From Spirochaetales bacterium Spiro_12 (GTDB lineage: Bacteria; Spirochaetota; Spirochaetia; Treponematales; Rectinemataceae): DNA of 64,000 nucleotides. This document shows positions 1-64,000 of this stretch, one piece after another. The stretch is from NCBI GenBank assembly GCA_001603165.1, contig LVBN01000044.1:1-64000 (forward strand), written 5' to 3'. The notes under the pieces are model-generated. The model saw only the letters and a list, made by a program, of their open reading frames with translations. It was not told the origin of the DNA and ran no database searches. The translations under genes and the position numbers were made by a program. Positions within the stretch are counted from its first letter, which is position 1. Each line of letters begins with the position of its first letter.

Positions 1-27
1 CCGGTCCCCGGCATATTTTTTACCGCA

Positions 28-846
28 TCAGAGTTCTACCTTGCTTCCGCAGTCCAGCCATGTGACTATGCCCGGCATTGCGTTCGCCAAGGCCGCATAA
101 CCTCGTAGACCTGTACAGTGGCAGCAGTAAACGCCCTGGGGCTCAAATTCCCGGATCCTGGCGCTGACGCTTGCCAATACCTCGGCGCTCTCGTTGACAA
201 GATGAAACCCGCCGATCAGCGCCTTGATCCTGTTCTCTGGAAAGGCTTTCCGGGCAGATTGGACAATATTGCCTATACCGCGGTGCGCGCAGCCGGTTAT
301 GATGCTCATGCCGTCTTCCTCGACCACGATCAGCGAAACCTCATCTTCAAAAGTGTCAATATCATCCCCGCTCTCTGAGCGGAGCCTGAATCCCGGATTA
401 GCTACTTTCCCGTCGCTGATCTCGGCCCGGGGAAGCAAGAAGACGCCCCGGGCGATTTTTTTAGGAGCTTCGACCACAAACACCCTTTCTTTTAACGAAG
501 AGGGCAGCGATTCGCCTATTCCGATCCGTCTGCGCGCGTCCCCGGAAACAGCCTCCTTCGCAGCGTCGAATCCCGGCCCCGCAAAGAACAGCACTGGCTT
601 GTCGCCCAGCTTTTTGAGCAAATAAGGAAGACCGCCCCCATGATCGTAATGCCCGTGGCTCAGCACGATCATATGGATCGATGCAAGGTCGATATCAAGC
701 CGCAGGGCATTTTCAAGGAATCGTGCCGTCTGGGCCATGTCGAAAAGGATTCTGGATCCGTTCACTTCCAGAAAGAAGGAAAGGCCGTGCTCGCCGCACA
801 ATCCTGAACGCGGACAATAATCGTCCATCAGACTGGTGATTTTCAT
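28..846 (-). CDS. MBL-fold metallo-hydrolase
   Basis: A metallo-beta-lactamase-fold hydrolase of 272 residues with no signal peptide, so cytoplasmic. The zinc signature HGHYDHGG lies at residues 64-71. Two further candidate ligand histidines sit in GCAHRG (188) and GGFHL (215). This layout is that of the family often labelled 7,8-dihydropterin-6-methyl-4-(beta-D-ribofuranosyl)aminobenzene-5'-phosphate synthase, but in bacteria these proteins have no settled substrate. It is transcribed away from the DUF5320/Mrp/NifX cluster, and members of this family often accompany such clusters, so a shared role in metal or cofactor handling is an inference. The start has no strong Shine-Dalgarno sequence. 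The fold is secure; the substrate is unknown. Confidence 0.85.
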   Translation of the reverse strand: MKITSLMDDYCPRSGLCGEHGLSFFLEVNGSRILFDMAQTARFLENALRLDIDLASIHMIVLSHGHYDHGGGLPYLLKKLGDKPVLFFAGPGFDAAKEAVSGDARRRIGIGESLPSSLKERVFVVEAPKKIARGVFLLPRAEISDGKVANPGFRLRSESGDDIDTFEDEVSLIVVEEDGMSIITGCAHRGIGNIVQSARKAFPENRIKALIGGFHLVNESAEVLASVSARIREFEPQGVYCCHCTGLRGYAALANAMPGIVTWLDCGSKVEL

Positions 847-951
847 GCATCAATGATCAATGATTGAATACTCGCTGTCAATGATTATTCTCTTTGCGCC
901 TGTAATTACTGTAAATACCTGAATTTTAAATATGAAGGTCGTATTTTCCGC

Positions 952-980
952 TTGACATATTTCGGGCTTATGCCTATATT
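952..980 (+). promoter_or_regulatory. Sigma70-type promoter of the DUF5320-Mrp-NifX cluster
   Basis: A perfect -35 box TTGACA (952-957) and a -10 box TATATT (975-980) are separated by 17 bp. It is the only strong promoter seen in the 217-bp gap between the divergent genes. Transcription would begin near position 987, inside the inverted repeat described next. Confidence 0.75.
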
Positions 981-984
981 GACG

Positions 985-1020
985 CCGGAGAGTAATTGGC
1001 ATTTGCTATTTACTCTCCGG
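985..1020. promoter_or_regulatory. 11-bp perfect inverted repeat at the transcription start
   Basis: CCGGAGAGTAA (985-995) is followed after 14 bp by its exact reverse complement TTACTCTCCGG (1010-1020). It begins five bases after the -10 box, so it could be an operator blocking initiation or a 5'-UTR hairpin. A smaller GCGCC/GGCGC hairpin follows at 1020-1032, and a clear ribosome-binding site (AAGGAGGC) precedes the gene at 1064. Confidence 0.6.
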
Positions 1021-1063
1021 CGCCGTCGGCGCTGATCATCGAATTACAGCAAGGAGGCACGGT

Positions 1064-1438
1064 ATGCCGAATTATAATGGAACAGGACCCTACGGAGCAG
1101 GACCTAAGACCGGCAGGGGCTTGGGTCCCTGCTGCGGAGCACAAGCCTACGGCCGAGGGATGCGAAGAGGCGGAGGCTTCGGAATGGGCGCAGGTGGCAT
1201 GGGGCGCGGCGTCGGCTTCGGTGCAAGTCTAGGTCGCGGCATGGGCGGATTCGGTCCCCGCATGGGATGGTATCCCGCCGGCTACGGCACCGAAGATCAG
1301 GAAGTCCGCGAAGCCGGGATCAAATCGACCCTCGAGCAACGGGCAGCTTTTCTCAGGGCCGAGCTTGAGCACACAGAATCCCTGCTCAAGAACCAGGGCA
1401 CAGAGGCGGAGGAGAAGGGCTCGGAAAGTAAAAAGTGA
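1064..1438 (+). CDS. DUF5320-type Gly/Arg-rich small protein
   Basis: A 124-residue protein. The N-terminal 75 residues are dominated by Gly, Arg, Met and aromatic residues (starting MPNYNGTGPYGAGPKTGRG), which marks the DUF5320 family. The C-terminal 45 residues are charged and look like a short coiled coil (TLEQRAAFLRAELEHTESLL). It is preceded by a good ribosome-binding site and its stop overlaps the next start (GTGA). Proteins of this kind are regularly encoded beside Mrp/MinD-like ATPases and NifX/NifB-type proteins. No biochemical function is known to me; a role in Fe-S or Mo/Fe cofactor handling is only inferred from the neighbours. Confidence 0.8.
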   Translation: MPNYNGTGPYGAGPKTGRGLGPCCGAQAYGRGMRRGGGFGMGAGGMGRGVGFGASLGRGMGGFGPRMGWYPAGYGTEDQEVREAGIKSTLEQRAAFLRAELEHTESLLKNQGTEAEEKGSESKK

Positions 1439-2328
1439 AGGCCGTCCCACAAGAGCTGGTAATAGCAGTCGCGAGCGGAAAGGGCGGCACAGGCAAGACA
1501 AGCCTTGCCGCCCACCTCGCCCTTGCCGGCGCGGCGCGCTTGCGTACGATTCTCGTCGACCTCGACGTGGAAGCTCCCGATTCGCTGGCGTATTTTCCCG
1601 AAGCCATTCGGGTGGGCAGGAATTGCCCCGTTTCATTGAAGGTTCCCTTTCTGATCCCAGAGAGCTGTTCCGGCTGTGGCGCATGCGCGAAGGCCTGTCA
1701 TTTCGGAGCCATCGTAGCCTTGGGCGGCGCCGTGACCATCGACCAGAAACTCTGCAAGGGCTGCGGCCGCTGTGTTTTCCTCTGCCCCGAAAATGCCCTG
1801 AAAGAACGGGGAATTGTAGTAGGCCAGACGAGGCTCATGAAATCGGGCAGTCTGGACATTCTCGAAGGCCGCATGGATGTGGGCGATATCAGATCCACGT
1901 CGGTGATCGAAGCCGCCAAGACGAGGGCTGCTTCGTTGAAAAAGGAGGTGCAGGTCCGGGACTGCCCTCCCGGGGTTTCCTGCCCGGCAACCCATGCGGT
2001 GGAAGGGGCTGACTACGTCGTGCTCGTCGCCGAACCCACCGCATTTTCACTGCATGATTTAAGCGCAGCAATTAGCCTGGTGAAGGGACAGGGGCTTAAG
2101 GCAGGCGTTGTGATTAACAAATACGGTTTCGGCGACGCTGATATCGAATCCCTGTGCAGGGAAAAAGCCCTGCCTGTGATCGGAAGGATCGAGTTCAAGC
2201 GCAAGAGAGCCTCCAGCGGTGCTTCAGGCAAACTATGGACGGACGACGGATCCTATATGCAAAAAATCGATGAGATCCTTAAAAGAATAGTTCATGCAGT
2301 AGAAACCGACGAGGGGGAGCTCGGATGA
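1435..2328 (+). CDS. Mrp/MinD-superfamily P-loop ATPase with 2x[4Fe-4S] insertion (first copy)
   Basis: A 297-residue SIMIBI-class ATPase. The deviant Walker A motif is GKGGTGKTS near residues 15-23. A bacterial-ferredoxin insertion follows, with CSGCGACAKAC and CKGCGRCVFLC, each supplying four cysteines for a [4Fe-4S] cluster. DCPPGVSCP then serves as the switch region. Such proteins act as carriers or insertases for Fe-S clusters or nitrogenase-type cofactors; the client here is unknown. It starts at a GTG overlapping the previous stop and its own stop overlaps the next ATG (ATGA), so the three genes are translationally coupled. The partner gene at 2325 is a diverged paralogue, and the two probably form a heterodimer (inference). 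Confidence 0.9.
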   Translation: MKAVPQELVIAVASGKGGTGKTSLAAHLALAGAARLRTILVDLDVEAPDSLAYFPEAIRVGRNCPVSLKVPFLIPESCSGCGACAKACHFGAIVALGGAVTIDQKLCKGCGRCVFLCPENALKERGIVVGQTRLMKSGSLDILEGRMDVGDIRSTSVIEAAKTRAASLKKEVQVRDCPPGVSCPATHAVEGADYVVLVAEPTAFSLHDLSAAISLVKGQGLKAGVVINKYGFGDADIESLCREKALPVIGRIEFKRKRASSGASGKLWTDDGSYMQKIDEILKRIVHAVETDEGELG

Positions 2329-3209
2329 CAATCACCGTCGCCAGCGGAAAAGGAGGGGCGGGCAAGACGTCATTAGCAGCGGCTCTCGCCGCATCCGTGG
2401 GCAGTTCCTGCATCGTCGCCGATTGCGACGTGGACGCAGCCAACGGCGCGATAGCCCTCCATGCCCGGCTTCGCGAATCCGGCCCCTATTTTGCCGGGCC
2501 AGGCTACAGAATAGAACCGAGCCTCTGCATTGGCTGCGGCCGCTGCATGCCGGCCTGTCGGTTCAACGCCATACGAACCGATAAGACCAGACGCACATAC
2601 CTGATCGCGGAGGAGCTCTGCGAACGCTGCGGAGCCTGTACCGACCACTGCCCCGTCGATGCCATACAGGGTTTTACAAAAGAAGCGGGCAGGCTCTCAG
2701 TCTCCGATTGCCCCCTGGGTATGACATTGATCCACGCCGAACTCGTGCCGGGCGAGGACACCAGCGGAAAACTGGTAAACCAAGTCCGCCGGCGCGCCGA
2801 CACGATCAATCCAGGTAATGCCATTATCATAGTGGACGCCCCTCCGGGGATCGGCTGCCCGGTCATCGCCTCACTGTCGGGTGCAGATATTGTGCTGCTG
2901 GTGGTGGATTCCACCATATCCGGACTCAGGGACAGCCTTCGGCTGTCCGAACTCGCGGCGGGCATGGACAAACGAATAATCGCCATTATCAATAAAACCG
3001 GCCTCGATGAAGAAATAGACAATAAAATCCGGGTCGCCATGACACAATCCTCCATACCTGTCATGGGAGAAATCCCCTTCGATCCCCTGCTCCGCTCCGT
3101 GGAGGAAAAGGACCTGACCTGGATCGATGTGGCTGGCGAAGCAGGCCTAAAGGCGAAGGCAGCGGTGCGCGCGGTGCTCGAATATGCCCAAATGCAAATG
3201 ATTTATTGA
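2325..3209 (+). CDS. Mrp/MinD-superfamily P-loop ATPase with 2x[4Fe-4S] insertion (second copy)
   Basis: The 294-residue partner of the preceding gene, with the same architecture. Walker A is SGKGGAGKTS near residues 7-16. The ferredoxin-type insertion has CIGCGRCMPAC and CERCGACTDHC. The switch sequence VDAPPGIGCP lies near residue 170. The paralogue pair plus NifX-like protein is a known syntenic unit in anaerobes and is thought to handle Fe-S or Fe-Mo-type cofactors. The start ATG overlaps the upstream stop by four bases. Conservation of both the P-loop and all eight cluster cysteines suggests both copies are active. Confidence 0.9.
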   Translation: MTITVASGKGGAGKTSLAAALAASVGSSCIVADCDVDAANGAIALHARLRESGPYFAGPGYRIEPSLCIGCGRCMPACRFNAIRTDKTRRTYLIAEELCERCGACTDHCPVDAIQGFTKEAGRLSVSDCPLGMTLIHAELVPGEDTSGKLVNQVRRRADTINPGNAIIIVDAPPGIGCPVIASLSGADIVLLVVDSTISGLRDSLRLSELAAGMDKRIIAIINKTGLDEEIDNKIRVAMTQSSIPVMGEIPFDPLLRSVEEKDLTWIDVAGEAGLKAKAAVRAVLEYAQMQMIY

Positions 3210-3241
3210 CTCAATAAGCGCTGATTATAAAGGAGCGACAA

Positions 3242-3541
3242 GTGAAATTAGGAATTCCGACCGATGACGGCAAAACGGTAAGCGGCATTTTCGGAAGGGC
3301 GAACAGCTTCGCAGTCTACGACACCGACACGGCGGAACTCATAGTGTTGGCCAACGAGGGCATAGGGGCCGAGCACGGAGCCGGAACTGGGGCGGCGAGT
3401 TTTCTGGCCGAACAGGGCGTATCGAAGGTTCTGGCGCCCGAGCTCGGACCTAAGGCTTTATCTGCGCTGAGTTCCGCGGGCGTTGCTGTGGCGCGCGTCG
3501 AAGCCGGAACGAAGATCCTCGAGGTTGTCCGCCGAGCATAA
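3242..3541 (+). CDS. NifX/NifB C-terminal-like dinitrogenase cofactor protein
   Basis: A 99-residue single-domain protein of the dinitrogenase iron-molybdenum cofactor family (NifX/NafY/NifB C-terminal fold, RNase H-like). It starts KLGIPTDDGKTVSGIFGRA and keeps the G-A-G-T-G-A turn in the middle. In free-standing form these small proteins bind metal-sulfur clusters and shuttle them. A GTG start is preceded by AAAGGAGCGACA. It is the last gene of the DUF5320/Mrp/Mrp cluster. No nif structural gene is visible in the window, so it is probably not a nitrogenase factor here. Its stop codon directly abuts the truncated NifU-like remnant on the other strand. Confidence 0.85.
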   Translation: MKLGIPTDDGKTVSGIFGRANSFAVYDTDTAELIVLANEGIGAEHGAGTGAASFLAEQGVSKVLAPELGPKALSALSSAGVAVARVEAGTKILEVVRRA

Positions 3542-3752
3542 CAAATATCAGGTCTATCCGTTCGTCTTTGAGGGAAAACCAGAGTTTCATTTCATCGTCG
3601 CAGGCCGGATCGCCGATGCAGGCATAGCCATCCGTTTCCTCCGGCGGCAACTCACCGACATTGCGAGGATTACTGAAATGATCGATCACCTCATCTGAAT
3701 AAAAGAGAACCGGACCCTGATACTGCGGTTCTTCCTGCTCCTGCTCAGCCAT
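3542..3752 (-). pseudogene. Truncated NifU/IscU-like scaffold remnant
   Basis: Reading leftwards from an ATG at 3752 (ribosome-binding site AAAGGA), about 70 codons match the N-terminus of NifU/IscU-type Fe-S scaffolds: YSDEVIDHFSNPRNVGE, then DGYACIGDPAC, then a KLWFSLKDERID segment. A normal scaffold has 120 or more residues with three conserved cysteines. Here homology stops at the stop codon of the NifX-like gene, and further reading is only antisense to that gene. The usual CGD at the second cysteine is CDD. I read this as a gene whose 3' half was deleted, leaving a scar fused to the end of the cofactor cluster. Expression of a short chimeric protein cannot be excluded. Confidence 0.65.
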
Positions 3753-3793
3753 TTTCAATCCTTTCGCTGCCTTGAGTATACAATATTCTTTCT

Positions 3794-4219
3794 TTAGCGG
3801 CAGGCCAGCTCGTCCATCCTCCTGAGTCTTCGCGAAAGATCCCTGGCCAGATTCATCACCAGCATTGCGAAGGTCTTGCAGTCGACCTTGGAAATTTCAT
3901 AGAGGGCGCGATTGGAAATGGTAACGACTTCAAGCGGCTCCAGGGCGGTTATGGTGGCGATGCTGGGCATGATATCTATGAGCTCCATTTCGCCGAAGGT
4001 TTCCCCCTCCCCCAGTTCGGCGATGGAAATTCCCTGTTTGGAAACCATCACTCTTCCGCCGATGATGAAAAATATTTTATCGTTCGGATCGCCCTCCCTC
4101 ATGGGCATATCTCCCGCATCGTATCGAGCGTAGCCGAAAAGCGGTTTTATTCTTTCGATCTGGTCCGGAAGCACCCCGCCGAACAGGGAATATTTCTGGA
4201 GTGCGTTCGTATCGATCAT
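3794..4219 (-). CDS. Stand-alone cyclic-nucleotide-binding-domain protein
   Basis: A 141-residue Crp/Fnr-type effector domain without a DNA-binding helix-turn-helix. The beta-roll is recognisable from REGDPNDKIFFIIGGRV and LGEGETFGEMELID, the phosphate-binding cassette region. The chain ends in a basic helix (DLSRRLRRMDEL). The start chosen is the ATG at 4219, which has GGAGAGG eight bases upstream; longer readings run through the preceding intergenic region. Such proteins bind cAMP or c-di-GMP, or have lost ligand binding, and regulate a partner protein. Its partner is unknown. It stands alone between the NifU remnant and the 5'-nucleotidase. Confidence 0.8.
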   Translation of the reverse strand: MIDTNALQKYSLFGGVLPDQIERIKPLFGYARYDAGDMPMREGDPNDKIFFIIGGRVMVSKQGISIAELGEGETFGEMELIDIMPSIATITALEPLEVVTISNRALYEISKVDCKTFAMLVMNLARDLSRRLRRMDELACR

Positions 4220-4364
4220 TGCGCCTCTCCTTGGCTTTGTTTGGGGATGCTGGGCAGCGAACCCCATATACCTAGTATACAACAAAAATGGGTTTTCCGC
4301 CCCCTTGTTTTGTTCGATAAAATGATTCACCCAGCTAATCGGCCCAGATACAAAAATCAAGGTT

Positions 4365-5282
4365 TTACGCGTTGGCCACGCCGAAAGGCACATGGACGCA
4401 GGCAGCCATGGGACCGACGTCTTCGAAGTGCCGCAGCTGGTCGTCGAAAAACAGATGGGGCTTGAAAGCTTCCAGAATCCTGCGCTTTTCTATGCCGCCC
4501 AAAAAGAAAATCTCGTCGGTAAAAATCCCCCAGCGCTTGAGGGTGTTGATAACCCTTTCGTGAGCCGGGGCATTCCGGGCTGTGATTATCGCGGTGCGCA
4601 CCTTGACCTCGGCCTGGCGAGCGGCCGAGCGTTGATGCTGCTGCAGAGCCGCGAGTTTTTCGAAAAAAGGCTTCATAGGCCCCGGGTCGAGGGGCGTCTC
4701 GGCCTTGCTCAGCTCCACTTCGGCAAAGCGCTCCTGACCGCCGGGCGAGCGGTAGAGCCTTTCGGCCTCGTCGCCGGCTATCACCCCGTCGAAATCGAAG
4801 GCGACCCGGAGTTCCCCCTCTTCGTCCTCTCCGAAGCCCGGGGAGAGAATGAGCCCGGCGGGCAACCCGGCGTCGATGGCGGCCTTAACGTCGTCGGTAT
4901 TGGTCGAAAGGAAGAGGGCCGCGCCGAAAGCGTCTATATACGGATAGGGAGAGCGGCCGTCCAGGAAGGCGGCGCGGATTATATTCAAATCGTAGTGTCG
5001 TATCGATTTGAAGATTCGTATTCCCGCCTCCGGATCGTTCCGCGAAAGCAAGACCACTTCCGCCGGCCCTTGTCCCTGGGCATATCCTCTATTGAGCGAA
5101 AGAAAACGCTTGACGAACCAAAAGGCGTTGCCCGGCCGAAGGACTTCCGCGCTATGGGCGCTCATCCACCCGCGATAGGCATCCTCTCCCCTGGCCCTGA
5201 ATACCTCGTCCGATTCGGATAGGTCGAAGAGGGCGCTGGAGGAGACGGCGATCACTATCTTGCTCTCGATGGGGTACGGCAC
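4365..5282 (-). CDS. Cytosolic 5'-nucleotidase (NT5C1-like)
   Basis: A 305-residue protein of the cytosolic 5'-nucleotidase I family (HAD-like). It would dephosphorylate nucleoside 5'-monophosphates. Key elements are VLLSRNDPEAGIRIFKS, then AFLDGRSP, the nucleophile loop FDFDGVIAGD near residue 175, and TARNAP followed by LFFDDQLRHF with the acidic pair. It starts at GTG (5282) behind AGAGAGGAA, eight bases after the stop of the ABC permease. It is thus the distal gene of the BMP-type transporter operon. A nucleotidase with a nucleoside importer points to nucleoside or nucleotide salvage, and is relevant because the next locus encodes a deoxyribose-phosphate aldolase microcompartment. Confidence 0.85.
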   Translation of the reverse strand: MPYPIESKIVIAVSSSALFDLSESDEVFRARGEDAYRGWMSAHSAEVLRPGNAFWFVKRFLSLNRGYAQGQGPAEVVLLSRNDPEAGIRIFKSIRHYDLNIIRAAFLDGRSPYPYIDAFGAALFLSTNTDDVKAAIDAGLPAGLILSPGFGEDEEGELRVAFDFDGVIAGDEAERLYRSPGGQERFAEVELSKAETPLDPGPMKPFFEKLAALQQHQRSAARQAEVKVRTAIITARNAPAHERVINTLKRWGIFTDEIFFLGGIEKRRILEAFKPHLFFDDQLRHFEDVGPMAACVHVPFGVANA

Positions 5283-5290
5283 TTCCTCTC

Positions 5291-6244
5291 TCAGCGCCTC
5301 CCGGAATCGTAGATCTGGCCGGCGGCTTTAGGCCCCACCGACTTGCCGGCGAACACCACGAGCGCCACGATGGTGAGCACATAAGGCAGTGCATAGAAGA
5401 ATTCGCCGGGCAGACTGGCCAGGAAGGTGATATCTTTGGCGTAAAAGGAAAGGGCGGTGGAAAAACCGAAGAAAAGCCCGGCGCCCAGAACCCCGAAGGG
5501 GTTCCACTTTCCGAAGACCAGGGAGGCGAGGGCTATGAATCCTGTGCCGTGGATGGTCACCAGAGTATACTGGATGTCTGCGGTAAGCACCATGATGCCA
5601 CCGGCGAGGCCCGCGAGGGCTCCCGATGCCATGACGCCGAAATAGCGCATCCATGCCACATTGATACCCATGCTGGCCGCCGCCTGGGGATGCTCTCCGC
5701 AGGACCGCAGCCTGAGCCCGAAGGGGGTCTTGTAGACGAGAATCCAGGTAAAGAAGACCAGAAAGATCGCCAGGAAAAAAGTCGGATAATTCTCTATGAA
5801 GAACATCCTGCCCAATACTGGGATTTTTTCGAGCAGGGGCACGGTAACTTTCTGGATGCCGTTGGAAAAGGCCCTGGTCCGCTGCTGACGGAAGATGATC
5901 TGGCAAAGGTAGACCGTGAGCCCCCCCGCCAGGATATTGAGCGCCGTTCCCGATATGGTTTGGTCGGCCCTCATGTTGACGCTGGCCACCGCATGGAGAA
6001 GGCTGAATACGATGCCGGCGACCAGGCCGGCGGCCAAGCCGAGCCAGGGAGCCAGGACGGTGCTTTCCTCCAGGAGCACGGTAACCGTGGCCGCGGAAAA
6101 AGCCCCCACCATCATGATACCCTCGAGGGCTATGTTCACTACGCCTGAGCGTTCGCTGAAAAGTCCGCCCAGGGCGGCGATGATTATGGGCGAAGCGAAC
6201 ATGAGAGCTATCGGAAACATTTCGAAGAGGATTTTTATACTCAT
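5291..6244 (-). CDS. BMP-family nucleoside ABC transporter permease (second)
   Basis: A 317-residue inner-membrane permease of the branched-chain/ribose superfamily with about eight to ten hydrophobic segments. It contains the family-typical LGGLFSERSGVVNIALEGIM near residues 25-44 and a SCGEHPQAAASMGIN cytoplasmic loop. It corresponds to the NupQ/YufQ position in nucleoside importers. Its start overlaps the end of the companion permease by four bases. The operon order is receptor, ATPase, permease, permease, 5'-nucleotidase. Substrate is most likely purine or other nucleosides, from the receptor family rather than from this protein. Confidence 0.85.
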   Translation of the reverse strand: MSIKILFEMFPIALMFASPIIIAALGGLFSERSGVVNIALEGIMMVGAFSAATVTVLLEESTVLAPWLGLAAGLVAGIVFSLLHAVASVNMRADQTISGTALNILAGGLTVYLCQIIFRQQRTRAFSNGIQKVTVPLLEKIPVLGRMFFIENYPTFFLAIFLVFFTWILVYKTPFGLRLRSCGEHPQAAASMGINVAWMRYFGVMASGALAGLAGGIMVLTADIQYTLVTIHGTGFIALASLVFGKWNPFGVLGAGLFFGFSTALSFYAKDITFLASLPGEFFYALPYVLTIVALVVFAGKSVGPKAAGQIYDSGRR

Positions 6245-7335
6245 GCCCTGTCTCCATCGGCCGTGACGGCCTGCTGTTTCTTGAAGCGCTCCAGAAGCAT
6301 TTTAATCCCGTATCGCATAGCCACGAACAAAACGATGGAAGCTTGGATGATACCCGCGATCTCCCGGGGAATACCCTGGGACTGCATGAGCGGCTGGGCC
6401 GACTTGAGCATGCCGAAGAGCATGCCGGCGAAGAGGATTCCCGAGGCTTCGTTTCCTCCCACCAGGGCGACGGCGATGCCGTCGAAACCATAACCCTCGG
6501 CTGCCGACATGGCCCGGCCAAAATTGAAGGTGCCCACGGTGATGACCGAGCCGGCCAGGCCGGCGAAGGCCCCGGCTATCATCATGGAGAGCACGATATT
6601 CCTGTTCACCTTCATGCCCGCGTAGCGCGAAGCATCCTTATTGTAGCCCACCGCCCGCAGGGAATACCCGAAGGTTGTCTTGTTGATGATAAAGGAGAAA
6701 ACGACGAGGGCCAGGATCACGGGTATAAAGCCCCAATTCAACCTGGAACCTCTGGTTATGGACTGGAGGAAGGGCGACTTGAGAAGGGCGGTCTCGGGGA
6801 AAAAGGCGGTTTTCACCTTGTCCTGGGAACCGAAGATGTTCAGGATGACGAAATTGTTCAGATGCAGGGCGATATAGTTCATCATGATCGAAACAGTAAC
6901 CTCGTGGACGTTGAACCTGGCCTTTAAAAAACCGGGGACCGCGCCCCAGAGGGCGCCCGCAAGTATGGAGGCCATAAGCACCAAGGGCAGGTGGATAAAC
7001 CTGGGCGCTTGCACAAGAAGCGCCACGGCGGTAGCCGCCAGGGATCCCACCATGAGCTGGCCTTCGGCGCCGATGCTGAACAAGCCGGTCCGGCTCGCGA
7101 AGGCGAAGGCCAGGCCCGTGAGAATGATAGGCATGGCGTTGATGACGAATTCGCCTATATACCGGGTGTTCCAAGGTACGTCGTTGATAATGTCGAGGCC
7201 GGAAAAGCCCTTGACCATCGCGGCGAACATGGCCACCGGCGATCTGCCCGTCGCTATCACGATCAACGATCCGAGAATGAAGCCCAACAGGACCGCCAGA
7301 AGAGGAAGGAGTATCTTTTCCCTACGTTTGGTCAT
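6241..7335 (-). CDS. BMP-family nucleoside ABC transporter permease (first)
   Basis: A 364-residue permease in the NupP/YufP position. It starts with a basic cytoplasmic tail (MTKRREKILLP) and a long hydrophobic helix, and contains ASRTGLFSIGAEGQLMVGS, the diagnostic loop of this group. SLRAVGYNKDASRYAGM lies on the cytoplasmic side. Its start overlaps the stop of the ATPase gene (ATGA) and its own stop overlaps the second permease. The two permeases should form a heterodimeric channel fed by the BMP-type receptor encoded at 9080. Confidence 0.85.
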   Translation of the reverse strand: MTKRREKILLPLLAVLLGFILGSLIVIATGRSPVAMFAAMVKGFSGLDIINDVPWNTRYIGEFVINAMPIILTGLAFAFASRTGLFSIGAEGQLMVGSLAATAVALLVQAPRFIHLPLVLMASILAGALWGAVPGFLKARFNVHEVTVSIMMNYIALHLNNFVILNIFGSQDKVKTAFFPETALLKSPFLQSITRGSRLNWGFIPVILALVVFSFIINKTTFGYSLRAVGYNKDASRYAGMKVNRNIVLSMMIAGAFAGLAGSVITVGTFNFGRAMSAAEGYGFDGIAVALVGGNEASGILFAGMLFGMLKSAQPLMQSQGIPREIAGIIQASIVLFVAMRYGIKMLLERFKKQQAVTADGDRA

Positions 7336-8867
7336 GCCTGCCCTCCCTTCGGCGTCTTTCTCAGAGAACCGGACATCATGAGCCCAAGCTCGTTTTCGTC
7401 CGTCTGCGCGGCTTGCACGATGCCGACGATTTCCCCTTCATGAATAACCGCGATCCTGTCGGAGACATCCATGATTTCATCCAATTCCAGAGAAGCGAGC
7501 AAAATCGCCTTGCCCTTGTCCCGTTCCGCCACGATCCGCTTATGGATGTACTCTATCGCCCCCACATCCAAGCCCCGGGTTGGCTGTGCGACGATAAAAA
7601 CATCGGGCGAGCGATCGATCTCCCGGGCTACGATGGCCTTTTGCTGATTGCCTCCCGACATGGACCTCGCGGGAGTGGCGGCGCCCTGGCCGGAGCGGAC
7701 GTCGAATTCTTCGATGAGCCGGGCCGCATTGTCCTTGATAGCCTTTTTGTTCAAAACTCCCCAGGAGGCGAAGGGCCTTTGCATATAATTGTGGAGCACC
7801 AGATTTTCGTCCAGATTGAAGTCCAGAACCAAACCGTGGCGATGTCTATCCTCGGGGATATGCCCCAGACCCAAATCCAGCCGTTCCCTGATGGGAAGGT
7901 TTGTTATTTCCTTTTCCCTGAGAAAAATATGGCCAGATTCGGCCTTGGCGAGCCCGGTGATAGCCTGAATGAGTTCGGTTTGGCCGTTCCCGTCTATACC
8001 GCAGAGGCCTAGAATCTCTCCCGCCCTCACCTCCAGGGAAAGCTTTTTCACTCCCAAAAGACCCTTTGAGTTTTTGACATCCAAATCGCGGATCCTGAGA
8101 AGCACGTCTTTGGGTGCCGCCGCTCCTTTTTCCACGTGAAAATTTACTTCCCGACCCACCATCATTTCCGCCATCTGCTCTTCCGTAGTGGAGGCGACGG
8201 GAACGGTACCCACGCAGCGGCCCCGGCGCAAAACCGTGCAGCGGTCCGCCACCGCCTTGATCTCCTTGAGCTTATGGGTGATGAGGACAATGGTCTTTCC
8301 TTCCTCCACCAGACGCCTCATTATCTGCATCAGTTCGTGGATTTCCTGGGGGGTCAGCACCGCCGTAGGTTCGTCGAAGATGAGGATTTCCGCGTCTCTG
8401 TAAAGCATCTTCAATATTTCGACGCGCTGTTGCATGCCCACCGAAATGTCTTCTATCTTCGCCCTGGGATCCACCGCCAGGCCATAGAGCTTCGATATGG
8501 ACTCGACCTTTTTCTCCGCGCTCCTGGTGTCCAGCAGGATTCCTTTCCGGGGTTCGCTTCCAAGCACGATGTTCTCGGTCACGGTAAAGTTCTGCACCAG
8601 CTTGAAATGCTGGTGCACCATGCCGATCCCGAGGGATGTGGCCACATTCGGATCTTCGATGCTTACTTCCTTGCCGCGTATTCGTATGGATCCCTGTTCG
8701 GCCTTGTAGAGCCCGAACAGAATGCTCATCAGCGTGGATTTTCCCGCCCCATTCTCCCCCAGAAGGGCATGGATGCTCCGCTCCTCCACCTGAAGTGTCA
8801 CATTATCGTTCGCCCTTATGCCCGGAAAGTCCTTGGTGATATTGAGCATCTCGATGATATAACCCAC
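7332..8867 (-). CDS. BMP-family nucleoside ABC transporter ATPase
   Basis: A 511-residue double ATP-binding-cassette protein (NupO/YufO type). The first cassette has GENGAGKSTLMS at about residue 37, the signature region SVGMQQRVEILKML and the Walker B segment ILIFDEPTAVLTPQE. The second cassette has a divergent P-loop (GIDGNGQTELIQ), the canonical SGGNQQKAIVAREI signature and the segment VFIVAQPTRGLD, with a Gln in place of the usual Glu. Asymmetric second cassettes are typical for RbsA/BMP-type ATPases. It starts at GTG behind AGGGGG. A strong hairpin separates it from the highly expressed receptor gene upstream. Confidence 0.88.
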   Translation of the reverse strand: MGYIIEMLNITKDFPGIRANDNVTLQVEERSIHALLGENGAGKSTLMSILFGLYKAEQGSIRIRGKEVSIEDPNVATSLGIGMVHQHFKLVQNFTVTENIVLGSEPRKGILLDTRSAEKKVESISKLYGLAVDPRAKIEDISVGMQQRVEILKMLYRDAEILIFDEPTAVLTPQEIHELMQIMRRLVEEGKTIVLITHKLKEIKAVADRCTVLRRGRCVGTVPVASTTEEQMAEMMVGREVNFHVEKGAAAPKDVLLRIRDLDVKNSKGLLGVKKLSLEVRAGEILGLCGIDGNGQTELIQAITGLAKAESGHIFLREKEITNLPIRERLDLGLGHIPEDRHRHGLVLDFNLDENLVLHNYMQRPFASWGVLNKKAIKDNAARLIEEFDVRSGQGAATPARSMSGGNQQKAIVAREIDRSPDVFIVAQPTRGLDVGAIEYIHKRIVAERDKGKAILLASLELDEIMDVSDRIAVIHEGEIVGIVQAAQTDENELGLMMSGSLRKTPKGGQA

Positions 8868-8997
8868 CGTTCAGCCCCCTGGGTTTTACGTATTCTTGGC
8901 AGTATACCACAGCGAAAATGCGCCAGGCTAGATCGCGGTGAAGCCGGGATGTTCCATCTGCGGCGGATTATCCTGGTTCCCGATCGGCTGCGCAGAA

Positions 8998-9034
8998 AAA
9001 GGGGCCGCCCGCGCTTTGCGCGGGCGGCCCCTTT
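8998..9034 (-). terminator. 17-bp hairpin between receptor and ATPase genes
   Basis: AAAGGGGCCGCCCGCGC (8998-9014) and its exact reverse complement (9018-9034) enclose a TTT loop. In the minus-strand transcript it is followed by five Us. It lies 45 bp after the receptor stop codon. It probably acts as a partial terminator or 3' stabiliser, giving more receptor than membrane components. Confidence 0.75.
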
Positions 9035-9079
9035 AGTCTTGGCGCTTCCCGTCAAGACCGGACCGGAGACAGAAAACGC

Positions 9080-10081
9080 TTACTTGGCCGGGACCTCGGA
9101 CACTTTCAGCGCGCCAGATTTGATCTTTGCCGCATATTCCTTAACCTTGGCGACGATATCGTTGGAAAGGTTGGGGTTATTGTCGGGGATCCCCACGCCG
9201 TCGTTGGCCAGGGAGAACACCATCACCTGACCGCCGGGGAACTTGCCCTGCATGGTCATCTTGGAAACCTCGTAGGCGGCCACGTCGACTCTCTTCATCA
9301 TAGAGGTGAGAACCGCGGATTTGCTGCCGTAGACACCGTCAGAATACTGGTCTTTGTCAACGCCGATCCCCCAGCGGATATCGCCCTTCTGGGATCTTTC
9401 CTTGGCTTCCTTGATCATGCCGTTTCCGGTTCCGCCCGCGGCGTGGAAAATTATATAGGCGCCGGCGTTGAACTGCTTCTGGGCGATAGCCTGACCCTTG
9501 TCGGGGGCAGCGAAGTCGCCCGCATAGTCCACGAGAATCGTCAACGAAGGATCCACGGCTTTGACTCCCTGCTCAAACCCCGCCTGGAACTTCTCGATGA
9601 GGGGGAACTGCATCCCTCCCAGGAATCCGAGGATATTCTTGCCATCGGCCTTGGCCTTGAGGGCCGCGGCGACGCCGACAAGGAAGGAGCCCTCGTGCTC
9701 GGCGAAGGTAGCGCTGACAACGTTCGGCTTGGCGACGACGGTGTCGATGATAAGGAATTTGCGGGCGGGATAATTGGCCGCGACATCGCCCATGGCCTTC
9801 TCGAAGAGGAATCCGGGGGCGATGATGAGGTTGAGGCCCTCATCGGCGAAGGTGGACAGGTTGGGGACATAGTCCGCCTCGGCGGAGGACTGCAGATACT
9901 TATAGTTCGCCTTCGGCAGCTTATTGTCCTGGGCGAAACGTACAATACCCTCCCAGGTACCCTGGTTGAAGGATTTATCGTCGATACCGCCGACGTCGGT
10001 CACAAGGCCGACCTTGAACTGCGCGAAAGCGGGTGCCGCCACCATGGCTAAGACCAAAAGCGCCAGAAGTGCTTTTTTCAT
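9080..10081 (-). CDS. BMP-family nucleoside-binding receptor (PnrA/TmpC-like)
   Basis: A 333-residue periplasmic receptor of the BMP (basic membrane protein) family. A Sec signal peptide (MKKALLALLVLAMVAAPAFAQ) has an Ala-X-Ala cleavage site and no lipobox Cys. The mature part starts with FKVGLVTDVGGIDDKSFNQG, the diagnostic family motif, and contains WGIGVDKDQY. Characterised members (PnrA of Treponema, Med-type proteins) bind purine nucleosides, so nucleosides are the likely ligand. The ribosome-binding site GGGAGGAATATAG precedes the ATG. It is first in its operon and followed by a strong hairpin. Confidence 0.9.
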   Translation of the reverse strand: MKKALLALLVLAMVAAPAFAQFKVGLVTDVGGIDDKSFNQGTWEGIVRFAQDNKLPKANYKYLQSSAEADYVPNLSTFADEGLNLIIAPGFLFEKAMGDVAANYPARKFLIIDTVVAKPNVVSATFAEHEGSFLVGVAAALKAKADGKNILGFLGGMQFPLIEKFQAGFEQGVKAVDPSLTILVDYAGDFAAPDKGQAIAQKQFNAGAYIIFHAAGGTGNGMIKEAKERSQKGDIRWGIGVDKDQYSDGVYGSKSAVLTSMMKRVDVAAYEVSKMTMQGKFPGGQVMVFSLANDGVGIPDNNPNLSNDIVAKVKEYAAKIKSGALKVSEVPAK

Positions 10082-10156
10082 CTATATTCCTCCCGATAAG
10101 GAAACTCGAAACACCTTATTCCCAGGCCAGAAAGACCGGTATAAAGCGTAGAAGTT

Positions 10157-10185
10157 ATACTAAATCCGTACCCACCCGTTGTCAA
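10157..10185 (-). promoter_or_regulatory. Promoter of the nucleoside transporter operon
   Basis: On the minus strand, TTGACA (10185-10180) and TAGTAT (10162-10157) are 17 bp apart, with the receptor start about 75 bp downstream. It sits back to back with the promoter of the microcompartment operon, 36 bp away. Confidence 0.65.
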
Positions 10186-10220
10186 TGATATTTTTCCTAT
10201 CTAAGTTTCAAGGATTATCA

Positions 10221-10249
10221 TTGACAGCTTATGATACCTCGTTTATTCT
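10221..10249 (+). promoter_or_regulatory. Promoter of the SDR-SorC-microcompartment operon
   Basis: TTGACA (10221-10226), 17 bp, TATTCT (10244-10249). The bases after the -35 box (TTGACAGC) and before the -10 box (CTCGTTTAT) recur in the promoter at 26350-26378, and TTGACAGC also recurs at 40113-40140. Confidence 0.7.
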
Positions 10250-10253
10250 ATAT

Positions 10254-10285
10254 TGAGCATATATTCAATATATGAGCAATAGCTC
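10254..10285. promoter_or_regulatory. Operator: GAGCA half-sites spaced 19 bp (site A)
   Basis: TGAGCA at 10254-10259 is followed 19 bp later by TGAGCAATAGCTC (10273-10285), whose core GAGCAATAGCTC has inverted GAGC/GCTC arms. The ATTCAATAT stretch between the half-sites is also shared with site B at 26313-26344. The element lies immediately downstream of the -10 box, a repressor-like position. The SorC-family regulator encoded at 11298 is the most likely binder (inference). Confidence 0.7.
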
Positions 10286-10323
10286 CATGATTGTATTGTT
10301 TACAATATTTCGAGGAGGATATT

Positions 10324-11076
10324 ATGAGGATGCAGAACAAAACAGCTATTGTTACTGGGGGAGCTCAAGGTATTGGCAAGGCATACGCAGTAGGCCTTGC
10401 GCGTGAAGGAGCTAATGTCGTCATCGCCGACCTTGACGAGGCAAAGGGAAAAGAGGTCGAGGCGGCAATCAAGGCATTAGGGGGGAAGGCTCTCTTTGTA
10501 CGAACCAATATTTCGAAAAAATCTGAAGCAACTGCCCTAGTCAAGAAGACAGTCGACACCTTCGGGTCACTGGATGCCCTGGTCAATAATGCAGCGATAT
10601 TAGAAGCCCAGCCTGTTTGTGAAATTACGGAAGAGAATTGGGACAAGCATATGGCCGTCAATGCCAAAGGCACACTCTTCTGCAGCCAGGCCGCAGCCGA
10701 AGTGATGAAAAAACAAAAGCACGGAAAGATCGTTAATATTTCCTCCATAGGCGCCCTTGCAGCCCAAGCGGGACTCTGTTCATACCATTCGACTAAAGCG
10801 GCGGTACTTACCATTACCAGATCGCTTGCTCTCGAGCTTGTCCCCTGGAATATCCAGGTAAACGCTGTCGTTCCCGGAACCACGAACACTGGAATGGCTG
10901 AACGCGCCATGAGTGATCCAAACTTTACAAAACAGGTTGTGGATCCTATTCCTGTAGGCAGACTTGGAAAACCTGAAGAACTGCTCGGCGCTGTTTTATA
11001 TTTCGCTTCCAACGATTCAGATTATTGCACCGGGCAGACCTTGGTCGTGGACGGCGGTGTCCTGGCATTTTGCTGA
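10324..11076 (+). CDS. SDR-family NAD(P)-dependent dehydrogenase
   Basis: A 250-residue classical short-chain dehydrogenase. It has the cofactor motif TGGAQGIG near residue 10, VNNAAI near 90, and the catalytic set Ser (NISSIG, about 138) and YHSTK (about 152). The start is the ATG at 10324, placed six bases after GGAGGAT. It would oxidise a sugar alcohol or reduce a keto-sugar (phosphate); the substrate cannot be read from sequence. It is the first gene after the operator-controlled promoter, ahead of the SorC regulator and shell genes, so its substrate probably feeds the compartment. A 221-bp gap separates it from the regulator gene. Confidence 0.85.
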   Translation: MRMQNKTAIVTGGAQGIGKAYAVGLAREGANVVIADLDEAKGKEVEAAIKALGGKALFVRTNISKKSEATALVKKTVDTFGSLDALVNNAAILEAQPVCEITEENWDKHMAVNAKGTLFCSQAAAEVMKKQKHGKIVNISSIGALAAQAGLCSYHSTKAAVLTITRSLALELVPWNIQVNAVVPGTTNTGMAERAMSDPNFTKQVVDPIPVGRLGKPEELLGAVLYFASNDSDYCTGQTLVVDGGVLAFC

Positions 11077-11249
11077 ACAATATCTGCTGTTCCCAAAAGA
11101 AGGCCTAGCTTGATTGGATTGATAAAAAACAGAGACGCTCACACACCCCTTAACACGGGGACTCAAACTCCGTATTCTTTGTCAACGCCTTGGCTTTCAA
11201 CTCCCCTGTTCATAGTGTTTTCTGTTAAAACCAACCGGGGAGAGCACGC

Positions 11250-11270
11250 ATCGATTAAAGTATCGATTAA
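11250..11270 (+). repeat. Direct repeat ATCGATTAA upstream of the regulator gene
   Basis: Two identical copies of ATCGATTAA (11250-11258 and 11262-11270) with a 3-bp spacer lie 28 bp before the SorC-type gene. The 12-bp period is compatible with a protein-binding site, but no promoter with good boxes was found beside it. Confidence 0.4.
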
Positions 11271-11297
11271 CCTGACTAAAACATGAGGATTTTATAG

Positions 11298-12284
11298 ATG
11301 ACAAGGACGGGAGGAATGAAATCCGCAGCGTTCAACGATGACTCCGAAGAAGATCTCATCACGAGAATCGCATGGCTCTATTATAAGGAAAAACTGACTC
11401 AAGCTGAAATTGCGGAAAAAATATTCCTCTCCCGGCAAAAAGTCCAGCGATATTTGGAAAAAGCCCGTGACTTGGAAGTTATCCGATTCACGCTCAAGCA
11501 CCCCCGGGTGAACCTCCTGGGCATCGAGGAGGCGCTTAAAAGGAAATTCGGACTTGAGGATGCCCTCGTCATTCCCTCCTCGGATACTCATCCGGAAAGC
11601 CTGAGAAAGTCCTTCGCCATGGGGGGTGCCTATTACCTGGAACGCAGGCTGAGCGCCGCCGGCGACTGCACGCTCGGCGTGGGATGGGGCAACACGACCG
11701 CATACCTGGCGGATTATTTCGAGCCCCACTCCATAGAAGGCAAGGTGAATGTCGTATCGCTGATCGGGAATCTCATGGTCAACGTGTCGATGAACCCCTT
11801 TCTGTTAGGACAGAAAATAGCCGAAAAACTGGACGCAGAATTCTTCAACATATGGGCACCGGCAATAGCCCAGACCAAGGAACGGGCCGCAGCCTTCAAA
11901 TCCGAGCCTTGGATACACGAAGTGCTCGATATTGCATGCAAGGCCGAGGTAAATTTGATATCCATCGGCGAGGTATCCCAATCAGCGAGCCTGTTTCAGA
12001 TGGGTTACCTTTCGGGTGAGGACCTTAAGCGCCTAACCGGGAAAGGCGCGGTAGGAGACATCCTAAGCCGGTTTTTCGATAAGGACGGGAATCTCGTCGA
12101 CGATGAGGTACACGACAGAGTCGTCGGTATCCCTCTCGAGACGCTTAAAGACAATCGGAAAGTGCGCATTGGAGTAGCCGCGGGAGCGTCTAAAATCCGG
12201 GCTATCGCCGCGGCCATCCATCAGCGGTATATCAGCGTGCTCATTACCGACGAGCAAACCGCCAGGGAACTGATGAAGTATTGA
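11298..12284 (+). CDS. SorC/DeoR-type sugar-responsive transcriptional regulator
   Basis: A 328-residue regulator. An N-terminal helix-turn-helix (LTQAEIAEKIFLSRQKVQRY, residues 33-52) precedes a SorC-family effector domain that resembles sugar-phosphate isomerases (VGWGNTTAYLADYF; VVGIPLETLKDNRKVRIGVA near the end). Such proteins bind a phosphorylated sugar and control the catabolic operon they sit in. The ATG at 11298 has AGGA eight bases upstream. It lies between the first SDR and the shell genes. Because it is the only regulator inside this regulon, it is the best candidate for binding the three GAGCA operators at 10254, 26313 and 40082. Confidence 0.88.
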   Translation: MTRTGGMKSAAFNDDSEEDLITRIAWLYYKEKLTQAEIAEKIFLSRQKVQRYLEKARDLEVIRFTLKHPRVNLLGIEEALKRKFGLEDALVIPSSDTHPESLRKSFAMGGAYYLERRLSAAGDCTLGVGWGNTTAYLADYFEPHSIEGKVNVVSLIGNLMVNVSMNPFLLGQKIAEKLDAEFFNIWAPAIAQTKERAAAFKSEPWIHEVLDIACKAEVNLISIGEVSQSASLFQMGYLSGEDLKRLTGKGAVGDILSRFFDKDGNLVDDEVHDRVVGIPLETLKDNRKVRIGVAAGASKIRAIAAAIHQRYISVLITDEQTARELMKY

Positions 12285-12352
12285 AACAGCCGGTCGTTGG
12301 CTTCGGCTATCGATCGATCAAGCAACACTAAAGGCTTTTAGGAGGGAATATC

Positions 12353-12652
12353 GTGGAGAAATCTAAGGACGCGCTGGGCATGATAGAGACAAGGGGCTTT
12401 GCGGCAATGGTCGAAGCCGCCGATGCCATGGTAAAGGCCGCCAACGTTGAGCTTATCGGCTTCGAGAAAACTGGGGGGGGGTATGTAACGGCGATAGTTC
12501 GCGGAGATGTAGCCGCCTGCCGAGCCGCTGTAGATGCCGGTACCAGATCGGCCGAAAAGGTTGGTGAGGTTATATCCACCCATGTGATTCCCAGGCCGCA
12601 CGATTCGGTTGATCGGGCGCTTCCGCTCGGAAGAAGCGGAGAGAGGGTATAA
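12353..12652 (+). CDS. BMC-H microcompartment shell protein (copy 1)
   Basis: A 99-residue single-domain shell protein of the PduA/EutM type that forms cyclic hexamers tiling the compartment facets. [20 protein letters not shown] near residues 7-26 is the canonical start of the BMC fold. The pore loop is KTGGGY. It starts at GTG behind AGGAGGG. Protein identity to copy 2 at 13310 is about 92% over residues 6-93, with differences mainly in the termini, but many codons differ synonymously. The pore loop is encoded by a run of nine Gs. Confidence 0.95.
12473..12481 (+). repeat. G9 homopolymer in the BMC-H pore loop
   Basis: Nine consecutive Gs encode the Gly-Gly-Gly of the pore loop in the first BMC-H gene. 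The second copy encodes the same residues as GGC GGA GGG, without the run. A slippage of one base would truncate the first shell protein shortly after the pore. It may be a phase-variable tract, or a place where an assembly could be wrong. Confidence 0.55.
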
Positions 12653-12655
12653 ACT

Positions 12656-13297
12656 ATGGCAGTCGATTTGAGAACTTATGTTTTCCTTGATTCCCTTCAA
12701 TTGCAGAACGCTTCGTTTATCGCCACAGTGAGTAAGGGTTATTATCCCATCGGAATGCAGGCTTGCTGCATAATTGAAATCGCTCCGGGCATCGAAATCA
12801 ACAGGCTGACCGACATAGCGCTGAAAGCGACCAACGTCACCCCGGGGCTTCAAATCGTTGAGCGAGCCTACGGCCTGCTCGAAGTGCACTCGGACAACCA
12901 GGGCGACGCGAGAATGGCTGGGGAGGCAGTGCTTAGAGAACTGAAGTTGAGTGAAAAAGACCGCCTCAAACCCCGGGTTATGACCAGCCAGCTTATTAAA
13001 AACATATCGGACCACCACGCCCAGCTCATCAACAAGGTGCGGCACGGCAACATGGTCCTGCGCGGGGATACGCTCTATGTCCTGGAGGTGGAGCCCGCGG
13101 GCTATGCCTACTACGCGGCCAACGAAGCGGAAAAGACCTCGGACGTGAATATCATCGAAGTTGTGGGATTCGGAGCCTTCGGCAGAGTCTATATCGCCGG
13201 AGCGGAAGCTGAAGTTATCGAGGCCAGAAAGGTCGTCGAAGCCCGCTTGGCGGACATCGACGGCAGAACGATAGCAACCAACGCGACGAGGATTTAA
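12656..13297 (+). CDS. BMC-T tandem-domain shell protein
   Basis: A 213-residue protein that I read as two fused BMC domains (about 1-105 and 106-213), giving a trimeric pseudohexamer. The first half contains IEIAPGIEINRLTDIALKA and VERAYGLLEVHSDNQGD; the second contains LYVLEVEPAGYAYYAANEAE and VVGFGAFGRVYIAGAEAEV, a repeated BMC strand-helix pattern. BMC-T proteins often carry a larger or gated pore for sugars, cofactors or CoA. Whether this one stacks as a double layer cannot be told from sequence. It sits between the two BMC-H copies, with 3 bp to the upstream gene. Confidence 0.88.
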   Translation: MAVDLRTYVFLDSLQLQNASFIATVSKGYYPIGMQACCIIEIAPGIEINRLTDIALKATNVTPGLQIVERAYGLLEVHSDNQGDARMAGEAVLRELKLSEKDRLKPRVMTSQLIKNISDHHAQLINKVRHGNMVLRGDTLYVLEVEPAGYAYYAANEAEKTSDVNIIEVVGFGAFGRVYIAGAEAEVIEARKVVEARLADIDGRTIATNATRI

Positions 13298-13309
13298 AGG
13301 AGATTCGGT

Positions 13310-13615
13310 ATGGCAGATACGAACGATGCGCTCGGGATGATCGAAACCAGAGGTTTCGCGGCGATGGTGGAAGCCGCCGACGCCATGGTCAAGGCGGCCA
13401 AGGTGGATCTCGTCGGATTCGAAAAAACCGGCGGAGGGTATGTAACGGCTATCGTGCGCGGCGACGTAGCAGCCTGCCGGGCCGCGGTGGACGCGGGAAC
13501 TCGGTCGGCCGAAAAGGTCGGCGAAGTCGTATCCACCCACGTGATCCCCAGACCGCACGAAGCGGTGGACTTGGCGCTTCCCTTAGGCAGAAAACCAGTC
13601 TCAGCATCCAAATAA
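13310..13615 (+). CDS. BMC-H microcompartment shell protein (copy 2)
   Basis: A 101-residue PduA/EutM-type hexameric shell protein, a near twin of the gene at 12353. The central 88 residues differ at only about seven positions, whereas the N-terminal five residues and the C-terminal tail (RKPVSASK against RSGERV) differ. The pore motif KTGGGY is the same. A good ribosome-binding site (AAGGAGATTCGGT) precedes the ATG. The preserved protein with strong synonymous divergence shows that both copies have been kept under purifying selection since an old duplication. The tails may set different interactions. Confidence 0.95.
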
Positions 13616-13625
13616 GGAACACGCT

Positions 13626-13931
13626 ATGCAACTTGCACGGGTGAAAGGAACTGTCGTTTCGACGCATAAGCCGGCGAGCATGGAAGGGCTGCGGCTACTG
13701 CTTCTCGAAAGGATCGATCCTGTAAGCCTCAAGGGCAAAGGCGATTTTGTCGTTGGCATCGACGGTGTCGGCGCCAACGCCGGCGAAATCGTATTCTATG
13801 TGACAGGGTCAAGTGCCAGGATGACCGAAACAACCAAGGGTAAGCCCTCGGATGCCACCATCATCGCAATCGTGGATGCGATCGAAAAAGATGGCGCATT
13901 CACCTACGAAAAATCGGTGGCGCCGGAATGA
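13626..13931 (+). CDS. BMV (EutN/CcmL) pentameric vertex protein 1
   Basis: A 101-residue EutN/CcmL-family protein that forms pentamers capping the icosahedral vertices. It starts MQLARVKGTVVSTHKPASME, the beta-barrel opening of the family, and contains FYVTGSSARM with the conserved GSSAR turn and IIAIVDAIEKDG at the end. It overlaps the next vertex gene by four bases (ATGA), so the two are translationally coupled. It is the first of four such paralogues in this operon. Confidence 0.93.
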   Translation: MQLARVKGTVVSTHKPASMEGLRLLLLERIDPVSLKGKGDFVVGIDGVGANAGEIVFYVTGSSARMTETTKGKPSDATIIAIVDAIEKDGAFTYEKSVAPE

Positions 13932-14218
13932 CACTAGCCCGGATCCGCGGCACTATTGTCGCGGACAAGCGATCCGACGGAGTTGCCAATCCCCGTTTCC
14001 TTCTCATCGAAGACTGCGATCAACGCGGAGAAGGTAGGGGCGAATTTCTTGTCGCCCTGGATCTCGTAGGAGCCGATAGAGGGCATCTGGTACTGGTGAC
14101 ACAGGGCAGTTCCTGCCGGTGGTCTTCCGGGACGGCTGACAAGCCTATCGACTGCCTCATCGTCGCGATAGTCGATAGCATCGATCAGCAGGGCGTCGAT
14201 GTCTGGGTTCAGGACTGA
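13928..14218 (+). CDS. BMV (EutN/CcmL) pentameric vertex protein 2
   Basis: A 96-residue EutN/CcmL-family protein. The opening is TLARIRGTIVADKRSDG, the conserved turn appears as VTQGSSCRWSSG (Cys instead of Ala in GSSAR) and the last strand is LIVAIVDSID. It is diverged from vertex protein 1 and ends in WVQD. Start and stop overlap or abut its neighbours; the aldehyde dehydrogenase begins 13 bp later. The different surface suggests it is not redundant with the other three. Confidence 0.9.
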   Translation: MTLARIRGTIVADKRSDGVANPRFLLIEDCDQRGEGRGEFLVALDLVGADRGHLVLVTQGSSCRWSSGTADKPIDCLIVAIVDSIDQQGVDVWVQD

Positions 14219-14231
14219 GGTGAAAGAGATT

Positions 14232-15716
14232 ATGGCGAACCTGAATGACGAGATTCAATCGATAGTCGAAGAGGTAATGCGAAATCCGGAGATAGCGGCG
14301 CTTCTCAAAGTACAGGACTCTGTTCATAGAAGCTCTATAGCAGCCGTTGCGAATACCCAGTCTGACAGTACACCTTTACAAAATCCTGCGGGAGCCGGCA
14401 TTTTCCTCGATCTCGATTCGGCCGTCGCGGCCGCCAAGATCGCCCAGAGGGAACTCATCGCCCTGCCCTTGGATACTCGGCGGGCGATCATCGAAGCGAT
14501 GCGGCGGGTTGTTTTGTGGAACAACGCCGATCTCTCCGCTCAGGCTGTCGCTGAGACGGGCATCGGAAACGTGGAAGACAAGCAGGTAAAGAATAAACTC
14601 GCGGCGATGAAAACTCCCGGTGTGGAAGACCTCGAGCCAAGGGTAAGCACGGACGAACATGGCCTAACGCTCACCGAGCTTGCGCCCTGGGGAGTCATAG
14701 GAGCAATCACACCGGTGACCAATCCCATCGCCACGATAGAATCTAACGCGATCGGCATGATAGCCGCCGGAAACAGCGTTGTCTTCAATGTTCACCCGAA
14801 CGCCAAGAACATTTCCTGTCGTCTTATCAGCATGCTCAACGAGGCAGTCCATATGGAGGGAGGGCCCTTCAACCTGCTCTGCGCGATCAGCGAACCGACC
14901 ATTGAAAGCGCCAACGCCCTGATGCGACATAAGGACATTTCCCTTCTCGTGGTCACCGGCGGTCCAGGCGTAGTCAAAGCCGCGATGGGGAGCGGGAAAA
15001 AAGCGATCTGCGCCGGCCCGGGCAACCCTCCCTGCGTCGTGGACGCCACTGCCGATATCGTAAAAGCAGGACGTGACATCGTCCTCGGTGCCAGTTTCGA
15101 CCATAACGTCGTCTGCATCTGCGAAAAAGAAGTACTGGCGGTCGCCCAGATCGCGGACAGGCTCAAGGAAGAGATGCGGAAAAACGGCGCCTTCGAACTG
15201 ACCGGCGCCCAAATCGACGCGGTGACGAAGCTTGTGATCGCCGAGCCCGGCGGACCTGACCGGGAGGGGGCCCCTAATAAAACCTATGTGGGGAAAAGCC
15301 CTGTCGCGATTGCAGCTGCGGCGGGCGTCACCGTGCCGGCGGAGACGAAGCTCCTCCTCATGGAAGTCGGACGCGAACATCCGCTCGTTTGGACGGAACA
15401 GCTCATGCCGGTCCTGCCCCTGGTCAGAATGCCCACGGTGGATGAGGCCATCGATTTTGCCGTGATAGTAGAACGTGGCTGTCGCCATTCGGCGATGATC
15501 CACTCCCACGACATTGAAAAACTCTCCCGGATGGCGAAGGCGATGAACTGTTCGCTTTTTATCAAGAACGGTCCCTGTTATGCCGGTTTGGCCCAGGGGG
15601 GCGCCGGATACACCTCGTTCACCATAGCCAGCCCCACCGGAGAAGGGATAACGAGACCCCGCACCTTTACCAGAGAAAGACGCTGTACCCTGGTGGATGC
15701 CTTCAGGATAGTATAA
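14232..15716 (+). CDS. CoA-acylating aldehyde dehydrogenase (PduP/EutE type)
   Basis: A 494-residue enzyme converting an aldehyde (acetaldehyde if DeoC is the source) with NAD and CoA to acyl-CoA inside the shell. The cofactor region contains TELAPWGVIGAITPVTNPIA and TGGPGVVKAAMGSGKKAICA. The catalytic cysteine lies in GASFDHNVVCICEKE (near residue 292), the pattern of EutE/PduP. The start is the ATG at 14232, behind GAGGTGAAAGAG. The N-terminal helix (LNDEIQSIVEEVMRNPEIAA) followed by a Ser/Thr/Pro-containing linker before the catalytic core resembles an encapsulation peptide and shares IVEEV with the N-terminus of the DeoC at 16771. Confidence 0.93.
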   Translation: MANLNDEIQSIVEEVMRNPEIAALLKVQDSVHRSSIAAVANTQSDSTPLQNPAGAGIFLDLDSAVAAAKIAQRELIALPLDTRRAIIEAMRRVVLWNNADLSAQAVAETGIGNVEDKQVKNKLAAMKTPGVEDLEPRVSTDEHGLTLTELAPWGVIGAITPVTNPIATIESNAIGMIAAGNSVVFNVHPNAKNISCRLISMLNEAVHMEGGPFNLLCAISEPTIESANALMRHKDISLLVVTGGPGVVKAAMGSGKKAICAGPGNPPCVVDATADIVKAGRDIVLGASFDHNVVCICEKEVLAVAQIADRLKEEMRKNGAFELTGAQIDAVTKLVIAEPGGPDREGAPNKTYVGKSPVAIAAAAGVTVPAETKLLLMEVGREHPLVWTEQLMPVLPLVRMPTVDEAIDFAVIVERGCRHSAMIHSHDIEKLSRMAKAMNCSLFIKNGPCYAGLAQGGAGYTSFTIASPTGEGITRPRTFTRERRCTLVDAFRIV

Positions 15717-15726
15717 GGATGGCCCG

Positions 15727-16005
15727 ATGAAGCTCGGAAAAGTAATCGGCAGAGTGGTGAGCACAAAAAAACTACCCTGTTTTGATGGTCTAAAGCTGCT
15801 CCTCGTGCAGCCTTTGGATTACGCGCGCAAGGAAGCTGGTCCTGCCATAGTCGCCTGGGATACGGTCAAGGCCGGCGAGGGAGACCTGGTCTTTTTCGAA
15901 TCCGGCAAGGAAGCGGCCCAGGCGAACCCGAACGGCTGGTTCAATCCCGGCGACGCGGCGATCATTGGCATCGTCGATGCCGTGAATACGGAAGAACGCA
16001 AATGA
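15727..16005 (+). CDS. BMV (EutN/CcmL) pentameric vertex protein 3
   Basis: A 92-residue vertex protein. It starts MKLGKVIGRVVSTKKLPCFD, has LLLVQPLDYARKEAG and VAWDTVKAGEGDLVFFESG in the barrel, and ends IIGIVDAVNTEERK. The GSSAR turn of copy 1 is replaced by SGKEAAQANP. It lies 10 bp after the aldehyde dehydrogenase and its stop overlaps the next ATG. Confidence 0.9.
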   Translation: MKLGKVIGRVVSTKKLPCFDGLKLLLVQPLDYARKEAGPAIVAWDTVKAGEGDLVFFESGKEAAQANPNGWFNPGDAAIIGIVDAVNTEERK

Positions 16006-16283
16006 TGCTCGGAAAGGTTGTCGCCAATGTGGTTTCCACGGAGAAACATCCCCACTACCTGGGGCACAAACTGCTTATGGTACAGCCCATAGATGCCCAA
16101 GGCGAATACAAGGGAAAATCCATACTCGCGGTCGATGGAGTACAGGCGGGTATTGGCGATATCGTCATTGTCGTGGACGAGGGTGGTTCGGCGCGGAATG
16201 TGGTGGAAGACGAAGACGCTGTTACCATTCGGACCGCGATCTGCGGGATCGTCGATAGAATCGATATCGAGGAGAACACGTGA
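16002..16283 (+). CDS. BMV (EutN/CcmL) pentameric vertex protein 4
   Basis: A 93-residue vertex protein. It shows LGKVVANVVSTEKHPHYLGH, then LMVQPIDAQGEYKGK and VDGVQAGIGDIVIVVDEGGS with a GGSAR turn, and ends [14 protein letters not shown]. Two in-frame ATGs are possible (16002 and 16005); the first overlaps the preceding stop. Four-base overlaps on both sides indicate tight coupling with vertex protein 3 and the isomerase. Copies 3 and 4 resemble each other more than copies 1 and 2. Confidence 0.9.
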   Translation: MMLGKVVANVVSTEKHPHYLGHKLLMVQPIDAQGEYKGKSILAVDGVQAGIGDIVIVVDEGGSARNVVEDEDAVTIRTAICGIVDRIDIEENT

Positions 16284-16771
16284 GCGCTGAATTGAACAAC
16301 AATGCCCAAGACAAGGTCCGCAGCGTCGCTATCGGGTCCGATCACGGGGCTGTATCGCAGAAAAAAATGCTTGTCCAATACCTCGAACTCCTCAAATATC
16401 GGGTAGTGGATGTCGGGTGCTTCGGCACGGACAAGGTCGATTATCCCGATATCGCCCAGGCGGTCTGCAAAAAGGTTATCAGTGGAGATTGCGACCGGGG
16501 CATCGTGCTCGACGGAGCCGGCATAGGCTCCTGCATGGCGGCGAATAAAATCCGGGGAATTCGGGCCGCAATGTGCTACGATCTAAAGACTATAATAAAC
16601 AGTAGGGAACACAATAACGCAAATGTCTTAAGCCTCGGCGGGCCCCTTCACAAACCGGAAGAACTCGTCGAAATGACGCGAGTCTGGCTCGAGACACCTT
16701 TCGCTGGAGGGCGGCACATCGTGCGGATCAATAAAATTATGGCCTTGGAGCGAGGAGGCTCGGAATACTGA
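16280..16771 (+). CDS. RpiB/LacAB-family sugar-phosphate isomerase, atypical active site
   Basis: A 163-residue aldose-ketose phosphate isomerase of the RpiB/LacA/LacB family. It has [14 protein letters not shown] near residues 13-26, [25 protein letters not shown] and [12 protein letters not shown]. In E. coli RpiB the proton-transferring Cys lies in ICGTGIG; here the aligned stretch is LDGAGIGSC, with Asp at that position. The tail (GGRHIVRIN) resembles LacA. The enzyme probably interconverts a pentose or hexose phosphate before DeoC, but its base residue and substrate may differ from true RpiB. It overlaps vertex protein 4 and DeoC by four bases and one base. Confidence 0.87.
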
Positions 16772-17598
16772 TGGATCAGAACCAACTAGTACAGAAAATC
16801 GTCGAGGAAGTCCTTACGAGAATGAGTACCAAGGCAGGCCAGGCTAGCCCTGCCGCTTCCCCGTCAAAACCGGAAACAGCGACCGGGGCGGAGCCTGGGA
16901 AGCAGTCCTTTACGGATCACGGAATTCTTCCTTCGGACCTGCCGCGTTACATCGACCATACCCTGCTAAAACCTGATGCCTCGGTGGAGCAAATCAATAC
17001 GCTCTGTGACGAAGCGGCAAAACATCACTTCTATTCTGTCTGCGTCAACTCCTCATGGGTCGAGCACTGTGTTAGAAGACTGGGCGGAACGGGGGTAAAA
17101 ACCTGCGCCGTCGTAGGCTTTCCCCTTGGAGCAATGGATTCGAGAGCCAAGAGTTATGAAGCTCGCACCGCGGTGTCCAATGGAGCGAACGAGATCGACA
17201 TGGTACTCAATGTAGGAGCGCTCAAGGCGGGCAATCTTAAGCTCGTTCGAGAGGACATGCTCGCGGTACGGCGAGCATGCAGGACGGGTATCTTGCTAAA
17301 GGTCATCATAGAAACCTGCCTTCTCAGCGACGAGGAAAAAATCATGGCTTGCCAGCTGGCGAAGGACATCGGAGCCGATTTTGTTAAAACCTCCACGGGC
17401 TTCAGCAAGGGCGGAGCTACGGTGGCCGACGTAGCCCTCATGCGCAGGACCGTAGGTCCCCAAATGGGAGTAAAAGCCTCGGGAGGCATTAAGACCTTCG
17501 AGGATGCGGTCCTAATGATAAAGGCCGGAGCGACCAGGCTTGGTACGAGCTCCGGCGTACTCCTTATCAGCGGGCAAAAGAGTACAGGCAGCTACTAA
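16771..17598 (+). CDS. deoC: Deoxyribose-phosphate aldolase with encapsulation-type N-terminus
   Basis: A 275-residue class I aldolase, some 50 residues longer than ordinary DeoC. The extension is an amphipathic helix ([19 protein letters not shown]) and an Ala/Pro/Ser/Thr linker to about residue 45, the usual layout of a microcompartment targeting peptide. The barrel then shows [33 protein letters not shown], the Schiff-base lysine in [13 protein letters not shown] and the second lysine in [10 protein letters not shown]. The known reaction is 2-deoxy-D-ribose 5-phosphate to glyceraldehyde 3-phosphate plus acetaldehyde, which would supply the aldehyde dehydrogenase. DeoC plus RpiB defines the SPU class of microcompartment. 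Confidence 0.94.
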
Positions 17599-17625
17599 GA
17601 CATACTTAATAGAGGGAGCATGAAA

Positions 17626-18381
17626 ATGATTGGTCCACGATTCGAAGGAAAGGTTGCGCTTATCACCGGTGCGGGGCAGGGAATTGGAAGGCAGATCGCT
17701 ATCGACCTAGCTGAAGAAGGCGCCAAGGTAATTGTCTGTGATATAAAAGCCGAATACGCCGATGAGGTTGTAAAAGAAATAAGGGACAAGAACGGCAAAG
17801 CTTCCTCTGAAATCTGCGATGTATCTGACAGAGCCCAGATCGACGAACTGGTAAGCAGAGTTATCGCTTCGTATGGTCGTTTGGACATAGTGGTCAACAA
17901 TGCCGGGATACTCATCCCCGCCACGATCGAAGAAACCACTGATAAACTTATCGATGACACGATTAATATAAACCTGAAGGCCGTGCTCTGGCTGATCCGT
18001 GCCGTAACCCCGGTAATGAAAAAAGCTAAGTATGGAAAAATTATCAACATTGCTTCCATTACGGGTAAAAACGGAGACAATACCTCAACCTTCGTCTACG
18101 GGGCTACCAAGGGCGCTGTGATGTCCATTACGCGGTCTGTTGCCCGCCAGCTCGGCCCCCACGGGGTCACCTGCAACGCCGTAGCTCCCCATGCCATCAT
18201 GACAAAAATGATGACCTACTGGGACGATACGAAAAAACGTAGCATCTCGGACAAGATCCCGGTCCGGAGGCTGGGAACGCCCAGCGATGTGTCGAGAGCC
18301 GTTCTCTTCCTCGCCGCCGACGAATCATCTTTTATCAACGGAGAAGTGGTTAATATAAACGGCGGGTATTATATGGACTAA
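17626..18381 (+). CDS. SDR-family NAD(P)-dependent dehydrogenase
   Basis: A 251-residue classical short-chain dehydrogenase. It has TGAGQGIG near residue 13, VNNAGI near 90, Ser in NIASITG and the YGATK catalytic pair. I chose the ATG at 17626 because AGAGGGAG lies seven bases upstream; the ATG at 17620 would leave only one base. It is the last gene of the microcompartment operon and is followed by a strong terminator. It may oxidise a polyol (phosphate) or regenerate NAD outside the shell; there is no targeting peptide. It is clearly distinct from the SDR at 10324. Confidence 0.85.
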   Translation: MIGPRFEGKVALITGAGQGIGRQIAIDLAEEGAKVIVCDIKAEYADEVVKEIRDKNGKASSEICDVSDRAQIDELVSRVIASYGRLDIVVNNAGILIPATIEETTDKLIDDTININLKAVLWLIRAVTPVMKKAKYGKIINIASITGKNGDNTSTFVYGATKGAVMSITRSVARQLGPHGVTCNAVAPHAIMTKMMTYWDDTKKRSISDKIPVRRLGTPSDVSRAVLFLAADESSFINGEVVNINGGYYMD

Positions 18382-18420
18382 GCTTTTAGCAGCCGATTTT
18401 ATTAAAACACTGAACCTTCT

Positions 18421-18450
18421 GCCCCGCATGGCCTATGCGGGGCGTTTTTT
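18421..18450 (+). terminator. Rho-independent terminator of the microcompartment operon
   Basis: GCCCCGCAT (18421-18429) and ATGCGGGGC (18435-18443) form a 9-bp stem with a 5-base loop, followed by G and six Ts (18445-18450). It lies 40 bp after the last + strand gene and just beyond the 3' end of the facing kinase gene. Confidence 0.9.
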
Positions 18451-18467
18451 AAATCAAGCCTCTGCCC

Positions 18468-19967
18468 TCAATGCGCCCATTTGAATGTTCGCTCCACAGC
18501 TCTCTTCCAGTCCCCATACAGATCGTCTCTGCGAGATTTTTCCATACGAGGCTCAAATAATTCCTGGAGCTTCCATTTTTGTTCAAGTTCTTCGATGCTT
18601 TCCCAAAAACCCACGCCAAGCCCGGCAAGATAGCATGCGCCCAGGGAGGCCATTTCAGTGATCGCTGGCTTCTGTACCACAATCCCCAAGATATCAGCCT
18701 GGAACTGAAGCAGGAAGTTGCTCTTCGTGACGCCACCGTCAACCCTGAGAGAGGATGGAATCACCGCGCTGTCCTGACGCATGGTCTCTATCATGTCTCT
18801 CGTCTGATAGGCGATCGATTCAATCGCGCTCCTGGCAATATGTTCTATGCTCGTTCCGCGGGTAATCCCGATAATCAAACCCCGAGCGTACATATCCCAG
18901 TAAGGGGCGCACAGGCCGGTGAAGGCCGGTACCATATACACTCCTCCGGTATCGGGAACCTTTTCGGCCAAGGCACTGCATTGGGCTGCGTTATCGAAGA
19001 GTTTCAGCCCTACCTGGAGCCACTCGATCGCGGCACCACCAATAAAGCTGACACCTTCAAGTGAATACTCCACCTTGTTTCCGATCTTCCAGCCGAGATC
19101 AGTAGTCAGTCCATGTCGGGAGAGGAAGGGACTAGTGCCTGTGTTCATCATTACAGCAATAGAAGTACCATAGGTGTTCTTCGCCATGCCGGGCTTAAAG
19201 CAAGCCTGCCCAAAGGTTGCGGCTTGCTGATCTCCCGCATCGCCTGTGATGGGAATTCTAACCCCGTTGAAGATCGATGGATGGGTTTCTCCAAACAGAC
19301 CGCTGCTCGGGAATAACCGGGGCAGAATATTCTTCGGTATTCCTACCCATCCTAGAATCTCTTCATCCCACTCCAGACTATGAATATTGAGGAGCATCGT
19401 TCTCGAGGCATTGGAATAATCACTGCCGTGGACCTCACCCCTGGTCAGATTCCATATCAGCCAGGAATCGATGGTCCCCATGCATATGTTGTTCTTAGCA
19501 GCCTCTTCTCTCACCCCTTCTACAGTATCGAGAATCCATTTTATTTTTGTCGCAGAAAAATATGCGTCTATCACCAAGCCTGTTTTCTCGGTGACAGCTT
19601 TTTCGTATCCCTTGGCTTTTAAGGCGTCGCAGATATCCGCGGATCGCCTACACTGCCAGCAAATCGAGTTGTATACCGGTTTTCCATTGTCACGGCGCCA
19701 TAAAACAGTACTCTCTCTCTGATTGGTTATTCCTATACCGCGGATATCCCGCGCATTGACGGCTCCTTTTACGCAGGCCTCGTGAATGCATTCTAGAACT
19801 GAGTTCCAGATTTCTTCAGGATCGTGCTCCACCCAGCCTGGTTTTGGATATATCTGTCTCAGCGTGCGATACGCCATGGAATGGATTTCGCCATCATGGT
19901 TAAAAAGGATAACCCTGCTTCCGGTAGTGCCTTGGTCTATTGATAAGATATAACCTGTTTTTTTCAC
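18468..19967 (-). CDS. Glycerol kinase-like FGGY carbohydrate kinase
   Basis: A 499-residue FGGY kinase with strong glycerol-kinase character. It has DQGTTGSR at the start, NQRES and WQCRRSADIC as in E. coli GlpK, DAYFSATKIKWILD with the polyol-contacting Tyr, and GDAGDQQAATFGQ with the catalytic Asp. ATP-site motifs GGAAIEWLQ and VDGGVTKSNFLLQ follow. The glycerol-binding residues are kept, so glycerol or a small polyol or triose is the likely substrate. I place the start at GTG 19967, five bases after AGGAGG; the ATG at 19985 lies upstream of that site. It is the distal gene of the operon whose promoter carries operator site B. Confidence 0.87.
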   Translation of the reverse strand: MKKTGYILSIDQGTTGSRVILFNHDGEIHSMAYRTLRQIYPKPGWVEHDPEEIWNSVLECIHEACVKGAVNARDIRGIGITNQRESTVLWRRDNGKPVYNSICWQCRRSADICDALKAKGYEKAVTEKTGLVIDAYFSATKIKWILDTVEGVREEAAKNNICMGTIDSWLIWNLTRGEVHGSDYSNASRTMLLNIHSLEWDEEILGWVGIPKNILPRLFPSSGLFGETHPSIFNGVRIPITGDAGDQQAATFGQACFKPGMAKNTYGTSIAVMMNTGTSPFLSRHGLTTDLGWKIGNKVEYSLEGVSFIGGAAIEWLQVGLKLFDNAAQCSALAEKVPDTGGVYMVPAFTGLCAPYWDMYARGLIIGITRGTSIEHIARSAIESIAYQTRDMIETMRQDSAVIPSSLRVDGGVTKSNFLLQFQADILGIVVQKPAITEMASLGACYLAGLGVGFWESIEELEQKWKLQELFEPRMEKSRRDDLYGDWKRAVERTFKWAH

Positions 19968-19994
19968 AACCGCCTCCTGAAGCATGCAGTGGGT

Positions 19995-21035
19995 TTACGG
20001 GATGATAAGTACCTTCAGCATCGCTTCGTTTTTTAAAGATTCAAATCCCTCATGAATTTTTTCGAGGGGGAATTTTGCGGAAATGTATTTTTTAAGATTA
20101 AGAGTGCCATCGGCGACCCAGGACATTATTTGCTTATTCTGAGCTACCGTCGAAGCGTGAGAACCGAATACCGACAGCTCCTTATAGTGAATCGTATTGC
20201 TATTAAGAAAACCCTTCCCGTCGCCGGGGATTCCACCGAACAGACTTATTCTTGCCCGCTTTGCAGTTATCGCAAGAGCTGACTCATGAGTAGCTCCCGA
20301 AGGAGCCGCAGTAATGACCACATCGACGCCCTCCCTTTTGGTGAGTTTACTCACATAATCGATAACATCAATTTTCGATGTATCGACCACTGTAACAGAA
20401 GGTAGAAGCTCTTGCGCAATTTTAAGCCGTGATGCGGATATATCGGCGATTACGACACGCCCGGCACCACGTATCAAGGCCAGTTCGGCATGGACACAGC
20501 CGATAAATCCAGCTCCGAATATAAATACCTTATCGCCAGGCTTGATTTTTAAAAATTCCTGTCCGTTCAGACAGCAGGCAGCAGGCTCCACAATCACGGC
20601 TTCGTCGGTAGAAACCCTTTCATCGATTTTCAATACATAGCCCTGGGACAGAGCCTCTGAAGGGATTTCCATAAATTCGGTGAAGGTGCCATGGAAATCG
20701 AAACCTATCGTACGGAGCTCTTCGCACATATTGGTGACGCCGCTTCTACACCATTTACAATGGCCGCAGCCGATCGCCGGAACTGTCATCACCCTGTCCC
20801 CTGGCTTGAATCCTCGAACATTTTTCCCTACTTCCTGGACAATGCTGCTTGCTTCGTGCCCCATAATTCTGGGTGCGACAATTCTTTCGCTTCCGAACCT
20901 GTATGTGCGAAGATCGGTACCGCAAATCGCCGCCGAGACAATTTTGACAAGCATGGAATCGTCATGCGCCTTGGGAGCGGGATGCTCCTGTATAACTAAC
21001 GATTTATCCTCCAGATACGTAAAAGCCTTCACCAC
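19995..21035 (-). CDS. Zinc-dependent alcohol/polyol dehydrogenase (MDR)
   Basis: A 346-residue medium-chain dehydrogenase. The catalytic zinc site is suggested by ICGTDLRTYRFG and GHEASS. The structural zinc site has four cysteines in CGHCKWCRSGVTNMC. The Rossmann motif is FGAGFIGCVHAEL. It resembles sorbitol/threonine-type dehydrogenases. It is a clear paralogue of the protein at 36010, sharing CGTDLRTYRFGS and the PAIGCG zinc-lobe sequence. It lies between the RbsC-type permease and the glycerol-kinase-like gene, so it probably oxidises the imported polyol or its product. No targeting peptide is visible. Confidence 0.87.
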   Translation of the reverse strand: MVKAFTYLEDKSLVIQEHPAPKAHDDSMLVKIVSAAICGTDLRTYRFGSERIVAPRIMGHEASSIVQEVGKNVRGFKPGDRVMTVPAIGCGHCKWCRSGVTNMCEELRTIGFDFHGTFTEFMEIPSEALSQGYVLKIDERVSTDEAVIVEPAACCLNGQEFLKIKPGDKVFIFGAGFIGCVHAELALIRGAGRVVIADISASRLKIAQELLPSVTVVDTSKIDVIDYVSKLTKREGVDVVITAAPSGATHESALAITAKRARISLFGGIPGDGKGFLNSNTIHYKELSVFGSHASTVAQNKQIMSWVADGTLNLKKYISAKFPLEKIHEGFESLKNEAMLKVLIIP

Positions 21036-21101
21036 AGACCTCCTATCCTTTTACGAAAGGCCTGCGCCTGCCAGTGAAAGATCCAAACGCAGCGTCTCCA
21101 A

Positions 21102-22088
21102 TTATTTTACAATCACTCGCCTGAACTTATTTCTGTCGGTAGTCGCTATACTCATACCGATAGCGATGAGTCCCAGAATAACCATCTGTGTCTCCATTCC
21201 AGTGCCCATCATACGCAAGCCGGATTGAATCCAGGTAATAATTATTACACCCAGGAGGGTGTTCTGGGGGCCGCCGGTGCCTCCGCGCAGCGAAGTGCCT
21301 CCGGCCACAACACTGGCAAAGAGAGGAATCATCATTTGCCCACCGATCTCTACAGAGCCTCCGCCGAGCTGGGACATGTAGAAGACACCCGCAGCTCCCG
21401 CAAGAAGCCCGCTGAGCATGAACACCTGGATTCTCTGGCTGTCCAGATTTATGCCCGAGAGCACCGCCGCACGGGCATTTCCGCCGATCGCATAGGTCCT
21501 TCGACCAAAGGGAGTTGTCGCCGCCAGCACGGCACAGAGTACCCAGATTGCTATCGACCAGTGGAATACCGAAGGGATTCCTGCGATGAACGTTGTTGAT
21601 ATTGACCTGAAACCCTCATGTTCCATCAAATGGAGAAAGCCCTTGGACATCAGGAGTGATATACCGTCAACGACAATGGAAATACCGAGGGTCGCCATGA
21701 AGGAAGGCACTCCAAGCTTGGCCACAAGAAAACCGCTGACAAAGCCTATTATCGCGCAGCAAAGCAGTGTTATGGGGATAATCCAAAGACCGAAATCATC
21801 AATATAGAGTACGCAGAGAAGGGCGGAAAATTTCATCACGCTGATGCTTGAAAAATCAAAGGACCCCATCATAACCACGAAGGTCAGGCCGCAGGCGGCG
21901 ATCAGAAAATAGGACATGGAATAAACCAGCGTGACTAAGCCCTGATAGCTCAAGAAGGTAGGATTCATCAGCTGGAAAATGAGTATCACGGCAATGACAA
22001 CAACGAAGGGTATGCGTGTAGGCGAAGCTACGGTCTCTGAAATAAAACGACCTATAGACATCTTTTCATTATTGTTGCTTAGGCTCAT
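21102..22088 (-). CDS. RbsC-type sugar ABC transporter permease
   Basis: A 328-residue inner-membrane permease of the ribose/xylose family with about ten hydrophobic segments. It has GSFDFSSISVMKF (the family's GxxDLSVG-like motif), GGNARAAVLSGIN on the cytoplasmic side and SLRGGTGGPQNTLLG near the end. It overlaps the upstream permease by four bases (ATGA) and pairs with it as a heterodimer. The substrate is not readable from the permease; the regulon context suggests the sugar or polyol used by the microcompartment pathway. Confidence 0.87.
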   Translation of the reverse strand: MSLSNNNEKMSIGRFISETVASPTRIPFVVVIAVILIFQLMNPTFLSYQGLVTLVYSMSYFLIAACGLTFVVMMGSFDFSSISVMKFSALLCVLYIDDFGLWIIPITLLCCAIIGFVSGFLVAKLGVPSFMATLGISIVVDGISLLMSKGFLHLMEHEGFRSISTTFIAGIPSVFHWSIAIWVLCAVLAATTPFGRRTYAIGGNARAAVLSGINLDSQRIQVFMLSGLLAGAAGVFYMSQLGGGSVEIGGQMMIPLFASVVAGGTSLRGGTGGPQNTLLGVIIITWIQSGLRMMGTGMETQMVILGLIAIGMSIATTDRNKFRRVIVK

Positions 22089-23053
22089 GCGACTTCCACC
22101 CCCCTCAGCTCTCCGCCCTTTGAACTGATTACGATAGAAATTATGAGTATCAAACCGACGATCAGGTCTATGACTTCTGCGCCCAGCGTCGATAGATAGA
22201 GCCCGCGATAAATCACCGAAAAGGTAAGCGCTCCTAGAATCGTTCGCTGCGGTCCTCCCCGCCCTCCAGAAAGGGGTGTACCGCCAAGTATGATCGCAAT
22301 TAATGGTCTGACCACATTATTCATGCTGAAAGAAACAGGGACGGTCCCTCCCAGGTGCTGAAATAAGACAATAGAGCCGATACCAGAGAATAAGCCGCTG
22401 AGCGCGAAGGCTACTATCTTATACTTTTCCACATTAATGCCCGCCAACCGGGCACCTTCTTCGTTAGAGCCGATTGCATAAAAATAGGTACCGAGTTTTG
22501 TGCGTTTTACTATGAACACCGAAAGCAGTATAATCGGTATAGAATAGAGAAGTGGTGTCGGCACGAAGGGAATAATATCATCCGTGAGGAAACTATATCC
22601 CGGGACGTTTCTAGGATTTCCTTTTGAAATTATTGCGGTCAAGCCCCAATAAATAATCAATACGCTGAGCGTGAGGATGAATGAAGGAATCCGCAGTTTA
22701 ACGTGAATCGCACCTATGCAAAGCCCGGACACAAGGCCGAACAACGGGAAAACCAGCAAAGCTACTGGTCCAATTATCGGTGTGAGAAGCCATAGAAAAG
22801 CACTCCCAAGCATCCAAATTCCGATAAAGGATTGATCCATCGATCCAAGCAGCATGACGAAGGTCGGTCCGACGGAGAAAAGCATCAAGGTAATGAACTG
22901 TCTCAGTGTAGCGGTTAGGTTCGCCGGCGAAAGGAAACGCTGATGGTAAAGGATAGAGAATAGAATAATCAGTCCGAAAAAGATGATGATCACCGGGTAA
23001 TTCTTTACCACAGAAAGAATGGTGAGGCTTTTTTTTCGGTTTACCATGCTCAT
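22085..23053 (-). CDS. RbsC-type sugar ABC transporter permease
   Basis: A 322-residue permease. It has LLGSMDQSFIGIWMLGSAF in place of the usual GGIDLSVG loop, IGSNEEGARLAGIN as the cytoplasmic coupling segment and PLSGGRGGPQRTILG near the C-terminus. It overlaps the ATPase gene upstream and the second permease downstream by four bases each, so all three membrane-complex genes are translationally coupled. Codon use here is visibly AT-richer than in the left and right arms. Confidence 0.86.
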   Translation of the reverse strand: MSMVNRKKSLTILSVVKNYPVIIIFFGLIILFSILYHQRFLSPANLTATLRQFITLMLFSVGPTFVMLLGSMDQSFIGIWMLGSAFLWLLTPIIGPVALLVFPLFGLVSGLCIGAIHVKLRIPSFILTLSVLIIYWGLTAIISKGNPRNVPGYSFLTDDIIPFVPTPLLYSIPIILLSVFIVKRTKLGTYFYAIGSNEEGARLAGINVEKYKIVAFALSGLFSGIGSIVLFQHLGGTVPVSFSMNNVVRPLIAIILGGTPLSGGRGGPQRTILGALTFSVIYRGLYLSTLGAEVIDLIVGLILIISIVISSKGGELRGVEVA

Positions 23054-24585
23054 GTCTGTAATACCTCTTTAAGCTCTTCTTTCGAAATTATTTTCTGAGC
23101 CTTACCTTGCTGCATCATGAGTACACGATCGCACAACGCTGAATACTCTTTAGGATCGTCGCTCACCAATATCATCGAAATACCCTGCTCTTTCATGTTG
23201 AGGATTGTCTCGTAGATGTCCTCCCTTGCACCTACGTCAATGCCGATGGTCGGATCTTCTAGAAGGAGTATGTCCGGTTTTTTTTCTAGCCATTTTCCGA
23301 CAGTCACCTTCTGTTTGTTGCCCCCGCTTAAAGAGCTAACCGTTATATTGACGTTAGGTGTTTTTATTCTCAACTGTTTGGAAATATCTGCGGCAAGGGT
23401 CTTCTCGGTCTTAAAATTAAGAAAATGAAAAATTTTTGTGACGATTTTTTCGATATTCAAGATTGATATATTTTTTGTGATCGGCCAATCATAGAAAAGC
23501 TCGTTGGCGATCTCTCCGGAAAAGTATCCGACTCCTTTTTTTAGGCGCGCATAGGGAAGCTCGTGATTCTTGGTCGATTTACCCCGGATAAGGAGATCCC
23601 CTTCATCGTACCCGTTTATACCGGCGATTGTCTCGATAAGCTCGCTTTTACCCGAGCCGGCCGAACCTAGGACGCCGAGGCACTCACCCTTCGATAAATC
23701 GAAGGAAATATTATAATAACTGCCCCGCTTAGAGAGTTCCTTGGAGGACAGAACTGTTTCTGAATTATCGACGCGGCTTGGGATCCTTTGTATTTTTTCT
23801 TGCCCATCAATATCCTTTCCAAGAATCATTCGGACAAGCTCGTTTTCCGTCACTTTATTGGTTGCCATATCATACTCACCCACCTGCCGTCCGTCCCGGA
23901 GCACTATCACTCTGTCCATGTATTCCATGACTTCCTGCATTATGTGTGTAACGAATACAAATGAACAATTTGCCTTGAGCCGTACTATCTCGTTTAGAAG
24001 TTCATGGCGTTCTTCGATATTTAAAGGTGCCGTCGGCTCATCGAGAATGATCACCGAATCGGCGTCTTGTTTATTCTGTTCCAGCCTGATATTTACCACC
24101 GCCCTGGCAATTTCCACCATTTTCTGTGTGGATAGGGGAAGCTCAAACATAAAATCTTCAATATCGCACTTGATGTGGAATTCATCGATGATCTCCTGGG
24201 CAGCTTTTTTCATTCTGGGAATCTGAAGACCAAAGGCTCCAACGTATTTTTCTTCATTCCCCAAAAAAAGGAACTGATAGACCTGAAGGCTCGGCACTAC
24301 CCCGCGTTCTTGATAAACAATTGAAATACCTTTTTTAGCGGCATCCTTTGGATCCTTAGGAAAGGCAGCCTTGACGCCCTTATCGTACCATTCACCCTTT
24401 TCAGGGACATGGATTCCAACAAGACTTTTCATAAGAGTGGTTTTCCCCGCACCATTTTCTCCCACTACACCGACGATCTCGCTGGGAAAAATCTTCAGAC
24501 TGACGTCTTCGAGGGCATAAACCTTCCCGAAAGACTTGCATACATTGCGAACGTCCAAAATTGGCGTTAGTGTCCGTTCTGTCAT
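23050..24585 (-). CDS. RbsA-type sugar ABC transporter ATPase
   Basis: A 511-residue protein with two ATP-binding cassettes. Cassette 1 has GENGAGKTTLMK near residue 41, a divergent signature LSTQKMVEIARAV and VIILDEPTAPLN. Cassette 2 has GSAGSGKSELIE, the canonical LSGGNKQKVTVGKWL and LLLEDPTIGID. The arrangement is that of ribose/xylose importers. It is encoded 146 bp after the receptor gene with a hairpin between them. Together with two permeases and a 459-residue receptor it forms a complete importer. Confidence 0.88.
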   Translation of the reverse strand: MTERTLTPILDVRNVCKSFGKVYALEDVSLKIFPSEIVGVVGENGAGKTTLMKSLVGIHVPEKGEWYDKGVKAAFPKDPKDAAKKGISIVYQERGVVPSLQVYQFLFLGNEEKYVGAFGLQIPRMKKAAQEIIDEFHIKCDIEDFMFELPLSTQKMVEIARAVVNIRLEQNKQDADSVIILDEPTAPLNIEERHELLNEIVRLKANCSFVFVTHIMQEVMEYMDRVIVLRDGRQVGEYDMATNKVTENELVRMILGKDIDGQEKIQRIPSRVDNSETVLSSKELSKRGSYYNISFDLSKGECLGVLGSAGSGKSELIETIAGINGYDEGDLLIRGKSTKNHELPYARLKKGVGYFSGEIANELFYDWPITKNISILNIEKIVTKIFHFLNFKTEKTLAADISKQLRIKTPNVNITVSSLSGGNKQKVTVGKWLEKKPDILLLEDPTIGIDVGAREDIYETILNMKEQGISMILVSDDPKEYSALCDRVLMMQQGKAQKIISKEELKEVLQT

Positions 24586-24642
24586 AGACCTCTTCTCTCA
24601 TTGCGGGCTTCTTTCATACTTTACCCTTGAATAATTGATAAA

Positions 24643-24678
24643 ACAGGAGGGGCCGGCTGTAAAGACAGCCCCTCCTGT
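24643..24678 (-). terminator. Hairpin between receptor and ATPase genes
   Basis: ACAGGAGGGGC (24643-24653) pairs exactly with GCCCCTCCTGT (24668-24678); further pairing (GGCTGT/ACAGCC) is possible in the loop. In the minus-strand transcript it is followed only by a short U stretch. It probably works as an attenuator or mRNA stabiliser for the upstream receptor message. Confidence 0.65.
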
Positions 24679-24731
24679 AAATCATTTTTTAACTCTTCTG
24701 TAGAATGAGAGCATGGTGCTTCTTACCCTTT

Positions 24732-26111
24732 TTACTCCCAAACCGCCTCGTATTTTAGTTCTTTCGGGAACTTCTTAGCCATCTCCTTGGCCGCCTGTTG
24801 ATCGGTCATCCAGCTGATGTCGAGGAAGAAACTATAGAGTGCCGCAACATGTTTTTTCCAAGCATCGATGCTACCAAATTTCTTGAGCTTGGGAATGAAG
24901 TAGTAGTCATGTGCTCCCAAGATATCCCCTGCGCCAGCCGTCCTGTCATACTTAAGACCTAGTTCCTTGGTCTTAGAGAGGGACATCAGCCTGAAATCGT
25001 AGGGGTAGCTCGGATTCTTTTCTTTCATCTGCATAAGAATCTGCTTGAGATTTTCTTCAAGCGGTCCAGTCTTGAAGCTTCCGTGTTTCGCGATCCCTGC
25101 TGCTTCGGCAAGTTTCTCTAATTCCCCCGGACGTCCGTAAACAGTCAGCTTGCCGGTCTGGAGCATTTCTTCGGGAGTAGGATACCAGGCCCCCACGCAC
25201 ATATCGTAGAGCATAGGCACCAGCCTGCCGCCATAGTAGGGAATTGCAAAACCAGAAGTGACCAAGAATCTTCCCTTTAAAATATCCTGGGCCGTTGTCA
25301 TTTCCATGTCGCGAGAAGCGGTAAAGGCCCCGATTTCAACGCCCCGGTCTCGAAGCGCCTTAAGGCCTCCCGTGGCCATCGAATCGTTGGCCGACCAGAA
25401 GCCTTCATAATCGGTTCTGACAGCCAGCGCAGCTTCGGCGCCTGAACGCCCGCCCTCATATCCCCATTCACCATACTGGAAGCCCATCAGCTGCATTGTT
25501 GGATAGTTAAGCAGGGCCTGGAATACTCCAAGATTAATCAACACCGTTGATACGGTGGCTGCGGACTTGCTGCCTTGCTGGATGTATATCTTGCTCTTTT
25601 TAGCCTGCTCCATTTTTTCCATGAGCAAGGTTAAAGGGATAAACGTTTGTTCGTCCGATAGCGGTGTGTTGTCTAACACCCACCTTGGGCCGTAGGCTCC
25701 CGGCCATATATCACCGGTATAGCCGAAATAACTGGCGATAAAGACATTATTCTTGTTCGCGATTTCGGCTATCTTGGGCATGACTTCCGCATTCGGACAA
25801 TTATAGATAATCGCCTTTGCCCCTGAGGCGATCATGCTTTCGGTGAGCTCGATCCAGTCGGCCTGTGTATTTGCTACAGCACCTTTGAATTTAAGTCCCA
25901 TCTGTTTGCAGGCCTGTTCGATGGACTGGTACACCATGATGGCGTATTCCTGTCCAAGATGGAAGGTTATGTGGCCTATCAGAAAGCTTTCTCCGGGCTT
26001 TGCGTTTTTATACTTCTGCGCAAGCGCGGGATCGCCCTGGGCAAAAGCGAGTCCACTGCCTCCCACAAGGAGCAAGCAAATGAACATTACACTCAAGAAC
26101 CTTTTCCTCAT
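24732..26111 (-). CDS. Large type I periplasmic sugar-binding receptor
   Basis: A 459-residue receptor with a signal peptide (RKRFLSVMFICLLLVGGSGL, cut at AFAQ). The ATG at 26111 sits seven bases after AGGAGGT; the ATG at 26117 would leave only one base. Residues about 40-330 follow the Peripla_BP_4/RbsB pattern (IGHITFHLGQEYAIM; WSANDSMATGGLKALRDRG). The C-terminal 120 residues, rich in Lys and aromatics, have no counterpart in RbsB, which is about 300 residues. It is the first gene after operator site B, so it belongs to the GAGCA regulon. The ligand is unknown; the size suggests something other than a plain pentose. Confidence 0.85.
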   Translation of the reverse strand: MRKRFLSVMFICLLLVGGSGLAFAQGDPALAQKYKNAKPGESFLIGHITFHLGQEYAIMVYQSIEQACKQMGLKFKGAVANTQADWIELTESMIASGAKAIIYNCPNAEVMPKIAEIANKNNVFIASYFGYTGDIWPGAYGPRWVLDNTPLSDEQTFIPLTLLMEKMEQAKKSKIYIQQGSKSAATVSTVLINLGVFQALLNYPTMQLMGFQYGEWGYEGGRSGAEAALAVRTDYEGFWSANDSMATGGLKALRDRGVEIGAFTASRDMEMTTAQDILKGRFLVTSGFAIPYYGGRLVPMLYDMCVGAWYPTPEEMLQTGKLTVYGRPGELEKLAEAAGIAKHGSFKTGPLEENLKQILMQMKEKNPSYPYDFRLMSLSKTKELGLKYDRTAGAGDILGAHDYYFIPKLKKFGSIDAWKKHVAALYSFFLDISWMTDQQAAKEMAKKFPKELKYEAVWE

Positions 26112-26312
26112 TCTCATACCTCCTTGAAAAATGAAGACAATCCTCCGAGCCTAAAGCCGGACCATAATCCCTTATGGTTCCGCAAGAAAGGCTTTGCAAT
26201 AGAAAGCCATTTCCCCTGTTTCTTGGCACCCTCCTTTCCCGGACCCCGTCTTGCTCACATGCTCGCTATATATCCAACGACCAAGCTGCTATGAGCTTTA
26301 TTGTTCTTATTA

Positions 26313-26344
26313 GAGCCATTGCTCAGATATTGAATTTCTGCTCA
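26313..26344. promoter_or_regulatory. Operator: GAGCA half-sites spaced 19 bp (site B)
   Basis: Read on the minus strand, TGAGCA (26344-26339) is followed 19 bp later by TGAGCAATGGCTC (26325-26313). The ATTCAATAT segment between them is identical to site A at 10254-10285. The element begins six bases downstream of the -10 box, the same position as in site A. Confidence 0.72.
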
Positions 26345-26349
26345 TGGAG

Positions 26350-26378
26350 AGCATAAACGAGATATTTAGTGCTGTCAA
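26350..26378 (-). promoter_or_regulatory. Promoter of the receptor-importer-ADH-kinase operon
   Basis: TTGACA (26378-26373), 17 bp, TATGCT (26355-26350) on the minus strand. TTGACAGC and CTCGTTTAT are shared with the promoter at 10221-10249. The 428-bp gap between the gene starts and stops here (26112-26539) holds this promoter, operator site B and the hairpin at 26477-26522; I see no gene in it. Confidence 0.72.
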
Positions 26379-26476
26379 GAAAATTATTTCAGAATAACCC
26401 AAAATATTATATTACAATGATTAGGATATTTTTATATAGATCTCTTATAGAAGGAGCTGAGGTAGTGAAACAGCAA

Positions 26477-26522
26477 ATGGCGGGGGAGCTGTTTACAGAT
26501 TCTAACAACGAAACCCCGCCAT
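26477..26522 (-). terminator. Hairpin after the RbsB-type receptor gene
   Basis: ATGGCGGGG (26477-26485) and CCCCGCCAT (26514-26522) are exact complements with a 28-base loop. The hairpin lies 18 bp after the stop codon of the receptor gene and is followed on the minus strand by a weak U-rich stretch. It likely ends the 30960-26540 transcript. Confidence 0.55.
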
Positions 26523-26539
26523 GGAACCATTGCTTCTAA

Positions 26540-27490
26540 TTACATCGCAAGATACTTTTCAACATTTTCCTTTGTGACGATTCCCAGATCGACGGGGATC
26601 AAGGCGGGCAGCTTCTGTCCATCGAGGAACTTGGCGGCAGCTTCTACGGCAGTGTATGCCTGGAGCCAGAAATTCTTGAATACAGTGACATTAAGTTTCC
26701 CTTCCTTGATCGAGGCCATGGCATCCTTGTTGCCGTCAATTCCGCCGATAAAGATCTTGCCGAGCTTTCCAACCTCTTCGACGGCTTTTACAGCGCCCAA
26801 GGCCATCTCGTCGTTGCAGGAGAAGATGATTTTCAGGTTAGGATAGGTGATCAACATATCCTGAGTGACCTTGTAGCCGGTGGCTCTGTCGAACTTAGCT
26901 TCCTTTTTGTCCACTAACTTGATATTCGGGTACTTGGCAAAGGTATCCTCAGCGCCCTTAGTCAGGTCGATCGTCACCTGGCCGCCCGACGGACCCTGGA
27001 GAATGATAGCCTCGCCGGAACCGTTAGCCAGGCGCGCCAGCTCAGTGGCGCATAGGGTCGCGCAGGTGATGTTGTCGGCAACCACGAAGGTTTCGCTGTT
27101 CGCCCTGCCGCTCTCGTTATTGATCTTTGTGTTGAGGTTGATCACGGGGATCTTCGCCTTGTTCAACTCGGTAACCGCGGGAACGATTCCCTTCGAATCC
27201 GCTGGGGTGAGAATCAGGATGTCCTTGCGTTTCGCGATCGCCTGCTGTACCAGCTGAATCTGCTCATCGTTGTTGTTCGAAACGATAGGCGCGACGACTT
27301 CGATCTGCATCCCGAAATCTTTTGCCGCAGCCTTGGCTCCTTCCGCCGCCTGTATCCATACAGGGTTCGTCAAGTCCTTCAGTATCAAAGTCGCCTTTTT
27401 GCCGACGGCTCCGGGATAGGGGGCTGCAGAAACTCCGAAGACAGAGATTGAAAAAAGAACCACCAGGAAAACTACGAAGGCTTTTTTCAT
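26540..27490 (-). CDS. RbsB-type periplasmic sugar-binding receptor
   Basis: A 316-residue type I periplasmic receptor. The ATG at 27490 follows AAAGGAGGAAGGAAA. The signal peptide is MKKAFVVFLVVLFSISVFG and cuts after VSAA. The mature protein has LKDLTNPVWIQAAEGAKAAA, DILILTPADSKGIVPAV and the hinge IFSCNDEMALGAVKA, typical for pentose or ribose-type receptors. It is the distal gene of the second sugar importer, after two permeases and the ATPase. The ligand is unknown; neighbouring genes (mutarotase, isomerase, dehydrogenases) suggest an aldose or deoxy sugar. Confidence 0.88.
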   Translation of the reverse strand: MKKAFVVFLVVLFSISVFGVSAAPYPGAVGKKATLILKDLTNPVWIQAAEGAKAAAKDFGMQIEVVAPIVSNNNDEQIQLVQQAIAKRKDILILTPADSKGIVPAVTELNKAKIPVINLNTKINNESGRANSETFVVADNITCATLCATELARLANGSGEAIILQGPSGGQVTIDLTKGAEDTFAKYPNIKLVDKKEAKFDRATGYKVTQDMLITYPNLKIIFSCNDEMALGAVKAVEEVGKLGKIFIGGIDGNKDAMASIKEGKLNVTVFKNFWLQAYTAVEAAAKFLDGQKLPALIPVDLGIVTKENVEKYLAM

Positions 27491-27544
27491 TTTCCTTCCT
27501 CCTTTAAACTTTATCCTTCTCATGCGAATGCATGCACGGGATTC

Positions 27545-28489
27545 TTATAGTTGGAGATAGTTCGCATATCTCTGCTTAGCCATTTCTAGCAAGGCCGAAA
27601 CCACTATGACCAATCCAAAAACCGCGTCCTGCCACAAGGTAGACACCTTGAGCACGTTGAGGCAGTTCATTAGAAACACCATGATGAGCACGCCGATGAC
27701 AGTATTACCCACCCCGCCTTTTCCCCCCTGTAGCGATGTTCCTCCGATGAGGGTAGCCGCCAGGGCTTGAAGGCCGAAATTCTTACCGAGAAAGGCCTCC
27801 GCGCAATCCAGCCTGGCTACGTAGAGCAATCCCGAGGTCGAAGCCAATACGCCTGAAATCATATAGACAACTACGATTACGAGGTCCGTATTTACCCCCG
27901 TCAAACGCGAGACTTTGATATTCGCGCCGGTGGAGTAGACATTTCTTCCGAATACGGTCTTCTGGAATACGAACATGAGAATCGCGAGTATGGCGAGGGC
28001 GATATACACCAGATTGGATATTCCCAAAAAGCTGCCATCGGCGATGATCTTAAAATCACTGCTGAAATGATAAATCATGGCGCCGCCCATCATGATATAC
28101 ACGGCGCCTCGTATCACCCAGTCCATACCGTAGGTCGCGATGAAGGGATTGACCTTGGCCTTTGTTATCAGCAGCCCATTCAACAGGCCCAACCCAGCGC
28201 CTATGAGCAAGCACGCGGCGATTCCGATAAAAATCTGATCCTTAATGATCAGGAAGGCCGCGGCGCAGGTGGAGAACGCAGCGATTGATCCGAGCGAAAG
28301 ATCCAGCCCGCCGGTTATCACCGCCAATGTCATTCCGAAGCTGTAAATCATGACAAAAGGAGCCTGGATCATGATCATGTTTTTTATATTTTGAAGCGGA
28401 TCCTGAGTGACGCTGCTCGACACGGCGAGGATGGCAAGAAGAAGGATGATTTTATAGTAGTTCAACGCGAAGCCGACGATCCTTTTCAT
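27545..28489 (-). CDS. RbsC-type sugar ABC transporter permease
   Basis: A 314-residue permease with about ten membrane segments. It has the canonical ITGGLDLSLGSIAAFS motif (about residue 60), NVYSTGANIKVSRLTGVN in the cytoplasmic loop and GGTSLQGGKGGVGNT near the end. It overlaps the upstream permease by four bases. It belongs to the second importer (30960-26540), distinct in sequence from the permeases at 21102 and 22085. Confidence 0.87.
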   Translation of the reverse strand: MKRIVGFALNYYKIILLLAILAVSSSVTQDPLQNIKNMIMIQAPFVMIYSFGMTLAVITGGLDLSLGSIAAFSTCAAAFLIIKDQIFIGIAACLLIGAGLGLLNGLLITKAKVNPFIATYGMDWVIRGAVYIMMGGAMIYHFSSDFKIIADGSFLGISNLVYIALAILAILMFVFQKTVFGRNVYSTGANIKVSRLTGVNTDLVIVVVYMISGVLASTSGLLYVARLDCAEAFLGKNFGLQALAATLIGGTSLQGGKGGVGNTVIGVLIMVFLMNCLNVLKVSTLWQDAVFGLVIVVSALLEMAKQRYANYLQL

Positions 28490-29457
28490 AGCCCTACCCT
28501 TCTCTTTTCTTCCGCCTTTCTGCGTTCGTTGATGGACACGTCACCCACGATCGCTATGAGGATCGCCAGCCCTATGAGCGCATACTGCCAAGCGGGAGTG
28601 AATCCGAGCATGCTTAAACCGTTTTTAAGAATGGCGAGGAACATCGCCCCGATAAGCGTACCCAGCAATCCGCCTTTACCGCCTTCGAACGGGGTGCCTC
28701 CTATCAATACCGTAGCTATCACGCTGAACTCGTAACCGTCGCCGATCGTCGCGTTGCCGCTGTTAGCCTTTCCCGCCATGAATATTCCGCCGACTGCGGC
28801 CAGAACGCCAGCTATCACATAAGTCACCAGATAGACGTTAGCTGTCTTGATTCCCGATAAACGCGCAACCTGCTCGGATCCGCCTATCGAATAAATCTTG
28901 TATCCGAATTTCGTTTTTGTGGACAGGAAAAACATTATTATCAAGAGGATCGCAGAAAACCAAACGATAAAGAAAAGGCCAAATATCTTGCCGGTGCCGA
29001 TGAACAGCAAAACATCGCTGTCGCTACTTATTATGTCACCATTGCAGGCCACGAGCGCCAGTCCTTTAGCTATGCTCATCGTAGCGAAGGTCGCGACAAA
29101 GTGGTTAAGATTCAGTACTCCGACCAGATACCCGTTCAAGAGACCTATGATCGCGCCTGCCAGAAGACCTCCGAGCAGGGCGAAGACTATGTTGATCCCA
29201 TAGGACAACAACAGGGTCGTAACTATCGAGGCCAGCGACATGACCGATCCGGCGGACATGTCGATTTTTCCCAAAAGGATGACCAGTGTCATACCGGAAG
29301 CGACCACCATCAAAATTAGAAGATCCTTCAGCACATTATGAAGATTGTACCAGCCGAAAAATCCCTCGGCGGCGAAGGACATAAAAACAAACAGAACCGC
29401 TACACCCGCCAGGAGACCGGTAATTTCTCTGTATCTTGAGTATTTGTTGCTCTTCAA
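28486..29457 (-). CDS. RbsC-type sugar ABC transporter permease
   Basis: A 323-residue permease. It has LLGKIDMSAGSVMSLASIV, IYSIGGSEQVARLSGIK and GGTPFEGGKGGLLGTLIG in the expected order. It follows the ATPase gene by 18 bp and overlaps the second permease. The two form the translocation pore of the DeoR-controlled importer. Confidence 0.87.
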   Translation of the reverse strand: MKSNKYSRYREITGLLAGVAVLFVFMSFAAEGFFGWYNLHNVLKDLLILMVVASGMTLVILLGKIDMSAGSVMSLASIVTTLLLSYGINIVFALLGGLLAGAIIGLLNGYLVGVLNLNHFVATFATMSIAKGLALVACNGDIISSDSDVLLFIGTGKIFGLFFIVWFSAILLIIMFFLSTKTKFGYKIYSIGGSEQVARLSGIKTANVYLVTYVIAGVLAAVGGIFMAGKANSGNATIGDGYEFSVIATVLIGGTPFEGGKGGLLGTLIGAMFLAILKNGLSMLGFTPAWQYALIGLAILIAIVGDVSINERRKAEEKRRVGL

Positions 29458-29475
29458 GATAAGCCTCTCATAAAT

Positions 29476-30960
29476 TCACACGCAGGCCGCAAGGATTTTT
29501 TCCTGCGTCGCTTCGGTTCTGGAAAATTCCGCCGTCACCATGCCATCCTTGATCGTATAAATCCGATCACACATGCCGATCAATTCCGGCAAATCCGAAG
29601 AGATCATCAATATCGCCTTCCCTCTTTCGACCAATTCGCTCATGATCCCGTAAATTTCCGCCTTAGCGCCGACATCTATTCCTCTGGTGGGTTCGTCAAA
29701 AATCAGGATCTCGCAATCCGCGCAAACCCATTTGGCGATTACAACCTTTTGCTGATTACCCCCGCTCAGCAACTTCACGAGTTTGTTCACCGAAGGCGCT
29801 CGTATGCCCAATTCTTCCATGTATTTTTTGGCCACCGACAGCTCGGTCTTTCTGGATATGACGGCGGACTTGAAAAGCCTCGGCAATACCGCGTGGACGA
29901 TATTATGCCGGATGGGCATTTCCATGATCGCACCTTCTTCCTTCCTGTCTTCGGGAACCAAGCCTATCCTGAGTCTGGTCGCCTTTTGGGTGCTCATCCT
30001 TTGGTATTTTTTCCCGTAGATATAAACCGAGCCTTTTTCTATCGCATCTTCGCCGAAAATAGTCTTAGCTATCTCCGTCCTTCCGGCTCCGACCAAGCCG
30101 GAAAGCCCGACGATTTCTCCCCGGTGCAAACTGATGTTAACATTGGAAAAACGCTTAGCGCCAAGATTTTCGGTCCTCAGTACTTCTTCGCCGTGCAGAT
30201 GATATTGCCTTTCATACTGGTCTTTTATTTCCCTCCCCACCATCATGCGGATGATCTGATCGATGCTGGCGTTTTCTATGCTCAAATCCCCCACCACCCT
30301 CCCGTCCCTGAGGACGGTTAGGGTATCGGCGATCTGCTTGATCTCTTCCAGTCTATGGGAGATGTAAATTATCGATACCCCCTCGGACCTTAATTTTTTG
30401 ATTATTTCAAATAGCTTTACGGTCTCCTTGCGCGTCAAGGTGGCGGTCGGTTCGTCCATGATCAGCACTTTCGATTTGAAGCATAGAGCCTTCGCCACTT
30501 CGACCATCTGCTGCTGAGCGATTCCCAGGTTATAGACAAGGGTGCGGGGATCGATATCGAGTTCCAGGTAATCCAGCAATTCCTTGCTTTTTTTGCAGAT
30601 GAGGTCATGATCGATTATTTTCAGGAAATTTGACTTTATGGGTTCCCGGCCGAGAAATATGTTCTGCCCGATCGTCCTGTGGGGCAGAAGATTGAACTCT
30701 TGATGAATGATGCCGATACCAACATTGAGAGCTTTTTGGACGTTGTTGATCTGAACAGGCTCCCCTTCGAAAAATAACTCGCCTTTATCCTTCCTGTACA
30801 CGCCGGATATGATTTTCATCAACGTAGACTTGCCAGCGCCATTCTCGCCGACGATTACATGAACCTCCCCTTTTTTTATGCTCATGTTAATATCTTCGAG
30901 AACCGGAACTCCCGAGAAACTTTTACAAATATTCCGAATCTCTAAAATGGTATCGGTCAA
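29476..30960 (-). CDS. RbsA-type sugar ABC transporter ATPase
   Basis: A 494-residue double-cassette ATPase. Cassette 1 has GENGAGKSTLMKIISGVYR, the signature region LGIAQQQMVEVAKAL and VLIMDEPTATLT. Cassette 2 has GLVGAGRTEIAKTIFGE, LLSGGNQQKVVIAKWV and ILIFDEPTRGID. The start is uncertain: an ATG at 31011 would add 17 residues unlike the family, so I prefer TTG at 30960, with AAGGATC just upstream. Transcription starts at the DeoR-type operator promoter at 31088-31126. Confidence 0.85.
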   Translation of the reverse strand: MTDTILEIRNICKSFSGVPVLEDINMSIKKGEVHVIVGENGAGKSTLMKIISGVYRKDKGELFFEGEPVQINNVQKALNVGIGIIHQEFNLLPHRTIGQNIFLGREPIKSNFLKIIDHDLICKKSKELLDYLELDIDPRTLVYNLGIAQQQMVEVAKALCFKSKVLIMDEPTATLTRKETVKLFEIIKKLRSEGVSIIYISHRLEEIKQIADTLTVLRDGRVVGDLSIENASIDQIIRMMVGREIKDQYERQYHLHGEEVLRTENLGAKRFSNVNISLHRGEIVGLSGLVGAGRTEIAKTIFGEDAIEKGSVYIYGKKYQRMSTQKATRLRIGLVPEDRKEEGAIMEMPIRHNIVHAVLPRLFKSAVISRKTELSVAKKYMEELGIRAPSVNKLVKLLSGGNQQKVVIAKWVCADCEILIFDEPTRGIDVGAKAEIYGIMSELVERGKAILMISSDLPELIGMCDRIYTIKDGMVTAEFSRTEATQEKILAACV

Positions 30961-31087
30961 GATCCTTATCCCCCGGAATTCCAAACCTGCATGCCTGGCC
31001 GAAACCAGCATGCGTCAAAGGCCATGAAGCGTTTAAGCAAACGACAGGAATCATCAGCATTTCTGAAGCCACATTCCCCCGCACAGC

Positions 31088-31126
31088 CGATGTTAATACT
31101 CTAACATCGTTATCATCAGCCGTCAA
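31088..31126 (-). promoter_or_regulatory. Promoter with overlapping ATGTTA/TAACAT palindrome
   Basis: On the minus strand TTGACG (31126-31121), 17 bp, TAGAGT (31103-31098). An exact 8-bp inverted repeat CGATGTTA / TAACATCG (31088-31095 and 31102-31109) covers the -10 box. TAACAT elements also cluster at 34715-34744. The DeoR-type regulator encoded just upstream (31229) is the probable binder. Confidence 0.7.
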
Positions 31127-31228
31127 CATTTTATTATAATTGCTGGTGGCTTTTTACCATGGGCGCGGAAATGCATAATGTCTTCGTTATATAAAGTAGG
31201 TGGGAAGGATTAAGGCCAAGGCAATAGC

Positions 31229-31993
31229 TTAAACGACGATCAGCTTGATTCCTTTGTCCAATATCATTTTTTCATGCTCTTCTTTGATATCGCCATCGGT
31301 GATTATTATGTCCATCTCCGTAAGATCGGCATACTTCGCATACCAGGCCTTGCCGAATTTGGATGAGTCCACAAGAAGAATTTTCTGTTCGCTCACGCTC
31401 AACGCCGCCCTTTTTACGTTGATTTCGTAGGGTTCAGCCGTGGTGATTCCCACCGTATCGGTCACGCCCCGGGCAGCCATAAACGCTTTGTTGATTTGTG
31501 TTTTTTTAATTAAGGAAGCGCCTTCTTCGCTTTCGAACATTTTCGTGTTTCTGTGGTAATAGCCTCCGCATATCACCACGTTCAAAGATTCCCTTTCGCA
31601 TACGCTATTGATTATATTCAGCGCGTAGCAATAGACCGTATGGTCTCTTCCCTCCGGGATATACTCGACTATGCCGCTTGTCGTCGAACCTGTATCGATG
31701 AGAATCACATCATGGGCTTCGATCAAGGAAGCGGCTTTCTGGGCTATCCTCTTCTTGATTTCTGTTTTTCGAATCAATTCGGCGTCGATCCGATAATGAC
31801 CTTTTACGGGGGGCTCAATTTCCGTATTCAAGGACACCCCGCCGTAAAAGGTCTTAACCTTGCCGGCTTTCGCCAGCAAGGCAATATCGCGCCGTATGGT
31901 CATTTCGGAGACATGCAGTTCCTGGGCCAATTGTTTTATCGTGAGAAAACGATTCTTTTCCAAGAAGCCCAACAATTGATCTCGTCTTTCCAT
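31229..31993 (-). CDS. DeoR-family transcriptional repressor
   Basis: A 254-residue DeoR-type regulator. The N-terminal winged helix has FLTIKQLAQELHVSEMTIRR (residues 16-35), the family signature. The C-terminal sugar-phosphate sensor domain has LIDTGSTTSGIVEYI and VDSSKFGK. Members usually sense a phosphorylated intermediate and repress the operon they belong to. It lies at the end of the dehydrogenase-isomerase-mutarotase operon and directly before the promoter of the importer. Shared TAACAT operators at both promoters support control of the whole 26540-37047 module. Confidence 0.9.
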   Translation of the reverse strand: MERRDQLLGFLEKNRFLTIKQLAQELHVSEMTIRRDIALLAKAGKVKTFYGGVSLNTEIEPPVKGHYRIDAELIRKTEIKKRIAQKAASLIEAHDVILIDTGSTTSGIVEYIPEGRDHTVYCYALNIINSVCERESLNVVICGGYYHRNTKMFESEEGASLIKKTQINKAFMAARGVTDTVGITTAEPYEINVKRAALSVSEQKILLVDSSKFGKAWYAKYADLTEMDIIITDGDIKEEHEKMILDKGIKLIVV

Positions 31994-32076
31994 CGTCCAC
32001 CTAACCAGGGTTCAGCATGCATTTGGGACATTGAAACATTTTATGATAGATCTTTTACCAAATATTTACCAAACTT

Positions 32077-32427
32077 TCAATAAGGCTCCAGCTTACCGGC
32101 CAACTGCTGATTCAGATCGAAAATTTTCTCCAAGGTTTCCACGTCGCCTGAACCGTCGATTTTGGGGGATATCTTGTACGCGTTCTTAAGACGCTCGTTC
32201 CACTTAGGACAAGTCTCATTGGCTCCCCATAGTTTGTATACTTTGTTGATATCTTCGCATTCGTAAAAAAGAATCGAAAAGTTTTTATACCGATAAATCA
32301 CCAATTCATCGGCGCCGGCATCCTTGAGGCCCTTGAGCGTTTCGGGCCAGGGATTCTTATGCAGCGCGACATAATCTTCCATTTGGTCTTCGTTGATCTC
32401 TATGACAAAACAATACCGTTTCTTCAT
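32077..32427 (-). CDS. L-rhamnose mutarotase-family protein
   Basis: A 116-residue protein of the RhaM family (dimeric ferredoxin-like fold), which interconverts anomers of an aldose. The catalytic-site His is in ALHKNPWPETLKGL and aligns with RHNPIWPEL of E. coli RhaM. A Cys-x-x-Trp pair appears in ETCPKWNERL. The start at 32427 has GGGGGAG upstream. No classical rhamnose isomerase or RhaD aldolase is in the window, so the substrate may be another (deoxy) sugar. It is cotranscribed with the TIM-barrel isomerase and ADH. Confidence 0.85.
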   Translation of the reverse strand: MKKRYCFVIEINEDQMEDYVALHKNPWPETLKGLKDAGADELVIYRYKNFSILFYECEDINKVYKLWGANETCPKWNERLKNAYKISPKIDGSGDVETLEKIFDLNQQLAGKLEPY

Positions 32428-32466
32428 ACCTCTCCCCCTCATGATGACGAAGTCACTAAAAACGCC

Positions 32467-33459
32467 CTACTTGAACAGCGCTTCCCTTACCACCGCAGTA
32501 ATCTTGCATGGATCGCCCTCTTCTATTAACGCTCCTAGGCGCTCGAATCCGATCCTATCGACCGCCTCGTCATACTTTTTCATGTTCAGCACGCTCTGCT
32601 TCGTCGCTTCATACTGGTCTTCGCGATAGGGGAAAATATCGACGGAAACAAATCCATCGTACTGGACTTTTCTAAGCGAATAGAACATCTCCAGGTATTC
32701 GGTCAAGCGGAGCGAGCCGACGATCATGTCGTCATCCCAGAGGTTGTAATTATCGTTGGCGTGCATCATAAACAACTTGCCGTGGCGCGCGGCGATCTCG
32801 ATATTCTGCGCCACATTTTGCTGGGATTGGAAAACATGTCCCGTATCGATGGCAACGCCGACGTTCGGACGATCGATCTCCATGCACATCATCAGGGCTG
32901 TCATCGTAGTATCGACCAAGGATCTGTTCCTGGGTTCCCGGATCTTCCCTTCGAGGGTTAGCTTGATTTTAGGATTGTAGTCCGCCAGTTCCCTGACATT
33001 CTTGATCAGGTAGTCCCACTGTTTGGAGTAATTGGTCTGCAGCGGATAATCGAATCCGTCCTGGCCCAGCCAGAGGTCTACGCTCGGAGAGCCGACAAGC
33101 TTCGCGTTGAAATCGATATTCTGCTTGATCAATTTCATCGCGGCCTTGCGAATCTCCGGATCCGCAGCGGATATGGACCCCTTCTGCCATCTGCGCTCCC
33201 CGAACACGAGAGGGAGTACGGAGGAAGCTTCGAGACGCGATTTGGTGAGAATCTCGTTGACCGTATCGGGATCCGACAGCGGGCCGGTAGGCGCCTGATA
33301 GAGATCGGCGCCCTGAAGCACCTGCATTTTTTCAAGATTTTTTATGACATCGGGGAACTCGACCTTATCCAGCTCCGGATCCTTGTATCCGCACTTCATG
33401 AACCGATCATAGGTCTGTCCCAGCGAACCGATGATCGCACTGTATTTGATCTTGCTCAT
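32467..33459 (-). CDS. Xylose isomerase-like TIM-barrel sugar isomerase/epimerase
   Basis: A 330-residue TIM-barrel protein of the AP-endonuclease-2/xylose isomerase-like superfamily. Putative metal ligands are seen as Glu in LTLEGKIREP, Asp-His in VAIDTGHVFQ, His in FMMHANDNYN and Asp or Glu in VSVDIFPYRED, the four-ligand site of ketose epimerases and rhamnose-type isomerases. It probably isomerises an aldose to a ketose, after the mutarotase. AAGGAGGAAGAG precedes the ATG. It is encoded between an ADH and the mutarotase. The exact sugar is unknown. Confidence 0.83.
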   Translation of the reverse strand: MSKIKYSAIIGSLGQTYDRFMKCGYKDPELDKVEFPDVIKNLEKMQVLQGADLYQAPTGPLSDPDTVNEILTKSRLEASSVLPLVFGERRWQKGSISAADPEIRKAAMKLIKQNIDFNAKLVGSPSVDLWLGQDGFDYPLQTNYSKQWDYLIKNVRELADYNPKIKLTLEGKIREPRNRSLVDTTMTALMMCMEIDRPNVGVAIDTGHVFQSQQNVAQNIEIAARHGKLFMMHANDNYNLWDDDMIVGSLRLTEYLEMFYSLRKVQYDGFVSVDIFPYREDQYEATKQSVLNMKKYDEAVDRIGFERLGALIEEGDPCKITAVVREALFK

Positions 33460-33505
33460 CCTCTTCCTCCTTACCGCATCGTTATGCCAAGAAATAGTTT
33501 AGCGC

Positions 33506-34537
33506 TTATAGCGAAAGATCGATCATGATTTTGACACCCTCACCCTTTCTGAGAATTTCGATAGCTTCCCCCGTCTTTTCCAAGGGAAGGGAGTGGGTGA
33601 TCAGCGAACGCAGGTCCAGAATGCCGCTCTCGAGAATTTTCACCGCTTTCGGGAACGCGTCGTTGGCCAGCCAGGTTCCCAGGACGGAGACCTCGCGGTT
33701 CGTGATCTGATGTTGCTCTACGAGGGGCTTGGCTTTGGCGTTAAAGCCGAAAAGCAGCACGGAACCGCCTTTTCTCACCGCCTTCACTCCTTCCCATACC
33801 TGGGATCCGACGACATCGATCGCGAAATCGACGCCGATCCTGGTCTTCGCCGCGATCAGGCCAGTCAGATCCTCATGCAGAGGATCGACGACAAAATCGG
33901 CTCCGCACTTCAATGCAAACTCCCTTCTGAGAGGCGAGGGTTCGGACACGATGATCGGCTTCGCTCCCCGGATTTTCATTATTTGGACGAATATCAGCCC
34001 TATGGGGCCTGCGCCGAACACGAGGACGCTATCGGCGGGATTCACCTGGATCCTGCTCGACGCATGGACCGCGCAGGCGAGCGGTTCGGCGAAAGCGGCG
34101 ATCTGGGGGGGGACAGAATGAGAGATTTTATGCGCGACTTTCTCGGAAACCTTCACATATTCGGCGAACCCGCCGTTCGCGCCAATGCCCATGGGAATGA
34201 TGTTCTCACAGAGATTTGGAAGATTGTGCTGACAGTATGCGCAGACTCCGCAATAGTCGTTAGGGTTCGTCACAACCCTATCGCCGACCTTAATGTTTTT
34301 CACGTCCGGGCCGACTGCCACGACCTTGCCCACCAACTCATGCCCCAGAATCGTTCCCGGATCCGCGATATACCCTGGAGGAACAGACATTATATGAACG
34401 TCGGTACCACATATCGAGCACATTTCGACTTGCACGAGAACGTCAGTTCCTTTCTCGACGATCGGCGTGTCGACTTCCTTTATATTCAGCACTCCATTGC
34501 CCTCGAACACCGCCGCACGCATTTTTTTCTTTATCAT
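33506..34537 (-). CDS. Zinc-dependent alcohol dehydrogenase (MDR)
   Basis: A 343-residue medium-chain dehydrogenase. It has MCSICGTDVHIM and GHELVGKVVAVG for the catalytic zinc, CGVCAYCQHNLPNLC for the structural zinc and FGAGPIGLIFVQIM as the Rossmann motif. It resembles threonine/sorbitol dehydrogenases. It starts five bases after GAGGAGG. It is first in the minus-strand operon whose promoter faces that of the M24-like gene. It is less similar to the ADHs at 19995 and 36010 than those are to each other. Confidence 0.86.
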   Translation of the reverse strand: MIKKKMRAAVFEGNGVLNIKEVDTPIVEKGTDVLVQVEMCSICGTDVHIMSVPPGYIADPGTILGHELVGKVVAVGPDVKNIKVGDRVVTNPNDYCGVCAYCQHNLPNLCENIIPMGIGANGGFAEYVKVSEKVAHKISHSVPPQIAAFAEPLACAVHASSRIQVNPADSVLVFGAGPIGLIFVQIMKIRGAKPIIVSEPSPLRREFALKCGADFVVDPLHEDLTGLIAAKTRIGVDFAIDVVGSQVWEGVKAVRKGGSVLLFGFNAKAKPLVEQHQITNREVSVLGTWLANDAFPKAVKILESGILDLRSLITHSLPLEKTGEAIEILRKGEGVKIMIDLSL

Positions 34538-34663
34538 GGTCCCCTCCTCGTCACCTTATTTCATACCATGCCTGGTAGCATTAAGAGCAAAGCCTATCCA
34601 GACGGGATCTACCACCCAATATCGCGCCGCCGTGCCCGGCATATCGCCTCGGGCGGTATTTTG

Positions 34664-34691
34664 ATGATACCACGGAACCACCGCTTGTCAA
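34664..34691 (-). promoter_or_regulatory. Promoter of the ADH-isomerase-mutarotase-DeoR operon
   Basis: On the minus strand TTGACA (34691-34686), 16 bp, TATCAT (34669-34664). The 324-bp gap 34538-34861 holds this promoter, the operator cluster and the opposing promoter; no gene is seen in it. Confidence 0.6.
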
Positions 34692-34714
34692 TATTTATGT
34701 TTATACTTTACCTT

Positions 34715-34744
34715 TTAACATCACATGTTTAAACATATTAACAT
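34715..34744. promoter_or_regulatory. TAACAT/ATGTTTAAACAT operator cluster between divergent promoters
   Basis: TTAACAT (34715-34721), the perfect 12-bp palindrome ATGTTTAAACAT (34725-34736) and a second TTAACAT (34738-34744) lie between the two divergent promoters. The same TAACAT element forms the palindrome at 31088-31109. DeoR-family proteins commonly bind repeated short elements of this kind. Confidence 0.65.
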
Positions 34745-34751
34745 TTTTTCG

Positions 34752-34781
34752 TTGACGAAACACATTTTTAACACATATAAT
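34752..34781 (+). promoter_or_regulatory. Promoter of the M24-like/ADH operon
   Basis: TTGACG (34752-34757), 18 bp, consensus TATAAT (34776-34781). It lies eight bases after the operator cluster, 80 bp before the start at 34862. Confidence 0.7.
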
Positions 34782-34861
34782 GAACATCACCGTGGTCCTA
34801 CTCCTACGTAAGTCGATACAACATCACCAGGAATTTGGCCAAACGCTATGGAGGTTTTCAC

Positions 34862-36007
34862 ATGAATAGTCGGAAATACATCGAAGACACGACAATTAAA
34901 GGAAGAAAAGAAGAGATCGCGATAAAGGTCGATCGAATCAAAAGGCTCCTGGAGTCGGAAAAGCTGGATGCGCTCTATCTTACCAGGCAGGCGAACTTCT
35001 CCTGGATAACCGCCGGCTCGAGCAATCTCGTTACGATCTGCACCGAGGATGGAGTGGCTTCGATACTCGTCACGAAGGACGGAAAAAAATACGCACTCAC
35101 CAATGCCGTCGAAGAGGCGAGGATGCGGGAGGAGCAGCTGCTCGAGGAGCTTGGTTTTGAAATAATTTCACAAGCCTGGTATGAAAACCGGAATATGGAG
35201 TTTATCAAAAAAATCGTAGGGGACATGGGAAAGGTGGGTTCCGACATTCATTTCGACAGTACCCGCATGCTCCAGGACAAGATCAACCCGCTTCGCTATT
35301 CACTCACCCACAACGAGATCTGCCGTTATCAATACCTGGGCGACTATATGTCCGCCGCATTGGAAAAATATGTCGCCACGGTCAAGCCGGGGATGACCGA
35401 GTACGAGATTGCCGGAGGAGTCGCCGAGGCATTATGGCCCGAACAAATCGATCAGGTGCTCTTTCTGGTCGCCGCGGACGAACGGGTCCTGAAACACAGA
35501 CACGCCATACCCACCATGAACAAACTGAAAAAACACCTGATGGTGTCGTGCAACGGACGATACAAGGGATTGATCACCACGACTACCCGCATGGTGTATT
35601 TCGGCACTCCCCCCAAGGGACTGCTCGACCAGTACACAAAGACCGCGCAGATAGAGTGCAGAATGATCAGCGCGACGAGACCTGGAGTCGACGACCTGGT
35701 TCCGCACCTGATCGGCAAAAAGGCCTATGAAGAATTTGGCTACGGAGACATGTATTACAAGCATCACCAGGGCGGTCCCCAGGGATATTACAACAGGGAG
35801 TATCTCGTTTCCGAACTGCGCCACGAAAAGGCGATGCCTAATCAGTGCTACTGCTATAATCCCGTAGTCTCCGGGACAAAGACGGAAGACGCTTTCATAG
35901 CCATGGAAGAAGGCCCGCTCTTTATTACAAAGCCTGTCAGCTTTCCGAAGCTGACCATAACCGAGGGGCCATATACGATGGAACGACCGGGACTGCTGGT
36001 ACTCTGA
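34862..36007 (+). CDS. Creatinase/prolidase-fold (M24-like) protein lacking metal ligands
   Basis: A 381-residue 'pita-bread' fold protein of peptidase family M24, with an N-terminal creatinase domain (to about 150) and a C-terminal catalytic-type domain. The ATG at 34862 follows GGAGGTTTTCAC. In active M24 peptidases the metal site is Asp-Asp-His-Glu-Glu. Here the DxGxxYxGYxSDxTR-like stretch reads SCNGRYKGLITTTTR (both Asp lost), the TxEPG Glu is replaced in CYNPVVSG, and only a His (KHHQGG) and the last Glu (GTKTEDAF) remain. It is therefore unlikely to be a metallopeptidase. Creatinase is a known metal-independent relative, so a C-N lyase/hydrolase or a sugar-linked role is possible. Confidence 0.8.
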   Translation: MNSRKYIEDTTIKGRKEEIAIKVDRIKRLLESEKLDALYLTRQANFSWITAGSSNLVTICTEDGVASILVTKDGKKYALTNAVEEARMREEQLLEELGFEIISQAWYENRNMEFIKKIVGDMGKVGSDIHFDSTRMLQDKINPLRYSLTHNEICRYQYLGDYMSAALEKYVATVKPGMTEYEIAGGVAEALWPEQIDQVLFLVAADERVLKHRHAIPTMNKLKKHLMVSCNGRYKGLITTTTRMVYFGTPPKGLLDQYTKTAQIECRMISATRPGVDDLVPHLIGKKAYEEFGYGDMYYKHHQGGPQGYYNREYLVSELRHEKAMPNQCYCYNPVVSGTKTEDAFIAMEEGPLFITKPVSFPKLTITEGPYTMERPGLLVL

Positions 36008-36009
36008 AA

Positions 36010-37047
36010 ATGCTCGCCTACGTGTACGGCAAGCAGAACAAACTTGCCCTCCTCGAAAAAAAGCCTCCAGCGCCGACTGAGGAGAGCGCGGTCATCAAAG
36101 TCGCAGCGACTTCCATTTGCGGTACAGACCTCAGGACCTATCGTTTCGGGAGCCCCAAGATCAAAGCTCCGAGGGTAATCGGCCACGAGGTCGTCGGAGA
36201 GATCGTCGCTATCGGAAAAGACGTTCGCGAGTTCTCGGTCGGCGAAAGGGTGCAGGTCGCCCCGGCGATCGGTTGCGGAAAATGCGCAGACTGCAGATCG
36301 GGCCATACGAATGTATGTGATTCCTTGGAAACGATCGGGTTCGACTACGACGGGACTTTCGCCGAATTCATGGAAATACCCCCGAGGGCGATAAAAATGG
36401 GCAACGTGAGCAAGTTGCCCGCCACCGTTCCTTCCGAGCAGGCAGTGCTCGCCGAACCCATAGCCTGCATTATCAACGCGCATCAATACTTGAAAATTTC
36501 CACAGGGGACGTGGTGGCGATATTTGGCTCCGGCTTCATCGGCTGCATGCACGCCGAGCTCGCCGCAATAGAAGGCGCCGAAAAGGTCATAATGATCGAA
36601 GTAAACCCCGCCAGGGCCGAAGCGGCGAAAAAAATCAACGACAGGCTGATCATCGTGAATCCGAACAAGCAAAACCTCGGCGACGAGATAAAGAAGCTAA
36701 CAGGCGGCAGAGGGGTGACTGTCTCGATCGTCGCCTGTTCGGTAGGTTCGGCTCAGACTGATGCCATGAACGTCACGGCAAAACGCGGCAGGATAAGCTT
36801 GTTCGGCGGACTCCCAACGGTCAGTACCGGATTCATCGACAGCAATATGATTCATTATAGAGAAATGTCGGTATACGGCGTACATGCTTCATCACCGGCG
36901 CAAAACCGCGAGGCTTTACGCTTGATTTCAAGCGGGATTCTCGATGTAAAGCCGTACGCGTCCAACATTTTCGCGCTGAAAGATATCGATAAAGCCTTCG
37001 CGTCGTTGAATAACGAGACGATCATGAAGGCGATCATCGTTCCTTGA
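36010..37047 (+). CDS. Zinc-dependent alcohol/polyol dehydrogenase (MDR)
   Basis: A 345-residue medium-chain dehydrogenase, paralogous to the one at 19995. The shared motif is ICGTDLRTYRFGS, followed by GHEVVGEIV, a structural zinc set CGKCADCRSGHTNVC, the Rossmann motif FGSGFIGCMHAEL and the late segment RGRISLFGGLP. It starts two bases after the stop of the M24-like gene, so the two are coupled. Presence of the same dehydrogenase type in both sugar modules suggests related substrates. A PfkB remnant follows immediately. Confidence 0.87.
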   Translation: MLAYVYGKQNKLALLEKKPPAPTEESAVIKVAATSICGTDLRTYRFGSPKIKAPRVIGHEVVGEIVAIGKDVREFSVGERVQVAPAIGCGKCADCRSGHTNVCDSLETIGFDYDGTFAEFMEIPPRAIKMGNVSKLPATVPSEQAVLAEPIACIINAHQYLKISTGDVVAIFGSGFIGCMHAELAAIEGAEKVIMIEVNPARAEAAKKINDRLIIVNPNKQNLGDEIKKLTGGRGVTVSIVACSVGSAQTDAMNVTAKRGRISLFGGLPTVSTGFIDSNMIHYREMSVYGVHASSPAQNREALRLISSGILDVKPYASNIFALKDIDKAFASLNNETIMKAIIVP

Positions 37048-37368
37048 CAGCCTCAGAAGACGATCTGTGCTGTTCTTCTGAACCAGCCAACTGTCGTCAT
37101 CAAGCTTGGCGCCCGGGAGACTTGGGTTTCCGACGGCCGATCGGCGATCCACGTGCCGCCTTTCCCCGTCGCCGCGATAGATACTGTGGCGGCAGGAGAT
37201 TCTTTCAATGCCGGTTCGGCATTCGCGCTGGGCAGGAATTATGGACTCATCGAATCGGTGCGCTTCGCGAACGCCACGGGAGCGCTCTCAACGACGAAGG
37301 AAGGCGCCCAGAGCGCCATGCCTTCCCTGCCGGAAGTTGAGCGATTTTTAAAGAAGCGCCGACCTTAA
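37048..37368 (+). pseudogene. C-terminal remnant of a PfkB/ribokinase-family sugar kinase
   Basis: In the frame directly following the ADH stop codon, about 106 codons read as the last third of a ribokinase or KDG kinase: TVVIKLGARETWVSDGRSA, then PPFPVAAIDTVAAGDSFNAG (the catalytic DTxxAGDxF region, with AAGD instead of GAGD), then RFANATGALSTTKEGAQS and a C-terminal helix. The N-terminal two thirds, including the sugar-binding lid, are absent, and no good start or ribosome-binding site is present. Its stop codon abuts the stop codon of the convergent isomerase with zero spacing. It is a deletion relic, indicating that this operon once encoded its own kinase. Confidence 0.75.
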
Positions 37369-38535
37369 TCAATCGATCAACCCTGAGAGAAGCGCACCAT
37401 CCTCGGGAATCCACTTCCGCCAGTACCTTACCGATTCCTCCAATGCTGATACTATTTCTCTTTTAGTGTCGGATGTATGGGGGAAAATTTCAAAGGTCAG
37501 GTAAATGTCCCTTACCTTCGGAGGCATTTTTTCGTCCTCGCCATCCTCATAGGATTCGGCGATGGCTTTCAGAACCGCCATCGGATCGACAATGCCATTT
37601 TTATTGTTGGCGCTGGTGAAAGGCAGATGAGAGGAGGATTTGCCGTTCGTTTGCTGCAGATGGATGATCGGCGAATAGCAACCCGCCTCGCTGAGCCACC
37701 GGTAGAGATCGCAATCTACTGAACGCGCGAATAAATGCGGGTATTTATCCATTTCTCCGCTTATTCTCGACGCTGCTTCCTTAAAGCTCCGCCTTTCCCC
37801 TTTCCTCGCATCATCATACATGCCATACAGCCTTTCGGCGCCGAGGTAGGGGGCGGGCTCGTCTTTTTCCAGTCGCATCGCCAAATCGTTCATCGAAGGC
37901 TTTAAAAACCGGTACTGTCCCGTTTGATGGCCGGTATCGATCGCCACGTACCCCGGAATATTCGCCCTGCGGGTAAGTTGTTCCAGATATTCGAGGGTCC
38001 CCGCGATTGTCCATGGTATCTGGTGGGGGGTGTACATCTGTTCAAGAATGACGGGAACATCCCCGGCCTCCTTCGCAAGTCGCGCAACTTCGGCTAGGGT
38101 ATCGTACAGTTTGTCTTTGGCGACCCCGAACGCCGTAGGATCGAAAAGAACGCTTTCTGGAAATGCATGGATATAGAAACCGAGACCGGCATTTACCTTG
38201 GCGGCGGCTCTGGCCATGACCCCTAGCCAGTCGTTTATTATGCGATTTCTGATTCTTCGGTCAGGGTGGGCCAATCCGATGGTGCGATATGACGTGTACC
38301 CTGTGAAAAAATTGACTACCCTGACCTTGTTCGTCAAACAGGCCTTTTTGACCTCATCGATCCACTCATTCAAGTATTCTTCGCCGCAATAGAACGGATC
38401 CGCCTCCGTATCGGCGCTGGCCTCGATGCATTCTATGCCGAGGCTTTTTATCAAGGCCGCCCACTCATCCGGTTTCGTCCAACGCTTCGCGGCGAAGGAA
38501 TTATCCATGGCCAGATAGATTCTGGGAAAATTCAT
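37369..38535 (-). CDS. Xylose isomerase-like TIM-barrel protein of the GAGCA regulon
   Basis: A 388-residue TIM-barrel protein of the sugar isomerase/epimerase superfamily. The putative metal ligands are Glu in VILEQMYTPHQIP, Asp-His in VAIDTGHQTG, His in IIHLQQTNGK and Glu in LTFEIFPHTS. It is longer than the relative at 32467, with an insertion around residues 225-260. It overlaps the RhaB-like kinase start region by four bases (stop and start share ATGA), so kinase and isomerase are coupled, as in rhamnose-type pathways. The likely job is isomerising the sugar that the kinase phosphorylates. Confidence 0.8.
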   Translation of the reverse strand: MNFPRIYLAMDNSFAAKRWTKPDEWAALIKSLGIECIEASADTEADPFYCGEEYLNEWIDEVKKACLTNKVRVVNFFTGYTSYRTIGLAHPDRRIRNRIINDWLGVMARAAAKVNAGLGFYIHAFPESVLFDPTAFGVAKDKLYDTLAEVARLAKEAGDVPVILEQMYTPHQIPWTIAGTLEYLEQLTRRANIPGYVAIDTGHQTGQYRFLKPSMNDLAMRLEKDEPAPYLGAERLYGMYDDARKGERRSFKEAASRISGEMDKYPHLFARSVDCDLYRWLSEAGCYSPIIHLQQTNGKSSSHLPFTSANNKNGIVDPMAVLKAIAESYEDGEDEKMPPKVRDIYLTFEIFPHTSDTKREIVSALEESVRYWRKWIPEDGALLSGLID

Positions 38536-40031
38536 TTTATCACCGCTGAAGAAACAATCGCCTGAAACTTTCCAGCCGCGTTATCCCAGGGTTCTCCTGC
38601 GCCTGGTTCGTACCGGATCACTTCGGAAGACTTGAGCGATATCTCCCTGCCCTGCTCGAGGGAGGATATTTCGCCGGCACATTTAAGCTGCATCAGGAGA
38701 TTCCCCATCGATGTAGTCTCAGCCGGTCCGGCGAACACCGGAATTCCCACAGCGTCGGCAGTCCATTGGCAAAGCGTATGGTTTTGGATGCCGCCGCCGA
38801 CGATATTCAACTGATCCAACCTGCTCTGGGTTAGTGTTTCGAGGGTTTTAAGATTTTCCCTATATTTCAGCACAAGACTCTCATATACCGTACGCGAGAC
38901 GGCTCCCATCGAATTTTCCAATTTCTGTCCCCTGTTTCTGCAATACCGAACTATCGCGCCGGGCATATCGGGGATCATCTGCGTAAAGGAAGGATCGTCA
39001 ACGTTTATATAGGCCGTGGCAGGACCGGCCTTTTCCGATTCCTCCACTATCTCGGGCCAAGCGATATCCCTGCCTAAATCCTTGATCCATTTTTGCCTGC
39101 ACTGCTGTATGATCCAGAGTCCGGTAATATAATTGACAAGCATATTCCGCCCATCGGCGATCGCGTTGTTTCCGTATCCCGCGTCGAATACATGATCGGT
39201 GATGACTGGCTGCCTGGTTTCCATCCCTGCTATGGACCAGGTTCCCATGGATATGAAAGCCCAGGCCTTGGTCCCGTCCGTCACCGGTATTCCAGTTACC
39301 GCCGAAGCGGTATCATGGGTCGCTGGGGCCACGACCGATATGGGCCTGATCCCTAGTTCCTCACACACCTGTTTCTGGAGTCCGGCAATCGGGCTCCCCG
39401 GCATGATGAGATTCCGCAGGAAGGAGTCGGGTATTCCCAGCCGGGCGAGGATGGCCCTTTCCCAGGTCTTTTTTCTCTGATCGCACAAGAGGGTCATCGT
39501 CGCGTTGGTATACTCGTTACATGCTTTTCCGGTAAGAAGGTAGTTGAGCAAATCGGGAATCATCAATAGCTGGGAGCCCTCCCGAAGCTCGGGAGAGTCG
39601 TCGCATTTGTAAGAGAAAAGCTGGTACAAACCCATAATCTCATTGGTTGAGCCCCCGCAGAGATGGAACAATTCCCTTCTGGGCAAGCTCTCGTAGAGCA
39701 GCGAAGCCCTCTGGTGGCGGAGTACGTCGCGATAACTGACAGGATTTCCCAAGAGTCGTCCGTTTTTATCAATGAACCCGAAATCGCAGCCCCAGGTATC
39801 TACCGCGACGGAAACGATATCAGGATATTTGGCGAGCGATAATCGAAGCCCTGTCTTTACCTCCGAGAATAGCCGGAGTATGTCCCAGTACAAGGTTCCT
39901 GCAGCGATTATCGGAGTATTGTCGAAGCGGTAGGTAACCTCCATTTCAGCCCTGGATCCGTCGAAGGCGGCGACAATGGCGCGTCCGTTGCTTGCGCCGA
40001 GATCGAAGATCAAAAACCTTTTTTTCTTCAT
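38532..40031 (-). CDS. Rhamnulokinase-like FGGY kinase
   Basis: A 499-residue FGGY kinase closest to RhaB. It has FDLGASNGRAIVA at the N-terminus, VDTWGCDFGFIDKNGRL and SYRDVLRH for sugar contact, APATHDTASAVTGIP as the catalytic-base region and NIVGGGIQNHTLCQWTADA near the end. RhaB phosphorylates L-rhamnulose; relatives act on fuculose, ribulose or other ketoses. It is first in a two-gene operon whose promoter carries operator site C. This links it to the microcompartment regulon and suggests it generates the ketose phosphate entering that pathway. Confidence 0.87.
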   Translation of the reverse strand: MKKKRFLIFDLGASNGRAIVAAFDGSRAEMEVTYRFDNTPIIAAGTLYWDILRLFSEVKTGLRLSLAKYPDIVSVAVDTWGCDFGFIDKNGRLLGNPVSYRDVLRHQRASLLYESLPRRELFHLCGGSTNEIMGLYQLFSYKCDDSPELREGSQLLMIPDLLNYLLTGKACNEYTNATMTLLCDQRKKTWERAILARLGIPDSFLRNLIMPGSPIAGLQKQVCEELGIRPISVVAPATHDTASAVTGIPVTDGTKAWAFISMGTWSIAGMETRQPVITDHVFDAGYGNNAIADGRNMLVNYITGLWIIQQCRQKWIKDLGRDIAWPEIVEESEKAGPATAYINVDDPSFTQMIPDMPGAIVRYCRNRGQKLENSMGAVSRTVYESLVLKYRENLKTLETLTQSRLDQLNIVGGGIQNHTLCQWTADAVGIPVFAGPAETTSMGNLLMQLKCAGEISSLEQGREISLKSSEVIRYEPGAGEPWDNAAGKFQAIVSSAVIK

Positions 40032-40081
40032 GTATTGACTCCATTAACAACTGCAGGATATCGAAAAACGATGGAACGATA

Positions 40082-40107
40082 TTTGCTCGGCCAATGAGCT
40101 ATTGCTC
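40082..40107. promoter_or_regulatory. Operator: GAGCA half-sites spaced 19 bp (site C)
   Basis: On the minus strand GAGCAATAGCTC (40107-40096, identical to the core of site A) is followed exactly 19 bp later by GAGCAAA (40088-40082). As in sites A and B it lies just downstream of the -10 box. Here the palindromic core comes first, the order being reversed relative to A and B. Confidence 0.68.
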
Positions 40108-40112
40108 AAAAT

Positions 40113-40140
40113 TCTATAGTGTACTTTTAAGTGCTGTCAA
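40113..40140 (-). promoter_or_regulatory. Promoter of the RhaB-like kinase operon
   Basis: On the minus strand TTGACA (40140-40135), 16 bp, TATAGA (40118-40113). It shares TTGACAGCACT with the promoter at 26350-26378. A short hairpin TTCGGGAG/CTCCCGAA at 40185-40203 lies upstream, beyond the DeoC paralogue. Confidence 0.65.
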
Positions 40141-40273
40141 GGCAAAATATTGAAAAGATAAGAACGACGCGAATTAACGGTGACTTCGGGAGGTTCTCCC
40201 GAAAGGAACGACGGGTTTGAATGCTTTTGGGAGACTTTTATGTCCGGAACTTTTTCCCCGGGGCGCCCCAACC

Positions 40274-40939
40274 TTAATGTTCAGTCATGATATCCAGGCT
40301 TGACGAGGTTCCTATGCGCTCGGCTCCAGCTTCGAGCATCGCGATGCATTCCGCCCTCGTACGTATTCCGCCGGCGGCTTTTACTTGTGCCACTCCCCCA
40401 AGCGTTTGTCGCATGAGCACTATATCTTCCACAAGGGCCCCGCCGGTCCCGAAACCGGTGCTGGTCTGGACATAATCGGCGCCGGCGGCCGCGGCGGCCC
40501 TGCAGGCGAGGATTTTTTCCTGGCGATCGAGAACGCAGGTTTCGATGATCGTTTTTACCTTAGCCGGTTTGGCCGCTTTTACCACCGCGGCGATGTCCTG
40601 GGCGATATAGTTCCAATCCTCGGATTTCGCTTTGCCGATGTTTATCACCACATCGATTTCCCCCGCCCCTTCGGAAACCGCCAGCCGGGCTTCCTCCGCC
40701 TTGATGGATGTGGCGGAAGTTCCCATGGGAAAACCTACAACCGCACAGACGATAGTTCCACTTCCGGCGAGTTCGGCGGCGCAAAGTGGAACCCAGCAAG
40801 GATTTACGCAAATACTCGCGAATCCGAACTCCCTGGCCTCTTGGCATGCCTTTTTAAGCGTTGCTTCATCCGCTGCGGCCCGCAACACCGAATGGTCGAT
40901 GACTGCTGCAAGTTTAGCCTTGGTCCATTTCTTGTCCAT
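40274..40939 (-). CDS. DeoC-family protein lacking the Schiff-base lysine
   Basis: A 221-residue DeoC-type TIM barrel without N-terminal extension. Most of the active-site frame is kept: VIDHSVLR, VVGFPMGTS, EIDVVINIGKAKS, VKTIIETCVL and QVKAAGGIRT with the second lysine. The lysine that forms the Schiff base in DeoC (VKTSTG) is Gln here: YVQTSTGFGTGG, codon CAG. It should therefore not work as a classical class I aldolase. The rest is well preserved, so it may bind a sugar phosphate as a regulator, heteromerise with the true DeoC or catalyse something else. It lies 30 bp after the HD-domain gene, in the valS operon. Confidence 0.85.
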   Translation of the reverse strand: MDKKWTKAKLAAVIDHSVLRAAADEATLKKACQEAREFGFASICVNPCWVPLCAAELAGSGTIVCAVVGFPMGTSATSIKAEEARLAVSEGAGEIDVVINIGKAKSEDWNYIAQDIAAVVKAAKPAKVKTIIETCVLDRQEKILACRAAAAAGADYVQTSTGFGTGGALVEDIVLMRQTLGGVAQVKAAGGIRTRAECIAMLEAGAERIGTSSSLDIMTEH

Positions 40940-40969
40940 GCAACGGTCCTCCCTTCCTTATCATCTTTT

Positions 40970-41620
40970 TTAAATTTCGAATCGCCGGGCGAGGTATTCG
41001 CGACGGGTGGCGACGAGCTTTTGCAGCTCCTCCAGCATGCGGATATCGGCCAGTTTGGCGATGGGGAAAACGTGGCGTTCGGTTTCGTCGGTATAGCGCT
41101 TGATGAAGGCGATATCCGTGACATAGCCCAGGCTGATCATATTGGAGATTCTGTCCGCCGACTTCAACACTTTGGCGCGGATCGAGCCGAAATCGCGGAT
41201 TCTGGCAAGAAACTCGATTTTGTTTTCGATAGGCCTGCGGGTGACTTCCAGGACCAGGCTATACACGTCCGGGGATTCCTCGTCTATCGAAAGAAGGCTG
41301 TCCCGGTCGAAATCGGGAAGATCCTCGATGAGGTCGTGGATCACCGAGGCCTTGAGCAGAACGGAATCGATATAGCCGTAGTCCATGAGAATGGCCATCG
41401 TATCCAGCTGATGCCTGAACATATTGCCCCCACTGCGCCGGAGCTTGCCGATGAGGCTGGTGGCGAGTTGGATATAGGGGGCCAGATGCATGTTCTTGAG
41501 GCGAAGCATGGCGTCCTCGTCCATGGGGACGCATTCCGAGCGCAGCGGGAGATTGGAGTGCCTGATTCCCGAGAGATCCAGATTCTCGAGATTGACGCCC
41601 GTATCTCCCTGGGGACTCAT
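40970..41620 (-). CDS. HD-domain hydrolase (SpoT/RelA hydrolase-like)
   Basis: A 216-residue HD-superfamily protein. The metal-binding residues are His in FRHQLDTMAIL, His-Asp in ASVIHDLIEDL and Asp in LKSADRISNM, the order found in the (p)ppGpp hydrolase domain of SpoT/RelA. There is no synthetase, TGS or ACT domain, so a small alarmone or nucleotide hydrolase is the best guess. Its start overlaps the stop of valS by four bases (ATGA), giving an aminoacyl-tRNA synthetase coupled to a possible stringent-response hydrolase. Confidence 0.78.
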   Translation of the reverse strand: MSPQGDTGVNLENLDLSGIRHSNLPLRSECVPMDEDAMLRLKNMHLAPYIQLATSLIGKLRRSGGNMFRHQLDTMAILMDYGYIDSVLLKASVIHDLIEDLPDFDRDSLLSIDEESPDVYSLVLEVTRRPIENKIEFLARIRDFGSIRAKVLKSADRISNMISLGYVTDIAFIKRYTDETERHVFPIAKLADIRMLEELQKLVATRREYLARRFEI

Positions 41621-44283
41621 GATAGGTCCTCCACGTAACGGCGAAGTTTTACGCTTCGATTTTGGGCTTCGGCGAGTTTACGACGTTCCTGCTCGACGAT
41701 CTCGGGGGGGGCGGCGTCCAAAAACGCCCGATTCGCCAGCCTGGCGGAAAGTTTTTGCGCGAATGTCTCTTCCCGATCGATATCCTTGAGGAACCGTACA
41801 AGCAACTTTTGGATATCGATGAGTTCCCTGATCTGAATAAAGAGTTCAAACCCCCTGCCGGCCAGGGCGATGGAACCCGAGGGCTTGGATGCTGTCGCGT
41901 CCAGAAAAAGCGGCTCCGGTCCCCCGACCAAGAGTCCGATGAGGGCGGCATTTCGTTTGAGAAAGTTCGCCGCCTTGAAAGAAGCGTCCAGTTTTATCTG
42001 AAGAGGCATCCTGGCTTCCTGGGGGATCTGGAACTCCGATCTCAGACTGCGCCCCATGGTGACGAGTTCCCGCAGGCTCTCGAATTTTTCTGCCAGTTCC
42101 GGGGATCTTCGAGACTCATCGGATTCGGGCCAGCGCTGCACGATCAGCCTGCCGGTCGCGTTGGGAAGCATGCCGTAGATTTCCTCGGTGACGAAGGGAA
42201 GGAAGGGATGCAAGAGACGGAGCGACTCCTCCAGGATATGAAGGAGCACGGTGGTGGCCCGGTCTTTTTCGGCCTCGTCCCCGAATTTCGTCGAAAGCTT
42301 GCTCGCCTCGATGTACCAATCGCAGAAATCGTCCCAGAAATAGGCGTAAACGGTCTGTGCCGCGTCGTTGAAGCGCCAGGATCTCAGGGCTTCGGTAGTC
42401 TGGGAGGCGGCCTGATCGAGTCTATGGAGTATCCACTTGTCCAGATCGTTGTGGCTGATCGCTTCGGGGCTGAGGAATTGCCGGCCTTCCAGGTTCATGA
42501 GTATGTAGCGCGAGGCGTTCCAGACCTTGTTGGCGAACTTGGAACCCATTTTAAAGGAGTCTTTGTCCAAGAGGATGTCCTGACCCGAGGCGCAATTGTA
42601 GGCCAGGGTGAACTTCAAAGCGTCGGCGCCGTATTCCTCGACTATTTCCAGCGGATCGATGCCGTTGCCCAGGCTCTTGGACATTTTGCGTCCCTGCTTG
42701 TCCCGAATGAGGCCATGGATGAAAACCTCCTGGAAGGGGCTTTGTCCTGTGAATTCCATTCCCGCCATGATCATCCGCGCAACCCAGAAGAAAATTATGT
42801 CGTAGCCGGTGACCAGGGCGCTGGTGGGATAGAAGCGCCTGAAATCCGCCGTATCCTTTGGCCAGCCCAGGGTGCTGAAGGGCCAGAGCCAGCTGGAGAA
42901 CCAGGTATCCAGAACGTCTTCGTCCTGATAGAGTTCGCTGGAACCGCATTTGGGGCAAATAAGGGGATCTTCCCGCTCCACAAGAACGGCGCCGCAGTGC
43001 TTGCAATAAAAGGCGGGAATTCTGTGTCCCCACCAGAGCTGACGGGAAATGCACCAATCGCGGATATTCTCCATCCAGTGCGCGTAGGTATTCTCCCACT
43101 TCCGGGGGAAAAAGACCACATCCCCGGATCTCCACGCCGAAAGGGCCTTTTCGGCCAGCGGTTTCATGCGGACGAACCATTGTTTGGAAAGATAGGGCTC
43201 GATGGAGGTATGGCAGCGATAGCAATGCCCGACGGCGTGGATCAGTTTTTCTTCCGATTTGAGAAGCCCCAGGGCTTCCAGATCGGCGAGCACAGCCTTG
43301 CGCGCTTCGGGCACCTTGAGGCCTCTGTACTTTTCAGGGGCGTTGCCCGAAAGACTTCCGTCGGGATTGAGAATATTCACTCTGGGCAAATTATGCCTGT
43401 TGCCCACCTCGAAATCGTTCGGATCGTGGGCTGGGGTTATTTTGACCAGCCCGGTACCGAATTCCCTATCGACATAAGAGTCCGCGATAAGGGGAATAAG
43501 CCGGTCCGTAAGAGGAAGCTTGAGCATTTTCCCGATCAGGCCTTTGTAACGCCCATCCTCGGGGTGGGCGGCCACCGCCGTATCGCCCAAAAGCGTTTCC
43601 GGCCTGGTGGTGGCGATTTCGATCCTGCCCGAAGGGCATTCAGGACAAGGTCCCTCGGCGAGTTCGTACCAGATGTGCCACATCGAACCCGGTTCGTCAT
43701 CGTGCTCCACTTCGTCATCCGAAATGGCCGTGCCGCAGGAGGTGCACCAGTTGACCAAATATTCGCCTTTGTAGATGAGGCCTCGCTCGTAGAGGCTGAC
43801 GAAGACCTCGCGAACCGCCCGGGAAAGCCCCTCGTCCAAGGTAAAGCGCTCCCTGGTCCAATCGACGCTGGAGCCTATCTTGGCCAGCTGCCTGAGGATT
43901 ATCGCCTTGTGTTCCTTCGCCACCTTCCAGGTCTCCTCGACGAAGGCTTCCCGGCCGATATCCCGCTTATCCTTGCCTTCCTTGCGAAGCTTCTTTTCGA
44001 CCACATTCTGGGTCGCTATTCCCGCATGGTCGGTTCCGGGCAACCAAAGGGTCGGGCGCCTGGTCATGCGTCTATAGCGTATTTGTATATCCTGAAGGCA
44101 ATTATCGAGCGCATGACCAAGGTGGAGCACGCCGGTTACATTGGGCGGAGGGATTACGATAGTGAAGGGATGCTGGCTTTTGTCATCCGAAGGCTGAAAG
44201 CAGCCTTCGCTCTTCCACATGCTGTATATAGCATCTTCGAAACTCTTCGGATCGTAGGCCTTGGCCAGTTCGATCGCCTTCAT
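41617..44283 (-). CDS. valS: Valyl-tRNA synthetase
   Basis: An 888-residue class Ia synthetase that charges tRNA-Val. The HIGH motif is PPNVTGVLHLGHALDN near residue 50, the KMSKS motif is GRKMSKSLGNGIDPLEIV near 540, and a CP1 editing domain lies between them (TTRPETLLGDTAVAAHPED). The anticodon-binding domain and a C-terminal coiled-coil arm (EIVEQERRKLAEAQNRSVKL) complete the usual length. A cysteine zinc-ribbon-like segment (CKHCGAVLVEREDPLICPKC) is present in the middle. AGGAATTGC precedes the ATG. No T-box leader is visible upstream. Confidence 0.97.
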   Translation of the reverse strand: MKAIELAKAYDPKSFEDAIYSMWKSEGCFQPSDDKSQHPFTIVIPPPNVTGVLHLGHALDNCLQDIQIRYRRMTRRPTLWLPGTDHAGIATQNVVEKKLRKEGKDKRDIGREAFVEETWKVAKEHKAIILRQLAKIGSSVDWTRERFTLDEGLSRAVREVFVSLYERGLIYKGEYLVNWCTSCGTAISDDEVEHDDEPGSMWHIWYELAEGPCPECPSGRIEIATTRPETLLGDTAVAAHPEDGRYKGLIGKMLKLPLTDRLIPLIADSYVDREFGTGLVKITPAHDPNDFEVGNRHNLPRVNILNPDGSLSGNAPEKYRGLKVPEARKAVLADLEALGLLKSEEKLIHAVGHCYRCHTSIEPYLSKQWFVRMKPLAEKALSAWRSGDVVFFPRKWENTYAHWMENIRDWCISRQLWWGHRIPAFYCKHCGAVLVEREDPLICPKCGSSELYQDEDVLDTWFSSWLWPFSTLGWPKDTADFRRFYPTSALVTGYDIIFFWVARMIMAGMEFTGQSPFQEVFIHGLIRDKQGRKMSKSLGNGIDPLEIVEEYGADALKFTLAYNCASGQDILLDKDSFKMGSKFANKVWNASRYILMNLEGRQFLSPEAISHNDLDKWILHRLDQAASQTTEALRSWRFNDAAQTVYAYFWDDFCDWYIEASKLSTKFGDEAEKDRATTVLLHILEESLRLLHPFLPFVTEEIYGMLPNATGRLIVQRWPESDESRRSPELAEKFESLRELVTMGRSLRSEFQIPQEARMPLQIKLDASFKAANFLKRNAALIGLLVGGPEPLFLDATASKPSGSIALAGRGFELFIQIRELIDIQKLLVRFLKDIDREETFAQKLSARLANRAFLDAAPPEIVEQERRKLAEAQNRSVKLRRYVEDLS

Positions 44284-44516
44284 GCAATTCCTCCGGGGCT
44301 GAACGATTGGACTCAGTCAGAAAAGCATAGCGAAAAAGGGCTTGCTGTGGAAGGGGAAAAACGAGCCGCGGCCGCAAGCCGCTGGGACGACTGGGTCTGG
44401 GGGTATAGGCTATCTTTTCAGTATTCAGCTTCTAGCGTATTATTATCGTATCCCGCCGACCGATACTGGCGGTACTTCGATGACGCGGCGAAAAAGCTTA
44501 GCCGCAAGGCGGTCAT

Positions 44517-46232
44517 ATGGTTAATCAGCTACCTTGGACTTTCTTGGACGAGTATAGAGGAAAGGTCTTTACCGGAACCTGGCCAACTATTCCCCAGATG
44601 TTCAGGATTACCGTTCTGCGTTATCCCGACCGCCCTTGTTTTACCGAATACGCGCCGGACCGAATAAGCCTGAGCTATAGCCAGGCGTATGAAAAAATCC
44701 AAACCCTTGCCGCTTATCTGCGCGGCTTGGGATTGAAAAAAGAAGAAAAAATCGCCCTTACGGGCAAGAACAGCCCCGAATGGGCCGTCGCCTATCTGGC
44801 CATTCTGGAAGCAGGGGCTGTCGTCGTGCCCATCGATTACCAGATAAGCATGGCCGAGACAAAAAACCTTCTGAAAGCCAGCGACGCGACGATTCTGTTC
44901 GTGGACGAGGAGAAGGCCGCGGAACTTACGACCTTCTGCGCCGGTTTTAAAAAGGTGATTTCCTTGCACGAATCGGGGAAAGACTATATTTATGATTTGC
45001 GTCTTTCCGAAGGTTCCCTTCCGCCGGAAGCCCAGAGTATCTTGGAATCGGACCTCGCGGCGATTCTTTTTACTTCCGGAACGACCGGCACACCCAAGGG
45101 GGTGATGCTGAGCCATAGCAATTTAGTCTCGGACTGTTACCTCGCCCAGGCGAATCTCCATATTTACCACACCGACGTTTTCTACGCCCTTTTGCCGATA
45201 CACCATTCCTACACAATGCTCGCCGTATTCATCGAAGCCATTTCCATCGGGGCGGAAATCGTGTTCGGCAAAAAAATGGTGGTAAAACAGATACTGAAGG
45301 ACTTGAAAGAAGCCCAGGTGACCATGTTCCTGGGCGTGCCCCTGCTCTTCAACAAGCTGCTCAACGGCATTCTGAAGGGTGTTCGTGAAAAGGGAGTCCT
45401 GGTCTACGGCCTGATTTCCTTTCTCATGGGAGTATCGGGGCTCATCAAAAAGCTTTTCAAGGTAAATCCGGGCAAAAAAATATTCCATAGCATCCTGGAC
45501 AAGGCCAGCCTCTCCAGCATCCGCATCTGCATATCCGGCGGCGGACCGTTGGCGCCTTCGGTATTCAAAAAATACAACGAGCTGGGTATCGACTTCATCC
45601 AGGGCTATGGCCTCACCGAGACTTCTCCGATCCTCACCTTAAATCCCAAAGAACATTACAAGGTGGATTCGGTGGGTAAAATTATTCCCCAGGTTGAAAT
45701 GAAGATTCTCGATCCCAACGAAGATGGGATCGGCGAAATCGCCGTCAAAGGCCCGATGGTGATGAAGGGTTATTACACCATGCCCGAGGAAACCGCCGAA
45801 GTCTTCACCGAGGACGGCTGGTTCAAGACCGGAGACCTGGGATACCTGGACGAGGAAAACTACGTTTATCTCACCGGCAGGGCCAAAAATCTCATCGTCA
45901 CCGAAGGCGGCAAGAACGTCTATCCCGAGGAAATAGAAAACCGTTTCCAGCTTTATATGGAAATTGACCAGATTCTCGTCAAGGGTTACCACGAAAAGGA
46001 CGACGAGAGCGCAGAGCTCATCGAAGCCCTCGTGTACCCCGAACAGGAGTGGCTTAAGAAGCTCGCGGGCACCGAAGCCGAGGCTTACAAGGTTGCGGAA
46101 GCCCGAATGGAGGCGATCGTCGAAGAGGTGAATCAGAAGCTGCTGCCCTATCAGAAAATCCTGAGGGTACGGGTGCTGCATAAGCCTTTGGAGATGACGA
46201 CCACGAAGAAGGTTAAGCGCTTCAGCCTTTAG
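44517..46232 (+). CDS. AMP-forming acyl-CoA synthetase (long-chain fatty-acid ligase type)
   Basis: A 571-residue ANL-superfamily ligase that activates a carboxylic acid via an acyl-adenylate. The P-loop is LFTSGTTGTPKGVMLSHSNL near residue 190. Further motifs are GYGLTETSPILTL, TGDLGYLDEENYVYLTGR and NLIVTEGGKNVYPEEIE. The C-terminal catalytic lysine is in EMTTTKKVKRF. It resembles FadD-type enzymes, though the acid cannot be fixed. The ATG at 44517 has AAGGCGG upstream. It stands divergent from valS and convergent with the gene at 46229, whose stop overlaps. It may feed the acyl-CoA cluster to the right. Confidence 0.9.
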   Translation: MVNQLPWTFLDEYRGKVFTGTWPTIPQMFRITVLRYPDRPCFTEYAPDRISLSYSQAYEKIQTLAAYLRGLGLKKEEKIALTGKNSPEWAVAYLAILEAGAVVVPIDYQISMAETKNLLKASDATILFVDEEKAAELTTFCAGFKKVISLHESGKDYIYDLRLSEGSLPPEAQSILESDLAAILFTSGTTGTPKGVMLSHSNLVSDCYLAQANLHIYHTDVFYALLPIHHSYTMLAVFIEAISIGAEIVFGKKMVVKQILKDLKEAQVTMFLGVPLLFNKLLNGILKGVREKGVLVYGLISFLMGVSGLIKKLFKVNPGKKIFHSILDKASLSSIRICISGGGPLAPSVFKKYNELGIDFIQGYGLTETSPILTLNPKEHYKVDSVGKIIPQVEMKILDPNEDGIGEIAVKGPMVMKGYYTMPEETAEVFTEDGWFKTGDLGYLDEENYVYLTGRAKNLIVTEGGKNVYPEEIENRFQLYMEIDQILVKGYHEKDDESAELIEALVYPEQEWLKKLAGTEAEAYKVAEARMEAIVEEVNQKLLPYQKILRVRVLHKPLEMTTTKKVKRFSL

Positions 46233-46975
46233 TCTGGTTTTACGCCGCTCGGTTGCGCGGGCTCATAGCGTTTAGCCCGGTCTTCGGAGGGAATTTGCCT
46301 GAGAAATCCCGCCCTGCAGAAGGTATAGAGGAGCTTCCTTGCCTGGCCTATGCCCATGCCCGCCGCGTTTCCCAGGGAAGCCGATGTCCAATAGCCATCG
46401 TCATTCTCCGGCAATAAGGACAACCAATCCGCGGGGCTCGAAAACTCCCTCGATTCCCTCACGGCGATCAGGTTTCGATCTATCGTAGCGTAGGATCTGA
46501 GAAATCGGCCCCGGCGGACCGGCTCTTCCAGCACGGCACGGATCTCTTCCATTTCGATGGAGACAAGCTCCATGACCAGCCCCCGCAAGGACAGAAGACC
46601 CGACGCCCTTACCAGGCGATCGAAGACCGACCAGAGTTCCTCTTTTTTGGGACTTTTACGGCGGGAGATGACTTCGCCCGTATCCTGCCTGACTCTCACG
46701 ATAGTTTTTTGCACCGCCAAGGGTACCTGTATTCGCTGTTTGTAACCGCGGAGGCTCCAGAATCGGGCCTTGTCCACCAGCGAACTCAAGGTTCCGGTTT
46801 GGATTTCCACTATTTCGCCGTCGGGTCTCAGGGCGTCGGCGATTTTCCCCTCGATGACGACTTCGATTCGACCGCCCGAGCCCGCCGCGAGACGTTTGAG
46901 CTGGTCGTGGAGGCTGTACTCCGAATAGAGGTTTATGCGGTTTGTTTCAGCCACCAGGGCATGGCCATCGATCAT
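46229..46975 (-). CDS. Uncharacterised protein with a possible PD-(D/E)XK-like N-terminus
   Basis: A 248-residue protein I do not recognise as a named family. Residues 1-75 read like a restriction-type nuclease core: a helix, then VVIEGKIADALRPDGEIVEI followed by QTG, with Asp (IAD), Glu-Ile-Gln in place of the usual E-x-K. The centre is basic (SRRKSPKKEELW) and the C-terminal part is helical, with a winged-helix-like AGMGIGQARKLLYTFCRAGF. No signal or membrane segment is seen. Its stop overlaps that of the acyl-CoA ligase. A DNA-related role is a weak inference. Confidence 0.6.
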   Translation of the reverse strand: MIDGHALVAETNRINLYSEYSLHDQLKRLAAGSGGRIEVVIEGKIADALRPDGEIVEIQTGTLSSLVDKARFWSLRGYKQRIQVPLAVQKTIVRVRQDTGEVISRRKSPKKEELWSVFDRLVRASGLLSLRGLVMELVSIEMEEIRAVLEEPVRRGRFLRSYATIDRNLIAVRESREFSSPADWLSLLPENDDGYWTSASLGNAAGMGIGQARKLLYTFCRAGFLRQIPSEDRAKRYEPAQPSGVKPD

Positions 46976-47036
46976 AGGGATTCAGAATAGCCCGGGTTGG
47001 GGGCGAGGAGGAAGAGGCCGAAGCCCGCAGGCCCCG

Positions 47037-47087
47037 AAGGCGGCCCCGGCGGGAATCCCTGCCGGAGATTCCCGCCGGGGCCGCCTT
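47037..47087 (-). terminator. 21-bp perfect hairpin after the thiolase gene
   Basis: Positions 47037-47057 and 47067-47087 are exact reverse complements with a 9-base loop, 12 bp after the stop of the last gene of the ten-gene operon. The stem is extremely GC-rich. On the minus strand no U-tract follows, so it may be a processing or 3'-protective stem rather than a classical terminator. Confidence 0.65.
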
Positions 47088-47098
47088 GGTTTTCGGGA

Positions 47099-48355
47099 TT
47101 ACCGCCTCAGCACCGTGACGCAGTTGGTCACCGAAGACCCTCCCACGTTGAGGCTGACGCCTACCTGCGGGATTTTTCCGACGGGAGCGGCTCCTATCGC
47201 CTGGCCGACCAGCTGCTTATAAAGCAGGACGTTCATGGAAACCCCGGTGGCTCCCACAGGGTGGCCCTTGGCTTTAAGCCCTCCGGAGAGATTGACCGCG
47301 CAGTCGGGATCATCCCTGCCGAAACGTCCCTCCATGTGGTCATACCCGGCCCTTCCGTCGGCCGAGAGGCCCAAGGCTTCGGTACAGAGAAGCTGATTGA
47401 TGGTAAAGCAATCATGGACCTCGGCGATATCCACGTCGTTAATGCCTATGCCCGCCTCGGCGAAGGCCTGCGCGACAGCCGCCTTGCCGGCCATGAGCTC
47501 ATGCATATTGGGTCTGGCGGAGATGGCGATCCGCTCGTTGGCGTGTCCTATGCCGGCGATCCGCACGGCCCGTTCTCCCTTGCCTAGATTGGAGTCCGCG
47601 GCGGCGATGACCAGGGCGGCGGCCCCGTCGGTCACCAGGGAACAATCGTGGAGGCGCAGGGGCGGGGCTATGAGGGGATTCTTCTCCGGCGGCAGGGCGA
47701 GAATGGCTTCGGCGTCGCTCAAGCCCAGCCGATCCGAAGGTCCTCCCTTGCCGAAATGGGCCAGAGGATTGTCCAGGCCGTTTTTATAGTTGAGAGCAGC
47801 CACCGTGGCCAGCATCCGAGCGAGGGTGGCCTCATCGAGCCTATACCGGGCGGCATACCCTTTGGCGTACTCGGCGAAGAGGCCGGGGAAGGTCATGCCC
47901 CTGGCCCCCTCCTCCGCCCAGTAGGAGCAGGTGGCCAGGCCGTGGGTTACCCCCTTTGTATCCAACAGATTCATTTTCTCAACGCCAATCACCAGGGCTA
48001 CCTTTGCCCTGCCCGATTCCACGGCGTAGAGGGCGCTGAAGAGCGCCACGGATCCGGAAGCGCAGGCGTCCTCCACCCTGGTCATGGGCTTGAAGCGCAA
48101 CGCCGCGGGAGCTATTTCGACGCCCAGGGCGGCGATATGTTCCTGGTTCGCGAATATTCCGGGGGCGCAGGAGGCGACCCAGAGGGCATCCACATCGGCG
48201 GCGTCGATGCCTGCGTCGTCCAGGGCTCCCCTTCCCGCCTCGGTGAGTAGTTCATAGATGCTTTTTAGATCGGTGACGCTTCCCGTTTCCTTGTCTTTCT
48301 TGACGAAGTTGCCGAATTTGGTGTTGTAGGCACCGATTATGCTTACCTTGGACAT
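47099..48355 (-). CDS. Thiolase-family acyl-CoA acetyltransferase
   Basis: A 418-residue thiolase fold protein. The nucleophilic cysteine lies in RVEDACASGSVALFSAL (about residue 90), and the C-terminal GHPVGATGVSMNVL supplies the active-site His. The second cysteine region is NVGGSSVTNC rather than the classical CxGxG, as in SCP2/archaeal-type thiolases. It would cleave or form a 3-ketoacyl-CoA. It is the last gene of the minus-strand operon that includes Liv transport, two hydrolases and a KAS III-like protein. Confidence 0.87.
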   Translation of the reverse strand: MSKVSIIGAYNTKFGNFVKKDKETGSVTDLKSIYELLTEAGRGALDDAGIDAADVDALWVASCAPGIFANQEHIAALGVEIAPAALRFKPMTRVEDACASGSVALFSALYAVESGRAKVALVIGVEKMNLLDTKGVTHGLATCSYWAEEGARGMTFPGLFAEYAKGYAARYRLDEATLARMLATVAALNYKNGLDNPLAHFGKGGPSDRLGLSDAEAILALPPEKNPLIAPPLRLHDCSLVTDGAAALVIAAADSNLGKGERAVRIAGIGHANERIAISARPNMHELMAGKAAVAQAFAEAGIGINDVDIAEVHDCFTINQLLCTEALGLSADGRAGYDHMEGRFGRDDPDCAVNLSGGLKAKGHPVGATGVSMNVLLYKQLVGQAIGAAPVGKIPQVGVSLNVGGSSVTNCVTVLRR

Positions 48356-48456
48356 GGGAACTCTCCTTGTATAAAAAGTCTCGCGGAAGGTTGATCCTTC
48401 GACGCGGAGGTTTTTTCAACAATCGACGCCGGTTTTATCTGACGTTCAAATTTTGC

Positions 48457-49233
48457 TCAACCCATTATTCTCCCGAGAAAATCGGAGAGAATTTCCTTAA
48501 AGAGCTCGGGTACTTCCACGATGGGCGAATGGCCCGAATTTTCGATGAGCCTGAACTCGCCCGCGGCATAGGCTTCGGCTGTTTTCCTGGCCATCTCCTC
48601 GGTGATGAGAATATCGGCCTTGCCCTGGACAACCAGCACGGGCTTGGCGAAGGAGGTTGTGAGGCCGCTGATGTCGAAGCGGCTCAAGGCCTCGGCGTTG
48701 CCGATCCAGGCCTTCTCGTTCATGCGCACCGCGTCGTCGATCAGATATTCGAAGAATCCGGCATCCTTGTTAGTCGGCAGAGTGGCGGCGAGAGCTTGCG
48801 CGAGAATGCCCCTGTTCGTGCGCATAATTTCGATGACCGGATGGCGTTCCCTGGGAGTGATTAGGCCGGTGGGAGAGGAGGAGTCCACCAGCACCATGGC
48901 GCTCAAGGCTTCGGGATTGCGGACAGCCAAAGATTGCGCCACGGCTCCGCCCAGGGAATGGCCCACCAGCACCGGAGGTTTGAGATTCAGCGCTTTGATA
49001 AAGGCCAGGAGGCAATCGGCGTAACGATGGATATCCGGCTCCGCCCCAAGGGCGCCCGATCGGCCGAAATTGGGCAGATCCAGGGCGATAGTCCTGTAGC
49101 CAGGAATATCCGCCACTTTTTCGAACCAGCGGCTGGAGCCGGTATTGCCGTGGACATAGACAATGGGGAATCCGGTTCCGAGAGAAACATAGTATATGTC
49201 GATTCCCAGAATGCTTATCCTCTGGCCAGTCAT
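48457..49233 (-). CDS. Alpha/beta hydrolase
   Basis: A 258-residue alpha/beta hydrolase. The triad is Ser in LVGHSLGGAVAQS, Asp in VQGKADILI and His in ENSGHSPIVEVP; the oxyanion segment is VYVHGNTGSS. The start at 49233 overlaps the stop of the upstream hydrolase (ATGA). It could hydrolyse an ester, lactone, thioester or C-C bond. Pairing with a second hydrolase and a thiolase suggests successive steps of an acid or ketone breakdown pathway. Confidence 0.85.
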   Translation of the reverse strand: MTGQRISILGIDIYYVSLGTGFPIVYVHGNTGSSRWFEKVADIPGYRTIALDLPNFGRSGALGAEPDIHRYADCLLAFIKALNLKPPVLVGHSLGGAVAQSLAVRNPEALSAMVLVDSSSPTGLITPRERHPVIEIMRTNRGILAQALAATLPTNKDAGFFEYLIDDAVRMNEKAWIGNAEALSRFDISGLTTSFAKPVLVVQGKADILITEEMARKTAEAYAAGEFRLIENSGHSPIVEVPELFKEILSDFLGRIMG

Positions 49234-50033
49234 AGTCCGAACTCCTTGAAAAAGGCGAGAAACACATCCGCCGTCTCGCCAGGTTTCTCGATGACCGCGG
49301 CGTGGCCCGCTCCGGGAATTTCCACGAGCTTTACCGGGCCTCCCAGGTGCTCGGCGATCGTGGACGCGAAACCTCGATGCTTGAGGATATCCAATTCTCC
49401 GACCACGACCAGGGAGGGGCAGGTCACGCGATGCAGAGACTCGGTGATATCCAGCGCGAGGAAAGCCCTGCAGAGCCCTACGAATGCTTCGAACCAATCC
49501 TTAGGAAGGGATGCCACCGCGTCTTCCCTGGAATCCAAAGCCTGGCGGTTGGCTCCGATGAACTCCGACGAATAGGTCCAGGGCAGAAGTGTCTTGTAGA
49601 ATACCCTTGGATCGGTCAACGCCGCCGACATCCAGGATTCGGCGGTGGCGCGCAACAGAGGATCGATTTCACTCACACCGTCTATCACCGTGAGGCTCAG
49701 GGTTTTTTCAGGATGAGCGAGAGCGAAGGACATGGCGACTTCCGAGCCATAGGAGGTACCGACGATGTGCGCTTTATCAATGCCGAGTTTTTCCATAAGG
49801 GAGGAAAGATCCCGGGAATGCTGGTCGAAACTGTAGTCGCCTGCGGGGCGCTCGCTCAGGGTCTGACCCCGCAAATCGTGGCAGAGCACTCTGAACGAAG
49901 CGCTCAAGCGTTCCGCGAAAGCCTGCCAATGCCCGATGGACATGGCGATGCCGTTGAGCAGCACGACAAAGGGACCCTTGTCGCCTAGAATTTCATAACG
50001 CAGTCGAACTCTGTTCACTATCGAATCGGGCAT
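49230..50033 (-). CDS. Alpha/beta hydrolase
   Basis: A 267-residue alpha/beta hydrolase distinct from its neighbour. The triad is Ser in IVGTSYGSEVAMS, Asp in VVGELDILKHR and His in PGAGHAAVIEKP. The oxyanion region is VVLLNGIAMSIGHW. The ATG at 50033 follows GGAGAATGCT. The nucleophile elbow GTSYGS resembles 3-oxoadipate enol-lactonase/esterase relatives. It lies 121 bp after LivF. Confidence 0.84.
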   Translation of the reverse strand: MPDSIVNRVRLRYEILGDKGPFVVLLNGIAMSIGHWQAFAERLSASFRVLCHDLRGQTLSERPAGDYSFDQHSRDLSSLMEKLGIDKAHIVGTSYGSEVAMSFALAHPEKTLSLTVIDGVSEIDPLLRATAESWMSAALTDPRVFYKTLLPWTYSSEFIGANRQALDSREDAVASLPKDWFEAFVGLCRAFLALDITESLHRVTCPSLVVVGELDILKHRGFASTIAEHLGGPVKLVEIPGAGHAAVIEKPGETADVFLAFFKEFGL

Positions 50034-50154
50034 AGCATTCTCCTTTCCTCGCGGCAAAAATGCGATCCGCCGACCGCCGCTCCATGGTTGCCACTCGCTT
50101 ATGCGCGACGGTGAGCGCGCACAAGCCATCGGTCATCGCCGGATGGACGCCCCC

Positions 50155-50856
50155 TTATATCCCCAGATAGGACTTGAGCACATAGGGGTTGGTCCTCAAT
50201 CCCTCGGCGCTGTCCTCTATGACGATTTTGCCGTTCTCCAGCACATAGCCCCTGTCGATGGACTTAAGACTTTCCCTCACATTCTGCTCGGTGACCATGA
50301 TGGATACTGTTTTCTTCAGCTCCCTCAGAACTTCGAATACCTCGGCGACGATGGAAGGCTGCAGCCCCAGGGAAGGTTCGTCGAGGATAAGGAGCTTCGG
50401 GTTGGACATCAGCGCCCTGGCTATGGCGACCATGCGCTGCTGGCCTCCGGACATGGTGCCCGCCAGTTGTTTTCTCCTCTCCTTGAGAATAGGAAAAAGG
50501 GCGAACACTTTTTCCATTTGCTCCGGTATTATTCCCTTGGCGTGGGGTATATAGGCCGCGCCGAGCACCAGATTGTCCTCCACGGACATGCCGGGGAAGA
50601 GTTCGCGCTCCTGGGGGACGAGGGCGACCCCCATGCGCGCCATCAGGTGAGTATCGGTACCGCCTATTTGCCTGCCCGCGAACTCGATCTCTCCCGCCCA
50701 GAGCTTGTTCATTCCCATAACGGCGCCGATGAGGGTGGTTTTGCCAGCGCCATTCGGACCGAATAGTCCGACCGACTCCTTGCCCACGTCGAGGCTGACC
50801 CCCTCGAGCACTCGCATGCGGCCATAGCCGCATTCCAATCCGCGTATTTTCAGCAT
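50155..50856 (-). CDS. livF: Branched-chain-type ABC transporter ATPase LivF
   Basis: A 233-residue ABC ATPase of the LivF type. It has GPNGAGKTTLIGAVMGMN, the signature MSGGQQRMVAIARALM and LLILDEPSLGLQPSIV. It works with LivG at a LivHM pore. Its start overlaps the LivG stop by one base. In this operon the importer probably takes up a carboxylic acid used by the adjacent enzymes rather than leucine. Confidence 0.92.
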   Translation of the reverse strand: MLKIRGLECGYGRMRVLEGVSLDVGKESVGLFGPNGAGKTTLIGAVMGMNKLWAGEIEFAGRQIGGTDTHLMARMGVALVPQERELFPGMSVEDNLVLGAAYIPHAKGIIPEQMEKVFALFPILKERRKQLAGTMSGGQQRMVAIARALMSNPKLLILDEPSLGLQPSIVAEVFEVLRELKKTVSIMVTEQNVRESLKSIDRGYVLENGKIVIEDSAEGLRTNPYVLKSYLGI

Positions 50857-51575
50857 CAGGCGGCTCCTCCAAGATAGGCTTCGACGACCCGGGGGTTCTT
50901 CGACACTTCTTCGTAGGGCCCCTCGGCGATGAGTTCGCCCGCCTCCAGGACTATCACGCGGTGCGTAAGCTCCCGGATGACACCCATCACATGCTCGACC
51001 ACGCCGACCGCGAGTTTGCGCTCCCGGGCGATCCTTTGCACCGTGGCTATAAGATCCTTGGTTTCGTCGGCGTTGAGTCCCGCCATCACCTCATCCAGGA
51101 AGAGCACCTCCGGCTCATTGGCGAGAGCCCGGGCGATTTCCATTTTTTTGACCTCTAGAATAGTGAGCTTGGAGGTGTCGCGATCCAGATCCTTAAGACC
51201 TAATTCACCGCAGAGATCAGCGGCACGCCTTCGCGCCTCCCTCATGGAATGCCCTCGGGCGAAGATGGACCCCACCATGACATTTTCGATGAGACTGAGG
51301 TTTTCCAGCGGGTGGATGAGCTGATAGGTGCGGGCGATTCCCAGCCGAGCCCTCTCGTGGGCGGGCATGTAGGTGATGTCCTGCCCCTTGTACTCTATTT
51401 TTCCCTCGCCGGGCATTATGATGCCGGAGATCAGGTTGATAAAGGTGGTTTTCCCGGCGCCGTTCGGCCCGATGATGCCGAGAATTTCCCCTTCGTCCAT
51501 CGAGAAGGACACCTTGTTGACGGCCACGAGCCCTAAGAATCTACGGGATAGCCCGATCGTTTTCAGTTTTGTCAT
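50856..51575 (-). CDS. livG: Branched-chain-type ABC transporter ATPase LivG
   Basis: A 239-residue LivG-type ATPase. Walker A is GPNGAGKTTFINLISGI and Walker B is VLFLDEVMAGLNADE. The usual signature LSxGQ is replaced by LTILEVKKMEIARAL, a deviation shared by one subgroup of Liv-type ATPases (recalled, not searched). It overlaps LivM by four bases. Complete with LivF it forms an asymmetric nucleotide-binding pair in which only one signature is canonical. Confidence 0.9.
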   Translation of the reverse strand: MTKLKTIGLSRRFLGLVAVNKVSFSMDEGEILGIIGPNGAGKTTFINLISGIIMPGEGKIEYKGQDITYMPAHERARLGIARTYQLIHPLENLSLIENVMVGSIFARGHSMREARRRAADLCGELGLKDLDRDTSKLTILEVKKMEIARALANEPEVLFLDEVMAGLNADETKDLIATVQRIARERKLAVGVVEHVMGVIRELTHRVIVLEAGELIAEGPYEEVSKNPRVVEAYLGGAA

Positions 51576-52510
51576 TTACGGTTCCTCCCCGCGGCACGCA
51601 TGGTTTTCCTGGCCAATCCGAGCAAACCCTGGGGCATGAACAGGATGACGACGACAATCATCACGCCGTACACGACCAGGTGTCCGTAGGGAATTTGAAG
51701 CTTGAGCCACTCGGACACGAGTCCCAAAAGGAGCCCGCCGAGAATGGGACCCACCGTCGAATGGATACCGCCCAAAAGCGCCATCGCCAGAGGGAGCAGG
51801 GTGAAATCGGCGCTGAACACCGTTTCGGGGGATGCGAATCCGTAGGACATGACGAAGATGCCTCCCATCATGCCTTGGATGGCGGAAGTGACCACAAAGG
51901 CCAGCAAAAGCCATCGGAAAATATTCACGCCCGAAGACTTGGCGGATATCTCGTTGTTGCGGATCGCGGTGAGGGCGAAGCGCACCTTGCTTTTTTCGAA
52001 CCAGTAGGATGCCAGGAGGGCCACGGCCAGACCGGCGAGGGTAAGCCAATACAGGTTTCTGGAAGCTCCCCCGAAAATAATACCCTGCTGAACGACAATA
52101 CCCTCGGGACCGCCGGAGAAATCGTGCATGTTATGGATGATGATTCTGAAGATTTCCCCCAGGGCGAGGGTGACGATGGAAAAATAGGTATGGCGCAGGC
52201 GCAGGATGAGAAATCCTATGAGAAAAGCCGCCAGTCCGGCGAAAAGCCCCGCGAAGGGTATGGAAAGCCAACCGGGCATGCCGCCGCGTACCACCGCCAG
52301 GATGGAAGCATAGGATCCGAGCCCAAAGAGACCCGCGATGCCAAAAGAAATCTGCCCGGAACGCAGAAGCATGTCCCAGGTGACGGCGAGGGCCATGTAA
52401 AGCATAATGTTGCGCGCCACCTGCAAGGGATAGTCGCCCATGAACATGGGCAGAAGAATCGCCACCCCGATCGCCGCGACAGGAAGGGAGCGGGCGAGTG
52501 TCCGGTTCAT
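51572..52510 (-). CDS. livM: Branched-chain-type ABC transporter permease LivM
   Basis: A 312-residue permease with about nine membrane segments. It has SGQISFGIAGLFGLGSYAS, the LivM hallmark, and ALTAIRNNEISAKSSGVN in the cytoplasmic loop. The start at 52510 overlaps the LivH stop by four bases (ATGA), which rules out the longer reading. Confidence 0.9.
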   Translation of the reverse strand: MNRTLARSLPVAAIGVAILLPMFMGDYPLQVARNIMLYMALAVTWDMLLRSGQISFGIAGLFGLGSYASILAVVRGGMPGWLSIPFAGLFAGLAAFLIGFLILRLRHTYFSIVTLALGEIFRIIIHNMHDFSGGPEGIVVQQGIIFGGASRNLYWLTLAGLAVALLASYWFEKSKVRFALTAIRNNEISAKSSGVNIFRWLLLAFVVTSAIQGMMGGIFVMSYGFASPETVFSADFTLLPLAMALLGGIHSTVGPILGGLLLGLVSEWLKLQIPYGHLVVYGVMIVVVILFMPQGLLGLARKTMRAAGRNRK

Positions 52511-53430
52511 GATTTCCTCCCTTTGAGCGAGCGACTCATGATGACGACGATGATGAGGACGAAAAATACTATGTCCGCCCACTCCCTGGAACCCCTGAAG
52601 GCCCGCAGAAAGTTTTCGGTAAGGCCCAAAAGGACGCTGGCGCTCAAGATGCCCGGGATATTGCCCACCCCCGCCATCGCGACGAGGCAGAAGCTTTTCA
52701 TGGTAAAGGGCGATCCGACGGTGGGGAAAATCGCCGATTTAGTGAGGAAAAGCGCGCCCATGGCGCCCACCAGGGCGATGGCCAGGGCGAACACCAATCC
52801 GTAGGTGCGATAGACGTCGATCCCGACGATAGCCGCCCCCTTGGGATTTTGTCCCACCGCCAGGGCCGCCTTGCCCGTTGTGGTTCTTTTGAGGAAAAAA
52901 TTCAAGCCTCCGGCGAAAAGGATCGCCGCCGCGACAAAGACGAAGGACCAGATTCCGAAGGTGAGCTCCCCTATGTCCATCGACGCTGAGACATAGTCGA
53001 GGGGCATCTTATAGGTCTGGGAGGTGAAGACCAGGTTGATCGCCTGGCTGAAGACTATGGCGATGCCGAAGGTAAGGATGAGTTGATTGAGCTCGGGCGC
53101 CTTGAGCGCGCGCCTGATCGTTAATTGGAAGATTATCCAGCCGAAAATGGCAGTTACGATCGCCGTGGGAACGATGGCGATCAGGGGATCCATGCCGAGA
53201 GCTTTGCAGGTGAAGTAGGTGGCGTAGGATGCCAACATCATGAATTCGCCATGGGCCAGATTTACGATGTGGACTATGCCCAGCACCAAACCCATGGGAA
53301 TGGCGATCGCCGCGTAAAGGCCGGCCGCCTGGAGCCCGTAAATCAAGACCGTGGGCCTCCATAGCAAGAGCGCGGCCGTCGCCGCGAGGGCGAAAACGGA
53401 AATGATCAGGTTACGTCGTTTCAATGCCAT
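52507..53430 (-). CDS. livH: Branched-chain-type ABC transporter permease LivH
   Basis: A 307-residue permease with about eight membrane segments. LGIVHIVNLAHGEFMMLASY near residue 50 is the LivH hallmark, and AVGQNPKGAAIVGID is the coupling loop. The start at 53430 has AAAGGA upstream. A 12-bp hairpin separates it from the receptor gene. Confidence 0.9.
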   Translation of the reverse strand: MALKRRNLIISVFALAATAALLLWRPTVLIYGLQAAGLYAAIAIPMGLVLGIVHIVNLAHGEFMMLASYATYFTCKALGMDPLIAIVPTAIVTAIFGWIIFQLTIRRALKAPELNQLILTFGIAIVFSQAINLVFTSQTYKMPLDYVSASMDIGELTFGIWSFVFVAAAILFAGGLNFFLKRTTTGKAALAVGQNPKGAAIVGIDVYRTYGLVFALAIALVGAMGALFLTKSAIFPTVGSPFTMKSFCLVAMAGVGNIPGILSASVLLGLTENFLRAFRGSREWADIVFFVLIIVVIMSRSLKGRKS

Positions 53431-53454
53431 CTTGACTGTCCTTTTACAGGAAGA

Positions 53455-53484
53455 AACCGCCGCGGAAACGAGTCCGCGGCGGTT
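53455..53484 (-). terminator. Hairpin between LivK and LivH
   Basis: AACCGCCGCGGA (53455-53466) and TCCGCGGCGGTT (53473-53484) form a 12-bp stem with a 6-base loop, 20 bp after the receptor stop. On the minus strand it is followed by a U/C-rich stretch. It is probably a partial terminator, as seen after the other receptor genes in this window. Confidence 0.7.
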
Positions 53485-53504
53485 GTTCAAATTGTACTAC
53501 CCTG

Positions 53505-54716
53505 TCACTTCCACGCGGGGAAGGGATAGACCGGTGCGGCGGTCGCGGCTTCGAAGGGCCAGATCACTTCCTGGAGCCCGCCCTGCCACTGGAGAATCTT
53601 CTGCCGAGTGATGCCCTGATGCTTGATCACGTTGGAGGGCTTGAAGGTGATGGTCTCGCCGAGGGCCGAGGCATAGCTCGTAGCCTCGAGCGCCTTGACC
53701 AGGGCGGCTGTCTCGGTTGTGCCGGCGGCTTTGATGCCGTTGGCCAGGATCTTCACCGCGTCGTAGGCCAGGAGGGCGAAATAGGTCGCGGGTTCTTCCC
53801 TGTACCGTTTCACGTAGGCGTCGTAGAACTTCTTGCTCTGGGCGTTGGTGTCGTTCATGGCGGTGGACCACATGCCGTAGAGCATGACGTTGTTGGCCAG
53901 CCTGGAGGATCCGAAACCGATGGGCCATCCGGGGGGCGCCCCGAGATAGATACCGGGGGAGAATTTCATCGCCTTGGATTGCTCGAGCAGGGGAAGCGCG
54001 TCGGCGTCGTAACCGGCCCAGAGGAAGAGGTCCGGCTTGAAAGCCTTGGCGGCCTCGAGCACGGCGGTGTAGTCGCCGCCGCCCAGGAGGGCGCTCTTGA
54101 AGGGCGCTCCATCGATGGTGTAGCGCTTATCGGCGCCGAAGAGGATTTTGGTCGAATCCCAGGAGGATTTGCCGAAGGCCCCTTCCTCGTAGGCCAGGAA
54201 TATTTTCTTGATCTGGACGTTGGGATACTTTTTCTGGATCGCGTCCCAGCCTTCGGCGTAGGAAGCGCCCTGATTGTAATCCCAGGGATGGAGATGGAAG
54301 TAGAAATCCGATTCCGGGCTGGGGCCGAGGGCCTTCTCGACGGTTGCGGACCCGGCGGCGCCGGTGGACATGACAACCTTGTTGTACTTCTTGAACGAGG
54401 GAATCTTCCCAAGCTCGGCGCCCGAGGCCATGCCGCCCACGAATACATCCACCTTGTCCACCGTGGCGAGCTTCTCGACCGCGGCCGCCGCCTTATCGGC
54501 CTTGCCTTCATCGTCTACGACGATAAGCTGGAGGGTTTTGCCGCTGATGCCGCCGGCGGCGTTGATTTCGTCAACCGCCAGCTGAGCGGCGGCGCTCCCC
54601 TGTTTTCCGGTGATATCGGCGAGAGTCCAGATTCCGCCGATCTTGATGGTGCCCTGCGCGGCGACGCCGGAAACCACCAGGGCTATCGCGGCGATGGCCA
54701 AAACAAAACGTTTCAT
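53505..54716 (-). CDS. Branched-chain-type periplasmic receptor LivK
   Basis: A 403-residue type I receptor of the Liv/AmtA group. The signal peptide MKRFVLAIAAIALVVSG is cut at VAAQ, without lipobox. The mature part has IKIGGIWTLADITGKQGSAA, a typical opening, and SSWDSTKILFGADKRY in the second lobe. The ligand could be branched amino acids, amides, urea or aromatic or aliphatic acids. The operon enzymes (KAS III-like, SDR, hydrolases, thiolase) favour an organic acid. Confidence 0.88.
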   Translation of the reverse strand: MKRFVLAIAAIALVVSGVAAQGTIKIGGIWTLADITGKQGSAAAQLAVDEINAAGGISGKTLQLIVVDDEGKADKAAAAVEKLATVDKVDVFVGGMASGAELGKIPSFKKYNKVVMSTGAAGSATVEKALGPSPESDFYFHLHPWDYNQGASYAEGWDAIQKKYPNVQIKKIFLAYEEGAFGKSSWDSTKILFGADKRYTIDGAPFKSALLGGGDYTAVLEAAKAFKPDLFLWAGYDADALPLLEQSKAMKFSPGIYLGAPPGWPIGFGSSRLANNVMLYGMWSTAMNDTNAQSKKFYDAYVKRYREEPATYFALLAYDAVKILANGIKAAGTTETAALVKALEATSYASALGETITFKPSNVIKHQGITRQKILQWQGGLQEVIWPFEAATAAPVYPFPAWK

Positions 54717-54806
54717 TACTGCCTCCTTGGGACCGCCGCGTTTCCGGCGATACCCACATTGTGCCGGTGCGACAATCGTCGCCCGGAAATGCGCACAAGC
54801 GATTCT

Positions 54807-55547
54807 CTAGAGAACAAGGCCTCCATCCACCCTGAGGACCTGACCGGTGATGAACACCGCCTCGTCGCTGCAGAGGAAGAGGACTGCGTTGGCGATATCG
54901 ATGGGCATGGCCAGCCTTCCCAAGGGTGTCTTGGCGATGATGGGTTCCAACACCTTTTCGGGCACCGTTTCGATCATTGGGGTGCGGCAGTAGCCGGGGG
55001 ATACGGAATTGACCCTGACCTTGGCTCCCTTGCGGGCGAATTCCTTGGCCCAGCCCTTTGTCATGGCCACGATTCCGCCCTTGGCGGCCGCATAGTTGGA
55101 TTGGCCGATGTTGCCGTCCAGACCCACCACCGAGGCTATGGAAACAATGGCCCCGCTTCCGCCCAGCATCATCTGGGGGGCCACCGCCCGGGTCATCTTG
55201 AAGACTCCGGCGAGATTGACATTGATGACCGCCCACCAATCGTCGTCGCTCATCTTTTGTATAAGAGCATCCTTCGTGATGCCCGCATTGTTCACCAGGG
55301 CGTCGATCCGGCCGAACTCGGCGACTACCTTTTCCACGAAAGCCTGTATCTGGGCAGTGTCGGTGACGTTGACCACCGCGCCCCGCACGTTTTTGCGGCC
55401 CGCCTGTAGCTCCTCAAAGCCCGAATCGTTCACGTCCAGGGCGAATACCATCCCGGCCCCTTCCTCGGCGAATCGATCGACGATGGTCCTGCCGATCCCC
55501 CGGGCTCCTCCGGTGACCAGGCAAATTTTGTCTTTCATCCTATCCAT
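54807..55547 (-). CDS. FabG-like SDR (3-oxoacyl reductase type)
   Basis: A 246-residue short-chain dehydrogenase with a strong FabG pattern: TGGARGIGRT, VNNAGITKDALIQKMSDDDW, Ser in SIASVVG, YAAAK and NSVSPGYCRTPM. It would reduce or oxidise a 3-oxoacyl/3-hydroxyacyl thioester. GGGAGGACC precedes the ATG. It follows the KAS III-like gene by 30 bp and precedes the receptor gene, so it is part of the acyl catabolic operon rather than of a fatty-acid synthesis cluster (no acpP, fabD or fabF nearby). Confidence 0.87.
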   Translation of the reverse strand: MDRMKDKICLVTGGARGIGRTIVDRFAEEGAGMVFALDVNDSGFEELQAGRKNVRGAVVNVTDTAQIQAFVEKVVAEFGRIDALVNNAGITKDALIQKMSDDDWWAVINVNLAGVFKMTRAVAPQMMLGGSGAIVSIASVVGLDGNIGQSNYAAAKGGIVAMTKGWAKEFARKGAKVRVNSVSPGYCRTPMIETVPEKVLEPIIAKTPLGRLAMPIDIANAVLFLCSDEAVFITGQVLRVDGGLVL

Positions 55548-55577
55548 AATGGTCCTCCCAAATTTAATCTCGGAAAT

Positions 55578-56624
55578 TCAGCCCCGGGCGATGGACGGCC
55601 CGGCCTGGTTTCGACCGACGACGGGCCCCCAACGCACTACCGAGCTGGCCCAGACAAAGCCCAGGCCCGCGCCCACGAGAACAATCCTAAAGCCGTCCTT
55701 AATCCTGCCCGCCTCCAAGCCCAGTTTTATGGAGAGCAGCTGATCGTTCTGCCCCAGATGGCCGTACTCGTCCAGGTAGGTCGACTGTTCTTCCTTCAGT
55801 CCCAACTCCTGGAGCACCGCCAAATGGGCGCTACGCTTGAAGTGGAGTATGGCCAGATAGTCGATATTCTGCTCCCCGAAGCCCGACTTGCGCATGGATT
55901 CGCGGATCACGGCATAGAAATTGGGCATGGTAACCTCGCCCAGCTTATTCTTGAACGCGGCCTCGTCGGGAACCCTGAAAAAAGGCTGGGCGGCATCGGC
56001 GGCTTCGGGGGGCCACTTTTTAGAGCCCAGGACGGGCACTACGCACATTTCGGAAAGCGACCCGTCGCCCCGGAAAGAGGAAGCGAGAAGTTCGTTCCTG
56101 CCCAAATCCCTTACCAGAAGGCAGGCCGAACCAGCGGAACCGATGTCCATCATGAAACGGGTCGGAGGATAGGAGAGCTGTATGAGATCGTTGTTCCGGT
56201 ACCCAGAAACCAGCAAAACATTCTTGAGATCGTCCCGGGCCAGCATGAGCGACTTGGCGACATCCAGGGCGGCCATCATGGAACCGCACATAGCCTCCAT
56301 ATCGAAGCTCCAGGCTTTGACAGCGCCCAGTCTGTTGGCCACATTGAGGCCGGCGAGCCAGCAGGGATAGTCCTTATGCTGGGCTCCGCACCAGATCACG
56401 AGGTCCACATCGGCTGCCGCGACGCCGGCTTCTTCCAGAGCCTTTCGGGCTGCCTTGTAGCCCATGTCGGCGGTGGTATCATCCGGTCCGGCCACGGGCT
56501 TGCGCTTTATCCCGAACTTGAGGGCGATCACATCCTCCGGGACCCCCGTCTCGGCGGCCAGTTCCGCTGCGCTCAGCTCTGTGCTGGGAAAGTAGAGACC
56601 AATACCGGCGATTCCTACATGCAT
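55578..56624 (-). CDS. KAS III (FabH)-like condensing/thiolytic enzyme, first
   Basis: A 348-residue ketoacyl-synthase III-like protein. The Cys nucleophile is in DMEAMCGSMMAALDVA (about residue 110) and a His in ILHFKRSAHLAV. The position of the FabH Asn (YGNTSAAS) reads YGHLGQNDQLL, so His replaces Asn. It could make or break a carbon-carbon bond in an acyl thioester. The ATG at 56624 has GGAG six bases upstream. It is the first gene after the FadR-like operator at 56643-56660. Confidence 0.82.
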   Translation of the reverse strand: MHVGIAGIGLYFPSTELSAAELAAETGVPEDVIALKFGIKRKPVAGPDDTTADMGYKAARKALEEAGVAAADVDLVIWCGAQHKDYPCWLAGLNVANRLGAVKAWSFDMEAMCGSMMAALDVAKSLMLARDDLKNVLLVSGYRNNDLIQLSYPPTRFMMDIGSAGSACLLVRDLGRNELLASSFRGDGSLSEMCVVPVLGSKKWPPEAADAAQPFFRVPDEAAFKNKLGEVTMPNFYAVIRESMRKSGFGEQNIDYLAILHFKRSAHLAVLQELGLKEEQSTYLDEYGHLGQNDQLLSIKLGLEAGRIKDGFRIVLVGAGLGFVWASSVVRWGPVVGRNQAGPSIARG

Positions 56625-56642
56625 CGGACACTCCATAAATAG

Positions 56643-56660
56643 TGAATCATCTCTCATTAC
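56643..56660. promoter_or_regulatory. FadR-like palindrome, site 1
   Basis: TGAATCA, 4 bp, TCATTAC. It resembles the Bacillus FadR operator (TGAATGA-N4-TCATTCA) at 11 of 14 arm positions. It overlaps the -10 box of the minus-strand promoter, where binding would block initiation. A near-identical site lies at 56889-56906. Confidence 0.6.
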
Positions 56661-56688
56661 TATCTGCCCGGTTTTTCCGATACGTCAA
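56659..56688 (-). promoter_or_regulatory. Promoter of the KAS III-Liv-thiolase operon
   Basis: On the minus strand TTGACG (56688-56683), 18 bp, GATAGT (56664-56659). The 367-bp gap 56625-56991 holds this promoter, its opposite at 56846 and two operator-like repeats; the middle part (56700-56840) shows only AT-rich sequence and no gene. Confidence 0.5.
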
Positions 56689-56845
56689 GAGCTAATTTTG
56701 ATTTTTTATCGTTTTTTTTGACTTTTTCGAAATGTCGGCCGCGATACTGGATAACTATTTGTCTTTTTTGCATATAACAGCACTCGTAATTCGGCGGCGA
56801 ACGCCCGCCCTACCATCAGAAGGGTGGAATTATTGAAAATTTCCC

Positions 56846-56874
56846 TTGCGCGTTTACGATAAGGACCCTATACT
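56846..56874 (+). promoter_or_regulatory. Promoter of the TetR-KAS III-CoA-transferase operon
   Basis: TTGCGC (56846-56851), 17 bp, TATACT (56869-56874). The transcription start would fall near 56881, a few bases before the second FadR-like palindrome. Confidence 0.55.
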
Positions 56875-56888
56875 TGACCAAGAAGAAG

Positions 56889-56906
56889 TGAATCAGTTCT
56901 CATTAA
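56889..56906. promoter_or_regulatory. FadR-like palindrome, site 2
   Basis: TGAATCA, 4 bp, TCATTAA, matching the Bacillus FadR pattern at 12 of 14 arm positions and site 1 (56643) at most positions, including the preceding G. It lies directly downstream of the expected start of the regulator transcript, so autoregulation by the TetR-type protein encoded at 56992 is likely. Confidence 0.6.
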
Positions 56907-56991
56907 AGATTACGCGAAGAATGAGCGCTTGGCGAACGGAACGCAGGGAGCGCCGCGACAGGGTGTTATCATTGTAGAAGAAGGAGAAACG

Positions 56992-58143
56992 ATGGCCGTA
57001 TTCGCCGCCGCCCAGGAAGGACCGCCTTCGAGTAAAGGAAGGCTCGTACAGGCGGCTATAGAACAATTCTCCGCGAAATGGTACGGGACCGTCTCGGTTG
57101 CCGAAATTTGCAGGGCCGCAGGTCTTTCCAACGGTCTTTTTTACCGTTACTTCCAGAGCAAGGAAGAAATTTTCAAGCATATCCTGGAGTTCGTGATAAA
57201 CCGCATAGCGGAAGCCCTGAGATCGATTCCGGGCACTGGGAGCAGGGAGCGATTGAGGGAATTCTCTAGAATCATCTTCGAATTCTCCAGGGATAATCCG
57301 GCCCTGATACGGGTTTTCAGGGAAGGCCAGTATCGCTTTCTCGAATACGAACGCAGATTGGAGGAAGTGTACACCGAAGCGCTGGCCAGGGCCCTGGGAA
57401 CAGGCATCTCCCAGGGAGGATATATCTTCGCCCTCGGCGGCCTGCGGTTCGCCGCGATTCGCTCGGCCTTGCAAAACGTTCCGGTAAGGCTCGAAACCCT
57501 TCAGCGCATCATCGAACAGGGTCTCTTCAAGCCCCTGGGGCTGGATACGGCGAAGGTTTTTTCCACCTCCATCCATCCTTTGCCCATCGATATCATGCCG
57601 AACGCGAGGGAGCGGCTTTTTCGCGAAGGCAAGACGCTTTTCGGGCAGCAGGGCTATTTCGAAACCAATATTCACGAGATCACCACCGCGGCCGGACTTT
57701 CGACCGGCGCTTTCTATACCTACTTTCCCACCAAAGAAGCTTTTTACAAGGAACTCATAGAACGTGTGGGCAGAGAAGTGCGGCGCTTCATTTCCCTGAA
57801 CCTCGATCCTTCCCTCAATCGGGTGGAACGGGAACTACGGGGGCTTTGGCTGTTTATCGTTTTCTTGTCCCTGGACAAACACTGTTACCGGCTTGTGCGA
57901 GAGGCGGAGTTCGTGCTTCCCGGGGTGGTCAAAGCGTACTACGACGCCTTTGTGAGGGGATATCTGAAATTCGGCGATGCTTACCCCGATCTCGATCAGG
58001 GCAGCGCGATCGAATTCATGCTCGGCGTGGCGCATTACCTGGGCTTGGAGACTTTTCTCGGAAAATCCCTGGAGAAGACCAAGCCCCTCATCATGGAAAT
58101 AGGGAACTACTACAAGAAGGGCTTCGATGGAAAACTGCACTGA
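56992..58143 (+). CDS. Tandem double TetR-family regulator
   Basis: A 383-residue protein containing two complete TetR-type units. The first HTH reads TVSVAEICRAAGLSNGLFYR with YFQSKEEIF (about residues 30-65). The second reads NIHEITTAAGLSTGAFYTYF with PTKEAFYKEL (about 215-250). Each is followed by a helical ligand/dimer domain. Ordinary TetR proteins are about 200 residues with one HTH, so this is a fusion or internal duplication, possibly a covalent pseudo-dimer. The ATG at 56992 follows AAGGAGAAACG. It heads the + strand operon and probably controls both divergent promoters through the FadR-like palindromes; the ligand may be an acyl-CoA. Confidence 0.88.
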   Translation: MAVFAAAQEGPPSSKGRLVQAAIEQFSAKWYGTVSVAEICRAAGLSNGLFYRYFQSKEEIFKHILEFVINRIAEALRSIPGTGSRERLREFSRIIFEFSRDNPALIRVFREGQYRFLEYERRLEEVYTEALARALGTGISQGGYIFALGGLRFAAIRSALQNVPVRLETLQRIIEQGLFKPLGLDTAKVFSTSIHPLPIDIMPNARERLFREGKTLFGQQGYFETNIHEITTAAGLSTGAFYTYFPTKEAFYKELIERVGREVRRFISLNLDPSLNRVERELRGLWLFIVFLSLDKHCYRLVREAEFVLPGVVKAYYDAFVRGYLKFGDAYPDLDQGSAIEFMLGVAHYLGLETFLGKSLEKTKPLIMEIGNYYKKGFDGKLH

Positions 58144-58155
58144 CAGGAGGAAGTG

Positions 58156-59187
58156 ATGGCGCGGTCTGTCATCAAGAGCACGGGCATATATGTTCCCGGC
58201 GAGGCTATCGACAACGGTAGGTTGATGAAACTGACGGGAATAGAGTTCGACGCCGTCAAGCACGAAGCCAAGTTGGGAATCGCCAGCCGGCATATCGCCA
58301 GACTTTCGGGATTGAAGGAGAGCAGCGCCGATTTCGCCGAGAAGGCAGCCAGGGCGGCGCTGGAAAAAGCCCGGGTCCAGCCCGGTGAGGTGGGGCTTTT
58401 TGTCGTAGCCACCGATACGCCGGAATACATATCCCCCGCCACGGGCATCCTGCTCCAGGGAAGACTTCAGGGCGGCGAGTATGAATCCAGAGCCTTCGAC
58501 CTGGGAGCCTCCTGCGCCAGCTTCGTGACAGCCCTGGACATGGTCGCCCGGCTCCAGATTTCCGATCCCGGCCTGCGCTATGCCCTGGTGGTGGGAATAT
58601 ACAACATGCCGGCCTATATCAGGGACGGCGACGCCTTCGGCTGGTCCATTTTCGCCGACGGCGCGGGCGCTGTGCTTCTGGAGCGGGCTGAGGAGACCGG
58701 GGAAACCCGGCGGCACGGTTTAGCATCGGGCTACCTGGAGGCTGTCTTCAGGGCCGATGGTACCCAATGGGACTATGTGGGCGTGTACGCCGGGGGAACG
58801 AAGAAGCCGGTGACCAAGGAGCTTCTGGAGCAGGGTAAATACGGTTTGGAATTGCTGCAAAGGCTCCCGGGCGACAGGAATGTGAAGCTCTGGCCTCCCC
58901 TGGTACGGCGACTTCTTGAAAAGGCGGATATTCCGCAGTCCGCGGTCGCCCACTATTTCTTCACCCAGATCAACCGCTCGGTGATCGTCCAGGTGATGGA
59001 GTTGCTGGGAGAGCCGATGGAGAAAACCACGACGGTGATGGAAAAGTACGGATATACAGGCTCGGCCTGCATTCCCATGGCCCTCCACGAAGCGCTGAGT
59101 TCAGGCCGGGTCCGCAAGGGCGATTTAGTCGTACTGGTCGCCTCGGGAGCGGGCCTGGCGGTGGGAGCCTCGTTGATACGGCTTTAG
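58156..59187 (+). CDS. KAS III (FabH)-like protein lacking catalytic His and Asn, second
   Basis: A 343-residue ketoacyl-synthase III-like protein. The Cys is kept in DLGASCASFVTALDMV (about residue 115). The FabH PHQANxRI motif reads FFTQINRSVI, with Thr for His, and YGNTSAASIP reads YGYTGSACIP, with Tyr for Asn. The other conserved elements (FADGAGAVLLE; SGAGLAVGASL) remain. Loss of both decarboxylation residues suggests transfer or hydrolysis of acyl groups rather than malonyl-dependent condensation. ATG 58156 lies five bases after AGGAGG. It sits between the regulator and the CoA-transferase. Confidence 0.82.
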   Translation: MARSVIKSTGIYVPGEAIDNGRLMKLTGIEFDAVKHEAKLGIASRHIARLSGLKESSADFAEKAARAALEKARVQPGEVGLFVVATDTPEYISPATGILLQGRLQGGEYESRAFDLGASCASFVTALDMVARLQISDPGLRYALVVGIYNMPAYIRDGDAFGWSIFADGAGAVLLERAEETGETRRHGLASGYLEAVFRADGTQWDYVGVYAGGTKKPVTKELLEQGKYGLELLQRLPGDRNVKLWPPLVRRLLEKADIPQSAVAHYFFTQINRSVIVQVMELLGEPMEKTTTVMEKYGYTGSACIPMALHEALSSGRVRKGDLVVLVASGAGLAVGASLIRL

Positions 59188-59270
59188 AAAAAGCGCCCGA
59201 GAGGAGGGGTTCGTGCGAACGGACCGGATTCCTTCCTTGGGTTATAGATCATGCAAGCAAGGAGAGTTCC

Positions 59271-60578
59271 ATGGATTGGCTGGATATCTATAAACGCAAG
59301 CTCATCGCCAGGGACGACGCGGTTTCCAAAATCAGGAGCGATAGCGACGTCATCGTCGGTCAGTGCGCTTCCGAGCCCCAGGGCTGCATGGAACGTTTTC
59401 ATATAGTGGCCGGCAAAGTGGAGAACGTGAGGGTGTTCTCGGTGCTCACCCTCAAGCCCTACGATTTTTACATGAAGCCCGAGATGAAGGGGCATTTCGA
59501 GCTGGCATCCTGGTTCCACGCCCCGGGCTCAAGGGCTGCCCTCAAGGCTGGCACGGGTACCGTGACCTACGTGCCCAACATGCTCCACAGGGCCGCTTCG
59601 GACAGAATTCACGCCCACAGACCTGAGTTTTTCTTCGGCACCTGCACGCCCCCGGACAAGCATGGCTTCGTTTCCCTCTCCCTCGGCGTGACCTATGAAA
59701 AAGACATGGTGGAGGCCGCCGAAACAGTTATTCTGGAGGTGAACCCCCGGCTGCCCAGAACCTTCGGCGATACCCAGGTCCATGTTTCCCGGGTGGATTA
59801 CTTCGTGGAGCATGACCAGGAAGTGCCTTTCCTGCCGGCGCCCAATCCCGACGAGACAGATATGGCCATAGGAGCCCATATAGCCGAGCTCGTGGACGAC
59901 GGCTCGACCATCCAACTGGGAATAGGCGGCATTCCCAACGCCGCGGCCCTGGCCCTGAGGCATAAGAAGGACCTGGGAGTCCACACGGAAATGCTGGTGG
60001 ATTCCATGATGGAGCTGTACGAGATGGGGGTTGTCACCAACGCGAAAAAGGCGCTGAAAAAGGGAAAATTCATCACCACCTTCGCCATGGGCTCACGCAA
60101 GTTCTACGACTGGCTGGACGACAACGTGGCTGTGGAGTTCCAGCGCGGACGTTGGGTAAACGATCCCTCGGTGGTGGCCCAGAACTCCAGGATGGTATCG
60201 ATCAACACATGCATTTCCGTGGATCTCACTGGGCAGGTCGCCAGCGAAAGCATAGGCCCTGCCCAGTATTCGGGCACCGGCGGCCAGTCCGACACGGCGA
60301 CAGGAGCTGTGGCGGGTTTCGACGGGCTGGGTAAGAGCATCATCGCCTGCTACAGCACGGCGAAAAAAGGAACGGTCTCCACCATAGTGCCCATGCTGCC
60401 CGAAGGTTCGGCGGTTACCCTGCACCGCAGTCTGGTGGACCACGTGGTTACCGAACACGGCATAGCCCGCCTGCGGGGAAGGACGGTCAGGGAACGAGCC
60501 AGGGAACTCATCGGCGTGGCAAACCCCGCGTTCAGAGAGGAGCTGCTCGCCCAAGCCAAAGCACTGGGCTATCTCTGA
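59271..60578 (+). CDS. Acetyl-CoA hydrolase/transferase family CoA-transferase
   Basis: A 435-residue class I CoA-transferase of the Cat1/4-hydroxybutyrate CoA-transferase type. It would move CoA between acetyl-CoA and an organic acid. The glutamate that forms the CoA thioester is in DLGVHTEMLVDSMMELYEMG. Flanking motifs are QLGIGGIPNAAALALRHKK and GTGGQSDTATGAVAG, and SLVDHVVTEHGIARLRGRT closes the active site. It is the last gene of the operon that starts with the tandem TetR regulator. It probably activates the acid imported by the Liv system encoded divergently. Confidence 0.92.
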   Translation: MDWLDIYKRKLIARDDAVSKIRSDSDVIVGQCASEPQGCMERFHIVAGKVENVRVFSVLTLKPYDFYMKPEMKGHFELASWFHAPGSRAALKAGTGTVTYVPNMLHRAASDRIHAHRPEFFFGTCTPPDKHGFVSLSLGVTYEKDMVEAAETVILEVNPRLPRTFGDTQVHVSRVDYFVEHDQEVPFLPAPNPDETDMAIGAHIAELVDDGSTIQLGIGGIPNAAALALRHKKDLGVHTEMLVDSMMELYEMGVVTNAKKALKKGKFITTFAMGSRKFYDWLDDNVAVEFQRGRWVNDPSVVAQNSRMVSINTCISVDLTGQVASESIGPAQYSGTGGQSDTATGAVAGFDGLGKSIIACYSTAKKGTVSTIVPMLPEGSAVTLHRSLVDHVVTEHGIARLRGRTVRERARELIGVANPAFREELLAQAKALGYL

Positions 60579-60584
60579 GCTTTC

Positions 60585-61685
60585 CTAGTGCCTGCGGATT
60601 TCGATATCCCCGGAGCCTGTGGAGAGATTAACCGGAGTCAGTCCGGAGCCCAGCACCGCCTCCCGGGGGCCTGAAAGCCTTGAGTCGCAGTCGACGGATC
60701 CCGAGACGGTGGACCACGAGACAAGAGCGTCGAAACTATCGTCATAACCGAGGCGTATATCGCCGGAGGCGCTTCTGGCCGATATCTCTCCTCCCCGGGG
60801 ATCGGTTTCGATCCCTATTGTACCCGATGCTGTTTTAACCCGTATGGACTGGGAACAGCCGGCGATCGCCACATCCCCGGAGGCGCTGGAGACAGCGACA
60901 TCCCCATCGCAGGCCTGGATTTCCACATCGCCGGATGCGGTCTGAATATCCAAGGCGCCTACCCTGTCGATAACTTCCACATCGCCGGACAGGCTGTGAA
61001 TCGAAAGCTCCTCCACCGAAAGGGGAATCCAAAGCTCCATGCTCTCCGGTTCGCTGTGATCCTTGCCGGTGGAAATGCTGAGCATGCCCTTCTCGTCATC
61101 CTCGATCTCGATGGCCGAACGTTCCTGCCCATGGGCTTTGAGGGAGAGCCCCCCGGGCGAGAGATAAATCCTGAGGTCGCTGGACTTGGTGCGAACTTCG
61201 ATTTTCTCCACGCCGTCCACCGCGATATCCTCCATGTTGAGGTTTCTCGTTCTCCCCCCCTGGCCGTCGGAGCCTTGTTCCCTGAAAACTTTGCTTCTGC
61301 GGAACATTCCGGCCAGGTCGAGGGCTTTTTTTATCACGTCGCCGAGATCTTCGCCGTCGATGGTGATCTTGGCCTTCCCGGTTTTCTCCCCCCGGGACTT
61401 GGTCGTTTCCGCCGAGGATGCGCCGCTGGTCGCTTCCGCGCCCTCGATCGATCCCATATCGCCACTCGAACCCGCGCCGCCGCCCTCCCCTTCTTGCAAC
61501 AGGCTTTTTGCGAGGCTTTCCGGAGCTTCGAGACCCGCTATGATCTCCTCTTCGCTCGCCCCCGGGTTTTGCCTGCGCAGTTCGTCGATATGGTCCTCGA
61601 TTTCCAGCAGTATGTCCCGCCTGGCTTCCTCGTCAAAATCGAGCAGACCACGCGACAATCGTTCCATGTATTCGCTTCGTGTCAT
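60585..61685 (-). CDS. HAAS-DUF4097 protein without membrane segments
   Basis: A 366-residue protein. Residues 1-65 form a HAAS-type helical domain (YMERLSRGLL; ILLEIEDHIDELRRQN; IIAGLEAPESLAKSLLQE). A low-complexity acidic/Gly-Ser linker follows, then a DUF4097-type beta-solenoid from about 180 with repeated SGD[VI]/SG[ST][IV] turns every 18-25 residues (SLSGDVEVIDRVG; TASGDVEIQACDG; SASGDVAIAG). HAAS domains usually precede membrane helices and are paired with PadR regulators, as here (its start overlaps the PadR stop). No hydrophobic helix or signal peptide is visible, so this member is probably cytoplasmic. Its function is unknown; envelope-stress signalling is inferred from the family. 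Confidence 0.82.
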   Translation of the reverse strand: MTRSEYMERLSRGLLDFDEEARRDILLEIEDHIDELRRQNPGASEEEIIAGLEAPESLAKSLLQEGEGGGAGSSGDMGSIEGAEATSGASSAETTKSRGEKTGKAKITIDGEDLGDVIKKALDLAGMFRRSKVFREQGSDGQGGRTRNLNMEDIAVDGVEKIEVRTKSSDLRIYLSPGGLSLKAHGQERSAIEIEDDEKGMLSISTGKDHSEPESMELWIPLSVEELSIHSLSGDVEVIDRVGALDIQTASGDVEIQACDGDVAVSSASGDVAIAGCSQSIRVKTASGTIGIETDPRGGEISARSASGDIRLGYDDSFDALVSWSTVSGSVDCDSRLSGPREAVLGSGLTPVNLSTGSGDIEIRRH

Positions 61686-62038
61686 TCCGCTTTTCCTCCG
61701 CCGGAAATGCCCGTTCTGACCGCTTGGCTTCTATCGTATTCCTCGATCATGGCCGAGAGCAACGTCGCTCCCAGGCTCGTGATAGTGTAGTACTTCCGCG
61801 GGTGTCCGACCTCCGGGGTTTCCCAGCTGGCCGCGATGCTTCCATCCTTCGTCAGTCTCATGAGGAGCGGGTAGAGGGTTCCTTCGCTGATATCCAGCCC
61901 CAAGTCCCGCATCCGCTCCATGATCGCCAGCCCATAGCTCCTACCCTCGGCGGATAGGAGCTCGAGAAGGCAGAGCTCGAGAAATCCCTTACGGAATTGG
62001 CTCTTCCATTTTTCGAGGAGTTCCTCATCCCTCTCCAT
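61682..62038 (-). CDS. PadR-family transcriptional regulator
   Basis: A 118-residue PadR regulator. The winged helix covers FLELCLLELLSAEGRSYGL, then LDISEGTLYPLLMRLTKDG and the wing GHPRKYYTITSLG. It lacks a long C-terminal dimerisation domain, so it is a short PadR-s2-type protein. It overlaps the HAAS-DUF4097 gene by four bases. PadR-HAAS pairs are common two-gene units in which the regulator controls the operon. Confidence 0.9.
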   Translation of the reverse strand: MERDEELLEKWKSQFRKGFLELCLLELLSAEGRSYGLAIMERMRDLGLDISEGTLYPLLMRLTKDGSIAASWETPEVGHPRKYYTITSLGATLLSAMIEEYDRSQAVRTGISGGGKAE

Positions 62039-62067
62039 CGGACCTTCCTTCGGGGCGGGATCGAAGC

Positions 62068-62313
62068 TTAAAAGCCACCCCGGGACCTACCTGTGTAAAA
62101 ATCGAAAAAATTCCGGTCTGAAAACACATCCGGCTTTCCCGCCCTTCCATAAACATCCATGAAATCCTTCCTCATTTTATCACCGAAGGAACGATTCATG
62201 GAGTGGCCCGGGACAAGCCGGCGGGCGATGGATCTTACTGCACCGGAAACCGCGCGCAGTAGCGACCGGAACGAGCGCGCTTCGCGCCCCAGCTCCATTG
62301 GCTTCGCTTCCAT
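62068..62313 (-). CDS. Small basic hypothetical protein
   Basis: An 81-residue basic protein without a recognised domain. Its start at 62313 has GGAGAATGCT directly upstream, the same ribosome-binding context as the hydrolase at 50033. It contains SFRSLLRAVSGAVRSIARRL, a basic amphipathic helix, and ends FDFYTGRSRGGF. It lies 29 bp before the PadR gene on the same strand and would be first in that operon. The coding call rests on the start signal, position and spacing only. Confidence 0.5.
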   Translation of the reverse strand: MEAKPMELGREARSFRSLLRAVSGAVRSIARRLVPGHSMNRSFGDKMRKDFMDVYGRAGKPDVFSDRNFFDFYTGRSRGGF

Positions 62314-62476
62314 AGCATTCTCCATTTCAAAAATACCTTGTATTGCATAATATAATTGACTACAAAATGTTTTTCAAGGCCTTTTTATCGTTTTTTCCAT
62401 TTTCATAGCTTAAAAGACCACAACTCGTATCTGCCGCATCGAAGACTGTGGAGTATTGACCCCCGGAAGCCTATCG

Positions 62477-63259
62477 ATGAGAATTACCACAATGCAGAGC
62501 GATGCCCATGTTCACCTTCCGGCCCTTTCCGAGAGGCAAGCCGATTTTTTCCTTAACCTGCCCGATTCGGACTGGAGAGCCGCCTTCGTCTCCCATGATC
62601 CTGCGGAGTTCGAAACATCCTCGGCCTTGGCGAAGTTTTTCCCCGGTTGCATACAGGGTTTCGGGATTCATCCCCAATCGCTCCGGGAGGAAGGCCGGAG
62701 CTTTCTGGCTTCTCTTGTGGAAGAGCGACGCATTGGTTTCATCGGCGAGGCGGGGTTCGAATTTTTCGGCGACAGGCCGGAGTGGATACGAAACGAGGAA
62801 AACCTGAAAAGTCAGCGTGATTTTTTCGAGTTCCAGCTCGCCTTGGCCATCGACGCCGGGCTCCCCCTTCTCGTCCATACGAGAAAGGCGACTGATGTGC
62901 TTCTGGGCTACGCTCCCCGGCTGAGACAGCTGCCTTCGCTGATATTCCACGGCTGGCCGGGCCGTATCCACGACGCAAACGCATTTTTGCTAAAAGGCGT
63001 CAATGCGTTTTTTTCCTTCGGCACCCCCTTGCTGCGACAGGCCGCCCATGCCCTGGAATGTTGCCGGGCCCTGCCGGGAGAGAGGATCCTTTCGGAGACC
63101 GACGCCCCATGGCAGCCGCCCAGAGGCTGGAGCTGGACCAGGCTCGATCACATCATCCCGATCTCCCGGCTCATTGCCTCCGCGCGGGGACTCGAAGCCG
63201 AGGAAATGGGCCTATTGCTCAGAAAAAACTTCAACAAGGCCTTTGGCCTGGAGGATTGA
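62477..63259 (+). CDS. TatD-family metal-dependent hydrolase, divergent
   Basis: A 260-residue TatD-type TIM-barrel hydrolase. Metal ligands are seen as His-x-His in SDAHVHLPAL, Glu in IGEAGFEF, His in LLVHTRKA, His in LIFHGWPG and Asp in LSETDAPWQPP. TatD proteins are Mg-dependent 3'-5' exonucleases or DNA/RNA phosphodiesterases. The fish-hook sequence around residues 40-60 (GCIQGFGIHPQSL) is kept but the protein is more divergent than housekeeping TatD. The start at 62477 has GGAAG seven bases upstream. It precedes the TcdA-like gene by three bases, suggesting co-expression. Confidence 0.85.
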   Translation: MRITTMQSDAHVHLPALSERQADFFLNLPDSDWRAAFVSHDPAEFETSSALAKFFPGCIQGFGIHPQSLREEGRSFLASLVEERRIGFIGEAGFEFFGDRPEWIRNEENLKSQRDFFEFQLALAIDAGLPLLVHTRKATDVLLGYAPRLRQLPSLIFHGWPGRIHDANAFLLKGVNAFFSFGTPLLRQAAHALECCRALPGERILSETDAPWQPPRGWSWTRLDHIIPISRLIASARGLEAEEMGLLLRKNFNKAFGLED

Positions 63260-63262
63260 TGG

Positions 63263-64000
63263 ATGTACGGCGACTTCAGGGATAGGACAGCCATCCTCCT
63301 GGGCGACCCGGGCATGAAAACCCTGGAAGCCGCCAGCGTGGCGGTGTACGGCCTCGGCGGCGTCGGGGCGGCTTGCGCCATGGATTTGGCCAGGGTCGGT
63401 GTCGGCAGGCTCTATGTGGTCGATTTCGATCGTGTCGAGGAGAGTAATCTCAATAGGCTTTACTTCGGCTATAAGGAGAATGTGGGCCTGGCGAAGACCG
63501 AAGCATTCGCCCGGCTCGCCAGGTCGGTAAATCCTTTTATCAAGATCGAGGAACGTCGAATCTTTTTCTCCGGAAATGATGCCGCGAAAATCATAGACAC
63601 CGAGAGCGCCTACCACGCCGACTGTGTGGATTCGCTCAACGCCAAGGCTAATCTCGTCGCCGCCCTCTGCGCCGGAGGGCAAAGCTTCATCTCCTCCATG
63701 GGAACCGCCGGCAGGCTCGAACCCGAAGGTCTCAAGCTCGGCGATATCTGGGAAAGCAAGGGCTGCCCCCTGGCGAAAAGTCTTAGGACAAGGCTGAAAC
63801 ACATGGGCGTTACGGCCCATTTCCCCGTCGTCTGGTCCGACGAGCCGCCGGTGAAACCAGTACAGCGGAACGCTTCGAAAGGCGACCTCGATGCCCGAGG
63901 CGACGATACCGGCGAGGCAAGCGCTAAACGCGGCGGGGACGAGAGTGGGTATGGCGAAGAACCGGCGGCGCGACCCCGGGGAAGGCCCCGGCTGGTCCAG
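63263..64000 (+). CDS. TcdA/ThiF-family tRNA threonylcarbamoyladenosine dehydratase (partial)
   Basis: An open frame from the ATG at 63263 to the window end (246 codons visible). It encodes an E1-like adenylating enzyme of the TcdA/CsdL type, which cyclises t6A37 of tRNA. The nucleotide motif is VYGLGGVGAACAMDLARVG near residue 27, then VVDFDRVEESNLNRL, the SMGTAGRLEPEG turn and CPLAKSLRTRLKHMGV followed by VVWSDEPP, all in TcdA order. After about residue 200 it turns into a charged, Gly/Arg/Asp-rich stretch (SAKRGGDESGYGEE), an insertion not usual in TcdA. The 3' end lies outside. Confidence 0.87.
   Translation, partial: MYGDFRDRTAILLGDPGMKTLEAASVAVYGLGGVGAACAMDLARVGVGRLYVVDFDRVEESNLNRLYFGYKENVGLAKTEAFARLARSVNPFIKIEERRIFFSGNDAAKIIDTESAYHADCVDSLNAKANLVAALCAGGQSFISSMGTAGRLEPEGLKLGDIWESKGCPLAKSLRTRLKHMGVTAHFPVVWSDEPPVKPVQRNASKGDLDARGDDTGEASAKRGGDESGYGEEPAARPRGRPRLVQ

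Follow-up and report, generated by a model that had tools for sequence, protein, structure and literature searches.

Positions 47099-60578 of the 64,000 bp stretch of Spiro_12 DNA analysed here (the window) contain 13 genes in two divergent arms, recognised as open reading frames with Pfam and NCBIfam profile matches. We put it at slightly below an even chance that they form a self-contained catabolic module, controlled by a tandem-TetR regulator, for an imported carboxylic acid that is already beta-oxygenated, or for its lactone or ester, ending in acetoacetyl-CoA/acetyl-CoA. The module is a new combination put together from known families, and its strongest evidence is the altered active sites of two KAS III-like enzymes (KAS1 and KAS2), the tandem regulator, the operator and a wider regulon. 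The minus arm consists of KAS1, a short-chain dehydrogenase (SDR), LivK, LivH, LivM, LivG, LivF, two alpha/beta hydrolases and an SCP2-type thiolase, and the plus arm of the regulator, KAS2 and a CoA-transferase. Every gene listed in the original prediction was found in its place and, as it had said, no ACP, acyl-CoA dehydrogenase or enoyl-CoA hydratase is seen within 47099-60578. The features are as follows.

47099-48355, minus strand: SCP2-type thiolase, acetoacetyl-CoA thiolase-like (Pfam, NCBIfam, nearest structure 6esq, conservation)
48457-49233, minus strand: alpha/beta hydrolase 2, HSLGG nucleophile motif (profile matches, conservation; start set at internal ATG)
49230-50033, minus strand: alpha/beta hydrolase 1, enol-lactonase/PHA-depolymerase-like, GTSYG nucleophile motif (Pfam, NCBIfam, conservation; start set at internal ATG)
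50155-50856, minus strand: LivF-type ATPase (Pfam)
50856-51575, minus strand: LivG-type ATPase with a branched-chain amino acid ATP-binding cassette C-terminal domain (Pfam)
51572-52510, minus strand: LivM-type permease (Pfam; start from homology)
52507-53430, minus strand: LivH-type permease (Pfam; start from homology)
53505-54716, minus strand: LivK-type binding protein, without the LivJ Glu226 and Thr102 contacts (Pfam, alignment, conservation)
54807-55547, minus strand: FabG-like SDR, YxxxK motif intact (Pfam, NCBIfam, conservation)
55578-56624, minus strand: KAS1, KAS III-like, NF005308/PRK06840 family (Pfam, NCBIfam, alignment, model)
56643-56656, minus strand: candidate operator 1 of the KAS1 arm, TGAGAGATGATTCA, immediately following a -35/-10-like pair (56688-56659)
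56889-56902, minus strand: candidate operator 2, TGAGAACTGATTCA, preceding the arm of regulator, KAS2 and CoA-transferase
56992-58143, plus strand: tandem TetR regulator, two TetR_N domains (Pfam, NCBIfam)
58156-59187, plus strand: KAS2, second KAS III-like enzyme (Pfam, alignment, model)
59271-60578, plus strand: CoA-transferase, 4-hydroxybutyrate/butyryl-CoA:acetate type, conserved HTEM glutamate (Pfam, NCBIfam, alignment, conservation)

Conservation was counted over 28 homologous loci whose flanks are complete, drawn from Spirochaetota, Holophagae and Thermotogae. The regulator, the Liv transporter and the hydrolase are each present in all 28, the CoA-transferase in 27 and KAS2 in 22; the Thermotogae loci lack KAS2, and a PhaA/AtoB-type thiolase occupies the thiolase slot there. 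The SDR lies outside the cluster in 12 of the 28 loci, so these loci do not all include the redox step, and KAS1 persists in loci whose cluster has no SDR. Several bacterial phyla have near-identical gene sets, and haloarchaea a simpler form in which a nearby AMP-binding ligase is the CoA-activating enzyme in place of the CoA-transferase. A Chloroflexota plasmid version carries an additional Zn-ribbon OB-fold (DUF35-type) protein. The original prediction hinged on the set being conserved together, and it clearly is; as it recurs across phyla, this is no chance neighbourhood. An apparent ligase-KAS fusion (one long open reading frame in locus L124) is two adjacent genes in different frames.

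KAS1 scores 428.7 bits against the NF005308/PRK06840 family model (cut-off 315) and has conserved Cys124, His272, Lys274 and His300, numbered as in the 359-residue open reading frame. Its start is probably Met12 (56624) rather than 56657, because residues 1-10 of the longer reading frame are disordered in the model and the upstream ATG falls within the conserved operator. The AF2 models of KAS1 and KAS2, for which plasmid-record rows were left out of the alignments, have mean pLDDT values of 86.9 and 87.3; their best Foldseek matches are FabH structures (TM about 0.77-0.91), and the thiolase-superfamily KAS III fold is present. Both enzymes share this fold and the nucleophilic Cys with the FabH of fatty-acid synthesis, but neither retains the Cys-His-Asn triad when aligned with E. 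coli FabH (C112/H244/N274). For the KAS1 family the sequence alignment gives C/L/H with a His one residue later, the conserved set being C/H/H, in which His replaces Asn274; this resembles the triad of KAS I/II. The corresponding residues of the KAS2 family are a conserved C/T/Y (Cys121, Thr271 and Tyr301 in KAS2). No ACP or fab genes are seen around KAS1 and KAS2 in the gene content of 47099-60578, and the genome has its own FabH, a KAS III on contig C129 that aligns as C/H/N. Conservation of the Cys with loss of the triad, together with this separate FabH, argues against FabH duty for either enzyme. An HMG-CoA synthase-type assignment for KAS1 was rejected, as its score is well under those to FabH-type models and inspection by eye shows the Glu position altered.

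The regulator has two TetR_N stretches within one chain (Pfam), and the asymmetric candidate operator TGAGANNYGATTCA is located at the promoters of both arms and is absent from the rest of the genome. It lies upstream of KAS1 in 61 of 74 loci. Among relatives it is also found ahead of acetoacetyl-CoA-type thiolases (SCP2-type in L110 and L111, PhaA/AtoB-type in L106 and L109), acyl-CoA dehydrogenase (with Etf genes alongside in L105 and L107), acyl-CoA ligases and an H+-pyrophosphatase, and some copies are in or beside lysine-fermentation clusters (KamDE, AtoDA, Kal-like, Bcd-Etf). Several exact copies in other relatives (e.g. L113, L118, L119, L120 and L122) are intragenic and probably due to chance. 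We infer that the tandem TetR protein binds the operator and an inducer. A similar arrangement is seen with Mce3R of Mycobacterium tuberculosis, a double-TetR repressor of lipid metabolism genes with an asymmetric, non-palindromic operator in two copies (PMC11667970). Two TetR domains per chain are common to both, and the two asymmetric candidate sites and putative control of lipid metabolism genes here would match as well. However, the controlled genes are unrelated and the operator sequence is different, and the operator described here recurs across phyla.

The transporter has the HAAT-type LivKHMGF architecture. An ordinary amino-acid importer would speak against the original prediction, and alignment of LivK with E. 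coli LivJ and LivK suggests that this is not one: Ser79 is kept, but Glu226 and Thr102, the amino-acid ligand contacts of LivJ, are absent. The CoA-transferase is a full-length homologue of 3gk7 (354 bits), its HTEM aligning with the HSEM that holds the catalytic glutamate (H-x-E-M), and it scores 247 bits against TIGR03948, under the equivalog cut-off of 674.8. The nearest solved structure of the thiolase is the archaeal acetoacetyl-CoA thiolase 6esq, to which the intact catalytic motifs ACASG, HDCF and GHPVGATG align, and these are conserved in 24 sequences.

Genome-wide searches found no acyl-CoA dehydrogenase (PF02771) in Spiro_12, a MAG that is 92% complete, or in two sister genomes of the genus (n=3). 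Since the module is intact in these genomes, the substrate should enter above the acyl-CoA dehydrogenase step. BKACE (PF05853) and the lysine 5,6-aminomutase alpha subunit KamD (PF09043) are absent from the Spiro_12 genome and the genus; KamD is present in many relatives, and many relatives with the KAS module retain a separate BKACE. DUF35 (PF01796) is absent from the Spiro_12 genome, and the enoyl-CoA hydratase family has one gene, on another contig. Separate from the locus, the genome carries a cluster that, read by eye from N-termini, is a putative HpaB/4-hydroxybutyryl-CoA dehydratase-like - thl - hbd - crt set. Classical fatty-acid synthesis was rejected as there is no ACP in the region, and classical beta-oxidation as there is no acyl-CoA dehydrogenase genome-wide, in agreement with the original prediction that the locus is neither.

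A plausible scenario, in which we infer the substrate, the direction of flow, the order of steps and the KAS chemistry, is that LivKHMGF would import the acid, the alpha/beta hydrolases would either open an ester or lactone or, at a later stage, free the product from CoA, and the CoA-transferase would charge the acid with CoA taken from acetyl-CoA. The FabG-like SDR would then oxidise a 3-hydroxyacyl-CoA to the 3-oxoacyl-CoA, KAS1 and KAS2 would act on a C-C bond in a CoA-dependent reaction of Claisen type, most likely a retro-Claisen cleavage, and the thiolase would split acetoacetyl-CoA into two acetyl-CoA. An acyl-CoA intermediate may release the regulator from the two operators, one per promoter. 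We hold more tentatively, as a possibility, that KAS1 and KAS2 are a catabolic class of KAS III enzymes whose rewired C/H/H and C/T/Y sites cleave 3-oxoacyl-CoA, or a beta-dicarbonyl thioester related to it, and that they are central to an acid-degradation pathway not described so far, shared by several bacterial phyla and, reduced, by haloarchaea.

The KAS pair could instead be anabolic, condensing acyl-CoA units into a ketone, a resorcinol-like product or a signal, with Liv retrieving the precursor or product. NphT7 acetoacetyl-CoA synthase and PqsC/DpgA-type KAS III enzymes condense acyl-CoA units. Condensation is the normal activity of the fold; the FabH matches and the KAS I/II-like C/H/H point the same way. 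We nevertheless regard this as unlikely, given an importer in every locus, co-regulation of acetoacetyl-CoA thiolase, acyl-CoA dehydrogenase-Etf and acyl-CoA ligase in relatives, and a vicinity with no ACP, malonyl-transferase, carboxylase, cyclase or tailoring enzyme. There is also a small probability of a short-chain hydroxy-acid route, for 3-hydroxybutyrate or its oligomers or for 4-hydroxybutyrate, in which the main reactions would fall to the hydrolase, SDR, CoA-transferase and thiolase, with the KAS proteins serving in accessory transacylation. It would fit the CoA-transferase, which is closest to 4-hydroxybutyrate CoA-transferases, the hydrolases, which score to PHA-depolymerase and enol-lactonase models (NCBIfam), and the separate dehydratase-like cluster. 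Against it stand the two strictly conserved KAS III enzymes, which it does not explain, and the retention of KAS1 where the cluster has no SDR.

An amino-acid fermentation branch, with Liv importing a lysine-related amino acid into a variant lysine-to-butyrate/acetate pathway, appears quite improbable: the operator copies at lysine-fermentation clusters of relatives favour it, but the genus lacks KamD, BKACE and acyl-CoA dehydrogenase, LivK lacks the LivJ Glu226, and many relatives keep both the KAS module and BKACE. For the latter reason, and the missing aminomutase, replacement of BKACE by the KAS module in lysine fermentation was also rejected. The catabolic module is favoured by the ever-present importer, CoA activation by a CoA-transferase in nearly all loci, the LivK residues and the operator shared with thiolases, acyl-CoA dehydrogenase and ligases; counting against it are the SDR outside the cluster, the absence of KAS2 from the Thermotogae loci and the failure of the literature searched to show a KAS III enzyme for which catabolic thiolysis has been demonstrated.

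Among the closest known systems, the CoA-dependent deoxyribonate cluster of Klebsiella michiganensis, in which a beta-hydroxy acid is proposed to be cleaved to acetyl-CoA (PMC6365646), likewise has a transporter, CoA activation, a beta-hydroxyacyl-CoA dehydrogenase, thiolase, CoA-transferase and lactonase, but it uses MFS transporters rather than Liv, CoA-synthetase activation and a glycerate kinase, and has no KAS III-like enzymes. The BKACE beta-keto acid route (P. simiae deoxyribonate; Kce of lysine fermentation) shares a dehydrogenase, C-C cleavage, acetoacetate activation and an acetoacetyl-CoA thiolase, whereas here KAS III-like enzymes stand at the C-C bond position. The archaeal acetoacetyl-CoA thiolase/HMG-CoA synthase/DUF35 complex (6esq) also places an SCP2-type thiolase alongside KAS III-like enzymes, but Spiro_12 lacks the DUF35 component, and FabH-type models match both KAS1 and KAS2 with much higher scores than HMG-CoA synthase models do. 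No named equivalent was found, in line with the original prediction, and literature on Rectinema and Mesotoga pathways and structure 8WCH yielded nothing useful. The original prediction of an acid/acyl-CoA system is supported, and the system is conserved and co-regulated; its interpretation as a whole is partly supported.

The unique operator offers a direct route to the substrate, by marking the genes that rise together. If the catabolic reading is true, ketosynthases of the fatty-acid-synthesis type would have been recruited for breaking C-C bonds, in a pathway common to bacteria frequent in sediments and digesters and, reduced, to haloarchaea, and the annotation '3-oxoacyl-ACP synthase' would be wrong for such genes in many genomes.

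The region at 47099-60578 contains 13 genes in two divergent arms, and the gene list of the original prediction is correct, as all of its genes are found there, arranged as follows.

55578-56624, minus strand: KAS1, a KAS III-like enzyme, next to the shared promoter
Minus strand, continuing outward from KAS1: FabG-like short-chain dehydrogenase (SDR), LivK, LivH, LivM, LivG, LivF, two alpha/beta hydrolases, SCP2-type thiolase
56643-56656 and 56889-56902: copies of the putative operator
56992-58143, plus strand: regulator with two TetR DNA-binding domains in one chain
58156-59187, plus strand: KAS2, a second KAS III-like enzyme
Plus strand, after KAS2: CoA-transferase of the 4-hydroxybutyrate/butyryl-CoA:acetate type

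The source is a spirochaete genome of 2.31 Mb (139 contigs, 92% complete); among named relatives, Spirochaetaceae UBA4077 and UBA6076 are closest to it, followed at a somewhat greater distance by Rectinema. The KAS1 reading frame extends over 55578-56657, and the start at 56657 is doubtful because its ATG falls within the conserved operator; the true start is probably 56624 (Met12). The module is flanked by genes for an AMP-binding protein (44517-46232) and a HAAS/DUF4097 toastrack protein (60585-61685), which also adjoin it at 5 and 7, respectively, of 28 loci with full flanks, mostly in close relatives. We also note a 248-residue reading frame without a Pfam match between the AMP-binding gene and the thiolase (46229-46975), and a segment of lower G+C content (18468-36000, 47-52%) with repeated sets of reading frames (about 511, 320, 325 and 340 residues each) that resemble several operons for sugar ABC transporters.

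With KAS1 as bait, 80 loci were retrieved from named genomes, mostly in Spirochaetota, Holophagaceae (including Geothrix fermentans) and Thermotogae (including Mesotoga and Petrotoga). Among the 28 with full flanks, the tandem TetR, the LivG/LivF ATPases and an alpha/beta hydrolase are always present. The CoA-transferase is found in 27 and KAS2 in 22, while 16 include the SDR and 15 the SCP2-type thiolase; in Thermotogae a PhaA/AtoB-type acetyl-CoA acetyltransferase occupies the thiolase slot. Across 296 genomes of the phylum KAS1 is found in 10, and all eight genomes with the CoA-transferase at 76% identity or more carry it. More distantly, haloarchaeal megaplasmids have LivK, LivG, LivF and two permeases followed directly by a KAS1 homologue (~38% identity), near which Salarchaeum and Halobaculum carry MaoC, hydrolase and AMP-binding ligase genes, and a Chloroflexota plasmid encodes in a row FabG, KAS III, CoA-transferase, thiolase, a Zn-ribbon OB-fold protein, hydrolase and Liv components.

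The predicted structures of KAS1 and KAS2 have the KAS III fold (mean pLDDT 86.9 and 87.3) and their top structural matches are FabH enzymes. Neither keeps the FabH Cys-His-Asn triad (C112/H244/N274 in E. coli). In the KAS1 family the Cys is retained, a His sits one residue past the H244 column (His272, placed by sequence alignment, so that it may shift by one residue) and His replaces the Asn in the motif GHxGQND, whose GH resembles its counterpart in thiolases and KAS I/II. In the KAS2 family the three positions are occupied by Cys, Thr and Tyr (motifs FTQ and GYTGS), and both patterns hold in nearly all homologues. On a different contig the genome encodes its remaining KAS III, in which all three triad residues are present and which presumably serves as the real FabH. 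A second KAS1-like subfamily (37% identity; L124 and L105 13740-16375) has 'IFMKSS' for 'ILHFKRS', losing His272 and keeping Lys274 and His300, and its operon partners encode sodium/solute symporter-like, NADPH-dependent FMN reductase-like and AMP-binding ligase proteins.

Comparison of the divergent promoters reveals an asymmetric sequence, TGAGANNYGATTCA, which lies within 450 bases of KAS1 in 61 of the 74 loci with sufficient upstream sequence (95 copies in total), always in the same orientation upstream of KAS1; 1.1 Mb of surrounding sequence contains one copy, and none of the reversed control. The copy at 56643-56656 immediately follows a -35/-10-like pair that would serve the KAS1 arm, and the whole source genome contains no further copies beyond the two in the window. 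Two hits with one mismatch allowed occur in 11 of 100 shuffles of the 64-kb window and could be chance; the support comes from exact conservation and genome-wide uniqueness. We infer that the tandem TetR binds this sequence; Mce3R provides a precedent for a one-chain double TetR on an asymmetric operator (PMC11667970).

A search of 39 genomes, the source genome and its relatives, gave 55 copies of the operator and none of the reversed control; some of the operator copies lie away from the cluster.

Genes just downstream of off-cluster operator copies in relatives
SCP2-type thiolase, orthologous to that in the window (about 70%): L110, L111
Acetyl-CoA acetyltransferase: L106, L109
Acyl-CoA dehydrogenase: L105 (then EtfB, EtfA), L107 (then an EtfA-looking reading frame), L115 (no Etf gene read)
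AMP-binding ligase: L114, L103, L028
SDR: L105
Operon of Kal-like gene, enoyl-CoA hydratase (ECH), acyl-CoA dehydrogenase and EtfB: L108 5065-5448 and 5513-8422
Membrane H+-pyrophosphatase (PF03030), exact copy: L116 3-2039

The theme these genes share is acetoacetyl-CoA and short-chain acyl-CoA metabolism, and the H+-pyrophosphatase is expected there if pyrophosphate from acyl-CoA ligase serves as an energy source. Several operator-preceded thiolases adjoin lysine-fermentation genes (KamD confirmed by profile; Kal, KamE, AtoDA and Kdd read by eye).

The source genome and two sister genomes contain no acyl-CoA dehydrogenase, beta-keto acid cleavage enzyme or lysine 5,6-aminomutase, and therefore the module operates independently of both beta-oxidation and lysine fermentation, suggesting that its substrate carries oxygen at the beta carbon from the outset. 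The source genome also has no DUF35 protein. On its contig C65 (24000-40000) are a three-subunit 2-oxoacid oxidoreductase, a putative HpaB-type/4-hydroxybutyryl-CoA dehydratase-like gene, a thiolase, a 3-hydroxybutyryl-CoA dehydrogenase (these read by eye) and an enoyl-CoA hydratase, a set that suggests fermentation of C4 acids by a route lacking acyl-CoA dehydrogenase. LivK aligns with branched-chain amino acid receptors; in the alignment it retains Ser79 of LivJ and has neither Glu226 nor Thr102, residues that are ligand contacts in LivJ, and at the sequence level this pattern argues against an ordinary alpha-amino-acid importer. Glu226 is likewise missing from the aligned, non-orthologous LivK proteins of several other loci, with L068 ambiguous.

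The scenario we favor, to which we give slightly less than even chances as a whole, is that an acid would be imported, receive CoA by transfer and be oxidized to a 3-oxoacyl-CoA, after which a KAS III enzyme would catalyze a CoA-dependent C-C bond step and the acetoacetyl-CoA would undergo thiolysis; the hydrolases may open a lactone or ester, or release product. Closest in function is a CoA-dependent route for deoxyribonate proposed in Klebsiella, which differs in that cleavage is by an ordinary thiolase (PMC6365646). Rival explanations are an anabolic KAS pair, a hydroxybutyrate route with the KAS in an accessory role, and an amino-acid branch.

All proteins of the module fall in known families, in a combination for which no named pathway was found in the literature searched, of which coverage was partial. 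That the KAS pair acts as a retro-Claisen enzyme is a tentative proposal. It is less likely than the broader reading of a catabolic module with acetoacetyl-CoA/acetyl-CoA as its end point, which is probably correct.
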